64,000 bases of DNA from Methylobacterium organophilum. Lineage in GTDB: Bacteria; Pseudomonadota; Alphaproteobacteria; Rhizobiales; Beijerinckiaceae. Below, piece by piece: positions 1 through 64,000 of the stretch (position 1 is its first letter; every line of letters begins with the position of its first letter). The notes under the pieces are model-generated. The model saw only the letters and a program-made list of their open reading frames with translations, was not told the DNA's origin and ran no database searches. Both the position numbers and the translations under genes were made by a program. The stretch is from positions 211,189-275,188 of the forward strand of contig NZ_BPQV01000007.1 in assembly GCF_022179465.1 (NCBI RefSeq). Direction: 5' to 3'.

Positions 1-1
1 G

Positions 2-529
2 GCGCGCAAGGTCCGCTTCATCCCGGAGGAGCCCCTGCGCAATGCCTGCGCTCCCCTGATGTCGGTGGCCGAGAACATCGGCTTCCGCGCTTTCGACCGC
101 CGGCAGGACGATCCCGCCCGGGCGCCGACCTTCTGGCTGGACCGGGGGGCCCTCACCAAGCGCGCCCACGAGCTGATCGGCCGCTTCGGCGTGAAGACCG
201 CCTCCGCGGCCGCGCCCATCGCCACCCTGTCGGGTGGCAACGTTCAGCGCGCGGTGCTCGCCCGGGAGCTGACCGACCCGGTCGACCTGCTGATCGTGGT
301 CAATCCCTGCTTCGGCCTCGACTTCGCCGCCGTGTCGGAGATCCGCAGCCGCATCATCGCCGCGCGCAACGAGGGCGCGGCCGTCCTGCTCATCAGCGAA
401 GATCTCGACGAGATCCTCGAGCTCTCGGACAGGGTGCTGGTGATGTCGGAAGGCCGGATCGTGCACGAGACGCCGGCCGCACAGGCCAACATCGCCGAGA
501 TCGGCCGCTTCATGGCCGGCCATCACTGA
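2..529 (+). CDS. ABC transporter ATPase, C-terminal part (sugar/nucleoside type)
   Basis: The open frame enters from the left edge, so only the last ~175 residues are present. It contains an ABC signature (LSGGN followed by VQRAVLARE) and a Walker B-like stretch (LLIVVNPCFGLD) in which the usual D-E pair is missing. That is typical of the second, degenerate ATPase half of RbsA/YufO-like tandem ATPases for sugar or nucleoside import. The protein would sit on the cytoplasmic face of an importer whose other genes lie outside the window. The family is fairly sure; the substrate cannot be told. Confidence 0.8.
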   Translation, partial: ARKVRFIPEEPLRNACAPLMSVAENIGFRAFDRRQDDPARAPTFWLDRGALTKRAHELIGRFGVKTASAAAPIATLSGGNVQRAVLARELTDPVDLLIVVNPCFGLDFAAVSEIRSRIIAARNEGAAVLLISEDLDEILELSDRVLVMSEGRIVHETPAAQANIAEIGRFMAGHH

Positions 530-544
530 GTTTGCGGAGAGGCC

Positions 545-754
545 TCAGTAGATCAGGCCGGCCCGCTTCAGTTCGCGCTCGACCTCGTCGCAGGCCGCAT
601 CCAGCGGGTCGTCGTTGCTGGCCAGCGGCGGCATGAGCGGCGTCATGGGGGCGAAATCGAAAAGTTCGGGGGGCGCATCGACGATGCGGGCGCCGCCAGT
701 CTCCGGCTCCGTATCCTGCCGCCGGGTGAGGCCGGGGAACAGCTTCGACAGCAT
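545..754 (-). CDS. small hypothetical protein, 69 aa
   Basis: A short acidic, proline-rich protein starting MLSKLFPGLTRR and ending in a charged helix (VERELKRAGLIY). The longer open frame reaches 889. The start at 754 is chosen because AGGAGG lies a few bases upstream and a -10-like element sits just before it. It converges on the ABC ATPase, with 15 bases between the stops. There is no signal peptide or membrane segment and I do not recognise the family. Confidence 0.55.
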   Translation of the reverse strand: MLSKLFPGLTRRQDTEPETGGARIVDAPPELFDFAPMTPLMPPLASNDDPLDAACDEVERELKRAGLIY

Positions 755-773
755 GCGCGCCTCCTGAGAGACA

Positions 774-799
774 AACCGGGCATTGGTTCTGCCGGTTCC
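774..799 (-). promoter_or_regulatory. weak candidate EcfG-type promoter of the 69-aa gene
   Basis: On the minus strand GGAAC is followed after 17 bases by GGTT. The alphaproteobacterial general-stress sigma factor EcfG prefers GGAAC-N16/17-CGTT, so one base of the -10 part differs. The site lies about 20 bases before the start codon of the small gene, which would leave a very short leader. A chance match is quite possible. Confidence 0.25.
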
Positions 800-1299
800 G
801 GCCCGGCATGGCCTGTCGAGCCGAGAGTCTGCCGCGCCCATCCTGTCCGCAGCGGCGCAGCGATTCAACCTCTGCGGGCATTTTCGCACCAGCGCTCCGC
901 GGGACGGGCAGCCGTGCCGGGCGGAGTGATCGCTTCATCGCAGCTTCGTGAAATACGGCCGCGGCAAGCTGTGCTATCGATCGATCATAGCGTTTCACAC
1001 CTGACCTCCGCCCCGCGGCCTCATTTCGGCTCGCGGGGTTTTTCTTTTGGCCGACCGGCTGCTCTACGGTCTCGCCCCAGAGACTGTCTGCCCCGCGAGG
1101 GCCGCCCCGGGCGCAAGTTTGGCCCTCACAGGCGTTTTCATCCAAGAAGATCGTTCCAAATCTTCGGAGCAATTTGGATTCATCGTTTATTGACCTGATC
1201 AAGCTCCCCGAACATCCTTGTATGCATGCGGCTCCATCGCGTGCGTTATCGGAACTCCGAGCCGGTGACGTGCAGGAGTGCGACCAGTGTTCAGGATCG
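800..1299. other. intergenic region with an orphan terminator
   Basis: No convincing gene is seen between the small minus-strand gene and the ABC ATPase starting at 1300. The stretch holds a dyad around GCTATCGATCGATCATAGC (about 974-992) and, just after it, a strong plus-strand terminator. The 125 bases before 1300 are less GC-rich than the genes and probably carry the promoter of the ABC cluster. No -35/-10 pair could be fixed. Confidence 0.4.
1011..1043 (+). terminator. rho-independent terminator without an assigned gene
   Basis: CCCCGCG and CGCGGGG form a perfect 7-bp stem around a 14-base loop, followed directly by TTTTTCTTTT. It terminates plus-strand transcription. The nearest plus-strand gene ends almost 500 bases upstream, so it may end a short non-coding transcript beginning near 890-960. 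Confidence 0.7.
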
Positions 1300-2046
1300 A
1301 TGGTCTCTTCCGAACCTCGCATCGCTCTCCAGGCCGTCGGCTTCCGCCACGGGGCGAGCCCCGTGCTCGGCCATGTCGACCTGTCCATCGCGGAAGGGGA
1401 GCGCGTCGGCATCCTCGGGCGCTCGGGGGTGGGCAAATCGACCCTGCTGCAGATCTTGGCGGGCCTTGAGGCCCCTTCTGCCGGCACCCTGCGGGTCGAT
1501 GGCGCGACCGTACGCGGGCCGGTTCCAGGCTGCACGGTCATGTTCCAGCGGCCCGCGCTGCTACCCTGGGCCAGCGTCCTCGACAACGTGCTGCTGCCCG
1601 CCCGCCTCTCCGGCCGGCTGGCCCGTGATGGGGCCAGTTGCGCGGCGGAAGCGCAGCGCCTGCTGGACGATCTCGGCCTCGCCGAGCGGGCGCAGGCCAA
1701 GCCTCACCAGCTCTCCGGGGGCCAACAGCAGCGGGCGGCGCTCGCCCGGGCGCTCGCGAGCGCGCCGCGTATGCTGCTCCTCGACGAGCCCTTCTCCGCC
1801 CTCGATCCCGAGATGCGCGCGAGCCTGCGGGCGGATGTGCTGCGTCTGTCCCGCGCCCGCGGCCTCACCCTCGTGATCGTCACCCACGACCTCGCCGACG
1901 TGGCGGCGCTCGCCGAACGCGCGGTGGTGCTCGGCGGCCGCCCGGCTCGGGTCACGGCGGACTTCTCCCTCGGTGCCGATGCGGAGGCCGAGTTGCGCCG
2001 ACGCTTTGGCTCCCCTCCCGACGCGACCGGCCGCCACGCTGCCTGA
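1300..2046 (+). CDS. NitT/TauT-family ABC transporter ATPase (SsuB/TauB-like)
   Basis: A 248-residue ATPase with Walker A (GRSGVGKST), Q-loop region (FQRPALLPW), signature (LSGGQQQR) and Walker B (LLLDEPFSALD) in canonical order. It should power import of a small anion such as a sulfonate or nitrate-like ligand together with the next two genes. The ATG at 1300 is chosen over the farther upstream ATG because homologues begin close to the first beta-strand. The binding-protein gene follows after 14 bases. Confidence 0.85.
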   Translation: MVSSEPRIALQAVGFRHGASPVLGHVDLSIAEGERVGILGRSGVGKSTLLQILAGLEAPSAGTLRVDGATVRGPVPGCTVMFQRPALLPWASVLDNVLLPARLSGRLARDGASCAAEAQRLLDDLGLAERAQAKPHQLSGGQQQRAALARALASAPRMLLLDEPFSALDPEMRASLRADVLRLSRARGLTLVIVTHDLADVAALAERAVVLGGRPARVTADFSLGADAEAELRRRFGSPPDATGRHAA

Positions 2047-2060
2047 CCCCGAGCCTCTCG

Positions 2061-3287
2061 ATGACCGCCCCCGACGACCTCTCCGCCCTGTGGACGCATG
2101 AATGGGCCCGCGCCGACTGGAGCCGGCGCGACACCCTCGATGCCCTCGCCCGCGGTGGTCTCGCTGCCCTCCTGGGCGGCGGTGGCCTCGCCCTCTCCGG
2201 CAAGGCAGCCCATGCGGCCGACGACGAGACCGTGCGCATCGGCTACCTGCCGATCACCGACGCCACCGCCCTGCTGGTGGCCCACGCCAAGGGTTACTTC
2301 GAGGAGGCGGGCCTCAAGGTCGCCGAGCCGACGCCGGTGCGCTCCTGGTCGGCCCTGGTCGAGGGCTTCGCGGCGGGCAAGTTCAACCTCGCCCACCTGC
2401 TCAAGCCCATCCCGGTCTGGATGCGCTACAATAACAAGTTCCCGGTCAAGATCCTGGCCTGGGCCCATACCAACGGGTCGGGCATCGTCGTCGGCGGCAA
2501 AAGCGGCATCGCCGACTTCAAGGGCCTCGCGGGAAAAAGCGTCGCGGTGCCCTACTGGTACTCGATGCACAATGTCGTGCTGCAATACGCCCTGCGGGAA
2601 TCCGGCGTGATCCCGGTGATCCGCGGCGAGGCCGGCCCGAACGAATGCGCCCTTCAGATCCTGGCACCGCCGGAGATGCCGGCGGCGCTGGCGGCGGGTA
2701 AGATCGACGGCTACATCGTCGCCGAGCCCTTCAACGCGCTGGGCGAGATCAAGGCTGGGGCGCGGATGCTGCGCTTCACAGGGGACATATGGAAGAACCA
2801 TCCCTGTTGCGTGGTCGTCGCCCATGAGCGGCAGGTGGCGGCGAACCCCGAATGGACGGGCAAGGCGGTCGACGCCATCGTGCGGGCCCAGGCCTATTGC
2901 GTGAAGAACCGCGAGGAAGTCGCCCGCCTGATCTCCAAGGAGGGCCGCGGCTACCTGCCGATGCCCGCCGAGGTGGTGGTGAAGGCGGTGACCGATTACG
3001 GGCCGGCCTACGAGCAGAACGGGGCGATCCGCCACCGTGACTGGGCCGCGCAGCGGATCGATTTCCAGCCCTGGCCGTATCCTTCCGCCACCAAGCTCAT
3101 CGTCGAGGCCATGGGCAAGACTGTGGTCGAGGGCGACGCCACCTTCCTGAACGGGCTCGACCCGGATTTCGTGGCCAAGGACCTCGTCGACGACCGCTTC
3201 GTCACCGCCTCCCTCAAGCGCTATCCCGAATGGCCGGGCGCGGCGGATGCGGCCGCGCTCACCCGCCAGGAAGTCCTGAGCCTGTGA
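2061..3287 (+). CDS. NitT/TauT-family ABC substrate-binding protein, Tat-type signal
   Basis: A 408-residue periplasmic binding protein. The N-terminus has a twin-arginine motif (WSRRDTL, residues ~20-26) followed by a hydrophobic stretch and AHA before the mature part, so export by the Tat route is likely. The mature protein opens with VRIGYLPITDATALLVAHAK, a typical NMT1/SsuA-like start. It should capture the ligand and deliver it to the permease. The permease start overlaps its stop by 4 bases. The ligand is not revealed by the sequence. Confidence 0.85.
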   Translation: MTAPDDLSALWTHEWARADWSRRDTLDALARGGLAALLGGGGLALSGKAAHAADDETVRIGYLPITDATALLVAHAKGYFEEAGLKVAEPTPVRSWSALVEGFAAGKFNLAHLLKPIPVWMRYNNKFPVKILAWAHTNGSGIVVGGKSGIADFKGLAGKSVAVPYWYSMHNVVLQYALRESGVIPVIRGEAGPNECALQILAPPEMPAALAAGKIDGYIVAEPFNALGEIKAGARMLRFTGDIWKNHPCCVVVAHERQVAANPEWTGKAVDAIVRAQAYCVKNREEVARLISKEGRGYLPMPAEVVVKAVTDYGPAYEQNGAIRHRDWAAQRIDFQPWPYPSATKLIVEAMGKTVVEGDATFLNGLDPDFVAKDLVDDRFVTASLKRYPEWPGAADAAALTRQEVLSL

Positions 3288-4123
3288 GCGGCGGCGCGAC
3301 CGATGCGGCGCTCGCCGTCGAGCCGGGGACCGCACCGGCCCGGCCGCGCCTCGCCCTCGACGGTCTCGTCGCCCGTCTGGCGCCGCTGGTGGGCTTGTTC
3401 GGCCTGCTCGGCCTCTGGTTCGCGGGCGGACTGATCCTGGAGAGCGTGCCGGCCTACTCCGCCTTCGCCGGCTTCGCACCGGGGCCGGCCCTCACATCCT
3501 TCGCGGAGCTGATCGCCTCCGGCGAGGCGTGGCGGGCGGCGGGGCCGAGTTTGGCGCGGATCGGGCAGGGGCTCGCCGTCGCCTTCCTGCTCGGCGCGCC
3601 GCTGGGGCTGCTCGTCGGCTCCTCGCCGCTGGCGGAGCGGATCCTGCAGCCGCCGTTCCAGCTCCTGCGCATGATCTCGCCGCTCGCCTGGATGCCGATC
3701 GCGGTGCTGACCTTCCCGAGTTGGGATGGGGCCATCGTCTTCCTGATCGCGGCGGCCGCGATCTGGCCGATCCTGTTCGCCACCGCGGCCGGGGTGAAGC
3801 GGGTCGACCCGGTCTGGCTCGCCATGGCGCGCAATCTCGGCGCGGGCCCGCTCGCAAGCCTGCGCCGGGTCGTGGTGCCGGCGGTGCTGCAGGACATCCT
3901 CACCGGCCTGCGCCTCGCTCTGGGCGTCGCCTGGATCGTGCTGGTGCCGGCCGAGTATCTCGGGGTCACCAGCGGGCTCGGCTACGCCATCAACGATGCC
4001 CGCGACACCCTCTCCTATGACCGCCTCGCCGCCCTCGTCCTTCTGATCGGACTGATCGGCTACGCCCTCGACAGCGCGCTGGGGCGGCTCGCCGCCCGCG
4101 CCCGCTGGATTCCCGCAACGTGA
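3284..4123 (+). CDS. NitT/TauT-family ABC transporter permease (SsuC/TauC-like)
   Basis: A 279-residue inner-membrane permease with about six hydrophobic segments. The coupling loop (around residues 180-200, LAMARNLGAGPLASLRRV) is the EAA-type contact to the ATPase. The GTG at 3284 overlaps the binding-protein stop (GTGA), pointing to translational coupling; a more distal in-frame ATG would lie inside the upstream gene. It completes a three-component importer. Confidence 0.85.
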   Translation: MSGGATDAALAVEPGTAPARPRLALDGLVARLAPLVGLFGLLGLWFAGGLILESVPAYSAFAGFAPGPALTSFAELIASGEAWRAAGPSLARIGQGLAVAFLLGAPLGLLVGSSPLAERILQPPFQLLRMISPLAWMPIAVLTFPSWDGAIVFLIAAAAIWPILFATAAGVKRVDPVWLAMARNLGAGPLASLRRVVVPAVLQDILTGLRLALGVAWIVLVPAEYLGVTSGLGYAINDARDTLSYDRLAALVLLIGLIGYALDSALGRLAARARWIPAT

Positions 4124-4134
4124 GGAAACGCTTC

Positions 4135-4692
4135 ATGACCGCCACGGCCGCCAACGAGATCGTCCAGACCTTCGAGAAGACTTTTGAGCCGATCGACCGT
4201 GACAGACTGCACGCCCTTTCCGAGAAAGGCCGCTCCGACCCCAGCGTCGTGAAGACCGTGCGGGCCAAGACCATCGCGGAAGGCCGTCGCTTCCGCCACC
4301 TCAACTACATCCGCAATCTCGAGCCCCATGTCGTGGACGAGCCTCCGGCGTTGCTCGGGGATGACACAGCTCCGAACCCGACCGAGGCCCTTCTCGCGGC
4401 CCTCGGCACCTGCGTGGCCGTCGGCATCCAGGCCAATGCAGTAGCCCGCGGCTGGACCGTGAAGGGCATCACGATCGAATCCGAGGGCGACATCAACATC
4501 ACCTCGGTCTGGGGCACGGGCGATCTCTCCGAGAAGCCGGTCGGCCTGACCACCGTGCGGCTGAAGGCGCATCTCGACATCGAGGGCGCGAGCGCGGCGG
4601 AGCTCGACGAACTCGTCACCCATGCGGCGCAATGGTCGCCGGTGCTCAATACCGTGAAGAACCCCGTCGACGTCACCCTGACCCGGGCCTGA
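4135..4692 (+). CDS. OsmC family protein with a single cysteine
   Basis: A 185-residue OsmC-fold protein. It has the central helix motif (ALGTCVAVGIQ) with the peroxidatic-type cysteine at residue 93. The second cysteine expected of OsmC/Ohr peroxidases is missing: that place reads AAQWSPVLNTV. Classical hydroperoxide reduction is therefore doubtful. The ATG at 4135 has GAGGAAA six bases upstream and lies 11 bases after the permease stop. Position in an importer operon suggests handling of the imported compound or protection during its oxidation, which is inference. Confidence 0.8.
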   Translation: MTATAANEIVQTFEKTFEPIDRDRLHALSEKGRSDPSVVKTVRAKTIAEGRRFRHLNYIRNLEPHVVDEPPALLGDDTAPNPTEALLAALGTCVAVGIQANAVARGWTVKGITIESEGDINITSVWGTGDLSEKPVGLTTVRLKAHLDIEGASAAELDELVTHAAQWSPVLNTVKNPVDVTLTRA

Positions 4693-4699
4693 CGCCGCC

Positions 4700-5776
4700 A
4701 TGGCCGCCAGCGCCCGCATCGAGACGGAAACCGCGCGCGCGATCGCGGACATCGTCCGCGACGACCTGCGCCCCCGCCTCGCCGCCATCGATGCCGGGAC
4801 ATACCCGGCGGAGGTGCTGCAGGCACTTGGCGCAGCCGGCGCCTTCGCCCACCACCTCGATGGCCGCACGGAGGGACTCGTCGGCGCCGTCGACGCGATG
4901 GCGGAGATCGGCACGGCCTGCCTCTCCACCGCCTTCTGCACCTGGTGCCAGGACGCCCTGGTCTGGTATCTCGCCAGCTCCGAGGAAGCCGGTCCCCGCC
5001 GCCACCTCGCCGCCCTCGCCGCAGGAGAAAGCCTCGGCGGCACCGGCCTCTCCAATCCGATGAAGGCGTTCGCCGGCATCGAGCCCCTGGCGCTGCAGGG
5101 CCAGCGCGAGGGCGGCGGCTACCGTGTGCATGGACGCCTGCCCTGGGTCTCGAATCTCGCCCCCGGGCACCGCTTCGCCGGCATCTTCGCCCTGCCGGAC
5201 GGGCGGCGGGTGATGGGGCTGTTCGAGTCCGGAACCGAGACGGTCGCGCTGTCGGCCAATGCCCGCTTCGTGGCCCTGGAGGGGACCGGCACCTATACGG
5301 TGCTGGTGCGGGACACCTTCCTCGCCGACGAGGATGTGATCTCCCACGATGTCGCGACCTTCGTGCCGCGCATCCGCAACGGCTTCGTACTGCTCCAGAC
5401 CGGGATGGGCCTCGGCCTCGCCCGGGGCGTGGCCGCGCTGATGCGCGCGGATGCCCGCGGTCGCCGGGACGCGGCCTTCCTGCCGCTCGGCCCCGAGGCG
5501 ATCGAGGCGCGGGCGGAGGCCCTGCGGGAACGCGTCGTCGCGGCCGCCCGCAACCACGGGGAGACGGACCGGGCGACCTTTCTGGACACCCTGCGCCTGC
5601 GCCTGGACGTGTCGTTCTTGGCGCTGGAGGCGGCGCAATCCGCCATGCTGCAATTCGGGGCCCGCGGCTACCTGGAGGGCGCGGAAACCTTCCGCCGCCT
5701 GCGCGAGGCGCAGTTCGTGGCGATCGTCACCCCGTCGGTGAAGCACATCACCACCGAACTGGCGCGGGAGGCCTGA
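4700..5776 (+). CDS. acyl-CoA dehydrogenase-like flavoprotein
   Basis: A 358-residue protein of the acyl-CoA dehydrogenase fold: N-terminal helical part, a middle beta region (GGYRVHGRLPWVSNLAPGHR, residues ~135-155) and a C-terminal helical bundle. Members of this fold include desulfurising flavin monooxygenases (SfnC/DszC type). With a NitT/TauT importer and OsmC gene immediately upstream, oxidation of an imported organosulfur compound is a reasonable guess. No residue here proves that over a true dehydrogenase. It is the last gene of the run. Confidence 0.7.
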   Translation: MAASARIETETARAIADIVRDDLRPRLAAIDAGTYPAEVLQALGAAGAFAHHLDGRTEGLVGAVDAMAEIGTACLSTAFCTWCQDALVWYLASSEEAGPRRHLAALAAGESLGGTGLSNPMKAFAGIEPLALQGQREGGGYRVHGRLPWVSNLAPGHRFAGIFALPDGRRVMGLFESGTETVALSANARFVALEGTGTYTVLVRDTFLADEDVISHDVATFVPRIRNGFVLLQTGMGLGLARGVAALMRADARGRRDAAFLPLGPEAIEARAEALRERVVAAARNHGETDRATFLDTLRLRLDVSFLALEAAQSAMLQFGARGYLEGAETFRRLREAQFVAIVTPSVKHITTELAREA

Positions 5777-5816
5777 CGCCGCCGCGCCGCAGCGTGGCGC
5801 GACGGCACAAGCCCGC

Positions 5817-6089
5817 TCAATGCAGGCGGAATTCCGCGCCCACGGCCCGGAGCTCCGCCGGCTTGATCAGGCGGCTGTGGCAGACCTTCACCGAATGCAG
5901 GGGCCCGTCGAGCGTCTTCTGCCAGAAGCTCAGGAAGCGTTTCAGTTCGGGGAAGTTCGGGAAGAGATCGAGCTCCTGCCAGACGAAGACCTGAAGCAGG
6001 TGCGGGTGGTCCGGCAGGTGGTAGAGGATCTCGGCCGTGGTGAGTCCGTATCCTTCGAGTCGGCGGCGGAAGCTGGTCGCAGTGGTCAC
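5817..6089 (-). CDS. usg: Usg-like family protein
   Basis: A 90-residue protein recognised by LTTAEILYHLPDHPHLLQVF, FPELKRFLSFW and GPLHSVKV, the signature segments of the small alphaproteobacterial Usg-like family. No enzymatic role is established. It lies downstream of groEL in the same direction, 154 bases away, but an intervening hairpin suggests separate transcription. Family assignment is confident. Confidence 0.85.
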   Translation of the reverse strand: MTTATSFRRRLEGYGLTTAEILYHLPDHPHLLQVFVWQELDLFPNFPELKRFLSFWQKTLDGPLHSVKVCHSRLIKPAELRAVGAEFRLH

Positions 6090-6200
6090 GGTGCACTCCG
6101 TTCACGCATCGCCGCGGCACCTCCGGTCGCCGCGACGTCGGTGATGCGCGGCAGGCCAGTGGCGGAGCGACGATCCAGGATTCCTCTTGCAAAGCTGGGG

Positions 6201-6228
6201 CCGCGGCCATCGCTCGGATGGCCCGCGG
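6201..6228 (-). terminator. hairpin after groEL, possible terminator
   Basis: CCGCGGGCCATC and GATGGCCGCGG pair (one bulge) around CGAGC, 16 bases after the groEL stop on the minus strand. There is no clear T-tract, so it is either a weak terminator or a 3'-protecting hairpin. Confidence 0.4.
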
Positions 6229-6243
6229 CCCGGCCCTCGTGGC

Positions 6244-8191
<1,948 letters not shown>

Positions 8192-8577
8192 CGCCGTGGC
8201 TCTCCCAAGTCCGTTGGTGTCGATCCGGTGGCCCCGAGGGGCCGATCCGAGGGCCTCAGCGTGGCCGCGACCGTTCTTTTAGTCAACTGGATTGTTCTTT
8301 TTAAAGAACGAAGCTCGAGAGGACGATTGCGCCATCCGGGCGGCGGTCCGGGAAGAAATCCTTCGCTCGATCGTCCGGGAGCGGTGCCGGCGATTCCCGC
8401 GCCTCGACGCACCGCCGCGCCGTTTGCGAGACCCGCCGCGGCGGCCGGCGAAGAGGTGGGCCGGATTAAAGCCGTGCGCCGAACGTGCCGGGGCGTGATT
8501 GTCTTGGCCCGGGCCGCCGAACGTTGATAGCGTCGTGCAGGAGTGGCCCGCTTCGAGGCCACAGGGAGGAAAACCGC
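8192..8577. other. divergent intergenic region, groES / OFA transporter
   Basis: 386 bases between the two divergent starts. The middle is AT-rich relative to the surroundings and carries repeated GTTCTTT elements (8273-8309). The plus-strand half ends with GGGAGGA, the ribosome site of the transporter gene. Nothing in it looks coding. Confidence 0.5.
8273..8309. promoter_or_regulatory. GTTCTTT repeats upstream of groES, possible operator
   Basis: GTTCTTT occurs at 8273-8279 and again at 8294-8300, 21 bases (two helical turns) apart. The second copy continues into its inverted partner, giving the perfect palindrome GTTCTTT-TT-AAAGAAC (8294-8309). The site lies about 100 bases before groES and could bind a dimeric regulator of the operon. 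No known regulator could be matched to it. Confidence 0.35.
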
Positions 8578-10242
8578 ATGAGTCTAGGCGTTGCCGACGG
8601 GGTCGGGCATCAGGCGTTCGCCCCGACATGGCTGTCACGGGAGCGCATCGTCGCCAAACCCGGCTTCAACCGATGGCTGGTGCCCCCCGCCGCCCTCGCG
8701 ATCCATCTCTGCATCGGCATGGCCTATGGCCTGTCCGTGTTCTGGCTGCCCCTGTCCCGAGCGCTCAGCGTCGGGCAGCCGGCGCCGGCGAGTTGCCCGG
8801 ACATGAGCGTGCTCACGGCGCTGTTCACCACCCGCTGCGACTGGCGCGTCAGCGACCTCGTCATCGTCTTCTCCATCGGCATCGTCGTGCTCGGCATCTC
8901 GGCGGCCCTGTTCGGCGGCTGGCTCGAACGGGCGGGCCCGCGCAAGGCGGGCGTGGTGGCCGCGCTCTGCTGGGGCGGCGGCTTCCTGATCGGCGCCCTC
9001 GGCGTCCACCTGCACCAGCTCTGGCTGATCTGGCTCGGCATGGGCCTGATCGGCGGCATCGGGCTGGGGCTCGGCTACATCTCCCCCGTCTCGACGCTGA
9101 TCAAATGGTTCCCCGACCGGCGCGGCATGGCGACCGGCATGGCGATCATGGGCTTCGGCGGCGGCGCGATGATCGGCTCGCCGCTGGCCGACACCCTGAT
9201 CAAGACCTTCCGCAGCCCGGAATCCGCCGGCGTCTGGCAGACCCTCGTCGTGATGAGCATCGGCTACCTGCTGTTCATGCTGGGCGGTGCCTTCGGCTAC
9301 CGCGTGCCGCCGGCCGGCTGGGCCCCGGAGGGCTGGACGCCGCCGGCCGCCAAGAACGCGATGATCGCCTCCGGCCACGTGCATCTGCGCGACGCGCACA
9401 AGACGCCGCAATTCTGGCTGCTCTGGCTGGTGCTCTGCCTCAACGTGTCGGCCGGCATCGGCGTGCTGGCCCTCGCCTCGCCCATGTTGCAGGAGATCTT
9501 CGGCGGCAAGCTGATCAACCTTCCCGAGGTCGGGTTCGGGCAGCTCGACGCCGGGCAGAAGACCCAGGTCGCGGCCATCGCCGCGGGCTTCGTCGGCCTC
9601 CTGTCCCTGTTCAACATCCTCGGCCGCTTCTTCTGGGCCTCGATGTCGGACAAGCTCGGCCGCAAGCTCACCTACGCGATCTTCTTCGGCCTCGGCGTCG
9701 CGCTCTACGCCGCCGCGCCCTGGGCCGCGGGGATCGGCTCGACGGCCCTGTTCGTGGGCTTCTTCTGCGTGATCCTGTCGATGTATGGCGGCGGCTTCGC
9801 CACCATCCCCGCCTATCTCGCCGATGTGTTCGGCACGCAGTTCGTCGGCGCCATCCACGGCCGCCTGCTCACCGCCTGGTCGACGGCGGGCGTGATCGGA
9901 CCGGTCGTCGTCACCGCGATCCGCCAGCATCAGGTCGATGCCGGCGTGACCGGCGTCGATCTCTACGCACGTACGATGTACGTGCTCGCGGTCTTCCTCG
10001 CCGTCGGCTTCGTCTGCAACCTCGCGGTGCGTCCCCTCGCCCGGCGCTGGTTCATGCCGGAGACCGAGGTCGCGGCGCTCGAGGCCAAGGGCAGGACGGG
10101 CGCTGCGACGCGAGGGGGCGCCCAGGGCATCGGCCGCGGCGGCGTCTCGGCCGGCGCGGCCCTGGCCTGGGCCATCGTCGGCATCCCGATCCTCTGGGGC
10201 ATCTGGATCACCCTATCCAAGGCGCTGATCCTGTTCCGCTGA
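8578..10242 (+). CDS. OFA-type MFS transporter (oxalate/formate antiporter family)
   Basis: A 554-residue protein with about twelve membrane segments and the MFS loop-like GLGLGYISPVSTLIKWFPDRRG (around residues 160-180), a hallmark of OxlT-like carriers. It is longer than most members through a loop with a cysteine pair near residues 75-95 and a C-terminal tail. The ATG at 8578 has GGGAGGA six bases upstream. Exchange of small mono- or dicarboxylates is likely, which would suit a C1/C2-metabolising bacterium. The exact substrate is unknown. Confidence 0.85.
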   Translation: MSLGVADGVGHQAFAPTWLSRERIVAKPGFNRWLVPPAALAIHLCIGMAYGLSVFWLPLSRALSVGQPAPASCPDMSVLTALFTTRCDWRVSDLVIVFSIGIVVLGISAALFGGWLERAGPRKAGVVAALCWGGGFLIGALGVHLHQLWLIWLGMGLIGGIGLGLGYISPVSTLIKWFPDRRGMATGMAIMGFGGGAMIGSPLADTLIKTFRSPESAGVWQTLVVMSIGYLLFMLGGAFGYRVPPAGWAPEGWTPPAAKNAMIASGHVHLRDAHKTPQFWLLWLVLCLNVSAGIGVLALASPMLQEIFGGKLINLPEVGFGQLDAGQKTQVAAIAAGFVGLLSLFNILGRFFWASMSDKLGRKLTYAIFFGLGVALYAAAPWAAGIGSTALFVGFFCVILSMYGGGFATIPAYLADVFGTQFVGAIHGRLLTAWSTAGVIGPVVVTAIRQHQVDAGVTGVDLYARTMYVLAVFLAVGFVCNLAVRPLARRWFMPETEVAALEAKGRTGAATRGGAQGIGRGGVSAGAALAWAIVGIPILWGIWITLSKALILFR

Positions 10243-10330
10243 GCGCGGGACTTAGCCCCTCCAAAGCTCGCGCCGCGCCGATGGCGGCGTAGCGCGGGCC
10301 CTGACCTCGCGGGATGTCCCGAAAGCGGCC

Positions 10331-10531
10331 TCAGAGAACGAGGGCCGTCAGGACCGTCGTGACCACGGCGGCCGCGATCGCCAGCGCCAAAGCCTGGAAG
10401 CTGCCAATGCTGCGCTCGCGGGCGGTGTCGGCGACGAGCGCGGGGGATGCTGCGTCGCGCGGCCGCAAGGCCGTCGTCACGCGCTCCTCGCGCACCGTCT
10501 CCACGAAGATCGATTGTATCACCACGGTCAT
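10331..10531 (-). CDS. 66-aa protein with a C-terminal membrane anchor
   Basis: A very small protein: a polar N-terminal part (residues 1-45) and one hydrophobic helix at the end (ALALAIAAAVVTTVLTALVL), so it is probably tail-anchored in the inner membrane. A purine-rich GGGAGAGAG precedes the ATG. A FixK/FNR-type box is centred 65 bases upstream of the start, at the distance expected for an activated promoter. No family recognised. Confidence 0.5.
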   Translation of the reverse strand: MTVVIQSIFVETVREERVTTALRPRDAASPALVADTARERSIGSFQALALAIAAAVVTTVLTALVL

Positions 10532-10589
10532 CGTTCTCTCTCCCGTCCATCCTGACGGGGGCATCCTGCCGGGTCGTCCGGGTGGCACC

Positions 10590-10603
10590 TTGATCCAGCG
10601 CAA
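10590..10603 (-). promoter_or_regulatory. FixK/FNR-type box for the 66-aa gene
   Basis: TTGATCCAGCGCAA matches the alphaproteobacterial FixK consensus TTG(A/C)-N6-(T/G)CAA at every fixed position. It is centred at 10596.5. With a class II arrangement (-41.5) transcription would begin near 10555, leaving a leader of about 24 bases. A matching site for the divergent gene lies 57 bases away. Confidence 0.6.
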
Positions 10604-10646
10604 GGGTCGGCGCCGCGAGTAAGCAGGGCCGCGCGCGGGGCCGGCC

Positions 10647-10660
10647 TTGCGCTGAATCAA
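10647..10660 (+). promoter_or_regulatory. FixK/FNR-type box for the 71-aa gene
   Basis: TTGCGCTGAATCAA also fits TTG(A/C)-N6-(T/G)CAA exactly. It is centred at 10653.5, 64 bases before the ATG at 10718, which mirrors the geometry of the other box. Flanking bases extend it into a GGCCGGCCTTG/CAAGGCCGGCC inverted repeat. Confidence 0.6.
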
Positions 10661-10717
10661 GGCCGGCCGCCCCGATCGCCCACACGCTCCACCGTCTGTC
10701 CGGAACGGAGCCCTGTG

Positions 10718-10933
10718 ATGCGCAGCTACCTCGTCACCTTTCACAAGGTCGTGCCCGATGGGAGCGGCCACGACCGTGCCGTCCTGCAGGGGCGCATGGT
10801 CGTGCGCGCCCGTTCGGACGTCTCGGCCCTCTACGAAGCCAAGGCGCGCTTCTGCCAGGCGATGCGGATCGCGGACTGGCGCCTGCGGGCCGATACCTGC
10901 CGGGCGGTCGAGGTGGCGCGGCTCGTGGCCTGA
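10718..10933 (+). CDS. 71-aa hypothetical protein behind a FixK-type box
   Basis: A small soluble basic protein (MRSYLVTFHKVVPDGSG...) with predicted beta-strand then helix: ALYEAKARFCQAMRIADWRL, then a short tail. An in-frame GTG directly precedes the chosen ATG. It is not recognised. The upstream FixK/FNR-type site suggests induction at low oxygen together with the divergent 66-aa membrane protein. Confidence 0.5.
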   Translation: MRSYLVTFHKVVPDGSGHDRAVLQGRMVVRARSDVSALYEAKARFCQAMRIADWRLRADTCRAVEVARLVA

Positions 10934-11131
10934 CGTGCCCCGCGGTAGGGCTCGGGTTGGCAAAGATCAGAAACAGATAAGCATGCCGCCCGTCTTGGCG
11001 ACTCGTTTACCAATCCAAAGAAGGTCTCGGATCGACGCTGCTCCGCCGGAGCCTTGAGCGTATTCGCTCGCATTTCCTAAAGGATCTCCGGCGAAATTCC
11101 AACGAACTGCACGCGTCGAGAACCGCCTTCC

Positions 11132-14100
11132 ATGAACATGCGTCCCGATCTCGCCTGCCGGAGCATTCTCCGGGGCCGGAAGGATCCGTCGCTCCTGCGT
11201 GACGAGTTGCTGCCGGAGATCGTCTCGGATTCGGCGCGGGCACGCCCGGAGCACATCGCCATCGTGTTCGGCGGGACCCGGATCACCTACGCGGAGCTGG
11301 AGGCCCGGGCGGACCGGGTCGCGCGGGCCCTGCGGGCAAGGGGCGCCGGGCCGGGCCGGTTCGTGGGCCTGTGGATGACCCGCTCCCTCGACCTGCATGT
11401 CGCCCTGCTCGGCATCCTCAAGAGCGGCGCCGCCTACATCCCCTTCGACGCCGACGCGCCGCCGGATAGGATCGGCGAGTGCCTCACGGATTGCGCGGCC
11501 GATCTCCTGATCGTCGACTCCGTGACCGCGGCGAAGCTCGAACGGGCGCCGGCGGCGACGCCCCTCCCCTTCGCGGCCCTGATAGACGAGGGCGGCGCGG
11601 GCGCACCGATCGACCTGCGGGCGCTCGGCCTCACCAACGCTCACCCGGCCTATGCGATCTACACCTCGGGCTCGACGGGCAAGCCCAAAGGCATCGTCAT
11701 CAGCCACGCCAATATCTGTCACTACCTGCGCGCGGCGAACCAAGTCTACGGCATGACCGGGGACGACGTATGCTTCCAAGGCGCGTCGGTCGCCTTCGAT
11801 CTCTCCCTCGAAGAGATCTTCGTCCCCTATCTCGTCGGCGCCACCCTGTGGGTGGCCTCGCCCGCGATCCTCGGCGAGGTCGACGCGCTGCCCGGCGTGA
11901 TGCGGGCGGCCGGGATCACCGTCCTCGACACGGTCCCGACGCTGCTGGCGATGATGCCGGAGGACGTGCCCTCGCTGCGCATCATCATCCTGGGCGGCGA
12001 GGCCTGCCCGCCCGCCGTGCGGCAGCGCTGGTGCCGGCCCGGCCGCACCGTGTTCAACAGCTACGGCCCGACCGAGGCGACCGTGGTCGCCACCGTCGAT
12101 ATCGTCACCCCGGACGCCCCGGTGACGATCGGCGGGCCGATCCCGAACTACACCTGCTACATCGTCACCGAGCAAGGAATTCTGGCCGGCCCGGGCGAGG
12201 AAGGCGAGCTCCTGATCGGCGGCCCGGGCCTGGCCGGCGGCTATCTCGGGCGGCCGGATCTGACGGCCGAGAAATTCATCGCCAACCCCTTCGACCCGGA
12301 GGGGGCTGACCCGGTGCTGTATCGCTCCGGCGACGCCGTGAGCGTCGATCCGGGCGGAAAGATCCTGTTCCACGGCCGCATCGACGATCAAGTCAAGCTG
12401 CGCGGCTTCCGCATCGAGCTCGGCGAGATCGAGGCCCGGCTCTCCACCACCCCGGGCATCGCCCAGGCGGCGGTGGTGGTGCGCCCGGACAACGGCATCG
12501 ACCGGCTCGTCGCCTTCGTGGTGCCGGAGGCGGGCCGGTCCCTCGACCGCGCTGCCCTGCGGGCGGCGCTCAAGGCGCAGCTGCCGCCCTATATGGTGCC
12601 GGCCCATTTCGAGGAGATGGCCGTCCTGCCGCGGCTGACCTCGGGCAAGGCCGACCGCAAGGCCCTGAAGGCGATGGTCCTCCAGGCCGCGGACGAGGCC
12701 GAGGTTCAGGAGGCGCCGCAGACCGCCACCGAGGCCGCCCTGCTCGCGGCGGCCCAGCCACTCTTCCCGGGGCAGGTCCTGGCCTTCGAGGCGGATTTCT
12801 TCAACGATCTCGGCGGCCATTCGCTGCTGGCCGCGCGCTTCCTCGCCGCCGTGCGCGAGACCTCGCGCCTCGCGAGCCTGACCCTGGAGGATGTCTACGG
12901 CCAGCGCAGCCTGCGGGCCATGGCCGCCGCCCTCGACACGCGGATCTCCGACGCGCCGGACGCCGGCCCGGTCGACCTCTCTTTCGAGCCGCCGCCGCGC
13001 ATGCGGCGCCTCCTGTGCGGCCTCGCCCAAGCCGCCTGCCTGCCGCTGCTGCTGCTCGGACGCACAGGGCCGTGGCTGACGATCTTCGTGGTCTACGAGC
13101 TGATCACGACCGACGAGGTCATCCGCTTCCACGAAGTGCTGATGCTTCTGGGCACCTATGCCCTCGTGACCTTCGCCGTCACCGTAGCCGGCATCCTCGG
13201 CAAGCGCGCCGTGCTCTGGCGGGCCAAGCCCGGCCGCTACCCGCTCTGGGGCGTCTATTTCTTTCGCTGGTGGCTCGCCAAGCAGTTCGTCGGCCTGACC
13301 CATCTCTCGCTGATGCAGGGCACGCCGCTCGCCGCCGCGACCATGCGGGCGCTCGGCGCCCGCGTCGGTCGCCGCAGCATCGTCAGCGGCCTCAATGCCG
13401 GGGCGATCGACCTCCTCACCATCGGCGACGACGTGACCCTCGGCGCCAAGCTCAGCGTCGCCAATGCCGAGGTCGTCGGCAACGAGCTGGTCATCGGCCC
13501 GGTGGAGATCCAGTCCGCCGCCTATATCGGCACCTCCTGCGCCATCGGCCACGGGGTGATCATCGAGGAAGGCGCGGAGCTCGGCGACCTCACCGCCATC
13601 CTGCCGGGCACCCGCGTCGGCGCCTTCGAGCATTGGGATGGCTCCCCCGGCCGCCGGGTCGGCGCGGTGGACCCCGCCACATGGCCCGCGCCGGCGCCTG
13701 AGCCCACACGGGCGATGCAGGCCGCCCGGACCGCGTTCTTCGCGCTGATGGTCCTGTTCATGCCGGCCATGGCGCTGCTCCCGGTCTTCCCGGCCTTCTA
13801 CCTGTTCGACCGCTACGACACCGTGCTCCAGGCGCTCGTGGGTCTCGACTACCACTGGTACCTGCCGGTCCTAACCTGGCCGACCGCGATGCTCCTCGTC
13901 TTCGGAACGGCGATGCTCGTCACCGCCATCCGCTGGATCGTCCTGCCCCGCGCGGGAGAGGGTACCCACTCGATCCATTCAGGCTTCTACCTGCGCAAGT
14001 GGACGGTGGGCCTGGCCAGCGACGTGATGCTCGACACGCTGAGCTCGCTCTTCTCCACGGTCTACATGCGCCATTGGTACCGGCTGATGGGCGCCCGGAT

Positions 14101-15139
14101 CGGGCGGGACACCGAGGTCGCCACCAACTTCGCCGGCCGCTACGACACGATCGAGATCGGCGACCATTGCTTCGTGGCCGACGAGGTCGTGGTGGGCGAC
14201 GAGGACATCCGACGCGGCTGGATGACGATCCGCAAGGTGCGCACCGGCTCCCGGGTCTTCATCGGCAACGACGCGGTGCTGCCGCCGGGCACGGACATTC
14301 CCGACGGCTGCCTGATCGGCATCAAGTCGAAGCCTCCGGCCGGAAGCGCCATCGAACCGGGCGACACCTGGTTCGGCAGCCCGCCCCTCCGCCTGCCTGT
14401 GCGCCAGCGCTTCGACGATGCGCAGACCGCGATGACCTTCCGGCCCTCCGCCGGGCGCCGGCTGCTGCGGGCCGTGTTCGAGCTGTTCAGCGCCTCGATG
14501 CCGACGATGATGTTCATCACCCTCGGCACCTACGCCGCGGAATACGTGCTGTTCCCGGCCCTGGAGCACCAGAGCTGGGGCATGTTCCTGGCAATCTTCG
14601 TGGCAACCTGCACGGCCTGCGCGCTGATCCTGGCCGGCGTGGTGCTCGTGCTGAAATGGATCATGATGGGCGTGTACCGGCCCGGCAATCACGGCCTGTG
14701 GTCGTGGTGGGCCCTGCGTACCGAGGCCATGACCACGCTCTACTGGGGCACGGCCGGCGCCATCCTGCTCGACAGCCTCCGCGGCACGGTCCTGCTGCCC
14801 CCGGCCCTGCGCCTGTTCGGCGTAAAGATCGGCCACGGCGTGTTCCTCGACAGCACCGACATCACCGAGTTCGACTGCGTGCGGATCGGCGACCATGCCG
14901 CCATCAACGCCACGGCCAACCTGCAGACCCACCTGTTCGAAGACCGGGTGATGAAGATCGGCCCGATCGAGATCGGGCGAGGCGTCAGCGTCGGCGCCCT
15001 AACCACGGTGCTCTACGACACCCGCGTCGGCGGCCACGCCCGGCTCGGACCGCTCACCATCATAATGAAGGGCGAGGCGATTCCGGCCAACACCCAATGG
15101 GCCGGCGCCCCGGCGCGGCCGATGCAGGCGGCGGCGTGA
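11132..15139 (+). CDS. Pls/PosA-type non-ribosomal peptide synthetase
   Basis: A 1335-residue multidomain protein. Residues ~40-510 are an adenylation domain (YTSGSTGKPKG near 177, NSYGPTEAT near 309). Residues ~530-605 are a carrier domain with LGGHS and phosphopantetheine Ser564. The remainder has about six membrane helices separating three soluble parts with hexapeptide-repeat (left-handed beta-helix) features. This is the layout of the epsilon-poly-lysine synthetase Pls, which has no classical condensation or thioesterase domain. The binding pocket starts FD, so an alpha-amino acid is activated; an acid follows at the 239-equivalent place, which would suit a basic substrate (inference). 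The permease gene overlaps its stop. Confidence 0.85.
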   Translation: MNMRPDLACRSILRGRKDPSLLRDELLPEIVSDSARARPEHIAIVFGGTRITYAELEARADRVARALRARGAGPGRFVGLWMTRSLDLHVALLGILKSGAAYIPFDADAPPDRIGECLTDCAADLLIVDSVTAAKLERAPAATPLPFAALIDEGGAGAPIDLRALGLTNAHPAYAIYTSGSTGKPKGIVISHANICHYLRAANQVYGMTGDDVCFQGASVAFDLSLEEIFVPYLVGATLWVASPAILGEVDALPGVMRAAGITVLDTVPTLLAMMPEDVPSLRIIILGGEACPPAVRQRWCRPGRTVFNSYGPTEATVVATVDIVTPDAPVTIGGPIPNYTCYIVTEQGILAGPGEEGELLIGGPGLAGGYLGRPDLTAEKFIANPFDPEGADPVLYRSGDAVSVDPGGKILFHGRIDDQVKLRGFRIELGEIEARLSTTPGIAQAAVVVRPDNGIDRLVAFVVPEAGRSLDRAALRAALKAQLPPYMVPAHFEEMAVLPRLTSGKADRKALKAMVLQAADEAEVQEAPQTATEAALLAAAQPLFPGQVLAFEADFFNDLGGHSLLAARFLAAVRETSRLASLTLEDVYGQRSLRAMAAALDTRISDAPDAGPVDLSFEPPPRMRRLLCGLAQAACLPLLLLGRTGPWLTIFVVYELITTDEVIRFHEVLMLLGTYALVTFAVTVAGILGKRAVLWRAKPGRYPLWGVYFFRWWLAKQFVGLTHLSLMQGTPLAAATMRALGARVGRRSIVSGLNAGAIDLLTIGDDVTLGAKLSVANAEVVGNELVIGPVEIQSAAYIGTSCAIGHGVIIEEGAELGDLTAILPGTRVGAFEHWDGSPGRRVGAVDPATWPAPAPEPTRAMQAARTAFFALMVLFMPAMALLPVFPAFYLFDRYDTVLQALVGLDYHWYLPVLTWPTAMLLVFGTAMLVTAIRWIVLPRAGEGTHSIHSGFYLRKWTVGLASDVMLDTLSSLFSTVYMRHWYRLMGARIGRDTEVATNFAGRYDTIEIGDHCFVADEVVVGDEDIRRGWMTIRKVRTGSRVFIGNDAVLPPGTDIPDGCLIGIKSKPPAGSAIEPGDTWFGSPPLRLPVRQRFDDAQTAMTFRPSAGRRLLRAVFELFSASMPTMMFITLGTYAAEYVLFPALEHQSWGMFLAIFVATCTACALILAGVVLVLKWIMMGVYRPGNHGLWSWWALRTEAMTTLYWGTAGAILLDSLRGTVLLPPALRLFGVKIGHGVFLDSTDITEFDCVRIGDHAAINATANLQTHLFEDRVMKIGPIEIGRGVSVGALTTVLYDTRVGGHARLGPLTIIMKGEAIPANTQWAGAPARPMQAAA

Positions 15140-16638
15140 CCGCCCTCGCCCCGGCGGCGATCCTGCCCGGCGGAGACGAGGCGCAGGCCGCCACCTCCAA
15201 GGGCAACCCCGCCGCGGGGCCGCGGACGCTGTCGCGCCTCTCCCTCACCACCCTCGTCGTCGGCTCGATGGTCGGCGGCGGGATCTTCTCCCTGCCCCAG
15301 GCCTTCGGCCGTTCCACGGGCGTAATCGGCGCGCTCATCGCCTGGGGCATCGCCGGCCTCGGCATGCTGATGCTGGCCCGGGCGTTCCAGACCCTGGCCG
15401 AGCGCAAGCCGGACCTGGATGCGGGCATCGTCGCCTATGCGCGGGCCGGGTTCGGCCCCTATCTCGGCTTCCTCTCGGCGCTCGGCTACTGGGCGAGCGC
15501 CTTCCTCGGCCTCGTCACCTTCCTGGTGCTGTCGCAATCGACCCTCGGCGCCTTCGTCCCGGCTTTGGGCGAGGGCGACACCCCCGCCGCGGTCGCCGTG
15601 GCCGGCCTGATCCTCTGGGGCGTGCATGCCCTGCTGCTGCGGGGCGTGAAGGAGGCGACCGCCCTCAACACGATCGTCACGGTGGCCAAGATCGTCCCGA
15701 TCGTGGTGTTCCTCGCCGTGGTGGCGGTCGCGTTCCGGCCCGAGGTCTTCGCCGCGAATCTGATCGGCGCACCTGCACTCTCCGGCGGCGACCTGTTCGG
15801 GCAGGTTCGCGGCACACTGCTGATCGTGGTCTTCGTCTTCCTCGGCATCGAGGGGGCGAGCGTGTATTCGCGCTACGCGCGGCGCCGGGAGGACGTGGGA
15901 CAGGCCACGCTCCTCGGCTTCGGGAGCGTGCTCGCCCTGTTCATGCTCGTCACCATCCTGTCCTACGGGATCCTGCCGCGGGCGGAGCTCGCCGCCCTGC
16001 GCAATCCGTCCATGGCCGGTGTGCTGGAGGCCGTGATCGGGCGGCAGGGCGCCATCTTCGTCAGCCTGGGCGTGCTGATCTCGGTGCTCGGCGCCTACCT
16101 GTCCTGGTCGCTGCTGGCCGCGGAGGTTCTCTCGGCCTCGGCCGCGGGCGGGATCATGCCGGCCTTCCTCGGCCGCCAGAACGCCGCCGGCGCGCCCGCC
16201 GCCGCCCTCTGGCTCACCAACGGCGCGGTCTTCGCGGTCCTCCTGGCGACGCTCGCGGCGGAATCCGCCCTGCGCCTGGCGATCGAGCTCACCAGCGCCA
16301 TGAGCCTGCTGCCCTACCTGCTGGTCGGGGCCTACGCCGTGAAGCTCGCCCGCACGGGTGAGGGCTATGCGGGCACAGGCGCGGCAGCCCGACGGGCCGA
16401 TCTGATTGCGGCGGCGCTCGCCACCGGCTACGCCGCCGGTATGCTCTGCGCCGCCGGCCCGAAATACTGGCTCCTCTCGACCCTCATCTACGCGCCGGGG
16501 ACGCTCCTCTTCCTGCAAGCCCGGCGCGAGCAGAGCGCGACGCCCTTCACGGCCGCGGAACGGTGTCTGGCTCTCCTCCTCGGCGCGGCGCTTCTCACGG
16601 CCGTCATAGGCCTGTGCAACGGCGCCATCCGTCTCTGA
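15136..16638 (+). CDS. basic amino acid/polyamine antiporter family permease (ArcD-like)
   Basis: A 500-residue APC-superfamily permease with about twelve membrane segments, starting with the family motif VVGSMVGGGIFSLPQAFG (helix 1). Relatives exchange arginine/ornithine or lysine/cadaverine. The GTG at 15136 overlaps the NRPS stop by 4 bases, implying coupled translation. This is the strongest hint that the NRPS uses, or its product derives from, a basic amino acid. Confidence 0.8.
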   Translation: MTALAPAAILPGGDEAQAATSKGNPAAGPRTLSRLSLTTLVVGSMVGGGIFSLPQAFGRSTGVIGALIAWGIAGLGMLMLARAFQTLAERKPDLDAGIVAYARAGFGPYLGFLSALGYWASAFLGLVTFLVLSQSTLGAFVPALGEGDTPAAVAVAGLILWGVHALLLRGVKEATALNTIVTVAKIVPIVVFLAVVAVAFRPEVFAANLIGAPALSGGDLFGQVRGTLLIVVFVFLGIEGASVYSRYARRREDVGQATLLGFGSVLALFMLVTILSYGILPRAELAALRNPSMAGVLEAVIGRQGAIFVSLGVLISVLGAYLSWSLLAAEVLSASAAGGIMPAFLGRQNAAGAPAAALWLTNGAVFAVLLATLAAESALRLAIELTSAMSLLPYLLVGAYAVKLARTGEGYAGTGAAARRADLIAAALATGYAAGMLCAAGPKYWLLSTLIYAPGTLLFLQARREQSATPFTAAERCLALLLGAALLTAVIGLCNGAIRL

Positions 16639-16652
16639 CGCCGGCGGCCCCG

Positions 16653-18092
16653 ATGATCCCGCACATACCCCGCCTCGCTCCAGCCTGGTCTCCCCTCGCC
16701 CTGCTCGCCTGCCTCCTCGGCGGCACGCCGGTCCAGGCGCAGATCGCCGCCCCGATCGCCGACCTCCTCGACACCACCCAGCCGGAGACGAATCCCCGGA
16801 TCGCCCAGCGCGGGGAGGATCCTGTCCGCACCGGCCCGCTCGCGGCTTGGGCCACGGACCTCGCCGCCCACGGCCTGAGCTTCGACGTCAACGCCTACGA
16901 CTTCTATTCCGCCAACCCCACCCTCGGCCTGCGCCCAGGCCAGCAGGCGAATGCCGCCTATCTCGTGCTGAGCATGAGCGCGGACCTGCAGCGGCTCGCC
17001 GGAATCGAGGGGGGCACGCTCAACTTCACACAAAGCTTCTTCGGGTTCGTGCGCAACCTCAACATAGCCAACGCCATCGGCGACAGCACGTCGGGCTTCC
17101 TGGCGCCCTACAATCCGAATGCGAGCCGCCTCTCCCTGCTGACCTACCAGCAGCGCCTCCTCGACGACCGGCTGGTCCTGGAGATCGGACGGACACATCC
17201 CGACCGCTACTATGTGCTGCCCCCCTGCGGGACGGTCAATTCCTGCTACCAGGATCTGCTCGTGCTCAATGCGGGCTGGACCTCGAGCCTCTACGGGGTC
17301 TGGGGCGGCAACGCCGCCTATCAGCTCTCGCCGAGCACCTATGTCCAGGCCGGCGCCTTCAGCGTGAACCCCAACACCAACTGGCTCAACGGATACGAAT
17401 GGGGCTCCGAGTGGATCGCGGGCGCCGTCGTCATGACCGAGATGGGGCTGAAGACGGATTACGCCGTCGATCCCTATCCCCGGCGGTTCTCCCTGACCGG
17501 CTTCGTGAACACCGCCGACCACGACGACAGTGTCCGGACGGTCGCGGGCTTCATGAAGAATTTCTGGCCCGGCACGCCGACGCCGCAGAAATCCGGCACC
17601 TCCGGCCTCGTCCTGACGGCGAGCCGGACGATCTGGCGTGCCGACGGGGGCCGGGAGGCGGGAGACCTCCATCCCACGGCTCTCACCCTCTACGCGAGCG
17701 CCGGCTACGCCTTCGACGCGACGATCCCGGTGCGCTTCAACGGCTTCGTCGGCCTGCTGCTCGCGGGCCCCGACCGCAGCCGGCCCGAGGACACCTACGG
17801 CATCAAGTTCAACTGGCAGCGCCTGAACGACAGCTACGCGATCTTCCTGGGGGACACCAACTTCTTCGCGGACGGCACGGGGCAACCCTACCCCCGCAAC
17901 AAGTTCGTGATCGAGGCCAACGCCCATTTCGAGCTGGGCCAGGGCGTCGCCGTCGAACCCGTGCTTCAATACGTCGTCAACGCGAACTCGTTCTACGAGC
18001 CCTACACGGCCCGCCGGGCACGGGACGGCGTCTATCTCGGCGCTTCCCTCGTCGTTCCCATCGGGACGATGCTCGGCCTCGCCGCCGAATAG
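16653..18092 (+). CDS. OprB-type carbohydrate-selective porin family
   Basis: A 479-residue outer-membrane protein with a signal peptide ending near AQA (residues ~20-30), then alternating polar/hydrophobic beta-strands. Motifs such as GLSFDVNAYDFYSANP and YGIKFNWQRLND fit the OprB family. It begins 14 bases after the permease stop, so it probably belongs to the NRPS unit as an outer-membrane route for substrate or product. The ATG at 16653 is the first one giving a good signal peptide. OprB members differ in specificity. Confidence 0.75.
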   Translation: MIPHIPRLAPAWSPLALLACLLGGTPVQAQIAAPIADLLDTTQPETNPRIAQRGEDPVRTGPLAAWATDLAAHGLSFDVNAYDFYSANPTLGLRPGQQANAAYLVLSMSADLQRLAGIEGGTLNFTQSFFGFVRNLNIANAIGDSTSGFLAPYNPNASRLSLLTYQQRLLDDRLVLEIGRTHPDRYYVLPPCGTVNSCYQDLLVLNAGWTSSLYGVWGGNAAYQLSPSTYVQAGAFSVNPNTNWLNGYEWGSEWIAGAVVMTEMGLKTDYAVDPYPRRFSLTGFVNTADHDDSVRTVAGFMKNFWPGTPTPQKSGTSGLVLTASRTIWRADGGREAGDLHPTALTLYASAGYAFDATIPVRFNGFVGLLLAGPDRSRPEDTYGIKFNWQRLNDSYAIFLGDTNFFADGTGQPYPRNKFVIEANAHFELGQGVAVEPVLQYVVNANSFYEPYTARRARDGVYLGASLVVPIGTMLGLAAE

Positions 18093-18259
18093 GGACGACG
18101 CGCGGTCGGCCGCGCCGTTCTCCTGTCCGGCAACAAGAAAGTCCGCAGGCGCCGCATCGCCGAGGCGCGTTATCGACCCGGCGGGACGCTTTCACGCCTG
18201 ACCATGCGCAACTGCGGTGCGGTTCAGATCCTGAAAGGGGAGAAAGACTGAGAGATGAT

Positions 18260-18303
18260 TGGCTGGGGGACGTGGATTCGAACCACGACTAACGGAGTCA
18301 GAG
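18260..18303 (-). tRNA. 3'-half of tRNA-Gln(CUG), attachment-site remnant
   Basis: On the minus strand this reads from an anticodon loop CTCTGAC through a 3' anticodon-stem strand, a 4-base variable loop, a perfect T-arm (CGTGG-TTCGAAT-CCACG), TCCCCCA and GCCA. The 5' partner of the anticodon stem is absent: upstream bases do not pair. It is therefore not a working gene but the core repeat left when an element integrates into a tRNA-Gln 3' end. The intact gene should be at the far right end of the island. Confidence 0.8.
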
Positions 18304-18439
18304 TCACATTTTAATTCAATTTTATCAATAACTTAGCCATGAAGCGCCCGTCTAAACACGCGGCAATTCATTGAGAAATTCGAGAAAATGTCTAACGAAA
18401 GCGCTTGATTTTCGCGCCCTCACACCGGCGAGGACCACG

Positions 18440-18646
18440 GTGGCGGACGAGTCGCCCAACGAGTTCTTCAAGCGCTACCTTGAGGCGGCGGAGCCCGGGC
18501 TGCCGGAGCGCTATCGCAATCCGAGGCGCCCACGACCTCAACCCGCACCGTTTCTCTTCCGGGCCGTTCTGCGGATGATGAAGCTCATCAATGCTCAGTC
18601 GGTCGGGATTTTAAAATTTCTCCGAAGATATATCCAATTTCGATAA
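18440..18646 (+). CDS. 68-aa hypothetical protein at island edge
   Basis: The GTG start is preceded by GAGGA. The first part (DESPNEFFKRYLEAAEPGLPERYRN split by charged helices) looks protein-like, while the C-terminal end is basic and hydrophobic. No family recognised. It could be the head of a truncated gene because the reading quality drops after residue 45. Confidence 0.25.
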   Translation: MADESPNEFFKRYLEAAEPGLPERYRNPRRPRPQPAPFLFRAVLRMMKLINAQSVGILKFLRRYIQFR

Positions 18647-18732
18647 GTATTTTTTCAGACGCTTGGCCGAGGCCATGCAGGCAGCCACTGGCGAGAGCGT
18701 CGAGATCGCCCGCTCAACTCGCAGACAGTTCA

Positions 18733-18745
18733 TAACAGCCTCTAG
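18733..18745. repeat. solo remnant of an IS5-type terminus
   Basis: TAACAGCCTCTAG is identical to the outer 9 bases of the right end of the IS at 22884-23735 plus its CTAG target duplicate. Inward of these bases the two diverge. It looks like a scar of an earlier copy of the same element lost by deletion. Confidence 0.4.
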
Positions 18746-19039
18746 TCATTCAGCGTGCCGAACGGGTGCTCCATCCAATTGCCCCGTGCGCTTCCGGGAA
18801 GGAGTGAATCATGCCAAGTTCGGCCACGCCGCGGACTTTTTCAATAGCCTGTTAGGTGTCTGCTAAGCACAGAGACGCGGACGCAATCAGGGCGATCAAC
18901 CGTGACGGTTCTCAGAATGATGTCAATCTAGAAGGAAAAGTCATCGACACATCACGACCTGAGATCCTCGCGACAGTATCGTCGTTGACCGATCCGCGGC
19001 CTCATCATCGAAGGGCCGCTCTGCCGTCTGTGCTCGAGG

Positions 19040-19651
19040 CTATCTGGAAGGCATGCAGAATTCGGATGTGAGACCGGCGAAGGCCGACTGGAGGAAGGCG
19101 TCCAAGGGGTGGTCGCCTCCTGCCTGAATCCACGCCTCTATCGCCAGACGCATCGCACCGAGTGACGCCATCGCAACGAGGCGCAGGGAGGCGCTGCGGG
19201 CAGGATCCGGCCATCGTTCAACGAGCACGGCATGCAAGGCTTGTTCATGCAGGTTGTAAGTCGCCTGCTTTCGGGCCCTGAGAGCCTCGTTCGACCGCAA
19301 GACACGGTCGATGCTGATGAACTCCTGAGTGCGGAAGCCTGCTGAGAGCTTCAACAGGGCATCGCGAACCACCTCGAATGGCACCTTGCCTGCCGGCTGG
19401 GCCAGCACCGCCTTGTGCAGTGACGCATTGAAACCCCGCATCTGCCAATCCAGCAGGATCTCTTCCTTCGATTTGAAGTAGTAGAAGAACATTCGTCGCG
19501 AGATGCCGGCTGCCTCAGCGATGGCGTCCAAGGTCGTCGCCTCGTAGCCGTTCTGACTGAAGAGTCTCAGACCGGCCTCGGCGATCCGCTCCAGCGTCTC
19601 CTGACGCTTTCGTGCCCGAAGGCCATCAGACTTCGATGTGGGGCTTGTCAT
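19040..19651 (-). CDS. TetR family transcriptional regulator
   Basis: A 203-residue regulator. The N-terminal helix-turn-helix is clear (TLDAIAEAAGISRRMFFYYF, about residues 34-53), followed by an all-helical ligand domain. The ATG at 19651 gives the usual short arm before the HTH; an upstream in-frame ATG lies nearer the operator. It is divergent from the SDR gene, and a long palindrome between them is the likely operator. It probably represses itself and the SDR gene until a small hydrophobic ligand binds. Confidence 0.85.
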   Translation of the reverse strand: MTSPTSKSDGLRARKRQETLERIAEAGLRLFSQNGYEATTLDAIAEAAGISRRMFFYYFKSKEEILLDWQMRGFNASLHKAVLAQPAGKVPFEVVRDALLKLSAGFRTQEFISIDRVLRSNEALRARKQATYNLHEQALHAVLVERWPDPARSASLRLVAMASLGAMRLAIEAWIQAGGDHPLDAFLQSAFAGLTSEFCMPSR

Positions 19652-19681
19652 GCGCTCGTTCTCGCATGTGATTCCGCACTT

Positions 19682-19731
19682 GCAAAGTTGCACTCGGTGC
19701 GAATATATCTTCGCACCGAGTGCAACTTTGC
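19682..19731. promoter_or_regulatory. 50-bp palindromic operator between tetR and SDR gene
   Basis: Two perfect 22-bp arms (19682-19703 and 19710-19731) flank the spacer TATATC. Each arm contains TTGCACTCGGTGCGAA, itself nearly palindromic (GCAC-TCG-GTGC). This amounts to two operator copies in inverted order, enough for two TetR dimers. The AT-rich centre could serve as a shared -10 region. Confidence 0.7.
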
Positions 19732-19753
19732 GCGGTCAATGGAGTATCCTCGA

Positions 19754-20668
19754 ATGTCTGGCTGGACCCTTGCCGATCTGCCATCACAGGCAGGGTCGGT
19801 CGCCATCGTGACGGGGACTGGCGGCCTGGGCTTCGAGGTTGCACTCGCGCTGACGCGCGCCGGCAGTGAGGTGATCCTTGCCGGTCGCAACTCTGACAAG
19901 GGCGCGCACGCCGTCATGATCATTCGGCAGCAGGTGCCGGGCGCACGGGTCGGCTTCGAGATCCTGAACCTTGCCAGCCTTACTTCCGTGGCCGCCTTCG
20001 CGAAGCGGATGAAGGCACGTCACAGCCGGATCGATCTCCTGATCAACAACGCCGCCGTGATGAGCCTACCGACGCGCCAGCTTTCAAGCGACGGCTACGA
20101 GTTGCAGTTCGCCACGAACTATCTCGGACACTTCGCTCTCACCGCTCACCTGTTGCCGCTTCTGCGTGAGGCTCGGATGCCGCGCGTCGTTACGCTGTCC
20201 AGCGTTGCTGCTCGTGGTGGCAGGATCGCCTTCGACGATTTGCAGGCAGAGCGTGCCTATCGACCGATGGCGGTCTACAGTCAGTCCAAGCTTGCCTGCC
20301 TGATCTTCGCACGCGAACTGCAGCGCCGCAGCAACGCGAATGGCTGGGGGCTGACGAGTCTGGCGGCACATCCCGGTATCTCGCGGACCGACCTGTTGCC
20401 GAACGGGTCGGGTCGCTGGAGCGCAGCGGGTATGATGCGGACCTACCTGTGGTTCCTGTTCCAGCCGGCCGCGCGAGGTGCGTTGCCAACCCTGTATGCC
20501 GCGACCGCGCCGCTCGCTACGGCAGGTGGATATTATGGTCCGACGCGGCTGGGTGAGACTCGCGGTGCGCCAGGACCCGCCGAAGTTCCTGTCCAGGCTC
20601 AAGATGAAGCCGTCGCGACACGGCTGTGGGCCGTGTCCGAGCAGCTATCCGGCGTGACGTTTCAATAG
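19754..20668 (+). CDS. short-chain dehydrogenase/reductase
   Basis: A 304-residue SDR. The cofactor motif is VTGTGGLGFEVA near residue 18, NNAA lies near 97, the catalytic serine is in TLSSVAARGG, and Y-x3-K is in YSQSK. It should oxidise or reduce a carbonyl/alcohol with NAD(P). Closest in style to the retinol dehydrogenase/protochlorophyllide-like group. The ATG at 19754 has GGAG upstream; the one at 19739 is an alternative. Regulation by the divergent TetR is likely. Confidence 0.85.
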   Translation: MSGWTLADLPSQAGSVAIVTGTGGLGFEVALALTRAGSEVILAGRNSDKGAHAVMIIRQQVPGARVGFEILNLASLTSVAAFAKRMKARHSRIDLLINNAAVMSLPTRQLSSDGYELQFATNYLGHFALTAHLLPLLREARMPRVVTLSSVAARGGRIAFDDLQAERAYRPMAVYSQSKLACLIFARELQRRSNANGWGLTSLAAHPGISRTDLLPNGSGRWSAAGMMRTYLWFLFQPAARGALPTLYAATAPLATAGGYYGPTRLGETRGAPGPAEVPVQAQDEAVATRLWAVSEQLSGVTFQ

Positions 20669-20816
20669 GTTTCGCCTCTCAAGCTCGCTGCTTTGATCAC
20701 TCGGACACTGAAGCGAGCCGTTGCCGGATACTCGATACGATGGATTTGGGGCTGGCGAGGGAACTGCGAAGCTCTGCCGTTCCCTGCCTCTCCCACTCAC
20801 GCGAAAGCCTCACGCG

Positions 20817-21869
20817 ATGATCGATTTCCCCGGTATGAAAGCACCTCGGCAGCCGCTGAACCGCCGCCAGGTCGGTTCCCTGCTGCTGGGTGCCGCGGCG
20901 GCAGGAGTGACGCACACGGCGCTCGCACGGCCTCGCGTGGAGGACGTACGCGTCGTTGACTTCGATTGGATTGACGGCGACCGCGCGCGTCCGGTGCCGG
21001 TGCGCCTCTACTGGCCCAACACGTCGTCACGACGGGGCCCAGTTCCGCTGGTCGTGTTTTCTCACGGCCTTGGGCAATCCCGCACGGGCTATAGCTACCT
21101 TGGCCGGCACTGGTCTTCCCGCGGCGTCGCCAGCCTGCACCTGCAGCATGTCGGCAGCGACACCTCTATCTGGACCGGCAATCCGTTGGCCTTATTCGAC
21201 CGGATCGATACGGCGGCGCAGGAGCAAGAGGCCCTTGCACGGGCACGCGACCTACGCTTCGCTCTCGACCGCTTGCTGATCCAGGATGGCGGCGCCTTCG
21301 GAGATCGCATCGACTCGCGTCGGATCGTTGCGGCGGGACACTCCTACGGTGCCAACACGACGCTGATCGCGGCGGGCGCCCGAGTGTTTCGTGAAGGACG
21401 GGTCCTTCAATGTCGGGACCCGCGCATCAAAGCCGGCATCGTGATCTCGGCACCACCATTCTATGGCGAGCGCGACCTGCGGTCCGTCTTGGGCGCGGTG
21501 GAGATCCCGACCCTGCACGTGACGGCAACGGAGGATATCATCCAATTGCCAGGCCGCATCTCGCCGGTCAGCGACCGCCTCGATGTGTACGAGGCCATCG
21601 CGACCACTCGGAAGGTGCTGGCAGTCTTTCAAGGCGGATCGCACAGCATCTTCACCGACCGGCCCATGACCGGCGGCGTGATCCTGAACCCGCAGGTCAA
21701 GGAGGCGACTGCGTCCGCTGCACTGGCCTTCTTGGACCTCGCGCTTCGGGATGAGCCGGAACCGCTGCGCGCATGGTCGGCAACGTGGAGGCCGATCCTC
21801 GCCGTCGCACCCGTAGGCTTTGAAACTGCGTCGAGGTCGCGACCATCAGTGTCGTCTCGCGGAACCTAG
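20817..21869 (+). CDS. Tat-exported alpha/beta hydrolase
   Basis: A 350-residue hydrolase. Residues ~15-40 form a twin-arginine signal (LNRRQVGSLLLGAAAAG). The mature domain has an oxyanion segment (VVFSHGLGQSRTGY) and the nucleophile elbow GHSYG. The likely acid is in TATEDIIQL and the histidine in GGSHSIF. It resembles the dienelactone-hydrolase/PAF-acetylhydrolase-like group and should act on esters in the periplasm. The ATG at 20817 starts the signal peptide. Confidence 0.75.
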   Translation: MIDFPGMKAPRQPLNRRQVGSLLLGAAAAGVTHTALARPRVEDVRVVDFDWIDGDRARPVPVRLYWPNTSSRRGPVPLVVFSHGLGQSRTGYSYLGRHWSSRGVASLHLQHVGSDTSIWTGNPLALFDRIDTAAQEQEALARARDLRFALDRLLIQDGGAFGDRIDSRRIVAAGHSYGANTTLIAAGARVFREGRVLQCRDPRIKAGIVISAPPFYGERDLRSVLGAVEIPTLHVTATEDIIQLPGRISPVSDRLDVYEAIATTRKVLAVFQGGSHSIFTDRPMTGGVILNPQVKEATASAALAFLDLALRDEPEPLRAWSATWRPILAVAPVGFETASRSRPSVSSRGT

Positions 21870-22071
21870 AACCGGATGCGACACGACCCTGCTCAACCCC
21901 AGAAAGGATCGTGAGCGTTCCGAGCTGTGGCGTGCGCTGCGCGACCTGACCTTCCTCCACGAGGTCGGGTTCGACGGCCTCGACAGGCCCGAAATCGCCG
22001 TCGCCGTGGAGGTTCTGCGCACCGCCACAGGGCGACTCACCAAACGCGCGGGCACGGGGGTGGACCCATGA
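21820..22071 (+). CDS. small hypothetical reading frame before the epimerase
   Basis: The frame ends in TGA inside ATGA, overlapping the epimerase start, which is how coupled genes look. It has only a TTG start at 21820 inside the hydrolase 3' end. The predicted chain (TTLLNPRKDRERSELWRALR region) is helical. It may be the decayed C-terminus of a regulator rather than a gene. Confidence 0.25.
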   Translation: MKLRRGRDHQCRLAEPRTGCDTTLLNPRKDRERSELWRALRDLTFLHEVGFDGLDRPEIAVAVEVLRTATGRLTKRAGTGVDP

Positions 22072-22883
22072 CGATTTTGTTGACCGGAGCGACCGGCTTG
22101 GTTGGCGCGCGGCTCTTGCCGCGCTTGCTGGACGCCGGGCTGGATTGTCGCGCACTGATACGGGGCAGCGGTTACACGCAAGCCGGGGCGACAACGGTTC
22201 TGGGCGATCTCTTCGCTGATGCCTCTCTTGTAGACGCAGTGCAGGGCATCACGGCCGTCGTCCATCTCGCGGCGAGCTTCCGCACGCTCGATACGGATCT
22301 GGTCTGGCGCAGCAACCTCGACGGGACACGCAACCTCGTCGCCGCCGTGCGGATCAACGCGCCTGAGGCACGGTTCATCATGGCCAGCACGACCAACGTC
22401 TACGGCGCAAATAGCGTGCATCCCGGGCGAGAGGAGGACACCGTCGCTCCCGAGGCTGCGTACCCGGCCAGCAAGCTCGCGGCCGAGCAGACCTTGCGCG
22501 ATAGCGGGCTGAATTGGTCGATATTGCGACTGGGCTTCGTCTACGGGGATGGCGACGGTCATCTGGAGGACCTGCCCAAGCACGTCCCGAGGTTCGGATG
22601 GCATCCCGCTCAGAGGATGAGCACAGTCCATCACCGCGATGTCGCCACCGCCGTACTGATCGCATTACGAGGCGGGATGGATCGGCGCACCGTCAACATC
22701 GTCGACGATGCCCCGCTGTCGATCTACGAACTGGTGACATTGGCCGGCGGGAATATGGAGCCGTCGGCGGCGCTGCTCGAGAACCCTTGGAACATGCAGG
22801 CCGATGGGACCTTGGCCCGCAGTCTGGGCTTCCAGCCGGTGGTCCGAACGATCTACCAAGCGGTCGCGCAGGGTTTGCTCTAG
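22068..22883 (+). CDS. NAD(P)-dependent epimerase/dehydratase
   Basis: A 271-residue extended-SDR protein. The N-terminal glycine motif is TGATGLVG (residues 6-13), and the active-site tyrosine and lysine are in YPASK. It probably acts on a sugar nucleotide or similar carbonyl substrate. The stop codon TAG lies within the CTAG duplicated by the adjacent IS, so the insertion occurred precisely at the end of the gene and would not have altered the protein. Confidence 0.8.
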   Translation: MTILLTGATGLVGARLLPRLLDAGLDCRALIRGSGYTQAGATTVLGDLFADASLVDAVQGITAVVHLAASFRTLDTDLVWRSNLDGTRNLVAAVRINAPEARFIMASTTNVYGANSVHPGREEDTVAPEAAYPASKLAAEQTLRDSGLNWSILRLGFVYGDGDGHLEDLPKHVPRFGWHPAQRMSTVHHRDVATAVLIALRGGMDRRTVNIVDDAPLSIYELVTLAGGNMEPSAALLENPWNMQADGTLARSLGFQPVVRTIYQAVAQGLL

Positions 22884-23735
22884 AGGCTGTTACGGACCTG
22901 GGGAGGCGCCAGTTTTGCAGGGATGCAGTCCCGCCGCGCCTACCCCTCCGATGTCAGCGATGAAGAATGGGCTCTGGTCGCCCCTTACCTGACGCTGCTG
23001 CCTGAGACCGCTGCCCAGCGCGAGCATAGCCTGCGGGAGGTGTTCAACGGGCTGCGCTACGTCGTGCGCTATGGTGTGGCTTGGCGTGCGATGCCCCACG
23101 ATCTGCCGCCCTGACACGCCGTGTATGACCAGGCGCAACGCTGGCTGCGGGCCGGCTGCTTCGAGACTCTGGTCCACGACCTGCGCGCCGTGTTGCGCTT
23201 GGCTTCGGGGCGTGCCGAGGAACCCTCCGCCGTGGTGCTCGACAGCCGGACGCTCCGCTCGACGCCCGAGAGCGGCGCTCGTGCCGCCTGGGACGGGCAC
23301 AAGCGCACCCGTGGCTCGAAGCCGCACGCGGCGGTCGATACGCTCGGCCAAGTCCTGGCACTCCATGTCACGCCCGCCGATGCCGATGACCGCGCCGCCG
23401 TGGCCGCGCTGGCCGACGCCGTGCAGGAGGCAACCGGCGACAGCGTGGATCTCGCCTATGTCGATCAGGGCTATACGGGCGAGCGTGCCGCGAAGGCGGC
23501 GGCCGGTCACGGGATTGCCTTGGAGGTGGTGAAGCTGCCCGAGGCCAAGCGCGGCTTCGTCCTTTTACCACGCCGATGGGTGGTCGAGCGCACCTTCGCC
23601 TGGATGGCCCGCTTCCGCCGCTTGGCCCGCGACTACGAACGCTTGCCCGCCACACTGGCCGGACTGCATCTCGTCGCCTTCAGCGTCCTACTCCTACGCT
23701 AGAGCCGCTGACTTCGCAGCGGTCCGTAACAGCCT
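22884..23735 (+). mobile_element. IS5-family insertion sequence, 852 bp
   Basis: Both ends carry the perfect 15-bp inverted repeat AGGCTGTTACGGACC. The element is flanked by CTAG on each side, matching the YTAR-type duplication of the IS5 group. The transposase frame fills it but has a premature stop, so the copy is probably inactive unless helped in trans. Confidence 0.85.
22923..23702 (+). pseudogene. IS5-family transposase interrupted by in-frame TGA
   Basis: The frame starts RRAYPSDVSDEEWALVAPYL, continues to MPHDLPP, hits TGA at 23112-23114, and resumes in the same frame with [12 protein letters not shown]. Relatives have PPW-HAVYDQ, so a tryptophan TGG has become TGA. The DDE residues remain: [14 protein letters not shown] and [14 protein letters not shown]. 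Apart from this base the gene looks intact, so the mutation is recent. Confidence 0.85.
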
Positions 23736-23736
23736 C

Positions 23737-24347
23737 TAGATCGCCCGAGGGCGGTCTGCCTTCCGGACGCGCCCGACGGTTTGTGGAGATCCATCCGGGA
23801 GCAGACATTGCAGAGCGGCTGCCTATGCTCAAGGTGCTCACCCGGGGCGTCGCGCTCGTCATCGGTGGTCAGGAGTACAGGTATTGCCTTCTTAGGGACT
23901 TGCCCACCTCTCTCTTTGACTCCGTCGTCCGGAAGATGTGGAGCTAGTCCGTTGTCTCGCAATCCTTGATCTTGCCGACCAAGGTCAAACCCTTGGGGGA
24001 TCCCAGCTTTCAGCCGCCTCCGACCCCTTCCGGACCTTCGATCCTGCCGGCCCAGATGTCCGTTCTGTAGGAAGAGGCGGACCTGTAGGCGGCCGCCATG
24101 GCACCACCATGTCGTGGCTCATAATCATGCGGAGGTCTATGCTTTAGGATGCGAGCGGCGCGCTACCCTGAGCCCGGCTGCCAAGAAGGGTTGTCCGGCC
24201 GATTTTACCATTTCGGATCCCAGCAGCCGCGACGGCAACGACGACGGCGGCGCCGACGATGACATGGACGCAGGTCAACCGCAGCTGATGGTCCCAGTGC
24301 TGAAGCCAAGGCGCGGCTAAAAGTCAGGCTCCGACCACAGTCTGAGC
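23737..24347. other. 611-base stretch without a convincing gene
   Basis: Only short frames occur. The best (GTG at 23783 to TAG at 23947) encodes 54 residues ending SLFDSVVRKMWS and may be a gene fragment. The rest shows no ribosome site with a protein-like frame. Probably insertion debris between the IS and the stress cluster. Confidence 0.4.
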
Positions 24348-24544
24348 TCACACCTTCCGCTCGCAGAAAATGAGGGCGGCCAAGAGCCCGAGACGTATCA
24401 CCAGGGCGCCTGCAAACACGGCGCTCCAAGTTGCCAGTGGACCACCGGCGTCATCGAACAGCCATGGCATCGCGGCAAGCGCAAGCCCATGGCGCCGGTG
24501 ACGAGGTGAAACGGAGTTCCCGGTTCCTTCCGGTCTCCTCCCAT
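24348..24544 (-). pseudogene. frameshifted small membrane protein (SPW-repeat-like)
   Basis: A good start exists at 24544 (GGAGGGTCAGG-ATG) giving MGGDRKEPGTPFHLVTGAMGL. The reading then continues only if one base is restored: the neighbouring frame reads LALAAMPWLFDDAGGPLATW and ends ALIFCERKV. Joined, they make a ~65-residue protein with two hydrophobic segments and a PW motif as in SPW-repeat proteins. It would be the last member of the Hsp20 operon. Confidence 0.45.
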
Positions 24545-24655
24545 CCTGACCCTCCTTCATAGAAGCAAAGGTCGTCAACGAACGATCCAACCCGCGGCGC
24601 AGGCCCGGACAGCGCCTGCCGCTCTACTTACTCACGGAGTTCCCTGCGCCTCGAT

Positions 24656-25408
24656 TCAGGCGGCGGCGAGTTCCGCCTCCTCGGGCAGACGCGGTGCGGA
24701 TGCGGCCGGCGCGAAAGGTTTGGGCCGCCACGTTTCTCCGAGGCCCAAGAGCGCCGCCTTGACCGCGTCGAGGCGGGATGGCTCGCCCTCCGACATCCCC
24801 TCGTCTGCCGCCACCTCCTTGAGGTACTCGTCCCAGGCCCAGCGGTGCAGGATCTCTCGCTTGCAGCCGGTCATCAGTCGCGGGTGATTCAGCACATCCC
24901 ACGGCTCGGCGAAGACGGCGGCCGGGTTCACGAGAGCCCGCTCCATGTCAGGCAGCTGCGGCCGGCCATACTCCCGAGGCGTATGACACGCCGCAGCCTT
25001 CTGGCGCCGTGCAACGCCGAGCGGCTTGCCCAGGGGCGGGGCAGGACGTCTGTTCCACAGCCAAGGCGTAACCAGAGTCACCGAGGCCGGCCGTGCGGGT
25101 TCCGGCTCGATGCTGTAGTCGAGCCCCTGGCGCTCCGCATATGCGACAGCCTCCGCCCTGGTCCCGAAGGTGAGTCGAACCTCGGTCGCCAGCGTATCGC
25201 CGCCGCCCGTCCAACCCATCAATTCGTCGATCTCGGGTGGCGTGTTGCGCTCGAAGGTGAGAACCCACTTGTCCGCGTGCGCCCGGCCCGCCATCCCGAC
25301 GGGCCGCCCGTGACGCCGGATGACAGCTCGCCGACCGGCAAGCCAGGGCGGCGCGACCGCCGATACGGGCGGGTTGTTATGTCCGATGCCAATCACATGC
25401 TCCTGCAT
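24656..25408 (-). CDS. NDUFS4-domain protein with extra C-terminal domain
   Basis: A 250-residue protein. Residues ~35-115 resemble the complex I accessory subunit NDUFS4 (ADKWVLTFERNTPPEIDELM, then TLATEVRLTFGTRAEAVAYA). Residues ~165-235 form a second domain (VFAEPWDVLNHPRLMTGCKR, then WAWDEYLKEVAADEGM), which recurs in the protein encoded at 25801-26199. GGAGG is five bases before the ATG at 25408. In the Hsp20 operon it is more likely a stress protein than a respiratory subunit; that is inference. Confidence 0.65.
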   Translation of the reverse strand: MQEHVIGIGHNNPPVSAVAPPWLAGRRAVIRRHGRPVGMAGRAHADKWVLTFERNTPPEIDELMGWTGGGDTLATEVRLTFGTRAEAVAYAERQGLDYSIEPEPARPASVTLVTPWLWNRRPAPPLGKPLGVARRQKAAACHTPREYGRPQLPDMERALVNPAAVFAEPWDVLNHPRLMTGCKREILHRWAWDEYLKEVAADEGMSEGEPSRLDAVKAALLGLGETWRPKPFAPAASAPRLPEEAELAAA

Positions 25409-25439
25409 GGTTGCCTCCAGCTTCGATGCGTCGATGAAG

Positions 25440-25784
25440 TCAGGTGCCCAAGACCCCGAGGCGCGCGGCGGCCTGCACGCAGAAGCTCGCGGCAAACGAG
25501 AGCAGCGCGCCGTCCCAGGCGGTCAAATGCCCGCGTCCGAAGGGCGGTCCAGCCGTCGTGAGTGCGACGCCGAGCCAGACGAAGCCGGCGAGGTTGAGCA
25601 GCGTGGCCAGGGCCCAAGGGGCGATTGCGGCCGGCAGGAATGCTGCCGCGCCAACGCACAGGGCGGTGGACATGAGGCAGTCCGTGATCACCATCCGGTT
25701 TGCACCGAGCCGCGGCTCGGCTTGTGGCGGCCACCGCAACCTGGGCAAGCGCCAAGATCCGCCCTTCAGGTGGAGAGTCGCCAT
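25440..25784 (-). CDS. 114-aa membrane protein of unknown function
   Basis: A basic N-terminal tail (residues 1-30) followed by hydrophobic segments (residues ~33-55, 60-78 and 90-105), so two to three membrane helices. GGAGG stands six bases before the ATG. It lies 31 bases before the NDUFS4-domain gene and 16 bases after the upstream gene, so it is cotranscribed with them. Not recognised. Confidence 0.55.
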   Translation of the reverse strand: MATLHLKGGSWRLPRLRWPPQAEPRLGANRMVITDCLMSTALCVGAAAFLPAAIAPWALATLLNLAGFVWLGVALTTAGPPFGRGHLTAWDGALLSFAASFCVQAAARLGVLGT

Positions 25785-25800
25785 CCCGCACCTCCTGCCG

Positions 25801-26199
25801 TCAGTTCGGACGGGGTTGCGAGGCTGCCCCCGCGGGGGGCGAGCGGCGCGCGAGCGGGAGACGCCGCCGGGTCGTCTCGTCCGTCGATCGTGTCAATACC
25901 TCCCCGTCGAGCGCCTGCAGCGCAGCTAGGACTTCGTGGAGCGGCACCGGCTCCGCCCGGCAACCCGGCAGGCAGCGCAAAGTCGGGCAAGACTCGACCG
26001 CTCGGGCGTCAGACGCCCATGAGGCCAGGATCGCCCGCTTCTCGGCAGTCGAGAGCCTGGGATAGGCCAGAACCTCGCGCGGGTGCCGGAACACGTCTCC
26101 GGGCGCAACGAAGGCCTCGAACGGATCTACGGCCGACGCTCTGAGCGTGGCGGAGGCCACGGGGCCGAGGCGCTCGATGGTTGTTTCAAGCGGCTGCAT
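25801..26199 (-). CDS. hypothetical protein sharing a domain with the NDUFS4-like protein
   Basis: A 132-residue soluble protein. Residues ~25-65 (DVFRHPREVLAYPRLSTAEK followed by RAILASWASDARAV) match the C-terminal domain of the protein encoded at 24656-25408 in pattern: P-x-x-V-x-x-x-P-x-L, then K-R-x-I-L, W, D. A cysteine pair follows (CPTLRCLPGC). The GGAGGG ribosome site supports the ATG at 26199. Function unknown; the stress operon suggests a protective role. Confidence 0.6.
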   Translation of the reverse strand: MQPLETTIERLGPVASATLRASAVDPFEAFVAPGDVFRHPREVLAYPRLSTAEKRAILASWASDARAVESCPTLRCLPGCRAEPVPLHEVLAALQALDGEVLTRSTDETTRRRLPLARRSPPAGAASQPRPN

Positions 26200-26316
26200 G
26201 GGACCCTCCTCGGTTGAGCAAAGGTTGAGCCGCCGGCGCGACCTGCAGGTCCGCGCCGGCCGCCATGTCATGCGTTCAGTCGTTCCTCTCACTCCCTGTT
26301 CGAGGGAGGCTCCCGA

Positions 26317-26841
26317 TCAGTGCGTCGTCGTCTGCGGCGTGTCGCCATTGATCGGGATGCGGCGTCCGCGCTCCGGCGCCTTGGTCGAGCGGGGCAGGGT
26401 CACGTTGAGCACGCCGTTCTTGAACGAGGCCTCGGCCTTGTCCTCCTCGACCGCGAACGGGAGGACAAGGCTGCGCTCGAAGCGGCCGTAGGAGCGCTCC
26501 GTGTAGCCGCGCTCCTTGTCAGTCGTCTCCGCCCGCTTCTCGCCCCGCAGCGTCAGGACGCCATCGTCAATCGTGAGCTCGACATCCTTCTCCTCCAAGC
26601 CCGGCAGCTCGGCCGAGACGCGCAAGCCCTGATCGGTCTCGACCATCTCGACACTCGGCCAGCCAAGGCCGCGCATCGCCGGCGAGAGGGCTCCGCCACC
26701 AAAGCCGCTGAACACGTCGTCGAACAGGCGGTTCATCTCGCGGTGAAGCGTCAAGAAGGGGCTCACGGGCTCGTCCCGCATCCGGTTCGGCACGGGGGCG
26801 TTCGTGCTGCGGCCCCAGGGGATCAGATCTCTCACACTCAT
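26317..26841 (-). CDS. Hsp20 family small heat-shock protein
   Basis: A 174-residue alpha-crystallin protein. The N-terminal arm has WGRSTNAPVP and a helix (EMNRLFDDVFSGF). The crystallin core runs ~60-160 with AELPGLEEKDVELTI, GVLTLRGEKR and the closing FKNGVLNVTLPRS. It holds unfolding proteins for later refolding. The ATG at 26841 follows GGAGACGAGAGCC. It is the second gene of the operon, behind a stable hairpin. Confidence 0.93.
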   Translation of the reverse strand: MSVRDLIPWGRSTNAPVPNRMRDEPVSPFLTLHREMNRLFDDVFSGFGGGALSPAMRGLGWPSVEMVETDQGLRVSAELPGLEEKDVELTIDDGVLTLRGEKRAETTDKERGYTERSYGRFERSLVLPFAVEEDKAEASFKNGVLNVTLPRSTKAPERGRRIPINGDTPQTTTH

Positions 26842-26881
26842 GGCTCTCGTCTCCATCAGCATGGTTGAATGCATGAGGCCT

Positions 26882-26914
26882 CCCCTGCGGGTCGGTGGAC
26901 CCGCGCGAGAGGGG
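26882..26914 (-). promoter_or_regulatory. RNA hairpin between the two Hsp20 genes
   Basis: CGGGTC and GACCCG pair around a 4-base loop, and CCCCT/AGGGG close an outer stem, on the transcript between the first Hsp20 stop and the second start. It lacks a T-tract, so it is better read as a processing or attenuation element than a full terminator. Confidence 0.4.
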
Positions 26915-26934
26915 TGTCGTTCATAAGCCGGGGT

Positions 26935-27417
26935 TCAGGCGGCCTTGGCCTCGCCCTCGATCTGAGCCGGCGCGTTGTCCTGCCCGACGGCGGCCTGCGT
27001 GCCGCCGATGGCGATGCGGCGGGGCTTCAGGGCCTCCGGCACCTCACGCTTGAGATCGATAGTCAGCAGACCGTTCTCTAGCGAAGCACCCGTGACCTTC
27101 ACGTGCTCGGCCAGATTGAAGGTCTGGCGGAACGTGCGGGCGGCGATGCCGCGATGCAGGTACTGGCGCTCGCCCTCCTGGCCCTTTCTCTGGCCGGAGA
27201 CGAGGAGTGCGGTGTCATGCTGGGTGAGTTCGATCTCGTCAGGCGTGAAGCCGGCCACCGCCATCGTGATGCGATAGGCGTCCTCGGCCACCTTCTCGAT
27301 GTTGTAAGGCGGCCAGGCCGCCGAGGCTTCAGCGCGTTCGGCCTGCGTGAGAAGATCGAAGAGCCGGTCGAATCCGACCGAGGAACGGAATAGGGGCGCA
27401 ACGTCGTAGGTCCTCAT
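26935..27417 (-). CDS. Hsp20 family small heat-shock protein (IbpA/HspH-like)
   Basis: A 160-residue small Hsp of the class typical of rhizobia and relatives: MRTYDVAPLFRSSVGFDRLF at the start, then WPPYNIEKVAEDAYRI, GFTPDEIEL and the closing LENGLLTIDLKREVPEALKP. It prevents aggregation of heat-damaged proteins. Start ATG at 27417 follows GGAGGATGTGGTT. It heads a minus-strand operon of about six genes and lies behind an EcfG-type promoter. Confidence 0.93.
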   Translation of the reverse strand: MRTYDVAPLFRSSVGFDRLFDLLTQAERAEASAAWPPYNIEKVAEDAYRITMAVAGFTPDEIELTQHDTALLVSGQRKGQEGERQYLHRGIAARTFRQTFNLAEHVKVTGASLENGLLTIDLKREVPEALKPRRIAIGGTQAAVGQDNAPAQIEGEAKAA

Positions 27418-27514
27418 AACCACATCCTCCGATGAGCAACGTGACTACAAGGGACACCGGACACCGCGTGGCCGGCGCCCATGGTGCGAGCCATATCGGG
27501 CCTCGCACGCGCGT

Positions 27515-27539
27515 AACGGGCCAGGTGCATGCTGGTTCC
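27515..27539 (-). promoter_or_regulatory. EcfG-type (general stress response) promoter of the Hsp20 operon
   Basis: Minus strand: GGAAC, 16 bases, CGTT. This is an exact match to the alphaproteobacterial sigma-EcfG consensus GGAAC-N16/17-CGTT, first worked out in this group with PhyR. Transcription would start ~7-10 bases further, giving a leader of about 90 bases before the first Hsp20 gene. Confidence 0.65.
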
Positions 27540-27800
27540 AAAGGCTGCGATAATTTTTTCGTCTGCTTCGGACGAATGGTCGGAAGCGGTGGGTGCTGGA
27601 ATATTGAGGACAGAGCACCCACGATCATGCCGGCGGCGCGATAAGCTCCGCGACGTTCGGCGACCACCGCCTTGGCCTGCTGCCGCCCGACCTCAATCCG
27701 CGCCCCGCGACCATCGCGGACTCATCCAAACGCTGCCCATCGACGTTTCCAGGGCAGCCGCTCCGTGCGGCCATGTTCGTGTAAGAGGGTGAACAAGAGC
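27540..27800. other. divergent intergenic region with two dyads
   Basis: The region between the Hsp20 promoter and the secreted-protein gene holds a GTGGGTGCT/AGCACCCAC inverted repeat (27589-27597 and 27614-27622, 16-base spacer) and a smaller TTCGTC/GACGAA hairpin near 27557-27575. Either may bind a regulator of the divergent gene at 27801. No coding frame is convincing. Confidence 0.4.
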
Positions 27801-28178
27801 ATGAGGATGATTGCAGTGGCGGCCCTGGTGGCCGCATTCGGAACCGGCGGGCTGCTCGGCAGCAGCGCCGCCCAGGCAGGCGGGTACGGCTACGATGCCT
27901 ACGATGCGCCCGAGACCGTGGTGACCCGCCGCACCATCGTGGAGCGCCGGGTCGTGGCACCGCCACGCGAGGTGGTGCGCGAGGTCGTGGTGGAGCGCCC
28001 GGTGGTTCGTCCCCGCCGGATCGTACGAGAGATCGTCGAGGAGCGGCCGGTCGTATACCAGCCTCGTCCCGTGGTCCGCGAGGTCGTCGTGGAGCGCGAC
28101 GGCTTCTACGGTCCGCGCCGCTTCGGACTTCGGCCGGTCGGCTATGGCTACGGGCCGGCCTTCGACCCTTACGATTAG
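27801..28178 (+). CDS. secreted protein with VVREVV-type repeats
   Basis: A 125-residue protein. Residues 1-26 are a signal peptide (AVAALVAAFGTGGLLGSSAAQA). The mature part is a repetitive Arg/Glu/Val array in which REVV and ERPVV recur at about 13-residue spacing, ending in Gly/Tyr-rich YGYGPAFDPYD. Similar periplasmic/envelope proteins are common in Methylobacterium, with no set function. The gene diverges from the Hsp20 operon. Confidence 0.6.
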   Translation: MRMIAVAALVAAFGTGGLLGSSAAQAGGYGYDAYDAPETVVTRRTIVERRVVAPPREVVREVVVERPVVRPRRIVREIVEERPVVYQPRPVVREVVVERDGFYGPRRFGLRPVGYGYGPAFDPYD

Positions 28179-28215
28179 GATCCTATGCGCCGGCCTCCAA
28201 TCCGAGGCCGGCGCC

Positions 28216-28785
28216 TCAACCTCGCGGTGGCGCCGCGCCAGGGCCAGCTTGCGTGTCCTTGCGATCTTGGTCACGCACGAGCCAGTGCACGGCCCCGAGG
28301 GCAAGGATGGCGGCCGCTAGACCGATAATGGTGAGGGGCTCGGTCTTGCTCGCATCCAGGATGATGAACTTGCGGGCAAGTGCCAGCAGGGCGATCAGGA
28401 TGACGGTGCGCAGCTGGATGATGCTCTCCTGACGGTGCAACACGCTCAGGATGGAGTGGTTGAACTCCAAGGCGATCAGCACCGTGAAGATCATACCGAA
28501 CACGGCCTGGAACACGCTGTGCTCGGCTGGATCGAGCAGGCCGAAGATGATCAGCCGCACGACGCGGAAGCAGAGGTTGATCACGGCCGCAACGATGACC
28601 AACCCGATGAGGCCGGTCAGGATCACGACGACGACCTCCTCGAAGCGCTCGTAGAGGCTCAGGCCTGGCCACGCCTTGCGCGTGTCCCGCAATGTGTCGG
28701 CCGCCGCAGAAAAGTGTTTCCCGAACGGGAATTTGCCAGGGCTCGGCCGCGGTTCACCGGCATCATCAGGCGTCGGACGTTCCAC
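28216..28785 (-). CDS. PsiE-family (phosphate-starvation-inducible) membrane protein
   Basis: A 189-residue inner-membrane protein with four hydrophobic segments (residues ~60-160) matching the PsiE layout: YERFEEVVVVILTGLIGLV, FGMIFTVLIALEF, HSILSVLHR and LALARKFIILDASKTE. PsiE members are found in transmissible heat-resistance islands with Hsp20. The GTG at 28785 is chosen because GAGGA lies upstream and a transposase relic begins just beyond, while the longer frame (to 29004) runs through that relic. Confidence 0.75.
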   Translation of the reverse strand: MERPTPDDAGEPRPSPGKFPFGKHFSAAADTLRDTRKAWPGLSLYERFEEVVVVILTGLIGLVIVAAVINLCFRVVRLIIFGLLDPAEHSVFQAVFGMIFTVLIALEFNHSILSVLHRQESIIQLRTVILIALLALARKFIILDASKTEPLTIIGLAAAILALGAVHWLVRDQDRKDTQAGPGAAPPRG

Positions 28786-28795
28786 TTTCCAAGCC

Positions 28796-29003
28796 TCTTC
28801 CTCTCCTGGCTGCTTGCGTTCGCCCTGACCCCGGGCAACGTGGCCGATATTAGCATGGCGCGACCTCTGCGGCAGGCCGTCGTTCCGGCCAAGCGCCGGA
28901 TCACCTACCGGTAGCGCAATCGGATCGAGCGCCTGTTCGGCCACCTCAAGAACTGGCGCCGTGTCGCACGCGCTACGACCGCCTTTGGAGCATTGAATCC
29001 GCA
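28796..29003 (+). pseudogene. IS5-family transposase remnant
   Basis: Plus-strand translation gives FALTPGNVADISMARPLRQA, then ITYR, a TAG, then RNRIERLFGHLKNWRRVA. These are the conserved C-terminal blocks of IS5 transposases (ERNRIERMFGRLKDWRR type). The stop and a later frame change show it is dead. It is a different subgroup from the IS at 22.9 kb. Confidence 0.65.
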
Positions 29004-29079
29004 CCTCACGCCCAGGCGGTCGGCAACGCCGCGACCGGCGTGACCCGCGAGCGTTCGCGGGCGGTGGTTCACGGAGACC

Positions 29080-32000
29080 TCACCAGGCGGCCTGGAGGCC
29101 TGCGGAGAAGACCTGCGCGGTGGCGCCGGAGCGCAGATCGCCCGTATAACCCAGCCTCAGCTGCACGCCCTCCGCGACTGCACCCGTCAGGCTCACCCCC
29201 AGGACCGCGCCGTCCCGGCCAAGCGCGCTCGTCCGGCTCGCGAAGGCCGCCCCGAACAGTCCCGAGCGCACGACCGCGTAGGTGTCGGCGAGCTCGTGCG
29301 CCCAGTACGCCCGGCCCTCCAGGCGCAGGTCCGCAACGCCCGCGAAAGCCACGCTCGTCACGCGTCCGCCCACGAGGCTGCGCGCCGCATCGAGATCCGC
29401 CAGCGCGAAGCCCTGGCTGGCCAGGCCACCCCGCTCGGCCACCCGGCCTCGCGTCAGGCGATCGTAGCTGAAGCCCACCTCCGGCACGACCTCGACCGGC
29501 AGACCCGCCGCCAGCACGTATCCGGCAAAGCCCGCGACCCCGCCGCTCCAGCCCGAGGCCAAGCCGCTCGTCGGCGATACCGCCGAGCCCAGCGCCACCG
29601 TCCGGTCGATCCGCCCGTCCGCGTACGACACCCCCGCCGTGCCGCGCAGCACCACTGCGCCCAGGCGGGTGCTCGCGTAGAGGGTGCCGCCGTAGCTGTC
29701 GCTGGCGAACCGGCCCAGCCCCGCGCCCCGCGAGGTGCCGTCCTCGCGCAGGTAGCTGAACGCCCCGCCCACCTGCGTATCCGCCCCGACCTGCCGGTCG
29801 AGGCCGAGCAGCAGGCCGCCCGCATCGAACCCGGCGCCCGAGGCGGCCCGGTCGCCGGCCCGCGTGCCGAACCCGTACAGCGCGTCCGCCCAGACCCGGC
29901 CCTCGCCCACTGCCAGCGGCTGATCGGCAGCCCCGGCGCCGCCGCGCACCTGCAGCGTCGCGCGGTTCGGGCCCAGGCCCAGATCGCCCGCGCTGAACGC
30001 CGTCGCACCCCCGCCCAGCCCGCGCTGGTGCCGGTCGATCGTGTCGGCGATCAGCCGGCGCGCGGCGAGGTCGGTCATCACCGCATCGCCGTAGCTCTGG
30101 CCCGACAGGCTCGCCAGGCCGCCCGCCAGGGTCGCCGGGTCCGCCGCGTAGAGCGGGTCGAACACCCGCGCCCGCATCGCGTCCGGCCGCGTCCCGGCGG
30201 CCGGGCGGGCGTTATCGAGGGCGGCGCCCACCGCCTGGGCATTGCCCGACTGGGAGAGGCCTAGGCCGGCGAGGTTGCCGTAGGCGGCCGGTGTCACCAC
30301 GAGGTCGAGGCTGGTGGCCGCGTAGAGCGCGTCGAAGCGCGTGCCGGCGGGCAAGCCCGCCGTCGGCTGGGCCAGCCCGGTGAACGAGCCCGACAGTCCC
30401 GCCTGGGCGGCGAGCACGCCGAAGCGCTGGCCGAGCGCCGGGGTGAAGCTGTTGGTGGCGTTGCCGGTGATGCCGCGCAGGACCGGCACCAGGGTGCCGT
30501 TGGCCGCGACCGTGCCGGTGGTGCCGAGCGCCAGGAGGCGGGCGTAGCTACCCGCGCCGGTGCCGGTGCCCGGGCCGTCGATGTCGAGGCCGAAGCTGCT
30601 GCCGGGGGCGAAGGCGACCGGGCCGAGCACGGTGAGGGTGCCGGGGGAGTTGCCCGGCCGCAGGGCGCCGGCGACCGTGACGGGCGCCGCGATGGTGCCG
30701 ATGCCGCGCAGCGTGCCGGGGGCCGCGACGGTGACCGGCGAGGTCCAGACGCCGTTGAGCGAGAGCGTGCCGGCCTGGATCGTGGTCGGGCCGGAGAAGC
30801 GACCGGTGCCGTTGAGCGAGAGCGTTCCGGTGCCGGCCTTGATCAGGCTGGTGGGGCTGGTGCTCTCCAGGATGGCGCCGGCGTAAGCCGAGGAGGCCGC
30901 GCCCGTGACCGTGAGGGCGCCGTTGCCCAGGACGGCGGAGGCGGAGCCTTCGAGGCTTGCCACGGTGAGGGCGCCGCCGCCGAGGTCCAGGGCGCCGGTA
31001 TTGGTCAGCGTGGTGAGACCGGCGAGCGGGCCGGTGATCTGGAGCAGGCCGGCATTGGTCAGCGTACCGTTGAATTGGCCGGAGAGGCGGGCGATGCCGG
31101 TATTGGTCAGGTCGGTGGTGAGGGTGCCCTCGCTGGCGACGAGCCCGGCATTGCTGAGGCCGGCGGCTGCGGTGAGGCTGGCGGTCCGGGCGACCGTGAC
31201 GAGGCCGGCATTGGTGAGTGGGCCGGCGAGGCTGTAGCTGCCGGTGACGGCGAGTGTCGCGCCGGCGGCGTTGGCCAGGGTGCCGTTGCTGGCGACTGGG
31301 CCGGAAACGGCGAGCAGGCCGGCATTGTTGGCGATCGCCCCGTCGATGCGGCCGGCGCTGGCAAGCACGGTGCCGGCATTGGTCAGGCCACCGTTGATCG
31401 TGCCGCTGGTGGAAAGCGTGCCGGCATTGGTTGCACCGCCTGCGATGGCGCCCGCGTTGACGAAGCTCGCCCCTTGATGGACCGTCACCGGTGATACGAG
31501 GCTCCCCTCCGCCGTCAGTTCCAGCGTCCCGGCCTCGATGGAGGCGCCGCCCGTGACGGTGTTGGCCGCCGATAGGACAACGGAGCCAGGCCCGGTCTTG
31601 ACGAGGACGCCCGGCCGGCTGCCGTCGGCGATCGGACCTGCGAAGGTGGCGGTGCCGAGATCGATCTGGAGGGTGCCGGGGCCGCTCAGCGTGAGCGGGC
31701 GAGCGGTGGTGAAGCCGTCGGCCAGGACCTCGAGGGTGCCGCCGCCGATGGCCAAGCCGGTGCCGGCGGCGCCGAGATTGACATCGCTTGAGATGGCCAG
31801 GGTGCCGCCGTAGACAGCGGTGCCGCCGGCATAGGTGTTGTGACCGGTGAGTTCGAGGGTGCCGAGGCCGGTCTTGATCAGGCCGCCGACGCCCGAGATG
31901 TCGTTGGAAAAGGTGCCCGACCAGCCTTTGGTATCGGTTTCGAAGTCGGCGACGAACTGCGCTGGGCCGCGCACCGCCTTGCCGAGATTGAGCAGGCCCC

Positions 32001-33024
32001 ATCCATAGATGTCATCGACGCCGGGCGCTCCGAGGTCGGTCGCGGTGGTCAACAGCGTCTGCTGCAGTTCGTACGCCGAGAACCAGGGAAAGGCCTGCTT
32101 CAGCACCGCCGCGGCTCCCGTCACCACCGGCGCCGCCATGGAGGTGCCTTCATCGAGGCCGTAGCGCATCTGGGTGGGAGAGCTACGCAGGCTCGGCAGT
32201 GTCGAGTAGATGCCGACGCCCGGCGCCACCAGGCACCAGTCCCGGGCGACGCCGCAGCGATTGCTGAAGTCGGCGATGACGTTGTTGGCGTCGACCGCTC
32301 CGACCGCGAGCCAGTTGTCCTTCAATTCCGGAAAGAGATGCGGCAGGGCCGGTAAAGGGTCGGGATTCGGCAGAGCGGCGTTGCCGTTCGCCACTACCAT
32401 CAGGATGCCGGCCTCGGCGAGGCCACGCGCGCCCTCTAGGACCTTGGGAAACTGCGTCACCACCTCGTTGCGCGTCACGTTCGTGACGTCTGGAGCGAGC
32501 GGCGATGGCTCGCCGCCGATTCTGTAACTCGCATTGATGACGGAGACGCCCTGCGAAGCGAGAAAAGGCCACGGCGTCGAGGCATAGAGATCGAGCCCGC
32601 CGAATGCCCCGAGCTTCGCAGGCACGATCTGCGCCTCGAAGGCGACGCCGTGCATGCCCTTGCCGTCGCGCGCGGCAGCCGCGATGCCGGTGACGTGGGT
32701 GCCATGCGGCGTGACGTCGGAGTTGGTCCCCGGCTCCAGCGTTCGGTTGGTGAGGAAATTATAGCCCGGCAGCACCCGCCCGAGGAATTCGCTGTGGCGT
32801 GAATCGAGGCCGGTGTCGGCGATGCCGATCAATACGCCCTTGCCGGTGAAGCCCAGCGCGTAGGCTTCGGCGGCATTGACCTGCGCCAGTGCATGGGAGG
32901 CGAAATATTCCGGCGTCTCGAAACTCGCCGCGGTCTGCGCCATGGCGGTGCCGGCCGACAAAAGCAAAGCCGCCAGCGAGGTCGTCGACGCCACGGCGAG
33001 GCGGAGGGAAATGGGGCTGTGCAC
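29080..33024 (-). CDS. subtilisin-family (S8) autotransporter
   Basis: A 1314-residue type V secreted protease. The signal peptide ends near AMAQ (residue 30). The catalytic triad is in order: Asp70 (GIADTGLD), His107 (PHGTHVTG) and Ser295 (GTSMAAP). From ~375 passenger repeats follow (GTLELTGHNTYAGGT type), then a long run of short LTNAG-type repeats (~480-720). The last ~270 residues form the beta-barrel, ending in ...FSAGLQAAW with the terminal aromatic. A GC-rich hairpin at 29044-29061 may end the transcript. Longer in the passenger than most S8 autotransporters. Confidence 0.92.
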   Translation of the reverse strand: MHSPISLRLAVASTTSLAALLLSAGTAMAQTAASFETPEYFASHALAQVNAAEAYALGFTGKGVLIGIADTGLDSRHSEFLGRVLPGYNFLTNRTLEPGTNSDVTPHGTHVTGIAAAARDGKGMHGVAFEAQIVPAKLGAFGGLDLYASTPWPFLASQGVSVINASYRIGGEPSPLAPDVTNVTRNEVVTQFPKVLEGARGLAEAGILMVVANGNAALPNPDPLPALPHLFPELKDNWLAVGAVDANNVIADFSNRCGVARDWCLVAPGVGIYSTLPSLRSSPTQMRYGLDEGTSMAAPVVTGAAAVLKQAFPWFSAYELQQTLLTTATDLGAPGVDDIYGWGLLNLGKAVRGPAQFVADFETDTKGWSGTFSNDISGVGGLIKTGLGTLELTGHNTYAGGTAVYGGTLAISSDVNLGAAGTGLAIGGGTLEVLADGFTTARPLTLSGPGTLQIDLGTATFAGPIADGSRPGVLVKTGPGSVVLSAANTVTGGASIEAGTLELTAEGSLVSPVTVHQGASFVNAGAIAGGATNAGTLSTSGTINGGLTNAGTVLASAGRIDGAIANNAGLLAVSGPVASNGTLANAAGATLAVTGSYSLAGPLTNAGLVTVARTASLTAAAGLSNAGLVASEGTLTTDLTNTGIARLSGQFNGTLTNAGLLQITGPLAGLTTLTNTGALDLGGGALTVASLEGSASAVLGNGALTVTGAASSAYAGAILESTSPTSLIKAGTGTLSLNGTGRFSGPTTIQAGTLSLNGVWTSPVTVAAPGTLRGIGTIAAPVTVAGALRPGNSPGTLTVLGPVAFAPGSSFGLDIDGPGTGTGAGSYARLLALGTTGTVAANGTLVPVLRGITGNATNSFTPALGQRFGVLAAQAGLSGSFTGLAQPTAGLPAGTRFDALYAATSLDLVVTPAAYGNLAGLGLSQSGNAQAVGAALDNARPAAGTRPDAMRARVFDPLYAADPATLAGGLASLSGQSYGDAVMTDLAARRLIADTIDRHQRGLGGGATAFSAGDLGLGPNRATLQVRGGAGAADQPLAVGEGRVWADALYGFGTRAGDRAASGAGFDAGGLLLGLDRQVGADTQVGGAFSYLREDGTSRGAGLGRFASDSYGGTLYASTRLGAVVLRGTAGVSYADGRIDRTVALGSAVSPTSGLASGWSGGVAGFAGYVLAAGLPVEVVPEVGFSYDRLTRGRVAERGGLASQGFALADLDAARSLVGGRVTSVAFAGVADLRLEGRAYWAHELADTYAVVRSGLFGAAFASRTSALGRDGAVLGVSLTGAVAEGVQLRLGYTGDLRSGATAQVFSAGLQAAW

Positions 33025-33447
33025 GGTCGATCCAGTGGGAGGGTGGCGCCGGTCCGACCGGGCGGAGCCCGATCACGACGCGATTCGCCTGCGGATCATC
33101 GAGCCCGCCCCCCTCGGCGTCCAGCGGAACTTCCTCCTTGAGACCTTTGCGGAGCTTCGGCAGAGGGCCCCCCGGCGATGCCGGTTTAGCACTCCCTGGT
33201 GGGCACTTTGAGGTCAGACGGTAGGATGGCCGGCGACTTCGACGCGCCCCGAGCGCCGAAGCACGGCTTCGCTCCAACCAAGCGGGGGCCTGCGCGGCCC
33301 TGAAGGGGACTTGGCGGCTTGAGGCTGAGTGGCTCGCCCGCGTCCGCGCCGTGATGGAGACGACGCACGGATACTGGAGCGGATCTCTCGCCCAGCACGT
33401 TTTCGATGGCAGGCCGTTGCCGGTGCGCCGGGTTGGCCCGTGAGATG
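33025..33447. other. region upstream of the autotransporter, prophage edge
   Basis: About 420 bases with no convincing gene. It should contain the autotransporter promoter and, somewhere before the hicB terminator, the left end of the prophage. No tRNA or obvious direct repeat was found here. Confidence 0.35.
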
Positions 33448-33478
33448 AAAAAGCCCGCCGCGGCTGAGCCGGGCGGGC
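33448..33478 (-). terminator. rho-independent terminator after hicB
   Basis: On the minus strand a GC-rich stem (GCCCGCCCGGCT pairing with AGCCGCGGCGGGC, one bulge) is followed by TTTTT. It lies about 70 bases after the hicB stop and probably ends the prophage right-end transcript. Confidence 0.7.
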
Positions 33479-33545
33479 GAGGAAACGTCTGGGAGGAAAG
33501 TGACAGGGCGTCGCAAGGGGCAAGCCAGCCTCAGTTAATGATGCC

Positions 33546-33950
33546 CTATGCGGGCTCGGTCGCCGCCTCCAGCGCTTTCTCGATGAAGCCGGACCGGGTC
33601 AGGCCGGCCGCTTCTGCCGCCTCGTCGGCCACGCGCAACAGCCCCTTGTCGATGGTGATGTTGATGCGGAGCCGCTCGCCCGGAACGCGCCGTGGGGCGA
33701 TCAGCTGAGCGAGTGCACCGGTCGACATTACCTCCGGATCCTCCGAGATCTCCGACCATGTGCGAGGCGCAGGAATCGGGTCGCCATCAGCGCGCAGGGC
33801 AGCCAAGTGACCGGACAGAGCTTCGCGGGCGGCATGTACCGCTTCCTCGAAGGTTTCGCCCTCGGAGACGCAACCGGGCAGATCGGGGAAGGTCACGCCC
33901 CAGGAACTGTTATCCTCCGGGGGATGAAGGAATGCGAAATAAGAGTTCAT
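33546..33950 (-). CDS. hicB: HicB family antitoxin
   Basis: A 134-residue antitoxin. The N-terminal partial RNase H-like fold has WGVTFPDLPGCVSEGETFEE (residues ~16-35). The C-terminal ribbon-helix-helix (RINITIDKGLLRVADEAAEA, then LTRSGFIEKAL) binds DNA. It neutralises HicA and represses the pair. It follows hicA by 61 bases, toxin first as usual. The ATG at 33950 is chosen because homologues start directly before YFAFLHP. Confidence 0.88.
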   Translation of the reverse strand: MNSYFAFLHPPEDNSSWGVTFPDLPGCVSEGETFEEAVHAAREALSGHLAALRADGDPIPAPRTWSEISEDPEVMSTGALAQLIAPRRVPGERLRINITIDKGLLRVADEAAEAAGLTRSGFIEKALEAATEPA

Positions 33951-34011
33951 GAGCGACACCAATAGAATACCGAAAAAGTGAAGCGGAACGAGAGACACGG
34001 ACAGGCGGGGC

Positions 34012-34191
34012 CTAGAGCCCCGCCGCTTTCTTGATGGACGCGACCGTTTTCGGGTGCATGTCCTTTTTGGGATGAGGGACTGTGATCTTCCCCGGCTTTG
34101 CTGGATGCTTGAAGTGGTGGTGGCTTCCCGTGACTGAGTGCTGGGTCCAGCCTGCCGCTTTCAGCATCCGAATGAGATCTCTCGAATCCAT
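34012..34191 (-). CDS. hicA: HicA family toxin (mRNA interferase)
   Basis: A 59-residue double-stranded-RNA-binding-fold toxin with the active histidine in SHHHFKHP (conserved G-S-H-x-x-F) and the ending HPKTVASIKKAAGL. It blocks translation by cleaving mRNA when HicB is lost. GGAACGGAGAC precedes the ATG at 34191. As the prophage's last genes, hicAB may stabilise the prophage or act against other phages. Confidence 0.9.
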   Translation of the reverse strand: MDSRDLIRMLKAAGWTQHSVTGSHHHFKHPAKPGKITVPHPKKDMHPKTVASIKKAAGL

Positions 34192-34256
34192 GTCTCCGTT
34201 CCGCTTCGGTAAGTATAAAATACACACGCCGTACGGGGAGCGCAAGGCAAATGTGT

Positions 34257-34274
34257 ATTTCGTGTGTACGAAAT
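34257..34274. promoter_or_regulatory. inverted repeat before hicA, likely HicB operator
   Basis: ATTTCGT-GTGT-ACGAAAT is a perfect 7-bp-arm palindrome about 65 bases upstream of hicA. A TATACT-like -10 lies between it and the gene on the minus strand. This is where an autoregulating HicB ribbon-helix-helix would be expected to sit. Confidence 0.5.
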
Positions 34275-34344
34275 GAGGTGGGGTAAAAGCCGCCAAGCGC
34301 GAGGCCGGGCGGCCAAGGTTCTAGGCCGATCTTCCGGGTGCTCA

Positions 34345-34758
34345 TCACGGCTGGCGGAGCTTAGTGATCCTGGCCCGAAGATCCTCGTCGCTCCGCTCCA
34401 GCTCCGCCATCTCGTCCTGGATCTCGGCCGAGCGCCGCTCCAACGTCACGCGCCGCACGCTGTCGGCCTTCGGATAGACCGCCGCATTCGCCGCCGTCTC
34501 GAAGCGCAGGCGCGCCCTCTGCTGCACGATCGCCTGGCGCTGCAGCTCGAGGGTGGTCACGGCGAGCCCGTCGATCTTCTTCGACGTCGCGCTGTTCGAC
34601 GCGTCGATCGACGTCACCACGGTCGCAATCTTGGCCTCGACGAAGGCCTGACTCGCCGGCAACGGCAGCCCGAGCGACGTGTAGGCGGCCAGGAAGGTGC
34701 CGCCGACGCCGAGGATGGCCGCGCCGGTCTTGCCGTACTCGAGAAGGGTCGAGAACAT
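34345..34758 (-). CDS. phage membrane protein with coiled coil, possible spanin
   Basis: A 137-residue protein with an N-terminal membrane segment (residues ~12-32) and a long charged coiled coil ending in EIQDEMAELERSDEDLRARI. Next to the lysozyme and holin genes it may be an i-spanin (Rz-like). No overlapping o-spanin frame was established. ATG at 34758; a TTG four codons upstream is also in frame. Confidence 0.5.
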   Translation of the reverse strand: MFSTLLEYGKTGAAILGVGGTFLAAYTSLGLPLPASQAFVEAKIATVVTSIDASNSATSKKIDGLAVTTLELQRQAIVQQRARLRFETAANAAVYPKADSVRRVTLERRSAEIQDEMAELERSDEDLRARITKLRQP

Positions 34759-34835
34759 AGTGGCCCCCAAGGCCGGAGGCGCGACGGTGCTCCGGTCGCG
34801 CGAAAAACCCCTCCCGGTGGAGGGGAAGGGTCGAG

Positions 34836-35426
34836 CTACTGGCGGGCGGCCGAGAGCATGGCGCCGATCTGGGCGTCTTTCCGCTGCGAGGAGCGCGAGG
34901 AGCCGAGCCAGAAATCGTAGATCTGCTTGAAGATCACGATCACCGCACCGAGCACGGTATCCATGAGGTGAGCGAGGGCGGTCGGAGGATCGGTGCGCAT
35001 CAGCATCAGCACCGCCACGATCGCGAAGAAGCCTACCACGCCGACGATCGACAGGATGGCCGGCGCTTTGCCGGACGCGGCATGCTCCTGCTCCAGGCTT
35101 ACGAGCATGGAACGCGCGCTGGCCACGTCCTGCAGCTCAGCGAGACGCATGCGGGCATCCGCGTCGATCCGGGCGAGCGCGATCCTGGCACCGTCCGGAT
35201 CGGCGGCGACCTTCTCGGCGATTGCCTCCGGCGTCGGTGGTACGCCGAGAGCGGCGCCCACGGCAGCGGCTGCGGCCTTGCCCACCGCGCCCCCGAGCGA
35301 TCCGCCAAGGGCAGAGCCGACACCCGGCATGAGCGCTGTGCCGGCGAGACCGCCGAGGAGCGTGCCGAGCGACGGCAACCCGGCTACGGCCATCTGGCCG
35401 GCGACCTTCTCCCAATCGGACGACAT
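34836..35426 (-). CDS. probable phage holin (three-TM GTA-type)
   Basis: A 196-residue protein. A Gly/Ala-rich amphipathic region (residues ~15-60) precedes a charged linker and two strong membrane helices (ILSIVGVVGFFAIVAVLMLM and VLGAVIVIFKQIYDF). This resembles the 3TM holins of gene-transfer agents and phages. It would open the inner membrane for the endolysin. Its ATG overlaps the lysozyme stop (TGATG). Confidence 0.6.
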   Translation of the reverse strand: MSSDWEKVAGQMAVAGLPSLGTLLGGLAGTALMPGVGSALGGSLGGAVGKAAAAAVGAALGVPPTPEAIAEKVAADPDGARIALARIDADARMRLAELQDVASARSMLVSLEQEHAASGKAPAILSIVGVVGFFAIVAVLMLMRTDPPTALAHLMDTVLGAVIVIFKQIYDFWLGSSRSSQRKDAQIGAMLSAARQ

Positions 35427-36055
35427 CAGGCGGTTTCCTTCTTCCTGAAGAGGGCTGCGAGGGCGTCGAGCAGGCTCGGCTTCGCCGGGGTCGAGGGTGC
35501 AGAAGAAAGCCCGCCTGTGGGGGCGGGCTGGGAGGGGAGCTTCGGCACCAGAACCGCCGCACCGGCCGGCACCTTCACGGGGCTCTTGTCCCCGCGCCGG
35601 GCCCTCGGGAGGGCCTCGCTGTAGGGCGTCGCGGCTTGGTCGCGCTCGCCCTGCCGGCGCGGGATGATCGAGGCCGGCTTGTTCCACATCAGGAACGCCT
35701 CGATCGCGCCCGCCATGTCCCCGGCATTGGCGCGCCGGACCACACTGGACTGCGCGAAGGCGACCGGCCCGATGTTGAAGCAGAGCGAGACGCAGGCGTC
35801 GAAAAACTCCTGCGGCCAGGCCCGATCGCTGCGCAGGGCCTTCCGGACCGGGTCGACGTATTTCTCGACGCCCTGAGCGAAGAGCGCGTCGCTTTGCGCC
35901 TGGGTGATGGTGAGCCCGGGCTTCACGACGATCAGGCCCGAGGCGGTGGTGATCCCGACCCCGATGGTCCAGATGCCGACCGCGTCCTTGTAGGCGGTCA
36001 GCCGCTCGCCTTCGCGCGCCTTGAGGGCTGCGCGGCCGATGGGAGAGAGGTCCAT
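35426..36055 (-). CDS. phage lysozyme (T4-type, GH24) endolysin
   Basis: A 209-residue endolysin. The glycosidase part is residues 1-150 with catalytic Glu16 (REGERLTAYKD) and Asp/Thr in the following GVGITT segment, then LCFNIG. It cleaves peptidoglycan. A Pro/Ala-rich C-terminal tail (residues ~155-200) is an extension over the family. No signal peptide, so it depends on the holin downstream. Confidence 0.88.
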   Translation of the reverse strand: MDLSPIGRAALKAREGERLTAYKDAVGIWTIGVGITTASGLIVVKPGLTITQAQSDALFAQGVEKYVDPVRKALRSDRAWPQEFFDACVSLCFNIGPVAFAQSSVVRRANAGDMAGAIEAFLMWNKPASIIPRRQGERDQAATPYSEALPRARRGDKSPVKVPAGAAVLVPKLPSQPAPTGGLSSAPSTPAKPSLLDALAALFRKKETA

Positions 36056-36253
36056 CGCGATCTCCGATGCGTGGTATAGTGGGGCGCTGGCGCGGCCCGG
36101 AAGTTGGTCCGCCCTCGCGTGCGAGGCGGCTCCTGCCCGGAAGGATGGAGGCTCCGGGGCCGCGTCAGCGCTGCGGGCGATAGGTCCCGAGCAGGCGATC
36201 CCGACGGTGGTGACGAGCCCGAAATTCGCCTCGTCGCTGCGTTTCGGCCGTGA

Positions 36254-36787
36254 TCAGCGGCCGTATGCGAGGATCTGGCCGGCGTCGAAGTTGCCCGAGG
36301 TGGTCGGGGTGAACCGGATCGCCACGATCGGCGCCGCCACCGTGAGCAGACGCGGATTTTCCAGGGCCGAGACGAGCCCGGGTTCGGAGATGTTCCCGGT
36401 GACCATGCCGCAGCGCAGGACCGGGCGACGCTGACCGTTTCCGGAGAGCAGGGCCTGGCCGTTGAGCTGGCCCGCCGCCGAGATCGAGGGGGTGAAGGCG
36501 ACCGCCGCGCTGAAATTCGTGCCGTCCGTCGAGATCGCCGCGCTGAAGGTCTGGCCCGACGTGGAGTAGTCGTGGGAGATGTTGATCCACGAGAAAGACA
36601 GGTCGGTGTATGCGCCGAGCCCCGTGAAGGTGACCGAGGCCGCAGGCGTCGTGCCGAGATCGCCGGAATTCCCGATCTGGGTGTAGGCGATCGGCCCGAA
36701 GCCGGCCTGCTTGAGCGCGTAGGCGGTGACGATCTTGCGCGGATCGAGGCCGGCCAGGAGCTCGGCTGCGGAGGCGAACTTGCTCAC
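36254..36787 (-). CDS. phage structural protein, likely fibre accessory
   Basis: A 177-residue beta-rich protein with Ser/Thr/Gly-rich strands and no membrane part. It is the gene after the tail fibre bank and before the lysis genes. I do not recognise the family; a fibre accessory or cap is the best guess. Confidence 0.5.
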   Translation of the reverse strand: MSKFASAAELLAGLDPRKIVTAYALKQAGFGPIAYTQIGNSGDLGTTPAASVTFTGLGAYTDLSFSWINISHDYSTSGQTFSAAISTDGTNFSAAVAFTPSISAAGQLNGQALLSGNGQRRPVLRCGMVTGNISEPGLVSALENPRLLTVAAPIVAIRFTPTTSGNFDAGQILAYGR

Positions 36788-36794
36788 GACTCAC

Positions 36795-37586
36795 TCAGCC
36801 CTGGATCGCGTAGCGATAGGCGCCCGACGCCGGCGCGGAGGCGAAGCTGAAGGTGACGGTGTTCGTGTCGGTGGCGACCCAGTCGGCCATGACCTCTTCG
36901 TCGGTCGCGTTGAGGCGCAGTGACACCAGCACGTCCTTGCTGCCGAGGTTATGCGCCACGGCAATGTTGGTGGCCGACCCGTTTCCGAGGTTGCCGGCGA
37001 CCTTGCGCGAGACGACGGCGGTGTCGATCGAGAAGCCCGCCGAGCCGACGGCGAGACCGCCGCCTGGGGCCGCCACCCCGGTGAAATTCGAGCCGGACAG
37101 CTGGACGCCGTTGCTCGCCGTGTAGCTGGCGCCCCCACCAAGGGTCCCCCAGGTGGTCGCCGTGGTCCCGATGGTCACCGCGGCGTCCGAGATGACGAGA
37201 TAGACCTTGTCGGCGTTGACGCTGCCTTCGGTGACGGTGACCGCGGTGCCCGGGTTGAGCTCGGTGCCGGTGTCGGCGTCGAGCGCGCGGGTCAGTGCCG
37301 CGGCCGCGCCCGTCCAGACGTAGAGGCCGTTCTCGGCGCCGCTCGACTGGTTTTTCAGGAGCACGCGGTCGTTGGCGGCCAGCGTGACACCATCGAGCGT
37401 CGCGCCGGGCGACGAGAGGGTGACGTTGCCCGTCGAGGCCGCGCGCACCGGCTGCTTCCAGGACAGGCCGCGCGCGACGTTGTCGACATACTGCTTGTTG
37501 GCCGCATCCGTGTTCGCGGCTGGGTCGCCGAGGTTCTGGATGCGCTGGTTCTGGAGGTCGAGGCCGTTCGAGACCTTTTTCGGCAT
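36795..37586 (-). CDS. tail fibre-like protein
   Basis: A 263-residue fibre protein. It starts with the collar-type KVSNGLDLQNQRIQNLGDPA motif (NLGDPAANTDAANKQYVD) found at the start of many tail-fibre repeat blocks. The end (AVAHNLGSKDVLVSLRL) has the same module as the next gene. Likely part of host attachment. Confidence 0.7.
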   Translation of the reverse strand: MPKKVSNGLDLQNQRIQNLGDPAANTDAANKQYVDNVARGLSWKQPVRAASTGNVTLSSPGATLDGVTLAANDRVLLKNQSSGAENGLYVWTGAAAALTRALDADTGTELNPGTAVTVTEGSVNADKVYLVISDAAVTIGTTATTWGTLGGGASYTASNGVQLSGSNFTGVAAPGGGLAVGSAGFSIDTAVVSRKVAGNLGNGSATNIAVAHNLGSKDVLVSLRLNATDEEVMADWVATDTNTVTFSFASAPASGAYRYAIQG

Positions 37587-37595
37587 GGCGGATCC

Positions 37596-38210
37596 TCAGG
37601 CGAGCACGACGGAGCCGGCGGTGGGCACGGCGAAGACGATGGTGACGGTGGTGGCGGTCGCGACGACGTCGGCGAGCATCTCGGCGCCGGACGTGTCGTA
37701 GACGGTGACGATCGGGCGCCGGCCGAGCCCATGGGGGATGATCCAGGTGCCGGCCGGCGTGACCTGGGCCCGCTCGGTCGCCCCGGACCCGCCTGGCGAA
37801 GGGGCGCCCCCACCGGACCCGCCATTCTGGGGTGGTTGCACCGCTGCTGGGGCATCCTCGACCCAGATGCGGCCCTGTGCCCAGGTCTGCCGGTGTCCGC
37901 CGTGAAGGCAGCGCAGGGCATAGCGCCCCAGGCCGCCTGCCGGCAGGCTTAGGCTCTGGCCGGTGCTGTAGCTCCACGTCACCGTCCCGCCCGCCACATC
38001 GACGGCGAGCGCGGCGGGCGAGGCGGCAACGATCTGGCCCGCCTCGACCTGAGAGAGGTCGGCACGCAGGAGCGCCGGCCACCAGATCGTCAGCTCGAAC
38101 TCCGCGCTGGCCGGGATCTCGGAGGCGCCAGCGGTGCCGAAGCGCCAGACGAGCGGAGGCGTGTCGTCGCCGCGCACGAGGCGCTGCTCGACATAGGCAG
38201 AACCGGACAT
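37596..38210 (-). CDS. phage protein with shared fibre C-terminal module
   Basis: A 204-residue protein. Residues ~1-110 are unknown, then comes a Gly/Pro/Ser-rich linker (GGSGGGAPSPGGSG). The ending WIIPHGLGRRPIVTVYDTSG repeats the module at the end of the neighbouring fibre protein. Probably a fibre or its adaptor; the family of its N-terminal part is unknown. Confidence 0.55.
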   Translation of the reverse strand: MSGSAYVEQRLVRGDDTPPLVWRFGTAGASEIPASAEFELTIWWPALLRADLSQVEAGQIVAASPAALAVDVAGGTVTWSYSTGQSLSLPAGGLGRYALRCLHGGHRQTWAQGRIWVEDAPAAVQPPQNGGSGGGAPSPGGSGATERAQVTPAGTWIIPHGLGRRPIVTVYDTSGAEMLADVVATATTVTIVFAVPTAGSVVLA

Positions 38211-38340
38211 GGCAACCCGTCGGAATGATGAAGCGAGACGGCCGTTCCGCTCGGGCCGCGCGTCAGCGCTGCGGGATGAAGCTCATCACGGCGACTTCTG
38301 ACGAGCTACGGGGAGGCCACCCCGGTAAAGCGAACGAGGA

Positions 38341-40374
38341 TCACGGGACGAACTTGAGCGCGTTCGACGACGTGTCCCGGTAGACCGCTCCACTGGGCAG
38401 CCCGCTCGGCGAGGTCGGGAAATTCTGGACACTCATGCCGTAGGTGACCAGCCGTCCATCGGTGTCGAGGACGAGGCTGTTGCGGCCCTGGCGGCTGTCG
38501 TACAGGGCGAACTGCCCCCCGGTGAGCGAGAATTTCCCGAACTGCGTGTTGTCCTGGACATCGTCCAGGCGAACGCCCGGGTCGGCTCCTGTCGTCCGCA
38601 CGCCGCCGTCGAACAGCAGGGGACCGCCCTTGCCCAGCGTCCGGGCGGGCACGTTGGACCAGCCGTTCGCCGTCGTCGGGTTGCCGCCGCCGAAAAGCGT
38701 GTCGTCGACCCGCACCGTGGCGGAGGAGTTCGGGTCGAACTCGATGGCGAATTTCGAGGTTTGGCCCGAACCCGATGCGGTCTTGTAGCCCGCATTGAAC
38801 CGGAAATTGCCGCCGATCGTCAGACGGGAGTTGGCCGCGCCCGCCATATAGATGTCGGAGAACTGATTGGGCTTGTTGAGGAAGGAGCCGGCGCGGTCCG
38901 TGTTGCCGCCGTAGATGCCCCAAGCGGAATAGGGGTCTTGGCTGTCGTACCAGATGTTGTGCTCGCCGTTGTTGTCGGCGGACAGGCCGTAGATGTAGTT
39001 GACCCCCGGCGCCCCAGCCTGATCGTAGATGACGACGCCGCGACGGACCCCCGCGTAGGCCTTGAGGCCGTACACGTTGAAGCCCCCGCTGGAGTTGAAC
39101 AGGATATTGTCGCGCCCGGCATAGATCAGGTCCACGGCGTACATGCGCCAGTCGTAGGCCCCGGTCACCGAGACGTTGTCGCGGTAGGCACCGTTGACGT
39201 AGAGCTTGTTGATGACCGCGAACCCGTTCCACCAGCCGGAGGCGTTGAGGCCATCTCCGGGCGGCGAGAAGATTTCGAGGTTGTCGAGCTTCACCACCGT
39301 GTAGACCGGGTTGCTGGCCGGGCTCTGAATTGCGAGCCCGTGGGCGACGTTGCGGCCGGCCGCGTCATTCTTGTCGGGATGCTTCAGGATCAGGTTGCCG
39401 AGCCGGATCTGGCAGGGCGGCGCACCGCCCGAGGCATAGTAGTCGAAACCATCGTGGGCGCAGGCAATCGTCACGCCCGGCGCGGTCGTCCCGGCAGCAG
39501 CCAGCAGCGTGGTCCCGCGCGGGTCTGCATCGAGATCGATGCCTCGGCTCAAGGTGATCGGCCGGTGGAGGATCTGACCGCTCGGGAGCGCCACTCTGCA
39601 GACCGGCTTGCCCTCGGTGCCGCGTCCCTGGCAGGTCGCGATCGAAGTGTTGAGCGCAGCCGTGTCGTCCGTGATGCCGTCCGCCTTGATGCCGCAGGTG
39701 CGCGCATCCAGGAACCCGCCGATCGGGCCGCGTATCCAACGCCCCGGGCCGGAAGCGCCGGAGGGCGCGATCGCGGTGCATCCATCATCGGCCGAGGTCG
39801 AGGTCGACGCCCAAGTATAGGTCGCCCCGCCCCCATCGCCTGCCTCGTAGTAGCCCGATGTCCTAACGGCGGCGCCGTTCACCAAAGGAGCGGTCGGCCA
39901 AGCCTTCAGCGCCGAGACCGATGGCACGTTGAAGTGGGTTGCGCCCAACCAATCCGATTGAGTGCGAGAACCGCTGGCGCCCGGCGCCCGAGCAGACATC
40001 AGCGACACGTCACCGGTCGAGCCGGAGCCCGTAAGCGACAGGACCTGCGCCCCGAGCGTCCCAGTGAACACGGGACCGGCTAGAGGAGCGAGTCCGGAGA
40101 TGGTTTTGGCGAGGGTCCCGACCGGCGCAGTGGTGTTCGGCGCCACGCTCATCAGGGATGCGTCGCCCGTCGAGCCGGGCCCGGTGATCTGCAGGACGTC
40201 CGGGGTCAGGATCGTCTTGCCGGCCTGCCGCTTGCCGAGGCTCGGCAGGCCGGAGCCGAAGCTGATCGTGCCGTCGCTCTTCAGCGTGCCCGGCGAAAGC
40301 GGGCGGTCCTGAGAAAGCGCCGGCCCGGCAGCGAGCAGGACGCCGAGAAGGACGGAGATGCGAAGCCTGCTCAT
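38341..40374 (-). CDS. tailspike with pectate-lyase-like beta-helix and signal peptide
   Basis: A 677-residue protein. Residues ~1-22 look like a Sec signal (RLRISVLLGVLLAAGPALS), which is odd for a phage structural protein. Repeated GSTGD-x-SLMS stretches follow. The pectate-lyase superfamily motif GIKADGITDDTAALNTSI (near residue 230) opens a right-handed beta-helix. It probably binds or trims host surface polysaccharide. The ATG at 40374 overlaps the upstream stop by four bases. Confidence 0.8.
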   Translation of the reverse strand: MSRLRISVLLGVLLAAGPALSQDRPLSPGTLKSDGTISFGSGLPSLGKRQAGKTILTPDVLQITGPGSTGDASLMSVAPNTTAPVGTLAKTISGLAPLAGPVFTGTLGAQVLSLTGSGSTGDVSLMSARAPGASGSRTQSDWLGATHFNVPSVSALKAWPTAPLVNGAAVRTSGYYEAGDGGGATYTWASTSTSADDGCTAIAPSGASGPGRWIRGPIGGFLDARTCGIKADGITDDTAALNTSIATCQGRGTEGKPVCRVALPSGQILHRPITLSRGIDLDADPRGTTLLAAAGTTAPGVTIACAHDGFDYYASGGAPPCQIRLGNLILKHPDKNDAAGRNVAHGLAIQSPASNPVYTVVKLDNLEIFSPPGDGLNASGWWNGFAVINKLYVNGAYRDNVSVTGAYDWRMYAVDLIYAGRDNILFNSSGGFNVYGLKAYAGVRRGVVIYDQAGAPGVNYIYGLSADNNGEHNIWYDSQDPYSAWGIYGGNTDRAGSFLNKPNQFSDIYMAGAANSRLTIGGNFRFNAGYKTASGSGQTSKFAIEFDPNSSATVRVDDTLFGGGNPTTANGWSNVPARTLGKGGPLLFDGGVRTTGADPGVRLDDVQDNTQFGKFSLTGGQFALYDSRQGRNSLVLDTDGRLVTYGMSVQNFPTSPSGLPSGAVYRDTSSNALKFVP

Positions 40375-41318
40375 ACGGCGCGGATCCACAGATTGGCGGC
40401 GCCACGGCGGAAGCCGAGGCCCTGGTAGGGATTGGTGATCTGGACGGAGGCCTGGCCGGCGATGCTGTCACCCGTGCCGGCCTGGATGGTGATCGGGAGG
40501 GTTTCGGAGCAGGCCCCGCTCTCGTCCGCGATGAAGAGCACCTGCCCGAGCGGGTAGCGAGCGGGCAGGAACACGGTGCGCGGCGCGGTGAGAGACACCA
40601 GCCCGACCTGCACATCCGTGGAGAGACAGTGATAATCCAGATCGGAAACACTGGTATGGTGGATGGCTGCGCAGCCCTCGATCGCATCCGGAATGGTCGT
40701 GGTCTGGTCGCCGATCGTGACGGACGCCAGCGGGATGATGGCCTCGATAACCGCTCGGGCAGAGGAGTCGGAGGGCACGTCGCCGAGGAAGGTGCGCAAC
40801 CTAAAGGAGGCGAGGCCGCCCACTGCGCCCACGTCGTCCCGGATGATCGAAGCCTCGCCGAGGGCGACGGTGATCGCGTTCGCCGCATCGGCGCGCCCCA
40901 TCGGCTGGCGCCATTTCGCACCGCTCGGCACGGCGTTGGCCAGCGAGCCTCCTGCCCCTATGAAGAGGCGATCGCCGCCGGCGAAGGCACCGAGGATCCC
41001 TGTCATGGGGCCGATGGACTGCGCCAGGCCGCTCACGCCAACGGCCACGTCCTGCGTCAGGATGCCGAGGACACGGCCGCAATGGCTCGGATCGTAGGGG
41101 TCGGCCTGGATCATCTGCAGCCCGGCACCGACTACCACGGTGCCCCTGGTCATCGCCACGGCCGCCACGCGCTCGACGAAGGCCGCACCGCCTCGGGTCA
41201 GCTCGGTCTGCCGAACGCGGACGAGACGGCCGTTCTGATGCACGGGCACGAGTTCGTTGCCGGTGATCTGGGCAGCCGCAGGCAGCGCCGGAACCGTAAC
41301 GGTCACCAGATCGGTCAT
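40371..41318 (-). CDS. phage tail-associated structural protein
   Basis: A 315-residue beta-rich protein starting LVTVTVPALPAAAQITGNEL. The middle has Gly/Ala-rich stretches and the end a compact beta module. It is translationally coupled to the tailspike (ATGA). Its family is not recognised; from place it is a fibre component or adaptor. Confidence 0.55.
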   Translation of the reverse strand: MTDLVTVTVPALPAAAQITGNELVPVHQNGRLVRVRQTELTRGGAAFVERVAAVAMTRGTVVVGAGLQMIQADPYDPSHCGRVLGILTQDVAVGVSGLAQSIGPMTGILGAFAGGDRLFIGAGGSLANAVPSGAKWRQPMGRADAANAITVALGEASIIRDDVGAVGGLASFRLRTFLGDVPSDSSARAVIEAIIPLASVTIGDQTTTIPDAIEGCAAIHHTSVSDLDYHCLSTDVQVGLVSLTAPRTVFLPARYPLGQVLFIADESGACSETLPITIQAGTGDSIAGQASVQITNPYQGLGFRRGAANLWIRAV

Positions 41319-41397
41319 CGGGCTCTCGGGAGACGGGATGGGGGACTCGGAGGGCGGCGGGCGGGGACGAGGCGCCGGTGCGGCCGTCGCCCGGGCT

Positions 41398-41814
41398 CTA
41401 CGCCTCGATGAGAGCGGCCGCGCGGAACAGGTCGTCGATCTCGGTGGAGGTCAGGCCGAGAGTGGTACCGATCTGCACGACATAGGGGTTGGTCCGCTGC
41501 CAGCTCGAGGCCTTGTCGAACCACAGCTTCACCTCGTCGGTCCCCTCGGCCACGAGCGCCTTCACCTGGGCGAGCAGGCCGATCCGCAGCAGCTGGATCT
41601 GGGCCTGCACGCTGGATACCGCGCCCGGAACCGGTGGGGGCTCCGCGGGGGCCGGGACGAGGGCCCCGTCCTGCAGCATCCAGGCCTTCGGGGCGGCGAA
41701 CTGCTCGAGGGTACAGGGGACCTCGTGCTCGTGCGGCTCGTAGCCGGGCACGGAGGTCTGCGACGAACCGATCCCGCGGCCGGTCGCGGGATCCAGAAGA
41801 AGATAGGTCTGCAT
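41398..41814 (-). CDS. 138-aa phage protein, possibly a fibre chaperone
   Basis: The N-terminal part (residues 1-60) is beta-rich and hydrophobic and resembles the start of tail-fibre assembly proteins. The rest is helical (AQVKALVAEGTDEVKLWFDK). Three bases separate it from the large fibre gene upstream, suggesting it helps that protein to fold. Not firmly identified. Confidence 0.4.
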   Translation of the reverse strand: MQTYLLLDPATGRGIGSSQTSVPGYEPHEHEVPCTLEQFAAPKAWMLQDGALVPAPAEPPPVPGAVSSVQAQIQLLRIGLLAQVKALVAEGTDEVKLWFDKASSWQRTNPYVVQIGTTLGLTSTEIDDLFRAAALIEA

Positions 41815-41817
41815 GGG

Positions 41818-42999
41818 TCAGCCCGGGATGAAGAGGTAGGTCAGGTACTGCGACGCCGGGAACTGGATGGATTGGGATGGCTGGCAGTCGCTGCTCACCG
41901 TCACCGCGTCCCCCGCCGAGACCTTGGCGCTCGCGATCGAGGTGCTCGCGCCGGAGATGCTGTCGCCTGCCCCGGTGGTGGCGTTGCCGTTCACCGACAC
42001 CGTCGCGGAGTTGGAGATGTTGCCGTTCGACGGGCTGGAGTTGAGCGTCGAGAACACCAGCACCACGCCGGCGAAGGTTGCCGTGAAGCTGGCGCTCAGC
42101 CGCGAGTTGACGCCGGTCTGCGGCAGATAGGCGAAGCGCTGCTGGGTCCCCGTGAAGCCTGATCCGGGCGGCGCGATCTCCTGGGCGAGGTTCAGGAGCA
42201 CCAGGTTCGTGCCGTCATAGGTCAGCGCCGCGACCCGGCTGATATCGCCCGGGCGCAGCGCGTTGCCGTTCGAGCGCACCACGTTCCTGGGGCCGAAGCC
42301 ATTGAGGTCGGCTGTGACCGGCCCGGTGTTCGAGCCCGACAGGCCGATGATGTAGAGGGCATCGACCTCGTAGCGGGCCGGGCTCGGCGAGAGGCTGGCG
42401 ACGATCGTGTTGACGCTACCCGAGTTGGTGCCGCGATACAGCGGCGCCGGCGCGCTTCCTATGCCGTGCAACTGGAGTGCGGTCCCATCGTCGAGAAGAA
42501 CGATGGTCTGGCCCGCGACCCAGTCGCCCCTCCGGATCGCCGTGCCATCGGGCCGGACCACGTTGCGGAGGCCCGCTCCGAGGTTCGCCTGCGTCCCACC
42601 GTCCACGGAGTCGTGGGCGACCTTGACGATGTAGGCGACGAAGGGCTCGTAGCTCGCGATCACCGGCGACACGGCTGCGCTGACGACGGCAGCTGCGTTC
42701 GATGTATCCGTGCCGTGATGCCAGAGCGCCGGGCCCGGCGTACGGCTGGCGATCGCCTTCCACAGCATCGCGTCGTCGGCATTGTCGAGATCGATCCCGG
42801 ATGCGCGGATCGCGTAGCGCAGCTGGGCGAGCAGGGCATTCGCCCAGACGGCCTGCAGCTGCGTGCCGTCGCGGTTCGCCTGGCTCGAACAGGGCGCGAA
42901 CCACGTGTCGGTGCCACCGAAAATGCGGGTGTCGGACGGCCGCGAGGTCACGGCTCCGACCGCCGAAGCGGGGCCGAGCAAATCGAGGTTGGCAACCAT
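41818..42999 (-). CDS. tail fibre protein (Mu S-like position)
   Basis: A 393-residue fibre candidate. Its N-terminal part has TDTWFAPCSSQANRDGTQLQ then AVWANALLAQLRYAI, a pattern seen in Mu-like tail-fibre starts that attach to the baseplate. Beta-rich repeats fill the rest. It follows the gp48-like gene as Mu S does. Confidence 0.65.
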   Translation of the reverse strand: MVANLDLLGPASAVGAVTSRPSDTRIFGGTDTWFAPCSSQANRDGTQLQAVWANALLAQLRYAIRASGIDLDNADDAMLWKAIASRTPGPALWHHGTDTSNAAAVVSAAVSPVIASYEPFVAYIVKVAHDSVDGGTQANLGAGLRNVVRPDGTAIRRGDWVAGQTIVLLDDGTALQLHGIGSAPAPLYRGTNSGSVNTIVASLSPSPARYEVDALYIIGLSGSNTGPVTADLNGFGPRNVVRSNGNALRPGDISRVAALTYDGTNLVLLNLAQEIAPPGSGFTGTQQRFAYLPQTGVNSRLSASFTATFAGVVLVFSTLNSSPSNGNISNSATVSVNGNATTGAGDSISGASTSIASAKVSAGDAVTVSSDCQPSQSIQFPASQYLTYLFIPG

Positions 43000-43069
43000 G
43001 AGGATGAGGCTCCGGCGCGTCCGGAACGACCGGCGCGGCAGGTTAAGGGTGCCCTGTCAGGGCCGGCGG

Positions 43070-43789
43070 TCACGCGTGGATGAGGATGGCCGCGTTCTGC
43101 TCGGTCACGACGGGCGATGCCGTTTCGGTGCCGAGAACCTGAGTGCCGTAATCGAGCTGGTAGGCGACCTCGACGTGAGCGGGCACGACCCGCTCGAGGA
43201 GACAGGCCAGCGCCGAGATGTCGGGATCACAGCCGAAGACCGCGTCGAGAATGCTGCAGTCCATCGAGACGGCGCCGGCCGACGTCTGCGTGTAGGCCGG
43301 GCTCTGGTTCAGGTAGACCGTGAAGAGAAGGTGCGAGCGCACGTAATCGCCGCCGGCGACGGCGCAGTCCATCACCATCATGTCGGCATAGCTCGCGCAG
43401 TCCCCGTTGTCGCTCGAGCATTCGATCTCCCACCCGGCGCGCCGTGCGATCTCCCGGTAGTAATCGCACCGGGTGCCCCCGAGCGCGGCCACCTTGCTGC
43501 AGAGGTCCGGAAAGGGGTCGCAGGCGTCGGGAAGGCCGTACTCGACGAGCCAAGCGTCCTCGAGCTCGTCGGTCGTGCCACACCAGAACTGCCGGCGCAG
43601 ATCGCAGATGCGCTGGTGGGCGAAGGCGAAGACATGCGCCACGCCGCGCCAGAAGCCCCACTGCACGCTCCCGGGACGGTGCGCGGCCGCCCAGGCAAGC
43701 CCCGAGGGCAGGAGCGCGCGGAACTCGGCGTGGCAGTCGTCGAGATCCGGGCAGTACTCCGGATCGATGCCGATCAGGCAGTCGCTCAC
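43070..43789 (-). CDS. Mu gp48-like baseplate protein (YmfQ/DUF2313)
   Basis: A 239-residue protein rich in cysteine (about a dozen, clustered at 130-160 and 190-215), which is unusual for the family. The first part (LLPSGLAWAAAHRPG, then FAHQRICDLRRQF) matches the gp48/YmfQ pattern. It is part of the baseplate wedge. Its ATG overlaps the gp47-like stop by four bases. Confidence 0.75.
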   Translation of the reverse strand: MSDCLIGIDPEYCPDLDDCHAEFRALLPSGLAWAAAHRPGSVQWGFWRGVAHVFAFAHQRICDLRRQFWCGTTDELEDAWLVEYGLPDACDPFPDLCSKVAALGGTRCDYYREIARRAGWEIECSSDNGDCASYADMMVMDCAVAGGDYVRSHLLFTVYLNQSPAYTQTSAGAVSMDCSILDAVFGCDPDISALACLLERVVPAHVEVAYQLDYGTQVLGTETASPVVTEQNAAILIHA

Positions 43790-44907
43790 GAGGAGACCTG
43801 CGGGAAGGAGAGGGTGCCGAGCACCGGGATGAAGCCGGCCGGGATCACCACGTCCGCGCCGGGCGCGGCGAGGCCGTGACTGTCCTCCCCGGAGGCCTGC
43901 GAGACCGCCTCGTCGAACCAGCTGGCCGACATCGTATGCGGCGTGGTCAGGAACGGCAGGGCGGGGTGTCCCGCATCGGTTCCGGAGACGCGGCCGCGCC
44001 GGGCGATCATATCGGCGAGCTCGGTCCGGATCGCGCTCTGGACGCTCTTGATGTTCGGCGCGAGCTTGGAGAGCGTGACGTCGATCGGGTAGGGCTGGGC
44101 GGCCAGCACGAAGACGTCCGCATCCGAGGGCGCGTAGAGCTGGAGGTGCTCGGAGATACGGACCAGATCCGCCTGGGTCGGGATGCCGTTGGGCCGGCTG
44201 TCGTCCATCAGCGGGTAGACCGCGACCGTGCCGCGGCCGAGGGGGCGGCGGGCCACGAAGACCCGGGTCACCCCGGCGACCTCGCCGGCCCAGGACACGT
44301 AATCGGCCGGCGCCCCGCCGTGGATCGGATTGCGCTTTCGGAACAGCACCCGTGCCCGGAGGCTCGTGCCGATATCCTCCGGCTCGGCGCCGCCCTTCAG
44401 GCCGGCGGCATCGACGGTGATGCTGTCGATCGCGCCGGAGGTGCCGTCGCCTGGATCGAGGAGCGCATCCGCTTCCGTGTTTCCGGCTGTGCCGGCGACG
44501 AGGGCGGTGACGCCCATCGCGTAGGTCTCGGCGCCCGTGGTGGTCCGGGCCGCGGCGGTGACGAAGGCGGCTCCATCCGAGCGCAGGAGCGTGGCGCCCT
44601 TCAGCACGGTCGAGGGACCGCTTGTCGCGATCACGACGGTGCCGACCGCCGGCGCGGCCGGCTGCCGGGACAGCCCGAACTCGGTGGCGTGCCGCAGCAC
44701 GCCGTCAGGGCTGGCCGTGTGGGCGAAGATGTCCTGGCGCACGATGTCGAGGCGCTGGAACAGGGCCGCCATCGCCCCGCCGATCACCTTGGCGGTGACG
44801 GAGAGGTTGTTCGGCCAGATCGCGGCGTCCGAGCCCTTCAACTCGGAACGGAAGCTCAGGCGGGCCCGGCGGACCGTGTCGGCGAGGCTCGGGATCGTGA
44901 AGCTCAC
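43786..44907 (-). CDS. baseplate J / Mu gp47-like protein
   Basis: A 373-residue protein beginning SFTIPSLADTVRRARLSFRS, with the baseplate J motif region (TALVAGTAGNTEADALL near residue 135) and a C-terminal adaptor region. It forms the baseplate wedge. GTG at 44907 overlaps the upstream stop (GTGA), and GGAG precedes it; the longer frame upstream lies within the gp46-like gene. Confidence 0.85.
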   Translation of the reverse strand: MSFTIPSLADTVRRARLSFRSELKGSDAAIWPNNLSVTAKVIGGAMAALFQRLDIVRQDIFAHTASPDGVLRHATEFGLSRQPAAPAVGTVVIATSGPSTVLKGATLLRSDGAAFVTAAARTTTGAETYAMGVTALVAGTAGNTEADALLDPGDGTSGAIDSITVDAAGLKGGAEPEDIGTSLRARVLFRKRNPIHGGAPADYVSWAGEVAGVTRVFVARRPLGRGTVAVYPLMDDSRPNGIPTQADLVRISEHLQLYAPSDADVFVLAAQPYPIDVTLSKLAPNIKSVQSAIRTELADMIARRGRVSGTDAGHPALPFLTTPHTMSASWFDEAVSQASGEDSHGLAAPGADVVIPAGFIPVLGTLSFPQVSS

Positions 44908-45473
44908 GCGACCTGCTCCCAGATCTGTTCGAAGCGCCGGGCGAACAGCGTGGTGCCCTCCCGCGCGTAGAGGCCGACCTCGAGCTCGATGCGCTGGCGC
45001 GGCTCGTTCAGCGTCGCGGTGCACGTGATGCGCGCGACGATCCCTTGCGGGCTCTGCAGAGGCTCGAGGGCCTCGTAGGCGAGCTGCTCGGCCCAGCGCC
45101 GCATGTCCTCGCCGGCCGGGCCCGACAGGGGCGCGCGCCGGAACAGCCAGAGCAGGGAGCCGAGCGGGCCCTCGCCGGCGGCGGCGTCGACGTCGATGGC
45201 GTCGCCCCACCAGCCGCGCGGATCGCCGTCGGCGAGGTAGGCGAGCGGATGGTCGGTCGGGCAACGCCGGTCCGTGAACAGGCAGAGGATCACGGCGGAG
45301 GCGAGCCCGGCCTTCGCCTGCAGGCCGCCGCGGTTGCTCGGCTCGTCGCTGCCGGCGAGAGCCCAATCCGCTCCGTTCTCGAGCACGACGAGGTCACCCG
45401 ACCAGACCGTGTCCCAGACCAGGTACGGATCGCCGTCGCAGCCCTCGGCCTGACGGATGCGCACGTCGACCAT
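44904..45473 (-). CDS. Mu gp46-like baseplate protein
   Basis: A 189-residue protein with the gp46 pattern: ILCLFTDRRCPTDHPLAYLADGDPRGWWGD split by proline, then RWAEQLAYEALEPL. It corresponds to the short baseplate wedge protein (gp25-like). It lies between gp45- and gp47-like genes as in Mu. Confidence 0.85.
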   Translation of the reverse strand: MVDVRIRQAEGCDGDPYLVWDTVWSGDLVVLENGADWALAGSDEPSNRGGLQAKAGLASAVILCLFTDRRCPTDHPLAYLADGDPRGWWGDAIDVDAAAGEGPLGSLLWLFRRAPLSGPAGEDMRRWAEQLAYEALEPLQSPQGIVARITCTATLNEPRQRIELEVGLYAREGTTLFARRFEQIWEQVA

Positions 45474-45476
45474 GGC

Positions 45477-45971
45477 TCAGACCGCATAGACCTTCGAGGC
45501 GGATCCTTGGGCGGTATCGCCGTGGCTGTCGACGTCGCCCTTGCGATGGACGAGCTGGCCGCCCTCGCCGCCGAGGTGGACCTCGCCGTCGAGCACGATC
45601 TTCTGGCCCTTGAGGGTGATGGTGCCGCCGCTGACGAGGCGGATGTTCTTCTCGACCAGCGAGATCGCGTTGCCATGGGCATCGTAGATCACGGTGTCGC
45701 CGGCCTTCTGCTTGGACGGCCGGTGGTCCTTGTGCTCGCCCTGCAGGAACAGCATCCGGTCCGAGCGGCCCCCGAGCGCCAGGACGAACCCCTCGGACCC
45801 GATCGGCGGCACCGAGGAGACGCCGTGCCCCTGCTGGCGGTAGACCTTGAACTCCTCGCCCTTCAGCCCGGTGGCCGTGACGATCTGCTGGGTGCCGTCG
45901 TCCTCGACCTTCTTGATCGCGGCCCGGCGCAGCATGGTGCGCACGGCGTCGTCCGTGTCGAAATAGGCCAT
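45477..45971 (-). CDS. Mu gp45-like baseplate spike protein
   Basis: A 164-residue protein with an OB-like N-terminus (AAIKKVEDDGTQQIVTATGL), then a beta-helical needle (VSGGTITLKGQKIVLDGEVH) ending near HRKGDVDSHGD. It is the membrane-piercing spike. Three bases separate it from the gp46-like gene; its start overlaps the preceding stop by one base. Confidence 0.85.
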   Translation of the reverse strand: MAYFDTDDAVRTMLRRAAIKKVEDDGTQQIVTATGLKGEEFKVYRQQGHGVSSVPPIGSEGFVLALGGRSDRMLFLQGEHKDHRPSKQKAGDTVIYDAHGNAISLVEKNIRLVSGGTITLKGQKIVLDGEVHLGGEGGQLVHRKGDVDSHGDTAQGSASKVYAV

Positions 45972-47020
45972 CAGGTGCCTCCGAGGCCCCAGCTGGAGCC
46001 GGACTTGTTGCCCTTGCCGGCCTTGCCGCCGAAAGCGCGCGGGTCGCAGAGTTCGAGGCGGGTCTTCGAACCCTCGCCATCCTTCGAGAAGTTGACCGAC
46101 TTGATCAGCATGTCCTGCATGATCGACAGGAACGGGCTCTCGACCCAGACCAGGTAGCCGGGCTCCCAGAGCTTGCCGGCCTGGTCGCGGAAGCCCTGCA
46201 TGGTGATGGTGGCGGAGAGCGCGTTGCCGGCCGCGCGATCGCGCCGGGTCTCCGCCCGCTTCTTCACCGTCTTTTCGTCGGTGTCGTCCTCCTGAATGAC
46301 GATGACCGGGCGGTGCCGGCCCACGGCAGCGTCCCTGACCTTGGCCTCCAGCTCGAGGGCGCCCTTGCCGTGCCCGGCCGCGCGCTGCCCCCTGACGGTG
46401 TAGGAGCTGTGCCGGTTCGACCAGTCGTGGTTGGCGTCCCCGACCAGGAGGTTCACGCCCTCGATGAGGCCGCCGGCGTGCCGCTTGGATCCGGCCTTCG
46501 TGACCTTCATCCCGCCCTCGGCGGTGCCGGTGACGGTGCAGCCCTGCTTGCGCGCCAGGCGCTCAAGGCAGCGGAACAGGGTCTCGCCCGGCGTGTGCTG
46601 GTAGGCTTCGACCTTCTCGAGCTGCTGGTCGGTCTCGATCTCGACGTCGATCCCGTCCGCGAGCTCCTTGGCGATCGCGACCGGGTCCTTCTTCTCGATC
46701 CGGCCGGTCTTGTGGTCGGCCGAGCAGTCGATGGCATCCTGGCTCTTCGAGCGCCCCGAGATCCCGATCGACGCCGAGCTCGACGTCAGCGACGGCCTGT
46801 AGGCATCGACGTAGCCTGTCAGCAGCAGGTCGCCGTTCGAGGCGATCCTCACCTCCGAACCGGCGGCGAAGATGCCGTGCGTCGCGCCGGGCCCGAACTC
46901 CGCGGCGATCGTCGCCTCGAAGCTGCGCGCGGCCGCGTCGAACTCCGCGGTCACCGACACGCTCTCGAAGGCCGTGTAGGGCGTGCCCCCGACCGAGATC
47001 GTCACGATTTCCTGGGGCAT
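45971..47020 (-). CDS. Mu P (gp44)-like baseplate hub protein
   Basis: A 349-residue protein. It begins VTISVGGTPYTAFESVSVTA and contains YVDAYRPSLTSSSASIGISG and a helical ETLFRCLERLARKQGC, as in Mu P/T4 gp27-like hub proteins. It sits between N-like and gp45-like genes. Starts and stops are coupled at both ends. Confidence 0.82.
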   Translation of the reverse strand: MPQEIVTISVGGTPYTAFESVSVTAEFDAAARSFEATIAAEFGPGATHGIFAAGSEVRIASNGDLLLTGYVDAYRPSLTSSSASIGISGRSKSQDAIDCSADHKTGRIEKKDPVAIAKELADGIDVEIETDQQLEKVEAYQHTPGETLFRCLERLARKQGCTVTGTAEGGMKVTKAGSKRHAGGLIEGVNLLVGDANHDWSNRHSSYTVRGQRAAGHGKGALELEAKVRDAAVGRHRPVIVIQEDDTDEKTVKKRAETRRDRAAGNALSATITMQGFRDQAGKLWEPGYLVWVESPFLSIMQDMLIKSVNFSKDGEGSKTRLELCDPRAFGGKAGKGNKSGSSWGLGGT

Positions 47021-48249
47021 CAGTAGGCCAGCGCCTCGATCGTCGTCGGCATGCGCGAGGGCACGCGCACGGCATTGCGGGCGACGAGCTCGTCGGCCCG
47101 GGCGGGATCCTCGTAGAGCCGGTAGGCCAGCACGATCGCCGGCAACCGGATCCTGGTTTCCACGCTCACCACCGGGGCGAGGGTGGTGATGACGTTCGAC
47201 AGGTAGGCCACGACGGCGTTGCGCAGGCCCTCGAGGGCCTCGAACAGCGCCGTATCACCGGCGCCGGCACAGGCCTCGAGCTCCGCCCCGAAATACTCCG
47301 CCACGTCGGCCCGGGCCGTGACGCCCTCCGCCCGGGAGGCGTAGGCTTGGCGGGCCAGCGCCTCGGCATAGGCCGTGAGCGCCGCGACGCGCAGGACGCG
47401 GAGCGCAGCGTTCTGTGCGGCCACGGCCCGCTTCCGGTTCTCCGTCGCGGTCGGGGGCGCCGCCACGGGCGCTGCCAAATCCACCACCGACAGGAAGGCC
47501 GGAGCGGCCAGCGCGGGGGCGAGACCGTCGCCGAGGTCGCGCGCCGCGGCGACGAGGCCGGCCGCTGGCGTCGCCGGGTCGGTCTCGATCGCAGCCGCGT
47601 CGACGGTGGCGAGCACGCCGAGGATCTGGCCCTGGGCGAGGGACACGGCGGGGTCGACGGGATTGTCGAGGCGCAGGACATTGAGGGTGAGCGCGGCCGT
47701 GTCGAAGGCGTCGACCGCGGCGCCCAGGACGTAGTCGGGCAGCAGCGCCGTCGCATCGGCGGCGATCCCGATCAGCGAGAGTGCGCCCTGGAAGGCGCTG
47801 CCGATGACGCCTTCGACGGCATCGGCCGCCACGAAGATGAGGTTGGCGAGGCTCGCCGCCGTGAACAGGGCCGAGGCGTAGCCTTCCCGGACGAAGGAGA
47901 GGCTGTAGGCGATGTAGCCCAGGCGATCCCGCTCCCGGGACCGCTTGAAGTCCTGCCCTCGGACCTGGATAGGGCCGTGGGTGGGCAGCACCAGCGAACC
48001 GGCGCCCTCGCGGTCGATGGCCGCCGTCAGCGCCCGGGCGCTCGCGGCCGCGCCCTCCGAGGCCAGGTAGGCCGTGACCTCGTATTTGCGGGCCTTCGAG
48101 CCGAGGTCCTCGTTGTAGGGGTCGTCCCGGCCGGGGAACTCGTGCACGACCAGGCGGCGGCCGCCCGCTTCCTCGTCGTTGAGGACGAAGAAGGGGACGC
48201 CGCGGAAAGAGGCGGGCCAGAGCTCCGCGCTGGGATCGCAGCCCGACAT
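47020..48249 (-). CDS. Mu N (gp43)-like DNA circulation/tail protein
   Basis: A 409-residue protein. Its first ~100 residues (ELWPASFRGVPFFVLNDEEA, then GRRLVVHEFPGRDDPYNEDL) match the DNA-circularisation N-terminal domain found in Mu N. The remainder is long Ala-rich helices. It helps to connect the tape measure and baseplate. ATG at 48249 lies 24 bases after the tape-measure stop. Confidence 0.85.
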   Translation of the reverse strand: MSGCDPSAELWPASFRGVPFFVLNDEEAGGRRLVVHEFPGRDDPYNEDLGSKARKYEVTAYLASEGAAASARALTAAIDREGAGSLVLPTHGPIQVRGQDFKRSRERDRLGYIAYSLSFVREGYASALFTAASLANLIFVAADAVEGVIGSAFQGALSLIGIAADATALLPDYVLGAAVDAFDTAALTLNVLRLDNPVDPAVSLAQGQILGVLATVDAAAIETDPATPAAGLVAAARDLGDGLAPALAAPAFLSVVDLAAPVAAPPTATENRKRAVAAQNAALRVLRVAALTAYAEALARQAYASRAEGVTARADVAEYFGAELEACAGAGDTALFEALEGLRNAVVAYLSNVITTLAPVVSVETRIRLPAIVLAYRLYEDPARADELVARNAVRVPSRMPTTIEALAY

Positions 48250-48272
48250 GGCGATGTCCTACGGTGTCGGGA

Positions 48273-50846
48273 TCAGTCCCGGCCGCCGCGGCCGGCGTCG
48301 GGCGAGGATTTGCCGGTCGAGCCCGGCCCGTTCGAGGCGAGCGAGGAGACCTTGCCGGACAGCTGCATCACCTGGTTTTCCAGCCCGGTGATCTTCGTGG
48401 TGAACCACTGCGAGGGCTCGACCGTGATGTTGCCGGTCAGGCTCGCCTGGCCCGTCACTTCTCCGGAGAGGGGCGGCAGCGTCTTCACCTCCGCCGTGAT
48501 CGGGCTCTTCCCGCCGGCGGGATTGTCGCCCGCCTCGTCGGAGCCGGTGCCCGGCATCTTCGGGCCGGACAAGGCCCCACCGTTTTCCGGCATCGCCTTG
48601 ATCTCGACCGGAAGCGGCGTGGAAGGGTCTCCGCCCATCCAGGTCGGCATCCGCGATCGCCACCAGGCGACGATCTTGGAGCCGCCCGCCGCCGGCGCCT
48701 GTGCATCGGCCGCGGGCAGGCCCGGCAACTCGTCGGACGGATTCGCGGAGATGTCGGGACGTCCGCCATGCACGATGCCCTTCGTCTCGTCGGAGCCGTA
48801 GACCAGCACCGCGGTGAGGGCGGCGGCACCCGCCAGCGGCAGGCCCGCACCGGCGAGAAGGGGGAGCATGGTCCCGGCTCGTCCAGCTCCGGCACCAGCG
48901 CCCGCCGCCGCGGCAGCCGCCTTCGGGCCCGCGCCCTGTGCGCCGAGCGCGACCGCAGCCTCGTTCAGGAGCCCTGCCGAGACGTCGAGGGCAGCGGCCG
49001 ACTTGCCCAGGCCGAACCCGTTCAGCAACTGGTAGGACATCCAGCCCGCACCGGCGAGACCGGCGCCTGCGACGGCCGTCCCGCCCGCGAGCGCAGCGGC
49101 CGGGTGCTCCTTGGCCACGTTGGCGATCGCATTCAGCCGCTCGGCCAGCGTGTTCAGGAGGCCGGCCGCGGTCTCCATGGCGGGGGAAGAGGCGGCGCTC
49201 GCCAGGTTCTCCAGGGCGGCGGTGACCGCCTTCACCGTGGCGGTCGGATCCTTGCCCAGGTTCCGCTGGTACACCTCGTCCAGCGTGCCCGCCTTGTTGA
49301 TGCTGTCCTCGTCCTTGTGCAGCCGCTGCCGGGACAGCTTCTGCGACAGCGCCTCCGCAAACATGTTCGAGTTCGAGTTGCGGAAGAGCGTCCCGAGGGC
49401 CTTGGACAGCTCGAGCTTGTCGTCGACGTCCACGCCCTTCTTCTTCAAGGCCGGGATCAGCGTCTTCTCCGCCCATTCGAGCGGATCGGTCAAGGCCGTG
49501 TTCGTGTCCTTGACCGCACCGGCCTTCCACGAGACGGCGTGGCCGCCCTTCATGATGGCCATGTTCTTGTCGAGGAGGCCGAGATTGACCCATTCCTCGG
49601 CCTGCTTCTTGTCGTTGGCCTTGCCCATGATGACGTTGCGGAAGGCGTTCGCGCCGGTACCGGCCCGGTCGCCGCCAAATTCCGTCACCAGGGAAGGCAC
49701 GATCTTCGACATGAACCGCTCGGAGTAGAGCGGCAGCGAGGCCTTCGCCTGCTGGGCGAAGTTGACCATCTCGCCCGGGTTGAAGTTGCCGCGCGTGAAG
49801 ATCATCGCGCGCATCATCTCGCCGGCCTCGCGCTGGAACACTGGCGTGTTCCCGGCGGTCCCGCGCATCTCGAAGAATCGGGCCAGCTTGTTGCCGAGCT
49901 CGCCCGGCCCATCCATCACCTTGTCGCCCGCGCTCATCTTCAACGCGAAGGCCGATTTCTGCATGAACGGCAGGTTCTCGATTGCGTGGTGGAGCGAGCC
50001 GAAGGCGCCCGTCGTCTCGTTGATGACCTTGAGGTTCTCCTCGTAGGTCGCCGTCGGCACCGCGGCGGTCGCAGCGAGCGAGGCGTGCTCGATCTCGCGC
50101 ATCTCTTCCGGCGTGCGTCCGGCATTCTGCAGGGCGACGACCTCGTGCTGGTAGCGAGCGCCCGCGTGGATGGTGTCGCCGATACCGTGCGCCACGCTGT
50201 GCACGCCGACATAGCCGGCGGCGCCATAGGCGAGCGCGTGGCCGACCCCGAGCTTGCCGATCTCGTGCTGGCGCCGCTCCGCGGCCTGCTGCTTGGCGAG
50301 CGTCTGGACCGCGATGTCCCGCAGGTTGCGCTGCTCGGCCGCCTGTCGGTGGAGGGCAGCCGTCGTCTGCTCGACCGAGGCCTTCAGCGCGCGCTCGTGC
50401 GCAACCAGGTTCTCGACCGGCACCCCGAACTCGGCGAAGGCGCGCCGGGCCTTCCCGAGTTCAGCCGCCTGGCGTTCGACCGCTGCCGTGGCCGCATTCA
50501 CAGCGCGCTGCGCGACCTTGCTCTGGGCCGTCAGCTCCGTGACCGCCTTGGCGTCCTGGACTTTCCGGGCGGCCGCCAGTTCGAGCGCGAGCCGATCGGC
50601 GCGCTGCTGGGCACCGTTGAGGCCGAGACGCGCCGAGGAGAGCTTCGACTGGGCGGCGTTGATGCGGTCGATCGCCTCGAGCTGCCGCCGGGTGTTGGCC
50701 AGGGACTGGTTCAGGCGCTCGACGTCCGCCGAGACCTTGACGCCCTTTCCCAGGCTTTTCAGCCGCTTGTCGATCCCCTCGATGACCTTGGAGAGGCGGT
50801 CCTCGCCGCTGATGACGGCCTTCGCTTCGATGATGCGTCCGGCCAC
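48273..50846 (-). CDS. tail tape measure protein
   Basis: An 857-residue protein: long coiled coil in residues ~1-200 (RLNQSLANTRRQLEAIDRIN, KVAQRAVNAATAAVERQA), then Gly/Ala-rich hydrophobic segments (~590-680) and a C-terminal polar domain. It sets the tail length and acts in DNA injection. It follows the G/GT frameshift genes as in lambda and Mu. Confidence 0.88.
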   Translation of the reverse strand: MAGRIIEAKAVISGEDRLSKVIEGIDKRLKSLGKGVKVSADVERLNQSLANTRRQLEAIDRINAAQSKLSSARLGLNGAQQRADRLALELAAARKVQDAKAVTELTAQSKVAQRAVNAATAAVERQAAELGKARRAFAEFGVPVENLVAHERALKASVEQTTAALHRQAAEQRNLRDIAVQTLAKQQAAERRQHEIGKLGVGHALAYGAAGYVGVHSVAHGIGDTIHAGARYQHEVVALQNAGRTPEEMREIEHASLAATAAVPTATYEENLKVINETTGAFGSLHHAIENLPFMQKSAFALKMSAGDKVMDGPGELGNKLARFFEMRGTAGNTPVFQREAGEMMRAMIFTRGNFNPGEMVNFAQQAKASLPLYSERFMSKIVPSLVTEFGGDRAGTGANAFRNVIMGKANDKKQAEEWVNLGLLDKNMAIMKGGHAVSWKAGAVKDTNTALTDPLEWAEKTLIPALKKKGVDVDDKLELSKALGTLFRNSNSNMFAEALSQKLSRQRLHKDEDSINKAGTLDEVYQRNLGKDPTATVKAVTAALENLASAASSPAMETAAGLLNTLAERLNAIANVAKEHPAAALAGGTAVAGAGLAGAGWMSYQLLNGFGLGKSAAALDVSAGLLNEAAVALGAQGAGPKAAAAAAGAGAGAGRAGTMLPLLAGAGLPLAGAAALTAVLVYGSDETKGIVHGGRPDISANPSDELPGLPAADAQAPAAGGSKIVAWWRSRMPTWMGGDPSTPLPVEIKAMPENGGALSGPKMPGTGSDEAGDNPAGGKSPITAEVKTLPPLSGEVTGQASLTGNITVEPSQWFTTKITGLENQVMQLSGKVSSLASNGPGSTGKSSPDAGRGGRD

Positions 50847-50857
50847 GGCTCAGCCTC

Positions 50858-51300
50858 TCATCGTCGCGGTTTCTTGGATCGCTTGATGGTCTGGCGGTAC
50901 CACCAGAGCATCTCGTTGATGGTCAGGCCCTGGACGTCGAGGGGGGACCATCCGAGCTCGAAGACGAAGTCTGCTGCGACGTCTTCGAGGCCCCGCTCGC
51001 CGCGGCGGGTTCGAGGAAAAAACCGATGATCTGGTTCCGGATCTTGAAGGTGTCCGCAACACCGAGCTGGTCGAGGAGGGAGCTTTCCTTGGGCTCGACC
51101 ACCAGGAGCTCTGCGTAGCGCGCCAGAGCTTCGTGATCCTCCACCAGAACCGGCGAGGCCCCCTTCGGGAAGTGCATGGTGAAGGGCTGGCCGATCGGCA
51201 TGATGTCCCGCCATTTCGGCTCGCGCAGGACAACCTTGTGGATCGCGCCCTCGTGGCCCTCGATCGGGCGTTCCAGGTCGACGGTGACGGTCTTGGCCAT
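50858..51300 (-). CDS. tail assembly chaperone, -1 frameshift product (G-T type)
   Basis: Reading begins at 51300 in the frame of the short product, shifts back one base at the slippery heptamer 51016-51022 and continues to the stop at 50858, giving about 147 residues. The extension (VAADFVFELGWSPLDVQGLT, then INEMLWWYRQTIKRSKK) is conserved-looking and would bind the tape measure. Only the low-frequency frameshift product would carry this domain, as in lambda G/GT. Confidence 0.65.
50923..51300 (-). CDS. tail assembly chaperone, short product (Mu gp41-like)
   Basis: A 125-residue protein (TVTVDLERPIEGHEGAIHKV, LREPKWRDIMPIG at the start) matching the phage tail assembly chaperone layout. 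Without frameshifting the C-terminus is a Ser-rich tail (TSQQTSSSSSDGPPSTS) that looks like out-of-frame translation of the GT domain. It chaperones the tape measure during tail building. Confidence 0.75.
   Translation of the reverse strand: MAKTVTVDLERPIEGHEGAIHKVVLREPKWRDIMPIGQPFTMHFPKGASPVLVEDHEALARYAELLVVEPKESSLLDQLGVADTFKIRNQIIGFFLEPAAASGASKTSQQTSSSSSDGPPSTSRA
51016..51022 (-). promoter_or_regulatory. -1 ribosomal frameshift site T-TTT-TTC
   Basis: On the coding strand the codons are GGT TTT TTC, so T-TTT-TTC fits the X-XXY-YYZ slippery rule in the correct phase. Slipping back one base joins the gene body to the frame that carries the conserved C-terminal extension. The next bases are GC-rich and could slow the ribosome. 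Confidence 0.7.
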
Positions 51301-51431
51301 GGATCCTGCTTCAGGCTGGAGGACGGGCTGGGCGGCGCGCGGGGATGGGCAGTCCGGATGCTCTCACGGCTGCACCGGGGAATCCGGCGCGCCGACGAGG
51401 CCCGCGAAAATTTCGCAGGCTTGAGCGCGGG

Positions 51432-51815
51432 TCAGGAGATGATGCGCTTGTAGGTGCCGCCGGCCCAGGTGACGTTGGAGATCTCGCCGGTGGAGGTGTT
51501 GTATTTCGGCCGGCCGATCAGACGCGTGCCCGTGAACAGGTGCTGGCGGCCGTGATCCTCCTCGACGATCGTGATGTTGACCTTGCAGTTCTTCATCCGG
51601 TCGGGCCAGGAGCCGGAGCACGTCTCGGTGAACGAGCAGTCGCCCCCGACCGGCATCATCTTCGTGGTGTAGTAGGTCGAACCGTCCTGGTTCGATTCCG
51701 CCGAGACCTCCCGGTCGGAGATGTCGAGCGTGATCTCGCCGCGGGCGACGAGCTTCTCGCTCCCGGCGGTGATGGTGATGCGACCGCCGAAGGAATCGCA
51801 GCAATCGGAGCTCAT
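51432..51815 (-). CDS. phage tail tube protein (Mu M-like)
   Basis: A 127-residue protein with the tail-tube pattern GGRITITAGSEKLVARGEIT at the start and a TYYTTKMMPVGGDCSFTETC stretch in the middle. It polymerises into the inner tube inside the sheath. It lies directly after the sheath gene. A run of cysteines near the start (CCDS) is unusual. Confidence 0.78.
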   Translation of the reverse strand: MSSDCCDSFGGRITITAGSEKLVARGEITLDISDREVSAESNQDGSTYYTTKMMPVGGDCSFTETCSGSWPDRMKNCKVNITIVEEDHGRQHLFTGTRLIGRPKYNTSTGEISNVTWAGGTYKRIIS

Positions 51816-51886
51816 GGCAGGCCTCCGCCTCCGCCGGCCCTCTCAGGACCGGGCGGGGTGTCGTGAAGGGAAGGGACGGAGAGGCC

Positions 51887-53377
51887 TCAGGCGGCCTGGT
51901 ACTGGAGGTAGGTGGTCACGTTGCCGGCGAAGACGCGCAGCTGGTTGACCACGTCCACCGGCAGGTAGGCGTTCAGCCGGCTCGCATCGTTCGGGTCGCG
52001 CCGGACCACCACGAACTGGGCGAAGAGGTCGGCCTTCTCGAGGACGCCGAGGTTCACCAGCGCCTGGTAGGCGTGGATGAGGGTCATCTTCACCGCGTTC
52101 TCCGTGGTGAGCTCCGGCAGGCCGGCCGGGTTGTCGTCGACGAGGGCCTGGCGGGCGTGGTTGGCCGAGACGGCGGCGCGGAAGAAGCGCACCGCGAACA
52201 TCATCTGCGCCAGGGTCTCGATGTCCCGGAAAGTGGCATCGGGCACGCCGTTGGCGTTGACCTGCTCGGTGGTGAGGATGCGGTCCGCGAGGACGACGCC
52301 GTCCGGGGTGACGCGGGTGGCCGAGATGCCGTCGACGTAGAGCGCCTGGCGATCGGCGGAGGACCACCAGAGGGAGCGATCGTCGGGCGGCAGGTCGCCG
52401 ACGAGCTCCAGGGTCTGCAGCGGCCGGGACAGCTCCGGTGCATCCGACAGGTGCGCGGCGGCCAGGGCGGCGAGGCGCGCAGTGCGCTCCCAGATCGGGG
52501 GCGGGGCGGCCTGGGAGCCGAGGATCGAGACGTGGCGGTCGTTGCGGCTGTTACCGAGCGTGACCAGCGTCGAGAGGCTCCCGTAGGCGGCCGTGAGCGC
52601 ATGGCCGAACAGCAGCTTCGAGGGCGACCAGCGGCCGGAGACGTCCGACAGGAAGGCGCGCATCGAATCGAGCGAGGTGGCGTCGGCGTAGGGCAGCGCG
52701 ATCCAGTCGAACTCGTCGTCACCGAGGTTGGCGAGCGGCGTGGTCAGCGAGGGCACGCCGGTTCCGCCGGACAGCGCCACGATGGTCGTCCTGCCGACCA
52801 GGCCGTTCACCTCCTTGGCGGGCAGGAAGACGTCGAGGCCGTTCGACAGCGTGCCGACATGGCGTGCGGTCAGATTCACCTTGGCCGGATTGGTCCCGTC
52901 GACGGCGGCCGTGACCGGCACGAGCGCGGCGTTGACCGCCGAGGCGATGCTGGCCGCGATGGTGGCCGCGGTGTCGCTCGCCAGGACCTGGATGGTCAGG
53001 CGGACGCCGCAGACGCGCAGGACGCCGACGGTGGTGATCCCCGGCGCCGTGTTCACGGTCAGCGAGCCCGCGGCGGCCGAGCCGGCCGGCTCGGCGAGCG
53101 GCAGGATCCAGATCGGCTGGTAGGGGGCGACCTTGCGCGCGGCGCGGAACATGCCGACCAGCATCGAGCCGACGCCCCCCAGCGCGGTCAGCTCGCGCTC
53201 GGACTGGACCGGGCCGTAGGGCACGCCAGCGGGCGCGGCGCCGCCGGCCAGCTTCTGGCCGATGAGCAGGAGACGCGACTGGCCCTGATAGGGCGAGCCA
53301 CCGGAATTCACCTCGAAATAGGTGAAGGGGACGAGCAGATTGCCCGGGATGGTGTTGAAGGCGACGCCGGCGGCCAT
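51887..53377 (-). CDS. contractile tail sheath protein (Mu L-like)
   Basis: A 496-residue sheath protein. The N-terminal start (GNLLVPFTYFEVNSGGSPYQ) and the ending (FAQFVVVRRDPNDASRLNAY, then VFAGNVTTYLQYQ) are typical of Mu-type sheaths. It wraps the tube and contracts on infection. It shows this is a myovirus. Confidence 0.9.
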   Translation of the reverse strand: MAAGVAFNTIPGNLLVPFTYFEVNSGGSPYQGQSRLLLIGQKLAGGAAPAGVPYGPVQSERELTALGGVGSMLVGMFRAARKVAPYQPIWILPLAEPAGSAAAGSLTVNTAPGITTVGVLRVCGVRLTIQVLASDTAATIAASIASAVNAALVPVTAAVDGTNPAKVNLTARHVGTLSNGLDVFLPAKEVNGLVGRTTIVALSGGTGVPSLTTPLANLGDDEFDWIALPYADATSLDSMRAFLSDVSGRWSPSKLLFGHALTAAYGSLSTLVTLGNSRNDRHVSILGSQAAPPPIWERTARLAALAAAHLSDAPELSRPLQTLELVGDLPPDDRSLWWSSADRQALYVDGISATRVTPDGVVLADRILTTEQVNANGVPDATFRDIETLAQMMFAVRFFRAAVSANHARQALVDDNPAGLPELTTENAVKMTLIHAYQALVNLGVLEKADLFAQFVVVRRDPNDASRLNAYLPVDVVNQLRVFAGNVTTYLQYQAA

Positions 53378-53380
53378 GGC

Positions 53381-53611
53381 TTACGGCTCCTGGGACACGG
53401 AGGGAGCGGCCTTGGGGGCCGGGGCTTCGGGGGCATCGGCGGGCGGGCCGCCCTCGATGACGTCGCCGTCGCGCAGGCGGCGGGACCAGTACTCGTCGAG
53501 GGGCACGTCGCGGCCCTCGATCGGCAGGGGCGCGTAGCCGCGCTCGGGCATGCGCACGAGGGCGGCCTCGCCGTCGTCGAGAAGACGCGGCGTCACGAAG
53601 ACGGTGTGCAT
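53381..53611 (-). CDS. DUF2635 family protein (Mu gp38-like)
   Basis: A 76-residue protein whose core (AALVRMPERGYAPLPIEGRD, then EYWSRRLRDGDV) matches the short Mu gp38-like family located just before the sheath gene. An Ala/Pro tail follows. Three bases separate it from the sheath gene. Function unknown. Confidence 0.72.
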   Translation of the reverse strand: MHTVFVTPRLLDDGEAALVRMPERGYAPLPIEGRDVPLDEYWSRRLRDGDVIEGGPPADAPEAPAPKAAPSVSQEP

Positions 53612-53619
53612 GGAAGGGC

Positions 53620-54396
53620 TTACCCGGGGTTGAGGACGAGCTCGGCGGAGACGTCGGGCGTCCCGTCGCCCTCACCGGAGAGGGCGAAGTCGAAGCCCAT
53701 GCCGAGGCTTCGCAAAGCCGGCAGGGGCGGCTTGGCGCGGTCGACGGCGACCAGGGCCTCGGCGAATTTCGCGCAGGCTTCCGCGGCATAGGAGCCCGGG
53801 GCGACCGCCTTCGCGACCGTCGAGAGCGGTGCGGGAAGGGCGTCGAGGCCGGTGGCACCCCGAGGCGGCATGGGGCAGCCGTCGTGCACCCGGCACTTGA
53901 GGGTGAGGATGCGCGCGGCGACCCGGTCACCGTGCTCGTCCGAAGCCGCCCGGTGGCTCTCGTAGCCGTGGATCTTCGCGATCTTCCGGAAGGCGGCGGC
54001 GATCGCCGTCGCGCCGTAGGCCAGCGTGAGCCAGATCTGGCCTTCGAGGAAGTCGAGCTGTGCCTCGAGAGCCGCGTCGGTGACCGGATAGCCGATCGCG
54101 AATCCCTGGCCCTCGTCGGCCTGGGCGACCATCGAGAGCTCGATGACCAGGTCGACGTTGCGCCAGAAGGGCGGGCCGCCGGCGGGCGAGACCCCGTCCT
54201 TCATGTCGGTGGGGGTGCCTTCGTCGCCATCCGTCTGGACGATGAGGATCGGCTTGGCGTCGGACAGGCTCTTCGGATCGATCGCGCCGATGCGGCTGTC
54301 GAAGACCCGGTTCTCGGCAAGCGTCGGTCGGGCGCCTTTGACGCCGGCGAGCGCGCCGACCGTCGCCAGGCGCAGCGCGGCCCGTGCGAGCGTCAT
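53620..54396 (-). CDS. tail terminator-like phage protein (gp37 position)
   Basis: A 258-residue protein (VFDSRIGAIDPKSLSDAKPI, VDLVIELSMVAQADEGQGF, then LKCRVHDGCPMPPRGATGL). By place between the head-tail connector region and the sheath it corresponds to Mu gp37. The sequence alone does not prove it. Its start overlaps the upstream stop by four bases. Confidence 0.5.
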   Translation of the reverse strand: MTLARAALRLATVGALAGVKGARPTLAENRVFDSRIGAIDPKSLSDAKPILIVQTDGDEGTPTDMKDGVSPAGGPPFWRNVDLVIELSMVAQADEGQGFAIGYPVTDAALEAQLDFLEGQIWLTLAYGATAIAAAFRKIAKIHGYESHRAASDEHGDRVAARILTLKCRVHDGCPMPPRGATGLDALPAPLSTVAKAVAPGSYAAEACAKFAEALVAVDRAKPPLPALRSLGMGFDFALSGEGDGTPDVSAELVLNPG

Positions 54397-54803
54397 CGGG
54401 CCCGCTCCACGATCACCGAGATCCAGATGCGGCCGGCATCATCGGGCTCGACCTTCGTGGCGCGATAGATGACGCCAGTCTTGTCCCGGCGGAACCCATC
54501 GCCCTCACGTGGCTGCCAGGGCAGATTCCGATCGATCACCGAGAGCAGGATCTTGGCGCCGACGAGCCGCTGCGCGGCGTTGCCGGCAACCCGCCGGGCG
54601 GTGGGCAAATAGTCGTCGCCCACCTCCTGGAAGGTCATGGTGACCGGCAGCGGGTTCCGCGTGGAATCGGCCCGGCGCGGCCCGTTCACGTCCAGGTCGG
54701 ACTGGGAGGCATCCGCGATCGGGTCGACGTGGAAGAGCTCTCCGAAGACGCCGTCGATGGTGCGGTCGGCCGCCCTCATCGCGGCATCGAACGGCGAGCC
54801 CAT
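54393..54803 (-). CDS. phage head-tail connector-like protein
   Basis: A 136-residue protein with an N-terminal helix (FDAAMRAADRTIDGVFGELF) then beta strands (DGFRRDKTGVIYRATKVEPD). The pattern suits a head-tail joining protein such as the lambda FII type. It sits between the capsid and tail genes. Assignment rests chiefly on place. Confidence 0.5.
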   Translation of the reverse strand: MGSPFDAAMRAADRTIDGVFGELFHVDPIADASQSDLDVNGPRRADSTRNPLPVTMTFQEVGDDYLPTARRVAGNAAQRLVGAKILLSVIDRNLPWQPREGDGFRRDKTGVIYRATKVEPDDAGRIWISVIVERAR

Positions 54804-54808
54804 CAGGG

Positions 54809-55837
54809 TCAGTTGACCTTGGCGCAGAAGCTTGCGTTGACGCGCGAGGGCACGACCAGCGGTGCGGACTCCGAGTATGCGTGGCGCCGGCTGGGGTTCT
54901 CGGTGTCGTAGACCTTGCGGAAGACTTCCTGGGCCACGAGGGAAGTCACGTCCATGATGGCGCCGAAGGCGCGCACGCCCTCGATCGCGGGCGATCCCAT
55001 GATGACGTTCAGGTCGTCGAGGAACCGGGCCGAGGTGCCGTCGGGGTTCTCGTAGCTCTGCTGGTAGGTCCAGAACTCGAAGTCGCCGACGCCGCCGAGG
55101 TAGCGCGCGCGCGACACGTCGTCGGGCTTGATCGGTCCCAGTTCGACGTTGCCGGTCGCCTGGCGGCGAATGTCGAGAACCTTGCGGAATTCGTCATCGG
55201 CCCGGGCGAGCTTCCAGGCGCCGCCACCGAGCACGACGGTGGTCGGAGCGATGCCGCACTTGTCCTGGACCGCGGTGGCCCAGGCCTCGATCGAGTCCAT
55301 GGTCTTCACGCCGGCCTGGCCCCAGCGGTTGTTGCCGGTGAGGGTGACGGTCAGGGACGGATCGCGCTCGTAATCCACCACCTGGGTCGGATAGTCCTCG
55401 CCCTCGACCGTGACCTTGCCGAAGCGCAGGGCCTGCGCGGCCATCCACTCGAGACGGAAGAGGCGAGCGCGATCTTGAGCGTGGAGCACGTCCACCATGA
55501 TCGCGTCCATGCGCTCGGACGGACTCATCTCTCCTGCGTAGCGCTCGCCTGCCCGACGCTTCATCGCGCGGTTGGGCTTGATCACCTCCAGCATCTTCAC
55601 GTTGGCGGGGCGGAAGGATTTCGTGATGTAGCCGCCCGAGGTCGTCGGCTTGGCCGAGGCGTCGGGATGCACGAACGGCGCGAGCTTCCGGCCGGTCTTT
55701 ATCAGGTCGAAGTCGATGCTCTCGGTGTCGAAGTTCTGGGTCTCGGGGAAGAACAGGTCGAGCAGGAAGGTCGAGGGGGTGTCGACACGCTCGTCCATGA
55801 CGCGGGCGAGCGTGTGCGTGTCATAGACCAGGGTCAT
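54809..55837 (-). CDS. major capsid protein (lambda E family)
   Basis: A 342-residue capsid protein. Signatures of the E family: FLLDLFFPETQNFDTESIDF, DLIKTGRKLAPFV near the start, RARLFRLEWMAAQALRFGKV in the middle. It forms the icosahedral head and is paired with the gpD-like decoration protein upstream. Length close to lambda E (341). Confidence 0.92.
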   Translation of the reverse strand: MTLVYDTHTLARVMDERVDTPSTFLLDLFFPETQNFDTESIDFDLIKTGRKLAPFVHPDASAKPTTSGGYITKSFRPANVKMLEVIKPNRAMKRRAGERYAGEMSPSERMDAIMVDVLHAQDRARLFRLEWMAAQALRFGKVTVEGEDYPTQVVDYERDPSLTVTLTGNNRWGQAGVKTMDSIEAWATAVQDKCGIAPTTVVLGGGAWKLARADDEFRKVLDIRRQATGNVELGPIKPDDVSRARYLGGVGDFEFWTYQQSYENPDGTSARFLDDLNVIMGSPAIEGVRAFGAIMDVTSLVAQEVFRKVYDTENPSRRHAYSESAPLVVPSRVNASFCAKVN

Positions 55838-55932
55838 GACCGGCTCCGGGATATCGATGTCGGGGGAGGTTCAGGTCGCCCGTCAGGCGGGCGCAGGGCG
55901 GCGGAGGCGGTGAGTGCCGCTCCGTGACGGGA

Positions 55933-56307
55933 TCAGAAGGTGGTCAGGGGGAGCGGCGTGCGCAGGTAGAGGGGGGTACCCTCGAAGGCCAGGCGCACGT
56001 CTTCCGTCGAAAAGCTCCCATCGATCAAGAGCTTGGTGGGATCGAACTCGCCGGCCTTGTAGACCGGGCCGACGGCGTCGCCGGCCGATGCGTCGATGTC
56101 CCTCACGACGATGCCGACGGGCTTCTGCGAACCGTCATTGGCGGTTTTCACGGCCTTCACCAGCTTCTTGCTGGCGGTGACCCGGCCGACGACGGTGAGC
56201 GCCGGATAGAGGGCCCCCGATGCGAGGATTTCCGGCTCGGAGTAGACCGGCATGGTGCCGAGGATCGCGTTCTCGGGGAGGTAGGTGTTGGTCTCGTTCA
56301 GGGCCAT
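55933..56307 (-). CDS. head decoration protein (lambda D family)
   Basis: A 124-residue protein (NTYLPENAILGTMPVYSEPE, then ILIDGSFSTEDVRLAFEGTP in pattern). It stabilises the expanded head, as lambda D does. Located between the prohead protease and capsid genes. Confidence 0.85.
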   Translation of the reverse strand: MALNETNTYLPENAILGTMPVYSEPEILASGALYPALTVVGRVTASKKLVKAVKTANDGSQKPVGIVVRDIDASAGDAVGPVYKAGEFDPTKLLIDGSFSTEDVRLAFEGTPLYLRTPLPLTTF

Positions 56308-56369
56308 GGCGGCTCAGTCCCTTTGGTCCGGCGCCACCGGGCGCCTGGTCACAGGTCAGTTCGGGTGGA

Positions 56370-57521
56370 TCAGCGGGCTACCGTCTCGCGGGTGCGGCCG
56401 CCGGCCTTGCGGAAGGAAGCGAGGATGCTCGCAGCCTTGTCGTCCTTGCCGCTCTCGGAACTGAGATGGCCGGCGGCGGGGGGCGGCTTGTTGCCGCTCT
56501 GGGCCGCGGACATCGCGTCGATGAGCGCGTCCTTGGCGACGTCGATCGAGGCGGACTTGGCCACGATCTCATTCAGGGTCTTGAGGCGGAGGCCGGAATT
56601 CTCGGCGGCGGCGTAGAACTGCTGGGTCCAGGTCTTGCCGGCCTGTGCCACCGGAGCGGTCGGCGCCGGCTCGGGCTGCGGCTCGGGCTTGGCCTTGGCG
56701 GCCTCGATCGCCGCCGCGAGAGCGGTCTCGGCGGCCTCGGCCGTGTCGGCCTTCGCGACGATGCCGATCAGGGTCTTCAGCGGCAGATCCGCCTCGCTGG
56801 CGGCGGCATAGAACGCCTGCGCCCAGGCCTTGGCGACGACGGTGGTCTCGGTGGTGTTCTCGGCGGGCACGGTCTTCTCCTGTTTGGCCGTGGCGGTTGA
56901 TGCCGCAGGCGCGGCCTTCGGGCGGGATCGGGTCGGCAGGCCCTGCGGGGCGTGCGCGTAGATCCGGTAGTCGAAGCTGGCGGTGGTCTCGGCGAGATCC
57001 TCGATCTTGCCGGTCGCGAGCCCCTTGGCGACGGCCTCGTCGGCGTCGAGCCAAGTCTCGGTCTTCATCATCTCCCGGGCAGCGTCCCGCTCCATCCCGC
57101 TGCGGGCGGCGTAGATGCCCGCATACTGGTCGGACAGCTTGTCGAGGACGGTGGCGTTGCGGAGATGGTCGGCGGCGGTGCCGAAGGTGACGCCCGAGGC
57201 GTCGTGGATCATCACCATCGCGCCGTCGCGGATCTGGCGCACCTCGCCGGCCATCAGGATCAGCGAGGCAGCCGAGGCCGCGATGCCGTCGACGATGCAG
57301 GTCACCTTGCCGGGGTGGGCAAGCAGCAGCGAGTAGATCGCCACGCCGTCGAAGGCGACGCCGCCGCCGGAGTTGATGCGCACGGTCACGTCGCCGCTAC
57401 CGTGCTCGGCCAGGGCGCCGGCGACATCGGCCACGGTGAAGCCGTCGCCCCAGCACCAGGGGTCGCCGACATCGCCGTAGAGCAGGATCTCGCCGTTAAC
57501 GAGGAGGCTGGACGGGGGCAT
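56370..57521 (-). CDS. prohead protease (ClpP type) with duplicated scaffold-like repeats
   Basis: A 383-residue protein. The ClpP-like protease spans ~1-190 with Ser83 (GIAASAAS) and His106 (MIHDAS). After a linker, two ~46-residue repeats appear: 231-276 (AWAQAFYAAASEADLPLKTL) and 296-341 (TWTQQFYAAAENSGLRLKTL). The tail (to 383) is polar and may act as the scaffold. It overlaps the portal stop by 26 bases. The duplication is not typical of lambda C. Confidence 0.85.
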   Translation of the reverse strand: MPPSSLLVNGEILLYGDVGDPWCWGDGFTVADVAGALAEHGSGDVTVRINSGGGVAFDGVAIYSLLLAHPGKVTCIVDGIAASAASLILMAGEVRQIRDGAMVMIHDASGVTFGTAADHLRNATVLDKLSDQYAGIYAARSGMERDAAREMMKTETWLDADEAVAKGLATGKIEDLAETTASFDYRIYAHAPQGLPTRSRPKAAPAASTATAKQEKTVPAENTTETTVVAKAWAQAFYAAASEADLPLKTLIGIVAKADTAEAAETALAAAIEAAKAKPEPQPEPAPTAPVAQAGKTWTQQFYAAAENSGLRLKTLNEIVAKSASIDVAKDALIDAMSAAQSGNKPPPAAGHLSSESGKDDKAASILASFRKAGGRTRETVAR

Positions 57522-59016
57522 TCTGGTCGCCTTCGACGGGGATCGGGCGCGGCGCGTTCATCGGAAAGCGACCGTCGCTGTCGAACTTCAGGTGCTCGGC
57601 GTCGGCACGACGGTTGTCCTCGGCGATCTCCGCATCAAGGATTTCCGGATCGAACCCGAGCTTGCGCTGCTCTTCCGAGCGCGAGGACAGGCCGGCGCGG
57701 ATCGCGTCGCGCGCGGCGAGGATCTCCTCCGAGGGCTTGATCATCTCCCGTCTCGGTGGGGTCCAGTCGAGCCGGCCCGCTGTCGGCCCGTTCAGGGGGA
57801 CCGCGCAGGCGTCCAGAAACCAGCGCCCGATCCCGACACAGGCGTGCGGGATCAGCATGTGGCTGCGCCATGTGTCGATCGAGCGCTGGAATTCGAGCCA
57901 GCCGCGGCGGCCGCCCGAGAAGTTCTCCTGGCTGAGATCGCCCGAGATGAGGTCGTATGGGACGCCGTATCCGACGGCGATCTTGCGCACGCTGGCGCGC
58001 TGCACATCCGGATAGGCGCTGGTCACCGGCGGGGTCGCGACCTTGACGTCGGAGCCGCCAGTCAGCCGCGTGATCATGCCCGGCTCGAGCATGTCGACGG
58101 GCGAGCCCTGTTCAGACCGGACTTCTCCATTGGGCCCGAAGGTCGGCTCGCCGGTGTCCCTGTCGATCCAAAAGACAGCGAAGCAGGCCGCGATCTTCTG
58201 GCGGAGGAGCTCGGCATCCTCGTAGTCGCCGAGATCCCACAAGGTCATGATCGCCGGCGCCGCCCATGGAATGCCCCGGGCCTGGCCCGGACGGTCGACC
58301 CGATAGACGTGGATCACATCCTCCGCCGGCACCCGCTTCGAGGTGCCGTAGCGACGATACCCGACCCCGTAGGGATGCTCCGGGTAGAGCCAGTAGGCGA
58401 CGCGCCGGCCGTGCCGGTCGAACTCGATGCCTTGGAAGGCGACGTTCCCGTCGCCCAGGGGACCGGTCTTATTGAGGTCCAGGAAGTCCGGCTCGAGCAC
58501 GCGGACCTGCAGCGGAACCGCGAGCCGGAGAGAGGCCTCCGGCTGGTATCGGACGATCAGGGCCTCTCCGCTCTCTACGACCGTGCGCATGATCAGCGCC
58601 TGCAGGCCGTAGAGGGTGTTACGGCCATCGAGATCGATGTCCGTGGTGTCGAGATGCTCACGGATGAGCGCCTGCAGGGCCTTGGTGCCGCGCGGTTTCA
58701 GGCCCGAGACCGAGGGAATGATGCCGGTGCCGACAACGTTCGAGGCGATGCCGCTGACCGCCTTGCTCGCATACGGGTTGTTCCGCCCGAAATCCCGCGA
58801 GACGTCGCGCAGGCGCCCGGCCGCATACAGGATCTCGGCGTTCGCATCCGAGGTGGAAATATGCTTGCCGGCGGTGCGATGGGTACGGGCTGCGCCGTCA
58901 TAGAGCGCCGTCGCTCGGGAGATCCCTTCCGCCCGGCTGCGCGCGGCAAGGCGCGCCGCCATACGCGCGGGCGCCACGGCGCCGATCGCGCGATCGAGGA
59001 GGTTCGGCTTGGCCAC
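57496..59016 (-). CDS. portal protein (lambda B family)
   Basis: A 506-residue protein. It has the early GRNNPYASKAVSGIASNVVG and the RVDRPGQARGIPWAAPAIMT segment typical of lambda portal proteins. It forms the DNA gate of the head. GTG at 59016 is taken because the upstream gpW stop lies six bases away. Ribosome-site support is weak. Confidence 0.88.
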   Translation of the reverse strand: MAKPNLLDRAIGAVAPARMAARLAARSRAEGISRATALYDGAARTHRTAGKHISTSDANAEILYAAGRLRDVSRDFGRNNPYASKAVSGIASNVVGTGIIPSVSGLKPRGTKALQALIREHLDTTDIDLDGRNTLYGLQALIMRTVVESGEALIVRYQPEASLRLAVPLQVRVLEPDFLDLNKTGPLGDGNVAFQGIEFDRHGRRVAYWLYPEHPYGVGYRRYGTSKRVPAEDVIHVYRVDRPGQARGIPWAAPAIMTLWDLGDYEDAELLRQKIAACFAVFWIDRDTGEPTFGPNGEVRSEQGSPVDMLEPGMITRLTGGSDVKVATPPVTSAYPDVQRASVRKIAVGYGVPYDLISGDLSQENFSGGRRGWLEFQRSIDTWRSHMLIPHACVGIGRWFLDACAVPLNGPTAGRLDWTPPRREMIKPSEEILAARDAIRAGLSSRSEEQRKLGFDPEILDAEIAEDNRRADAEHLKFDSDGRFPMNAPRPIPVEGDQNAPVQPPR

Positions 59017-59021
59017 GGCGA

Positions 59022-59234
59022 TCAGGACGACAGGTTCGAGCGATAGCCGGCGACGATGCGAAGCGGGCGGCTGGCCGACGGCCCGAGCACTTCCCGGGTG
59101 ATCTGTTCGAGCGTCGAGCGCATGTCCGCGAGACTCCGGTAGAAGACCTCGCGACCGTCGGCGAAGCGTACCCGGCTGGTCCCGGTAGCGATGGCCATCT
59201 TCAGGGTTTCGATGTCGGACTGGCTCCAGGGCAT
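59022..59234 (-). CDS. head-tail joining protein gpW
   Basis: A 70-residue protein in the gpW pattern: two helices around a hairpin (IETLKMAIATGTSRVRFADG, then SLADMRSTLEQITREVLG). It stabilises DNA in the head and joins it to the tail. It lies between terminase and portal as lambda W does. Confidence 0.85.
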   Translation of the reverse strand: MPWSQSDIETLKMAIATGTSRVRFADGREVFYRSLADMRSTLEQITREVLGPSASRPLRIVAGYRSNLSS

Positions 59235-59237
59235 CGT

Positions 59238-61292
59238 TCATCCTCGTGAGAGCCAGCCACCGGTCGGGCGACGCATGAAACCCGGCGGGGCCTTGGACCG
59301 GACCGAAGCAGACGCCGGCGCAGCAGCCGGCCGCGGAGTAGGAGCTGGCGCCGGGAACGCCGGAGCTTCGGCCTCAGCTGCCCGCTCGGCAGCCGCAGGT
59401 GCCGGTTCGACCCGCACCCGCTCGAGGCCGATCATCTTCGCCGCGCCGTAGGCGAGTGCCTCGCAATCGAGGAAGTGGTTGTCGGGGTGCAGGCGAACCC
59501 AGGTGAAACCACCGCCGGGCTTCGTCATTCGAGCCTCGGAGACGATCTGCCGGCAGTAGGCTTCCTCGGCGTCCTCCGGGATGTGCCAGCCGCCGGGCTG
59601 ATCCACCGGCCAGCGAACGCGGGCATGGATCCAGGATTTCAGAACGTCCGAGTCGAGGCGCACAAGGTCGAGGCCGTAGGCCGGCTTCCCTCCGACGGGC
59701 GTGACATCGATGCGGTTGACCGAGATCGGTACCGAACGGGTCTCGTACCCCTTCGTCGGGAAGACGTGCCGGGCGTGCCGCCGGCAGAACTCGTAGACCT
59801 TGTTCTCGTCGCCGGCGTTGCGCTTGCCCGGGCGGAAACCGGAGTCGATGAAGACACGCCGGATCGGCAGACCAGCGTGTCCGTTTTCGATGAGCTCAGC
59901 GAGATCGAGCCAGGTGTCGTCGAGCCGGGTGTCCCCGAAGATCTCGCCGTACTGGATGAGCCAGCTTTCCTGGCGTGCCCCCCAGCCGCGGATGACGAAG
60001 ATCAGCCGGTCCTTCTGGACGTCGACGCCGGCCGTCAGGAACAGGACGCCAGCGGGGATCTCGCCGCGGCGATAGGGGAGCTTCCGGCCGGCGATCTCCT
60101 CGGCATCGGGAGCATCGCCTCCTGAGGCGGTCCACAGCTCTCCGAACGCGGCGTTGATGACGGTCTGGATCTTGGCCGGGTCGCCCGTCTGGACAGCCTC
60201 GACATACTTCGCGGCGCGATCGCCGAAGCTCTGGAAGGGCGAGCACAGCCCCGAGGTCCAGAGCGACCAGGTGTCCGAGACCGGCGGATCGCCGTAGGGG
60301 TTCCCGTCCTCGTCGAGCCCCTGCCCGGGCGCCACCTCGACGCCGGTGGCGTTCATCTCCGCCTTGGCGTCGTTCGTGATGATGCAGCCGTTGCGCGGGC
60401 AGACCAGGTGCGCCGAGGCGCGCGCGGCGGCCTGGGTCGTGTTGAGCTCGTCGCCCTTGCCGTCGAAGGCGAGGCAATCGAACCGAGGCACGAAGCGCTC
60501 GCCGCAATGCGGGCACTTCCAGGTCCAGTGGTACCGTGTCCCCGACTGCCAGAACTTCCAGACCGTCGAGCCGATGCTCTCGGCCGGCTGGACCTTCCAG
60601 AACCACAGGCCCGAGACCGGATCGAGCTCCGTCTCCTTCGCGCCGTGCGAGGTGGTCGAGACCATCGCGTGCACGAAATCGGCGTAGGTGTCGCCGCGGG
60701 CATCGATCAGGCCGATCGGGTCGCCCTGGCCCTTCACGTTCGCCATCAGCTCGTCCGCCTCGTCGGTGAGGGCGAGCGAGGCCGGATCGGACTTCAGCGC
60801 GGTCGAGGACCCGGCATGCGCGAGCCGGAGGGGCACGCCCGCGATCACCTTGCGGGTCTTGGTCATCCGCTTGCCGCGGGCGACCTTGCTGGCGAGCGTC
60901 GGAGCCTCGTCGAGCAGCGCCATGACGCGCGGCTCCCACTGCTCCTGGATGAACTGCTTGTTCGGGCCGATGTAGAGGATCGGCGCCGGCCGCTCATCCA
61001 GGCGCTGGCCGATGATGTCGAGAAGCGTCTCCGACTTGCCCGACTGGGCCGAGATCACGAAGACGCAGCGCTTGTACCGCCTCGAGGCGACGGCCCGCCC
61101 GAACGGGATGCCGTAGGGCGTCAGGCGCGGGTTGCGCTTGCCCGGATAGCCGGAGCTCGCCGGATAGGTCCGGTTCTCCGCGCCCCATTCGTCAGGCGTC
61201 GTCCTCGTCTTCGGGCGGACCAAGGTCGCGGTCCGCTCGTAGAGCCGCGCCGCGTTCCGCGATGCGGTCGGCCACGGTGGAGAGGACGGCAT
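59238..61292 (-). CDS. terminase large subunit (lambda GpA family)
   Basis: A 684-residue packaging ATPase/nuclease. It contains a P-loop-like SAQSGKSE near residue 85, LALTDEADELMAN for the Walker B, the zinc pair CPHCGERF and CPRNGC (~260 and ~320), and the nuclease part with LTAGVDVQKDRL and FIDSGFR. A Pro/Ala-rich C-terminal tail (~640-670) is extra. Its start overlaps the small subunit by 101 bases; a later TTG start near 61226 cannot be excluded. Confidence 0.92.
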   Translation of the reverse strand: MPSSPPWPTASRNAARLYERTATLVRPKTRTTPDEWGAENRTYPASSGYPGKRNPRLTPYGIPFGRAVASRRYKRCVFVISAQSGKSETLLDIIGQRLDERPAPILYIGPNKQFIQEQWEPRVMALLDEAPTLASKVARGKRMTKTRKVIAGVPLRLAHAGSSTALKSDPASLALTDEADELMANVKGQGDPIGLIDARGDTYADFVHAMVSTTSHGAKETELDPVSGLWFWKVQPAESIGSTVWKFWQSGTRYHWTWKCPHCGERFVPRFDCLAFDGKGDELNTTQAAARASAHLVCPRNGCIITNDAKAEMNATGVEVAPGQGLDEDGNPYGDPPVSDTWSLWTSGLCSPFQSFGDRAAKYVEAVQTGDPAKIQTVINAAFGELWTASGGDAPDAEEIAGRKLPYRRGEIPAGVLFLTAGVDVQKDRLIFVIRGWGARQESWLIQYGEIFGDTRLDDTWLDLAELIENGHAGLPIRRVFIDSGFRPGKRNAGDENKVYEFCRRHARHVFPTKGYETRSVPISVNRIDVTPVGGKPAYGLDLVRLDSDVLKSWIHARVRWPVDQPGGWHIPEDAEEAYCRQIVSEARMTKPGGGFTWVRLHPDNHFLDCEALAYGAAKMIGLERVRVEPAPAAAERAAEAEAPAFPAPAPTPRPAAAPASASVRSKAPPGFMRRPTGGWLSRG

Positions 61293-61680
61293 CGATTTCG
61301 ACCTGCAGGCGTTCGCGCTCGTCGAGATCGCGGGTGTGTCGGGCCGGAATGTTGTTCACCTCGAGGGCCAGGGTGCCGGCGACCTGGTCCATGGCGAACA
61401 GCGCGTCGGCGAGCGGGACGAGCTCCCGCTCCTCCCGGGCGAGCTTCAGCTCTTCCCGGCGCGCCTTGATCTCTTTCAGGCGATCCCCGCCGTTCGCCGC
61501 CGCCTTCCCGGCGCGGGCCGTTTCGCTTTTGACCTTGTGCTCGATGAAGGCCTGAACGCACTCCGGCAGCAGCCACTCACCGTGTGTGAGACGCCGCAAA
61601 ACCCCAGCGCTGGCAAGCTGTTGGATGCGCCGCGCCGAGACGCCGAGGATCTCGGCGAGGTCCTCCGTCGAGACCTCCAT
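61192..61680 (-). CDS. terminase small subunit (Nu1-like)
   Basis: A 162-residue protein. Residues 1-50 are a winged HTH (STEDLAEILGVSARRIQQLA), followed by a coiled coil and a C-terminal acidic tail (EDEDDA). It recognises the packaging site and recruits the large subunit. GAGGGG precedes the ATG at 61680. The bases upstream carry repeated TTTCG elements that may be its binding region. Confidence 0.82.
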   Translation of the reverse strand: MEVSTEDLAEILGVSARRIQQLASAGVLRRLTHGEWLLPECVQAFIEHKVKSETARAGKAAANGGDRLKEIKARREELKLAREERELVPLADALFAMDQVAGTLALEVNNIPARHTRDLDERERLQVEIDAVLSTVADRIAERGAALRADRDLGPPEDEDDA

Positions 61681-61856
61681 CGCCGCCCCTCAAAGCGAAA
61701 GCGAAACGCGAAAATCGAAAACCGAAAAATGCTCGAAACCCGGGGTCTCCCGCCCGCACCGAGGCCCCCCGGGGAAGGACCCGCCGGGTTCCATTCGTTG
61801 CATTTATGCAACATTTGGGGAGGGTTCTGCCCACTGGCATGCCAGATGCCAGCCCT
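61681..61856. other. putative packaging/regulatory region (TTTCG repeats and palindromes)
   Basis: On the minus strand, directly before the terminase small subunit, TTTCG or TTTTCG recurs about six times at 6-9-base steps (61693-61730). Further upstream are the perfect palindromes GTTGCAT-TT-ATGCAAC and CTGGCATGCCAG. In lambda the packaging site cos lies just upstream of Nu1, so this is the natural candidate. The same bases could be promoters. Confidence 0.4.
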
Positions 61857-62444
61857 TCACGACCCTCCGATCACCCTCCCGAGCTCGTGCTCGAGGCGGG
61901 CGGGCAGATCGCTGGCGGCCATCGAGTAGAAGGCCTCGGCGCTGGCGCCCTTCACCATCTCCTCCGGGATGAACAGGCCCGAGCGGACCACGTGGAAGCG
62001 GTCCATGCCGGTCGAGGTCTTGCTGTTCAGGCGTTCGAAGACCTGGCCGTTCCAGTTCGGCTTCACGACTCGATGCGGCCACCAGCCGGCCTTCATGAAG
62101 GTGCCCGCGTAGACCTCACGCTTGGACCAGGGCGCGGCGCTCACGCCCTTCGCGGTCTCGCGGGCTCCGAAGTGCTTCAGGCGGATATCGCCGCCGTGCG
62201 AGCGAATGGCGTAGGTGAGCGCCCCTTCCGAGGCCTTGCTCTCCCGGAGCGCCTTCACGATGACCTTGCGCTTCAGGCCCGTCTGCGGGACCAGTGCGCG
62301 GATCATCCGCGTCCTGGCCTTGGCGCCCGTGTGGTTGATGGCCCGGGCCAGCGCCAGAGGCGCCTTCTTCCCGGCCGCACCGATCTGGTTGCCGAGCCGC
62401 TGGATCGCCGAGGCGTCGAGGCTGACGAACAGGCCGCCGCTCAT
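61857..62444 (-). CDS. phage minor tail protein Z-like
   Basis: A 195-residue protein (LARAINHTGAKARTRMIRAL, then GLKRKVIVKALRESKASEGA) with the helical pattern of lambda minor tail protein Z. Unusually it lies before the terminase genes instead of in the tail block. An unknown function with the same fold is possible. The preceding small gene overlaps its ATG by four bases. Confidence 0.62.
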   Translation of the reverse strand: MSGGLFVSLDASAIQRLGNQIGAAGKKAPLALARAINHTGAKARTRMIRALVPQTGLKRKVIVKALRESKASEGALTYAIRSHGGDIRLKHFGARETAKGVSAAPWSKREVYAGTFMKAGWWPHRVVKPNWNGQVFERLNSKTSTGMDRFHVVRSGLFIPEEMVKGASAEAFYSMAASDLPARLEHELGRVIGGS

Positions 62445-62620
62445 CGGCCGAGCCTGGACCTCGCCGTCGCGATGCGGGTGGCGAGGGCGGCGCGCGCGTC
62501 CTCCGCGGCCGTGCGCCCGACGAAGCCGGCCTGCGCTGCGGCGGCGCGGGCGTCACCGCGCGCGATGGCCTTCGTCGCCTGGACGATGGCGGTGCGGCGT
62601 TCCGAGCAACGGCAGCCCAT
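62441..62620 (-). CDS. 59-aa hypothetical phage protein
   Basis: A short Ala/Arg-rich helical protein (CRCSERRTAIVQATKAIARG at the start) coupled to the Z-like gene by ATGA. An N-terminal Cys-x-Cys may bind metal. No family recognised. Confidence 0.45.
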   Translation of the reverse strand: MGCRCSERRTAIVQATKAIARGDARAAAAQAGFVGRTAAEDARAALATRIATARSRLGR

Positions 62621-62621
62621 G

Positions 62622-62690
62622 TCAGCGACCTACGGTGATGGTGACGTATTGGCCCGACACCGGGTCGAGCACGCGGACAGTCTGGGGCAT
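62622..62690 (-). CDS. 22-aa microprotein
   Basis: A tiny reading frame (PQTVRVLDPVSGQYVTITVG) tightly packed between neighbours: one base overlaps the preceding stop and one base separates it from the next gene. The packing and beta-hairpin-like sequence suggest it is translated, but nothing else supports it. Confidence 0.3.
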   Translation of the reverse strand: MPQTVRVLDPVSGQYVTITVGR

Positions 62691-62980
62691 CAGCGCGCCG
62701 TGAAGCGGCCGGCGGCGTCCCGCGGGGGCGTGACGCCGGAACCGCCTGTCGGCGGGGCCGGCCGGCGAGCACCGCAGCAGGACGGCTGATGCCCGCAGCG
62801 CCGCGGCTCGCGCAGCGGCAAGATGATCACGGCGATGGCGCCGGCGAGCAGCGCCACGGCGAGCACGCTCCAAGCCTCGACGGGCTGGACGAGCTGGTCA
62901 GCAAGCCGCTCGCGCACCGCGGCGACGTTCATCGCGCCGAAGGCCGAGCCGAGCATGGCAGCGAAGACGGGACGCAGCAT
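62690..62980 (-). CDS. 96-aa membrane protein of the prophage
   Basis: A protein with an N-terminal hydrophobic stretch (LRPVFAAMLGSAFGAMNVAA) and a strong membrane helix (SVLAVALLAGAIAVIILPL), then a Cys/Pro-rich tail. The ATG at 62980 is preferred over an upstream start. Unknown function. Confidence 0.4.
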   Translation of the reverse strand: MLRPVFAAMLGSAFGAMNVAAVRERLADQLVQPVEAWSVLAVALLAGAIAVIILPLREPRRCGHQPSCCGARRPAPPTGGSGVTPPRDAAGRFTAR

Positions 62981-63079
62981 GGTCAGAAACTTCCAAGCTC
63001 GAGCGCGCGCACGAGGCGCCAAAGCCAACCGCGCAACATCAGCCCATGATCTGATGCGTCGGTCGCGGCAGCTGCTGGC

Positions 63080-63211
63080 TCATCGGCGCCAGCCCTTGGT
63101 CCGGCAAGCGGCTGCGTGGGCGGCACGCTCCTGTCGACCGCGCTCGTGACCATCCTCGTAGGACGAACGGCACACGGAATCGGCGAGCGGTACGGCCAGC
63201 GGCTTTCCCAT
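63080..63211 (-). CDS. 43-aa hypothetical protein
   Basis: A short frame (GKPLAVPLADSVCRSSYEDG, then HERGRQERAAHAAACRTKGW) ending at a TGA that overlaps another start (ATGA). Charged and protein-like, but with no family and no strong ribosome site. Confidence 0.3.
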   Translation of the reverse strand: MGKPLAVPLADSVCRSSYEDGHERGRQERAAHAAACRTKGWRR

Positions 63212-63308
63212 CGCGCCGCGCCAGCGGCCGAGAGCGAACGACGTCGAGCAGGTCAAGGGATGCTCCGAGAAGCGGTGCGGGCGTCAGCCACGCGATGTTC
63301 GGCGAGGC

Positions 63309-63536
63309 TCAGCATCGCGCGGGACCCTCACCAGAAAGACGGTGGCCCCAGACCTGAGCCGCCGCAGCGGTCAGCTCTCGCCGACGTCGGAGGTGCTCCC
63401 GCGCAATGCGAAGCTGGACGATCGCCGGCACGCGGGCAGAGATCATCCTGCGGATCGCCGGCATGCCGCGATCGGCGACCACGATGGCCTGCAGGAGCTC
63501 GGGCAGCCGCTCGAACTGCGCGTCGGTCATCGTCAT
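63309..63536 (-). CDS. 75-aa hypothetical prophage protein
   Basis: A helical protein (QFERLPELLQAIVVADRGMP, then RRMISARVPAIVQLRIAREH). The ATG overlaps the upstream stop (ATGA), so it belongs to a tight minus-strand operon of small genes. Unknown function. Confidence 0.5.
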   Translation of the reverse strand: MTMTDAQFERLPELLQAIVVADRGMPAIRRMISARVPAIVQLRIAREHLRRRRELTAAAAQVWGHRLSGEGPARC

Positions 63537-63709
63537 GGGCGAAATTTCCGCGCCGGGATCCAGCGCGCCTCGCGCGCCTCGGCCGCGGCGATCGCGGCGA
63601 GCGCCTCCTCGGTCGGCGCAGTCTCAGCGAGCGCTTCGGCCTCCTCGCCGGAGAGCACCGGATCGGGCTCGGGAGAGGTGTCGGCGAGGCGATCGGCAGG
63701 GCTGATCAA
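63533..63709 (-). CDS. 58-aa hypothetical prophage protein
   Basis: An acidic, helical protein (EEAEALAETAPTEEALAAIA). A TTG at 63709 overlaps the upstream stop (TTGA), matching the coupling seen for its neighbours; the longer frame to 63760 is less protein-like. Unknown function. Confidence 0.4.
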   Translation of the reverse strand: MISPADRLADTSPEPDPVLSGEEAEALAETAPTEEALAAIAAAEAREARWIPARKFRP

Positions 63710-63921
63710 GCGCTCACCCGGACAGCGACAGGCAGTTGTTCGGTAAAGACGTGGTCCCAAGCCTTCGCCGCAGTGGCGAAGAGCTCGGCCTCGTCGCGGG
63801 CGGGCACCCAGCGGATGCGGGTGCCCTCGGCGGCGAGGAAGAGCGGCGCTTCACAGGATGAGGAGGCGAGTTCGATCGCCCAGCCAGTGAGGCCGGAGCG
63901 AAAAGCGATGCGCGGAGGCAT
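63706..63921 (-). CDS. 71-aa hypothetical prophage protein
   Basis: A small protein with predicted beta strands (PPRIAFRSGLTGWAIELASS) and a helix (DEAELFATAAKAWDHVF). GGAGG-like bases are not clear before the ATG, but the two-base gap from the upstream stop places it in the operon. Unknown function. Confidence 0.45.
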   Translation of the reverse strand: MPPRIAFRSGLTGWAIELASSSCEAPLFLAAEGTRIRWVPARDEAELFATAAKAWDHVFTEQLPVAVRVSA

Positions 63922-63923
63922 GG

Positions 63924-64000
63924 TCAGACGATGATGGCGGTGTGTGCGCCTTGCTGGAGGACGTGCGTCTCGGCCCCGTTCCAGGTGAACAGGTATTCGA
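63924..64000 (-). CDS. prophage gene, C-terminal end only
   Basis: The minus-strand frame enters from the right edge and ends ...EYLFTWNGAETHVLQQGAHT-AIIV. About 25 residues are visible, coupled to the next gene. The family cannot be told. Confidence 0.35.
   Translation of the reverse strand, partial: EYLFTWNGAETHVLQQGAHTAIIV

Follow-up and report, generated by a model that had tools for sequence, protein, structure and literature searches.

Three adjacent genes of Methylobacterium organophilum appear to form an accessory operon for a cationic homo-poly(amino acid), a reading to which we assign a probability of about 0.5. The genes lie in the 64,000-nucleotide stretch of DNA analysed here (the window), and would encode a synthetase for a diamino acid, probably ornithine, a recruited ArcD-type exchanger for the monomer and a small-solute porin (Table 1).

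Table 1. Genes of the candidate poly(amino acid) operon, in window coordinates
Feature	Position	Strand	Family	Basis	Start
Pls/PosA-family synthetase (type 2), 1335 aa	11132..15139	+	TIGR02353	ORF read directly	
APC-family basic amino acid antiporter (ArcD-type)	15136..16638	+	TIGR00905	ORF read directly	GTG
OprB-family outer-membrane porin	16653..18092	+	PF04966	ORF read directly	ATG, 16653

The genes run head to tail in the order synthetase, antiporter and porin; the synthetase TGA (15137–15139) is overlapped by the antiporter GTG at 15136, and 14 bases separate the antiporter TGA from the porin ATG. An initial sequence-only reading had proposed this operon arrangement, and both junctions proved correct. 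The identical order, again with tight junctions, recurs in a second genome of the genus (G231, locus L077), the proteins of which are 84% (synthetase), 80% (antiporter) and 69% (porin) identical to those of the window. The corresponding dN/dS values (NG86) of 0.23, 0.27 and 0.32 indicate purifying selection. Because the order recurs in G231 and all three genes are under purifying selection, the arrangement is not due to chance. In a consensus scan of positions 10200–19100, a single promoter-like site and a single terminator-like site were detected, each 3′ of the porin and neither at a junction between genes, with site counts no higher than shuffled sequence gives; the genes may share a single transcript. 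GC content does not mark them off from the rest of the window (0.702, 0.722 and 0.674 in gene order, versus 0.69 across 22884–64000), and no RNA element reached the gathering threshold in 8000–24000. No published description of a Pls–antiporter–porin operon was found among the top literature matches, drawn from a coverage that mostly excludes subscription journals.

The window synthetase is an accessory second copy. Nearly all congeneric genomes (111 of 112) carry a core Pls copy of a different type, and eight have the window type (type 2), six of them at full length. The porin adjoins all six full-length type 2 genes, and the branching of the synthetase tree, which was made by a quick method and carries a long-branch warning for distant rows, matches that of the porin tree. 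The antiporter is present at two of these six loci, those of the window and G231, which separate at the deepest fork; this suggests that the three-gene unit is probably ancestral. Neither transporter was found near nine type-2-like loci in Bosea and its kin. The family itself is not new in this group of bacteria, because a ‘non-alpha poly-amino acid, epsilon-polylysine-like’ cluster has already been tabulated for Methylorubrum extorquens in PMC10353431.

Such a patchy distribution would also be expected if the synthetase made its polymer alone and the antiporter and porin were unrelated passengers on the same cassette. The antiporter is absent from four of the six full-length type 2 loci, and the core copies that we read stand without antiporter or porin (part of the gene readings, including the neighbours of core copies, came from a rough custom gene caller). 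Furthermore, PosA, the delta-poly-L-ornithine synthetase of Acinetobacter baumannii, is encoded by a single-gene operon without either transporter (PMC10522769). We nevertheless consider passengers unlikely in view of the overlapping and 14-base junctions, the invariable presence of the porin with a congruent tree, the selection acting on all three genes and an antiporter family that handles basic amino acids.

The synthetase matches TIGR02353 with 533.5 bits (cut-off, 423.1) across residues 633–1328. Its Pfam domains are AMP-binding (33–372), AMP-binding_C (432–506) and PP-binding (547–601), which outline an adenylation (A) domain (approximately 33–506), a carrier (approximately 547–601, with the serine in GGHS) and a membrane/beta-helix polymerisation domain (approximately 625–1335). 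This is the layout of epsilon-poly-L-lysine synthetase (Pls) and PosA, as the sequence-only reading had recognized, and no condensation or thioesterase family is among the six Pfam matches. The AlphaFold model of the C-terminal part (pLDDT 85.7) shows three beta-helices along with three pairs of helices, which matches the description of PosA in PMC10522769; simple hydropathy at a strict threshold gives four clear membrane segments, compared with six helices in the model. PDB entry 7wew, an A domain named epsilon-poly-L-lysine synthetase, matches the window enzyme. For the polymerisation domain, no solved structure emerged from a sequence search, which gave only weak beta-helix matches, or among the best 50 proteins listed by a fold search, which have beta-helices of the left-handed kind and are mostly acyltransferases or gamma-carbonic-anhydrase-like proteins. 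The window synthetase keeps 127 of the 133 columns (49 in the C-terminal domain) that are invariant in eight divergent members (among them the PosA record from A. baumannii), and has Val1220 where 104 of 105 other rows have proline. Row counts in the conserved-column and pocket-code alignments are not organism counts, because several loci (for example, L077 and L119) are duplicate retrievals of one stretch of DNA.

The pocket code of the A domain is DLEDIGSVVK, with Asp223, Leu, Glu227 and Asp266 at positions 1 to 4. As a control, the same alignment was used to read the A. baumannii record (L157, 39% identical to the window synthetase) and gave DMEHNGTVSK, the code published for PosA (PMC10522769). 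The two enzymes share the acids at positions 1 and 3, a medium-sized residue at position 2 and a Gram-negative host, and PosA mutants at the equivalent Asp217 or Glu221 have no detectable activity (PMC10522769). At position 2, alanine corresponds to lysine (as in the Pls lysine enzymes), glycine to beta-lysine and phenylalanine to Dab/Dap (PMC10522769). Thus, comparison with characterised enzymes, the check originally suggested for a basic-amino-acid enzyme, bears out the two acids; the remainder of the code departs from that of PosA, and the leucine at position 2, near the methionine of PosA in size, is none of these three residues. Asp266 occurs in none of the characterised codes found in PMC10522769, in which the practically identical code DLEDIGTV(T/V/I)K, with threonine for the serine at position 7, is printed without a substrate for a Methylobacterium/Rhizobia/Archaea group.

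Type 2 kin with a readable code have DLEDIGSVVK, as does the window (the partial matches L156, L117 and L083 were left out of this set), and exactly this code recurs in many single copies of genera elsewhere in the family. Within the genus, the core copies have the very similar DLEDLGTVVK. The pocket therefore does not require the two transporters, as the same or nearly the same code occurs elsewhere, including in core copies that lack both. These comparisons support a pocket that would accept a basic amino acid and, by analogy with PosA, the monomer is probably L-ornithine. The ornithine assignment rests on analogy because we know of no characterised enzyme with the code DLEDIGSVVK, and of no DLED-code enzyme or product that has been assayed.

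It is also conceivable that no long homopolymer is made: the synthetase might join a basic amino acid to some other acceptor, or produce a very short oligomer, with the free amino acid being exchanged by the antiporter. To our knowledge, DLED-code enzymes have no known product, and a core copy in 111 of 112 genomes would fit a housekeeping function better than an antibiotic one. However, the 127 conserved columns are shared with a set that includes PosA, and PosA, with the same layout, makes 7–12-mers in vitro (PMC10522769), which renders this reading improbable. No support was found for an acylated amino acid, which had initially been proposed as another possible product.

The antiporter scores 444.5 bits against TIGR00905, above the subfamily cut-off of 409.05, in agreement with its earlier identification as a basic-amino-acid antiporter. 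Like ArcD, the arginine/ornithine antiporter of the deiminase pathway, it has TIGR03810 (ArcD) as its best family match, although its 502.4 bits are below the equivalog cut-off of 591. In the antiporter tree, the window and G231 copies fall in a 12-row set with ten deiminase-linked rows (support, 100/100), the two Pls-linked rows being flagged for deviating amino-acid composition; HSPs of less than 300 aa were excluded from this and the porin tree, in which L161 is represented by one piece and L080 by its larger piece only. The deiminase gene arcA flanks the antiporter kin in all ten loci examined first and in 37 of 40 loci of an order-wide sample (397 genomes, 41 with a match including that of the window; one locus per other genome), and Pls is beside none of these 40. 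In a class-wide search of 385 genomes, 19 had a match at E values of up to 1e-60, again including the window genome; two of the other 18, at 48 and 44% identity, adjoin arcA, and the 16 more distant matches have no arcA in flanks of up to 1.5 kb. In the genomes that carry the three closest sampled antiporters (62%), arcA adjoins another antiporter copy and not these.

Pls-linked antiporters were found only in the window and G231, among 112 genus, 385 class and 397 order genomes; of 123 plasmid records with antiporter matches, eight were inspected. Unlike ArcD, these two occur in genomes with no match to arginine deiminase (PF02274), and, beyond the window genome, none of the eight genus genomes tested has ADI. 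Aligned with AdiC, a distant model (107 bits), both Pls-linked copies have leucine (Leu126 in the window) at the site of Asn101, a residue for which the contact derives from simulations. Kin have asparagine (45) or aspartate (4) at this site in all 49 sampled rows of the order-wide set, and asparagine (13) or aspartate (1) in the 14 readable rows of an earlier set. The sites of AdiC Glu208 and Trp293 are kept. This change bears on whether the substrate could be arginine, with its guanidinium clamped by two pocket acids and its import provided by the antiporter. The aspartate at position 4 beside the glutamate at position 3 would suit such a clamp, and ArcD kin import arginine; however, it is the Pls-linked antiporters that have lost the Asn101 equivalent, and arginine lacks an ordinary side-chain amine for isopeptide growth, making this substrate very unlikely.

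The porin matches PF04966 (OprB) with 133.6 bits (gathering cut-off, 22.9), shows, by inspection, a putative N-terminal signal peptide and weakly matches the solved Porin B (E = 3e-6). One (L131) of three free-standing relatives with examined flanks has an FmdA-type amidase on one side and a C-N hydrolase on the other, which recalls the fmd cluster of Methylophilus (PMC10781810). The likeness to FmdC is one of family and neighbours rather than of direct comparison and, unlike the FmdC/OprB-type porins with which they share PF04966, the Pls-linked porins form a clade of their own (support, 100/100). The sequence-only reading saw a complete candidate route for polymer export, in favour of which stand the gene order and the two membranes that a product has to pass in a Gram-negative cell. 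We rejected this as the main reading and hold it to be highly improbable, because APC antiporters such as the ArcD kin exchange single amino acids, OprB-type pores are small-solute channels, the antiporter is missing from four of six relatives and one of the three free-standing porin relatives is beside two amidase-type genes.

In the operon that we favour, the A domain would activate a basic diamino acid (L-ornithine being the likeliest candidate) and load it onto the carrier; as in Pls and PosA, the membrane-embedded beta-helix domain would then build the chain by isopeptide bonds involving the side chains of the monomers. An ArcD relative putatively recruited from arginine-deiminase operons and out of arginine catabolism, the antiporter may exchange the monomer, a precursor or a by-product over the inner membrane, and small solutes of this cycle may cross the outer membrane through the porin. 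We tentatively extend this proposal, with considerable doubt, to the capture of an ArcD antiporter from an arginine deiminase operon; having lost its arginine-binding asparagine, it would have come to serve a new, DLED-code class of Gram-negative cationic poly(amino acid) synthetases as dedicated exchanger of the monomer. With its own porin, the unit would then be a self-contained, transferable cassette, with a monomer that is perhaps new for natural homopolymers.

Cationic homopoly(amino acid)s have antimicrobial activity. PosA was presented in 2023 as the first case of such a polymer from bacteria other than Actinomycetes; the words porin, antiporter and permease are absent from the main text of that study, and no division into core and accessory copies was found in it (PMC10522769). 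The same source lists a large DLED-type code group without a substrate (PMC10522769), for which the recruited antiporter would provide an independent and testable hint to the monomer. A genus that carries both a core and an accessory copy may offer an opening for studying the purpose of these polymers.

A Pls/PosA-type synthetase, a basic-amino-acid antiporter and an OprB-type porin had been proposed by the sequence-only reading, and all three are present as described: their coordinates were read and their family scores exceed the curated cut-offs. Consensus scans placed neither promoter-like nor terminator-like sites between the three genes, which form a genuine, tightly packed and partly conserved operon. 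Both the window and genome G300 have an MFS transporter gene upstream of the type-2 synthetase, and the two genes are related; the nearest models to the window copy are for lactate and oxalate/formate, and it scores under their cut-offs. Elsewhere the window holds a subtilase autotransporter and prophage genes with contractile-tail features.

Coordinates of the three-gene unit and of other features in the window and in fetched loci (L-numbers; genomes in brackets)
Feature	Location	Strand	Remark
Pls/PosA-family synthetase	window 11132-15139	+	TIGR02353
Antiporter	window 15136-16638	+	TIGR00905
Porin	window 16653-18092	+	PF04966
MFS transporter	window 8578-10242
MFS transporter	L082 11070-12707 (G300)
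tRNA-Gln(CTG) 3'-end copy	window 18260-18305	-	46 bases
Subtilase autotransporter	window 29080-33024	-	1314 aa
Prophage genes	window 43786-61292	-	baseplate J, Mu gpP-like hub, DNA circularisation protein, tail sheath, lambda-type portal, GpA-type terminase
Core Pls/PosA	L085 8910-12965 (window's genome, contig C5)		DLEDLGTVVK
Truncated type-2 copy	L082 3406-6990 (G300)
Type-2 remnant	L083 11694-12746 (G108)
Broken porin	L080 5072-6459 (G295)
Gene with resolvase domain	L077 14008-14739 (G231)
Relative of the L077 gene	L082 13130-13849 (G300)		about 6 kb from synthetase
Pls-family locus	L166 5986-12705 (Streptomyces plasmid)		DFECLSAVTK
Pls-family locus	L137 7932-13047 (Sphingomonas plasmid)		DMEHNGTVTK

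The host genome (5.06 Mb, Methylobacterium/Methylorubrum group) carries two full Pls/PosA genes. The core copy shares 54-59% identity with the window protein and occurs in 111 of 112 genus genomes, the sole exception being a 70%-complete one. A member of neighbour cluster c4, which from its first residues reads as a putative histidine phosphatase, lies close to the core gene in all five congeneric loci read (L085-L089, from the window's genome, G231, G008, G188 and G207), and the core copy of the window's genome has no antiporter or porin match alongside. The accessory kind to which the window copy belongs, here called type 2, occurs in 8 of the 112 genomes. It is full length in six: the window's genome and G231, G293, G299, G295 and G200, the last five with copies 81-84% identical to that of the window. 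The match in G300 stops after residue 1076, a C-terminal loss, and the G108 copy is a decayed remnant. Another nine loci contain relatives at 71-74% identity; they come from Bosea, Pseudoroseomonas, Rhizobiales and a MAG titled Methylobacterium. Their fetched flanks gave no antiporter or porin match, one contig (L100) ending about 560 bases past the synthetase.

All six full-length type-2 loci have a porin downstream of the synthetase in the same orientation; in G295 it is broken across two frames. The antiporter lies between synthetase and porin in the window and G231 only, and no match at E <= 1e-60 was found in the other 110 of the 112 genus genomes. Synthetase and porin trees branch identically: the window splits off first, and the rest fall into populi plus symbioticum and a group of variabile, DB0501 and tarhaniae. 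Because the two antiporter-bearing loci fall on opposite sides of the deepest fork, their antiporters are each other's closest (80% identity) and dS between them is of the same order across the three genes (0.45, 0.51 and 0.64), the simplest history starts from an ancestral unit of three genes, from which the antiporter was lost two or more times. A transfer between two lineages could instead have taken place. Around the unit, called neighbours differ among the window, G231 and G293, some being common to G299, G200 and G295, which suggests that the unit has been passed from one lineage to another. Directly behind the window porin, a 46-base stretch exactly matches the 3' end of a tRNA-Gln(CTG) gene of the same genome (C3:25306); it resembles what is left of an attachment site, the foreign side lying to the right. 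Related genes upstream of the synthetase in G231 and G300, the former with a resolvase domain, are a possible hint of mobility.

The top model for the antiporter is the arginine-ornithine antiporter, at a score of 502 that is below the cut-off of 591. In the antiporter tree the window and G231 proteins, both flagged for unusual amino-acid make-up, fall among deiminase-linked sequences in a 12-row set with support of 100/100. The arginine deiminase gene arcA is in the fetched flank of all ten kin loci first examined (two best class matches and eight plasmid records). A close antiporter copy occurs in 41 of 397 genomes sampled across the order, the window's own included; with one locus per genome and the window's excluded, arcA is present in 37 of 40 loci and a Pls gene beside the antiporter in none. 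The three loci without arcA are the closest matches (62%), and the deiminase in their genomes adjoins a second antiporter copy. No deiminase match was found in the window's genome or in eight other genus genomes tested.

Simulations of the model antiporter AdiC describe a hydrogen bond between Asn101 and the arginine side chain (PMC4970712), and Glu208 and Trp293 are reported to be crucial (PMC6199258). The window and G231 proteins retain Glu208 and Trp293 and have Leu at the Asn101 site, which is Asn in 45 and Asp in 4 of 49 other antiporters sampled across the order, and Asn in 13 and Asp in 1 of the 14 readable rows of the kin set. The antiporters linked to a Pls have therefore probably ceased to act simply as importers of arginine.

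The Pls-linked porins form a single clade in a tree with six free-standing porins. Three loci of the latter were inspected, with flanks that include a MOSC-domain gene (L126), a DeoR-type regulator (L127) and an FmdA-type amidase with a C-N hydrolase (L131). The L131 neighbourhood is reminiscent of the short-amide and urea porin FmdC (PMC10781810), and the family name of PF04966 should not be read as a guide to sugar specificity.

In the C-terminal polymerisation domain of the synthetase, an AlphaFold model (residues 625-1335, 29 sequences, mean pLDDT 85.7, pTM 0.88) predicts three helix pairs and three beta-helices, an arrangement matching that described for PosA, the delta-poly-L-ornithine synthetase of Acinetobacter baumannii (PMC10522769). 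The Foldseek matches listed against the PDB are all partial and to beta-helix proteins. Eight divergent members share 133 invariant columns, 49 of them in this domain; the window differs from them at six columns, four being C-terminal. One of these differences is Val1220, where 104 of 105 other rows have Pro.

Pocket codes (ten A-domain positions) were taken from a MAFFT alignment anchored on the window's A-domain motifs, and the A. baumannii control record yields DMEHNGTVSK, the published PosA code. The window, its type-2 kin and many single copies from other genera of the family have DLEDIGSVVK, and the genus core copies read have DLEDLGTVVK. DLEDIGTV(T/V/I)K is listed as a separate signature for Archaea, Rhizobia and Methylobacterium, with no substrate given alongside (PMC10522769). 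A Kitasatospora copy (DAESIGTVVK) fits Ala for lysine, and the Streptomyces plasmid copy, with adjoining diaminobutyrate aminotransferase and then aspartate kinase genes, fits Phe for Dab/Dap and is likely a poly-diaminobutyrate locus. The Sphingomonas plasmid gene, with a near-PosA code and followed by phosphopantetheinyl transferase and GNAT acetyltransferase genes, is perhaps another poly-ornithine system.

Because Leu at position 2 of the window code is near in size to the Met of PosA, and an antiporter lies alongside, ornithine is the favoured, predicted substrate. The synthetase belongs to a known enzyme family, with a code to which no substrate is assigned, and its antiporter has a traceable origin; exchange of monomer by that antiporter is the predicted mechanism.
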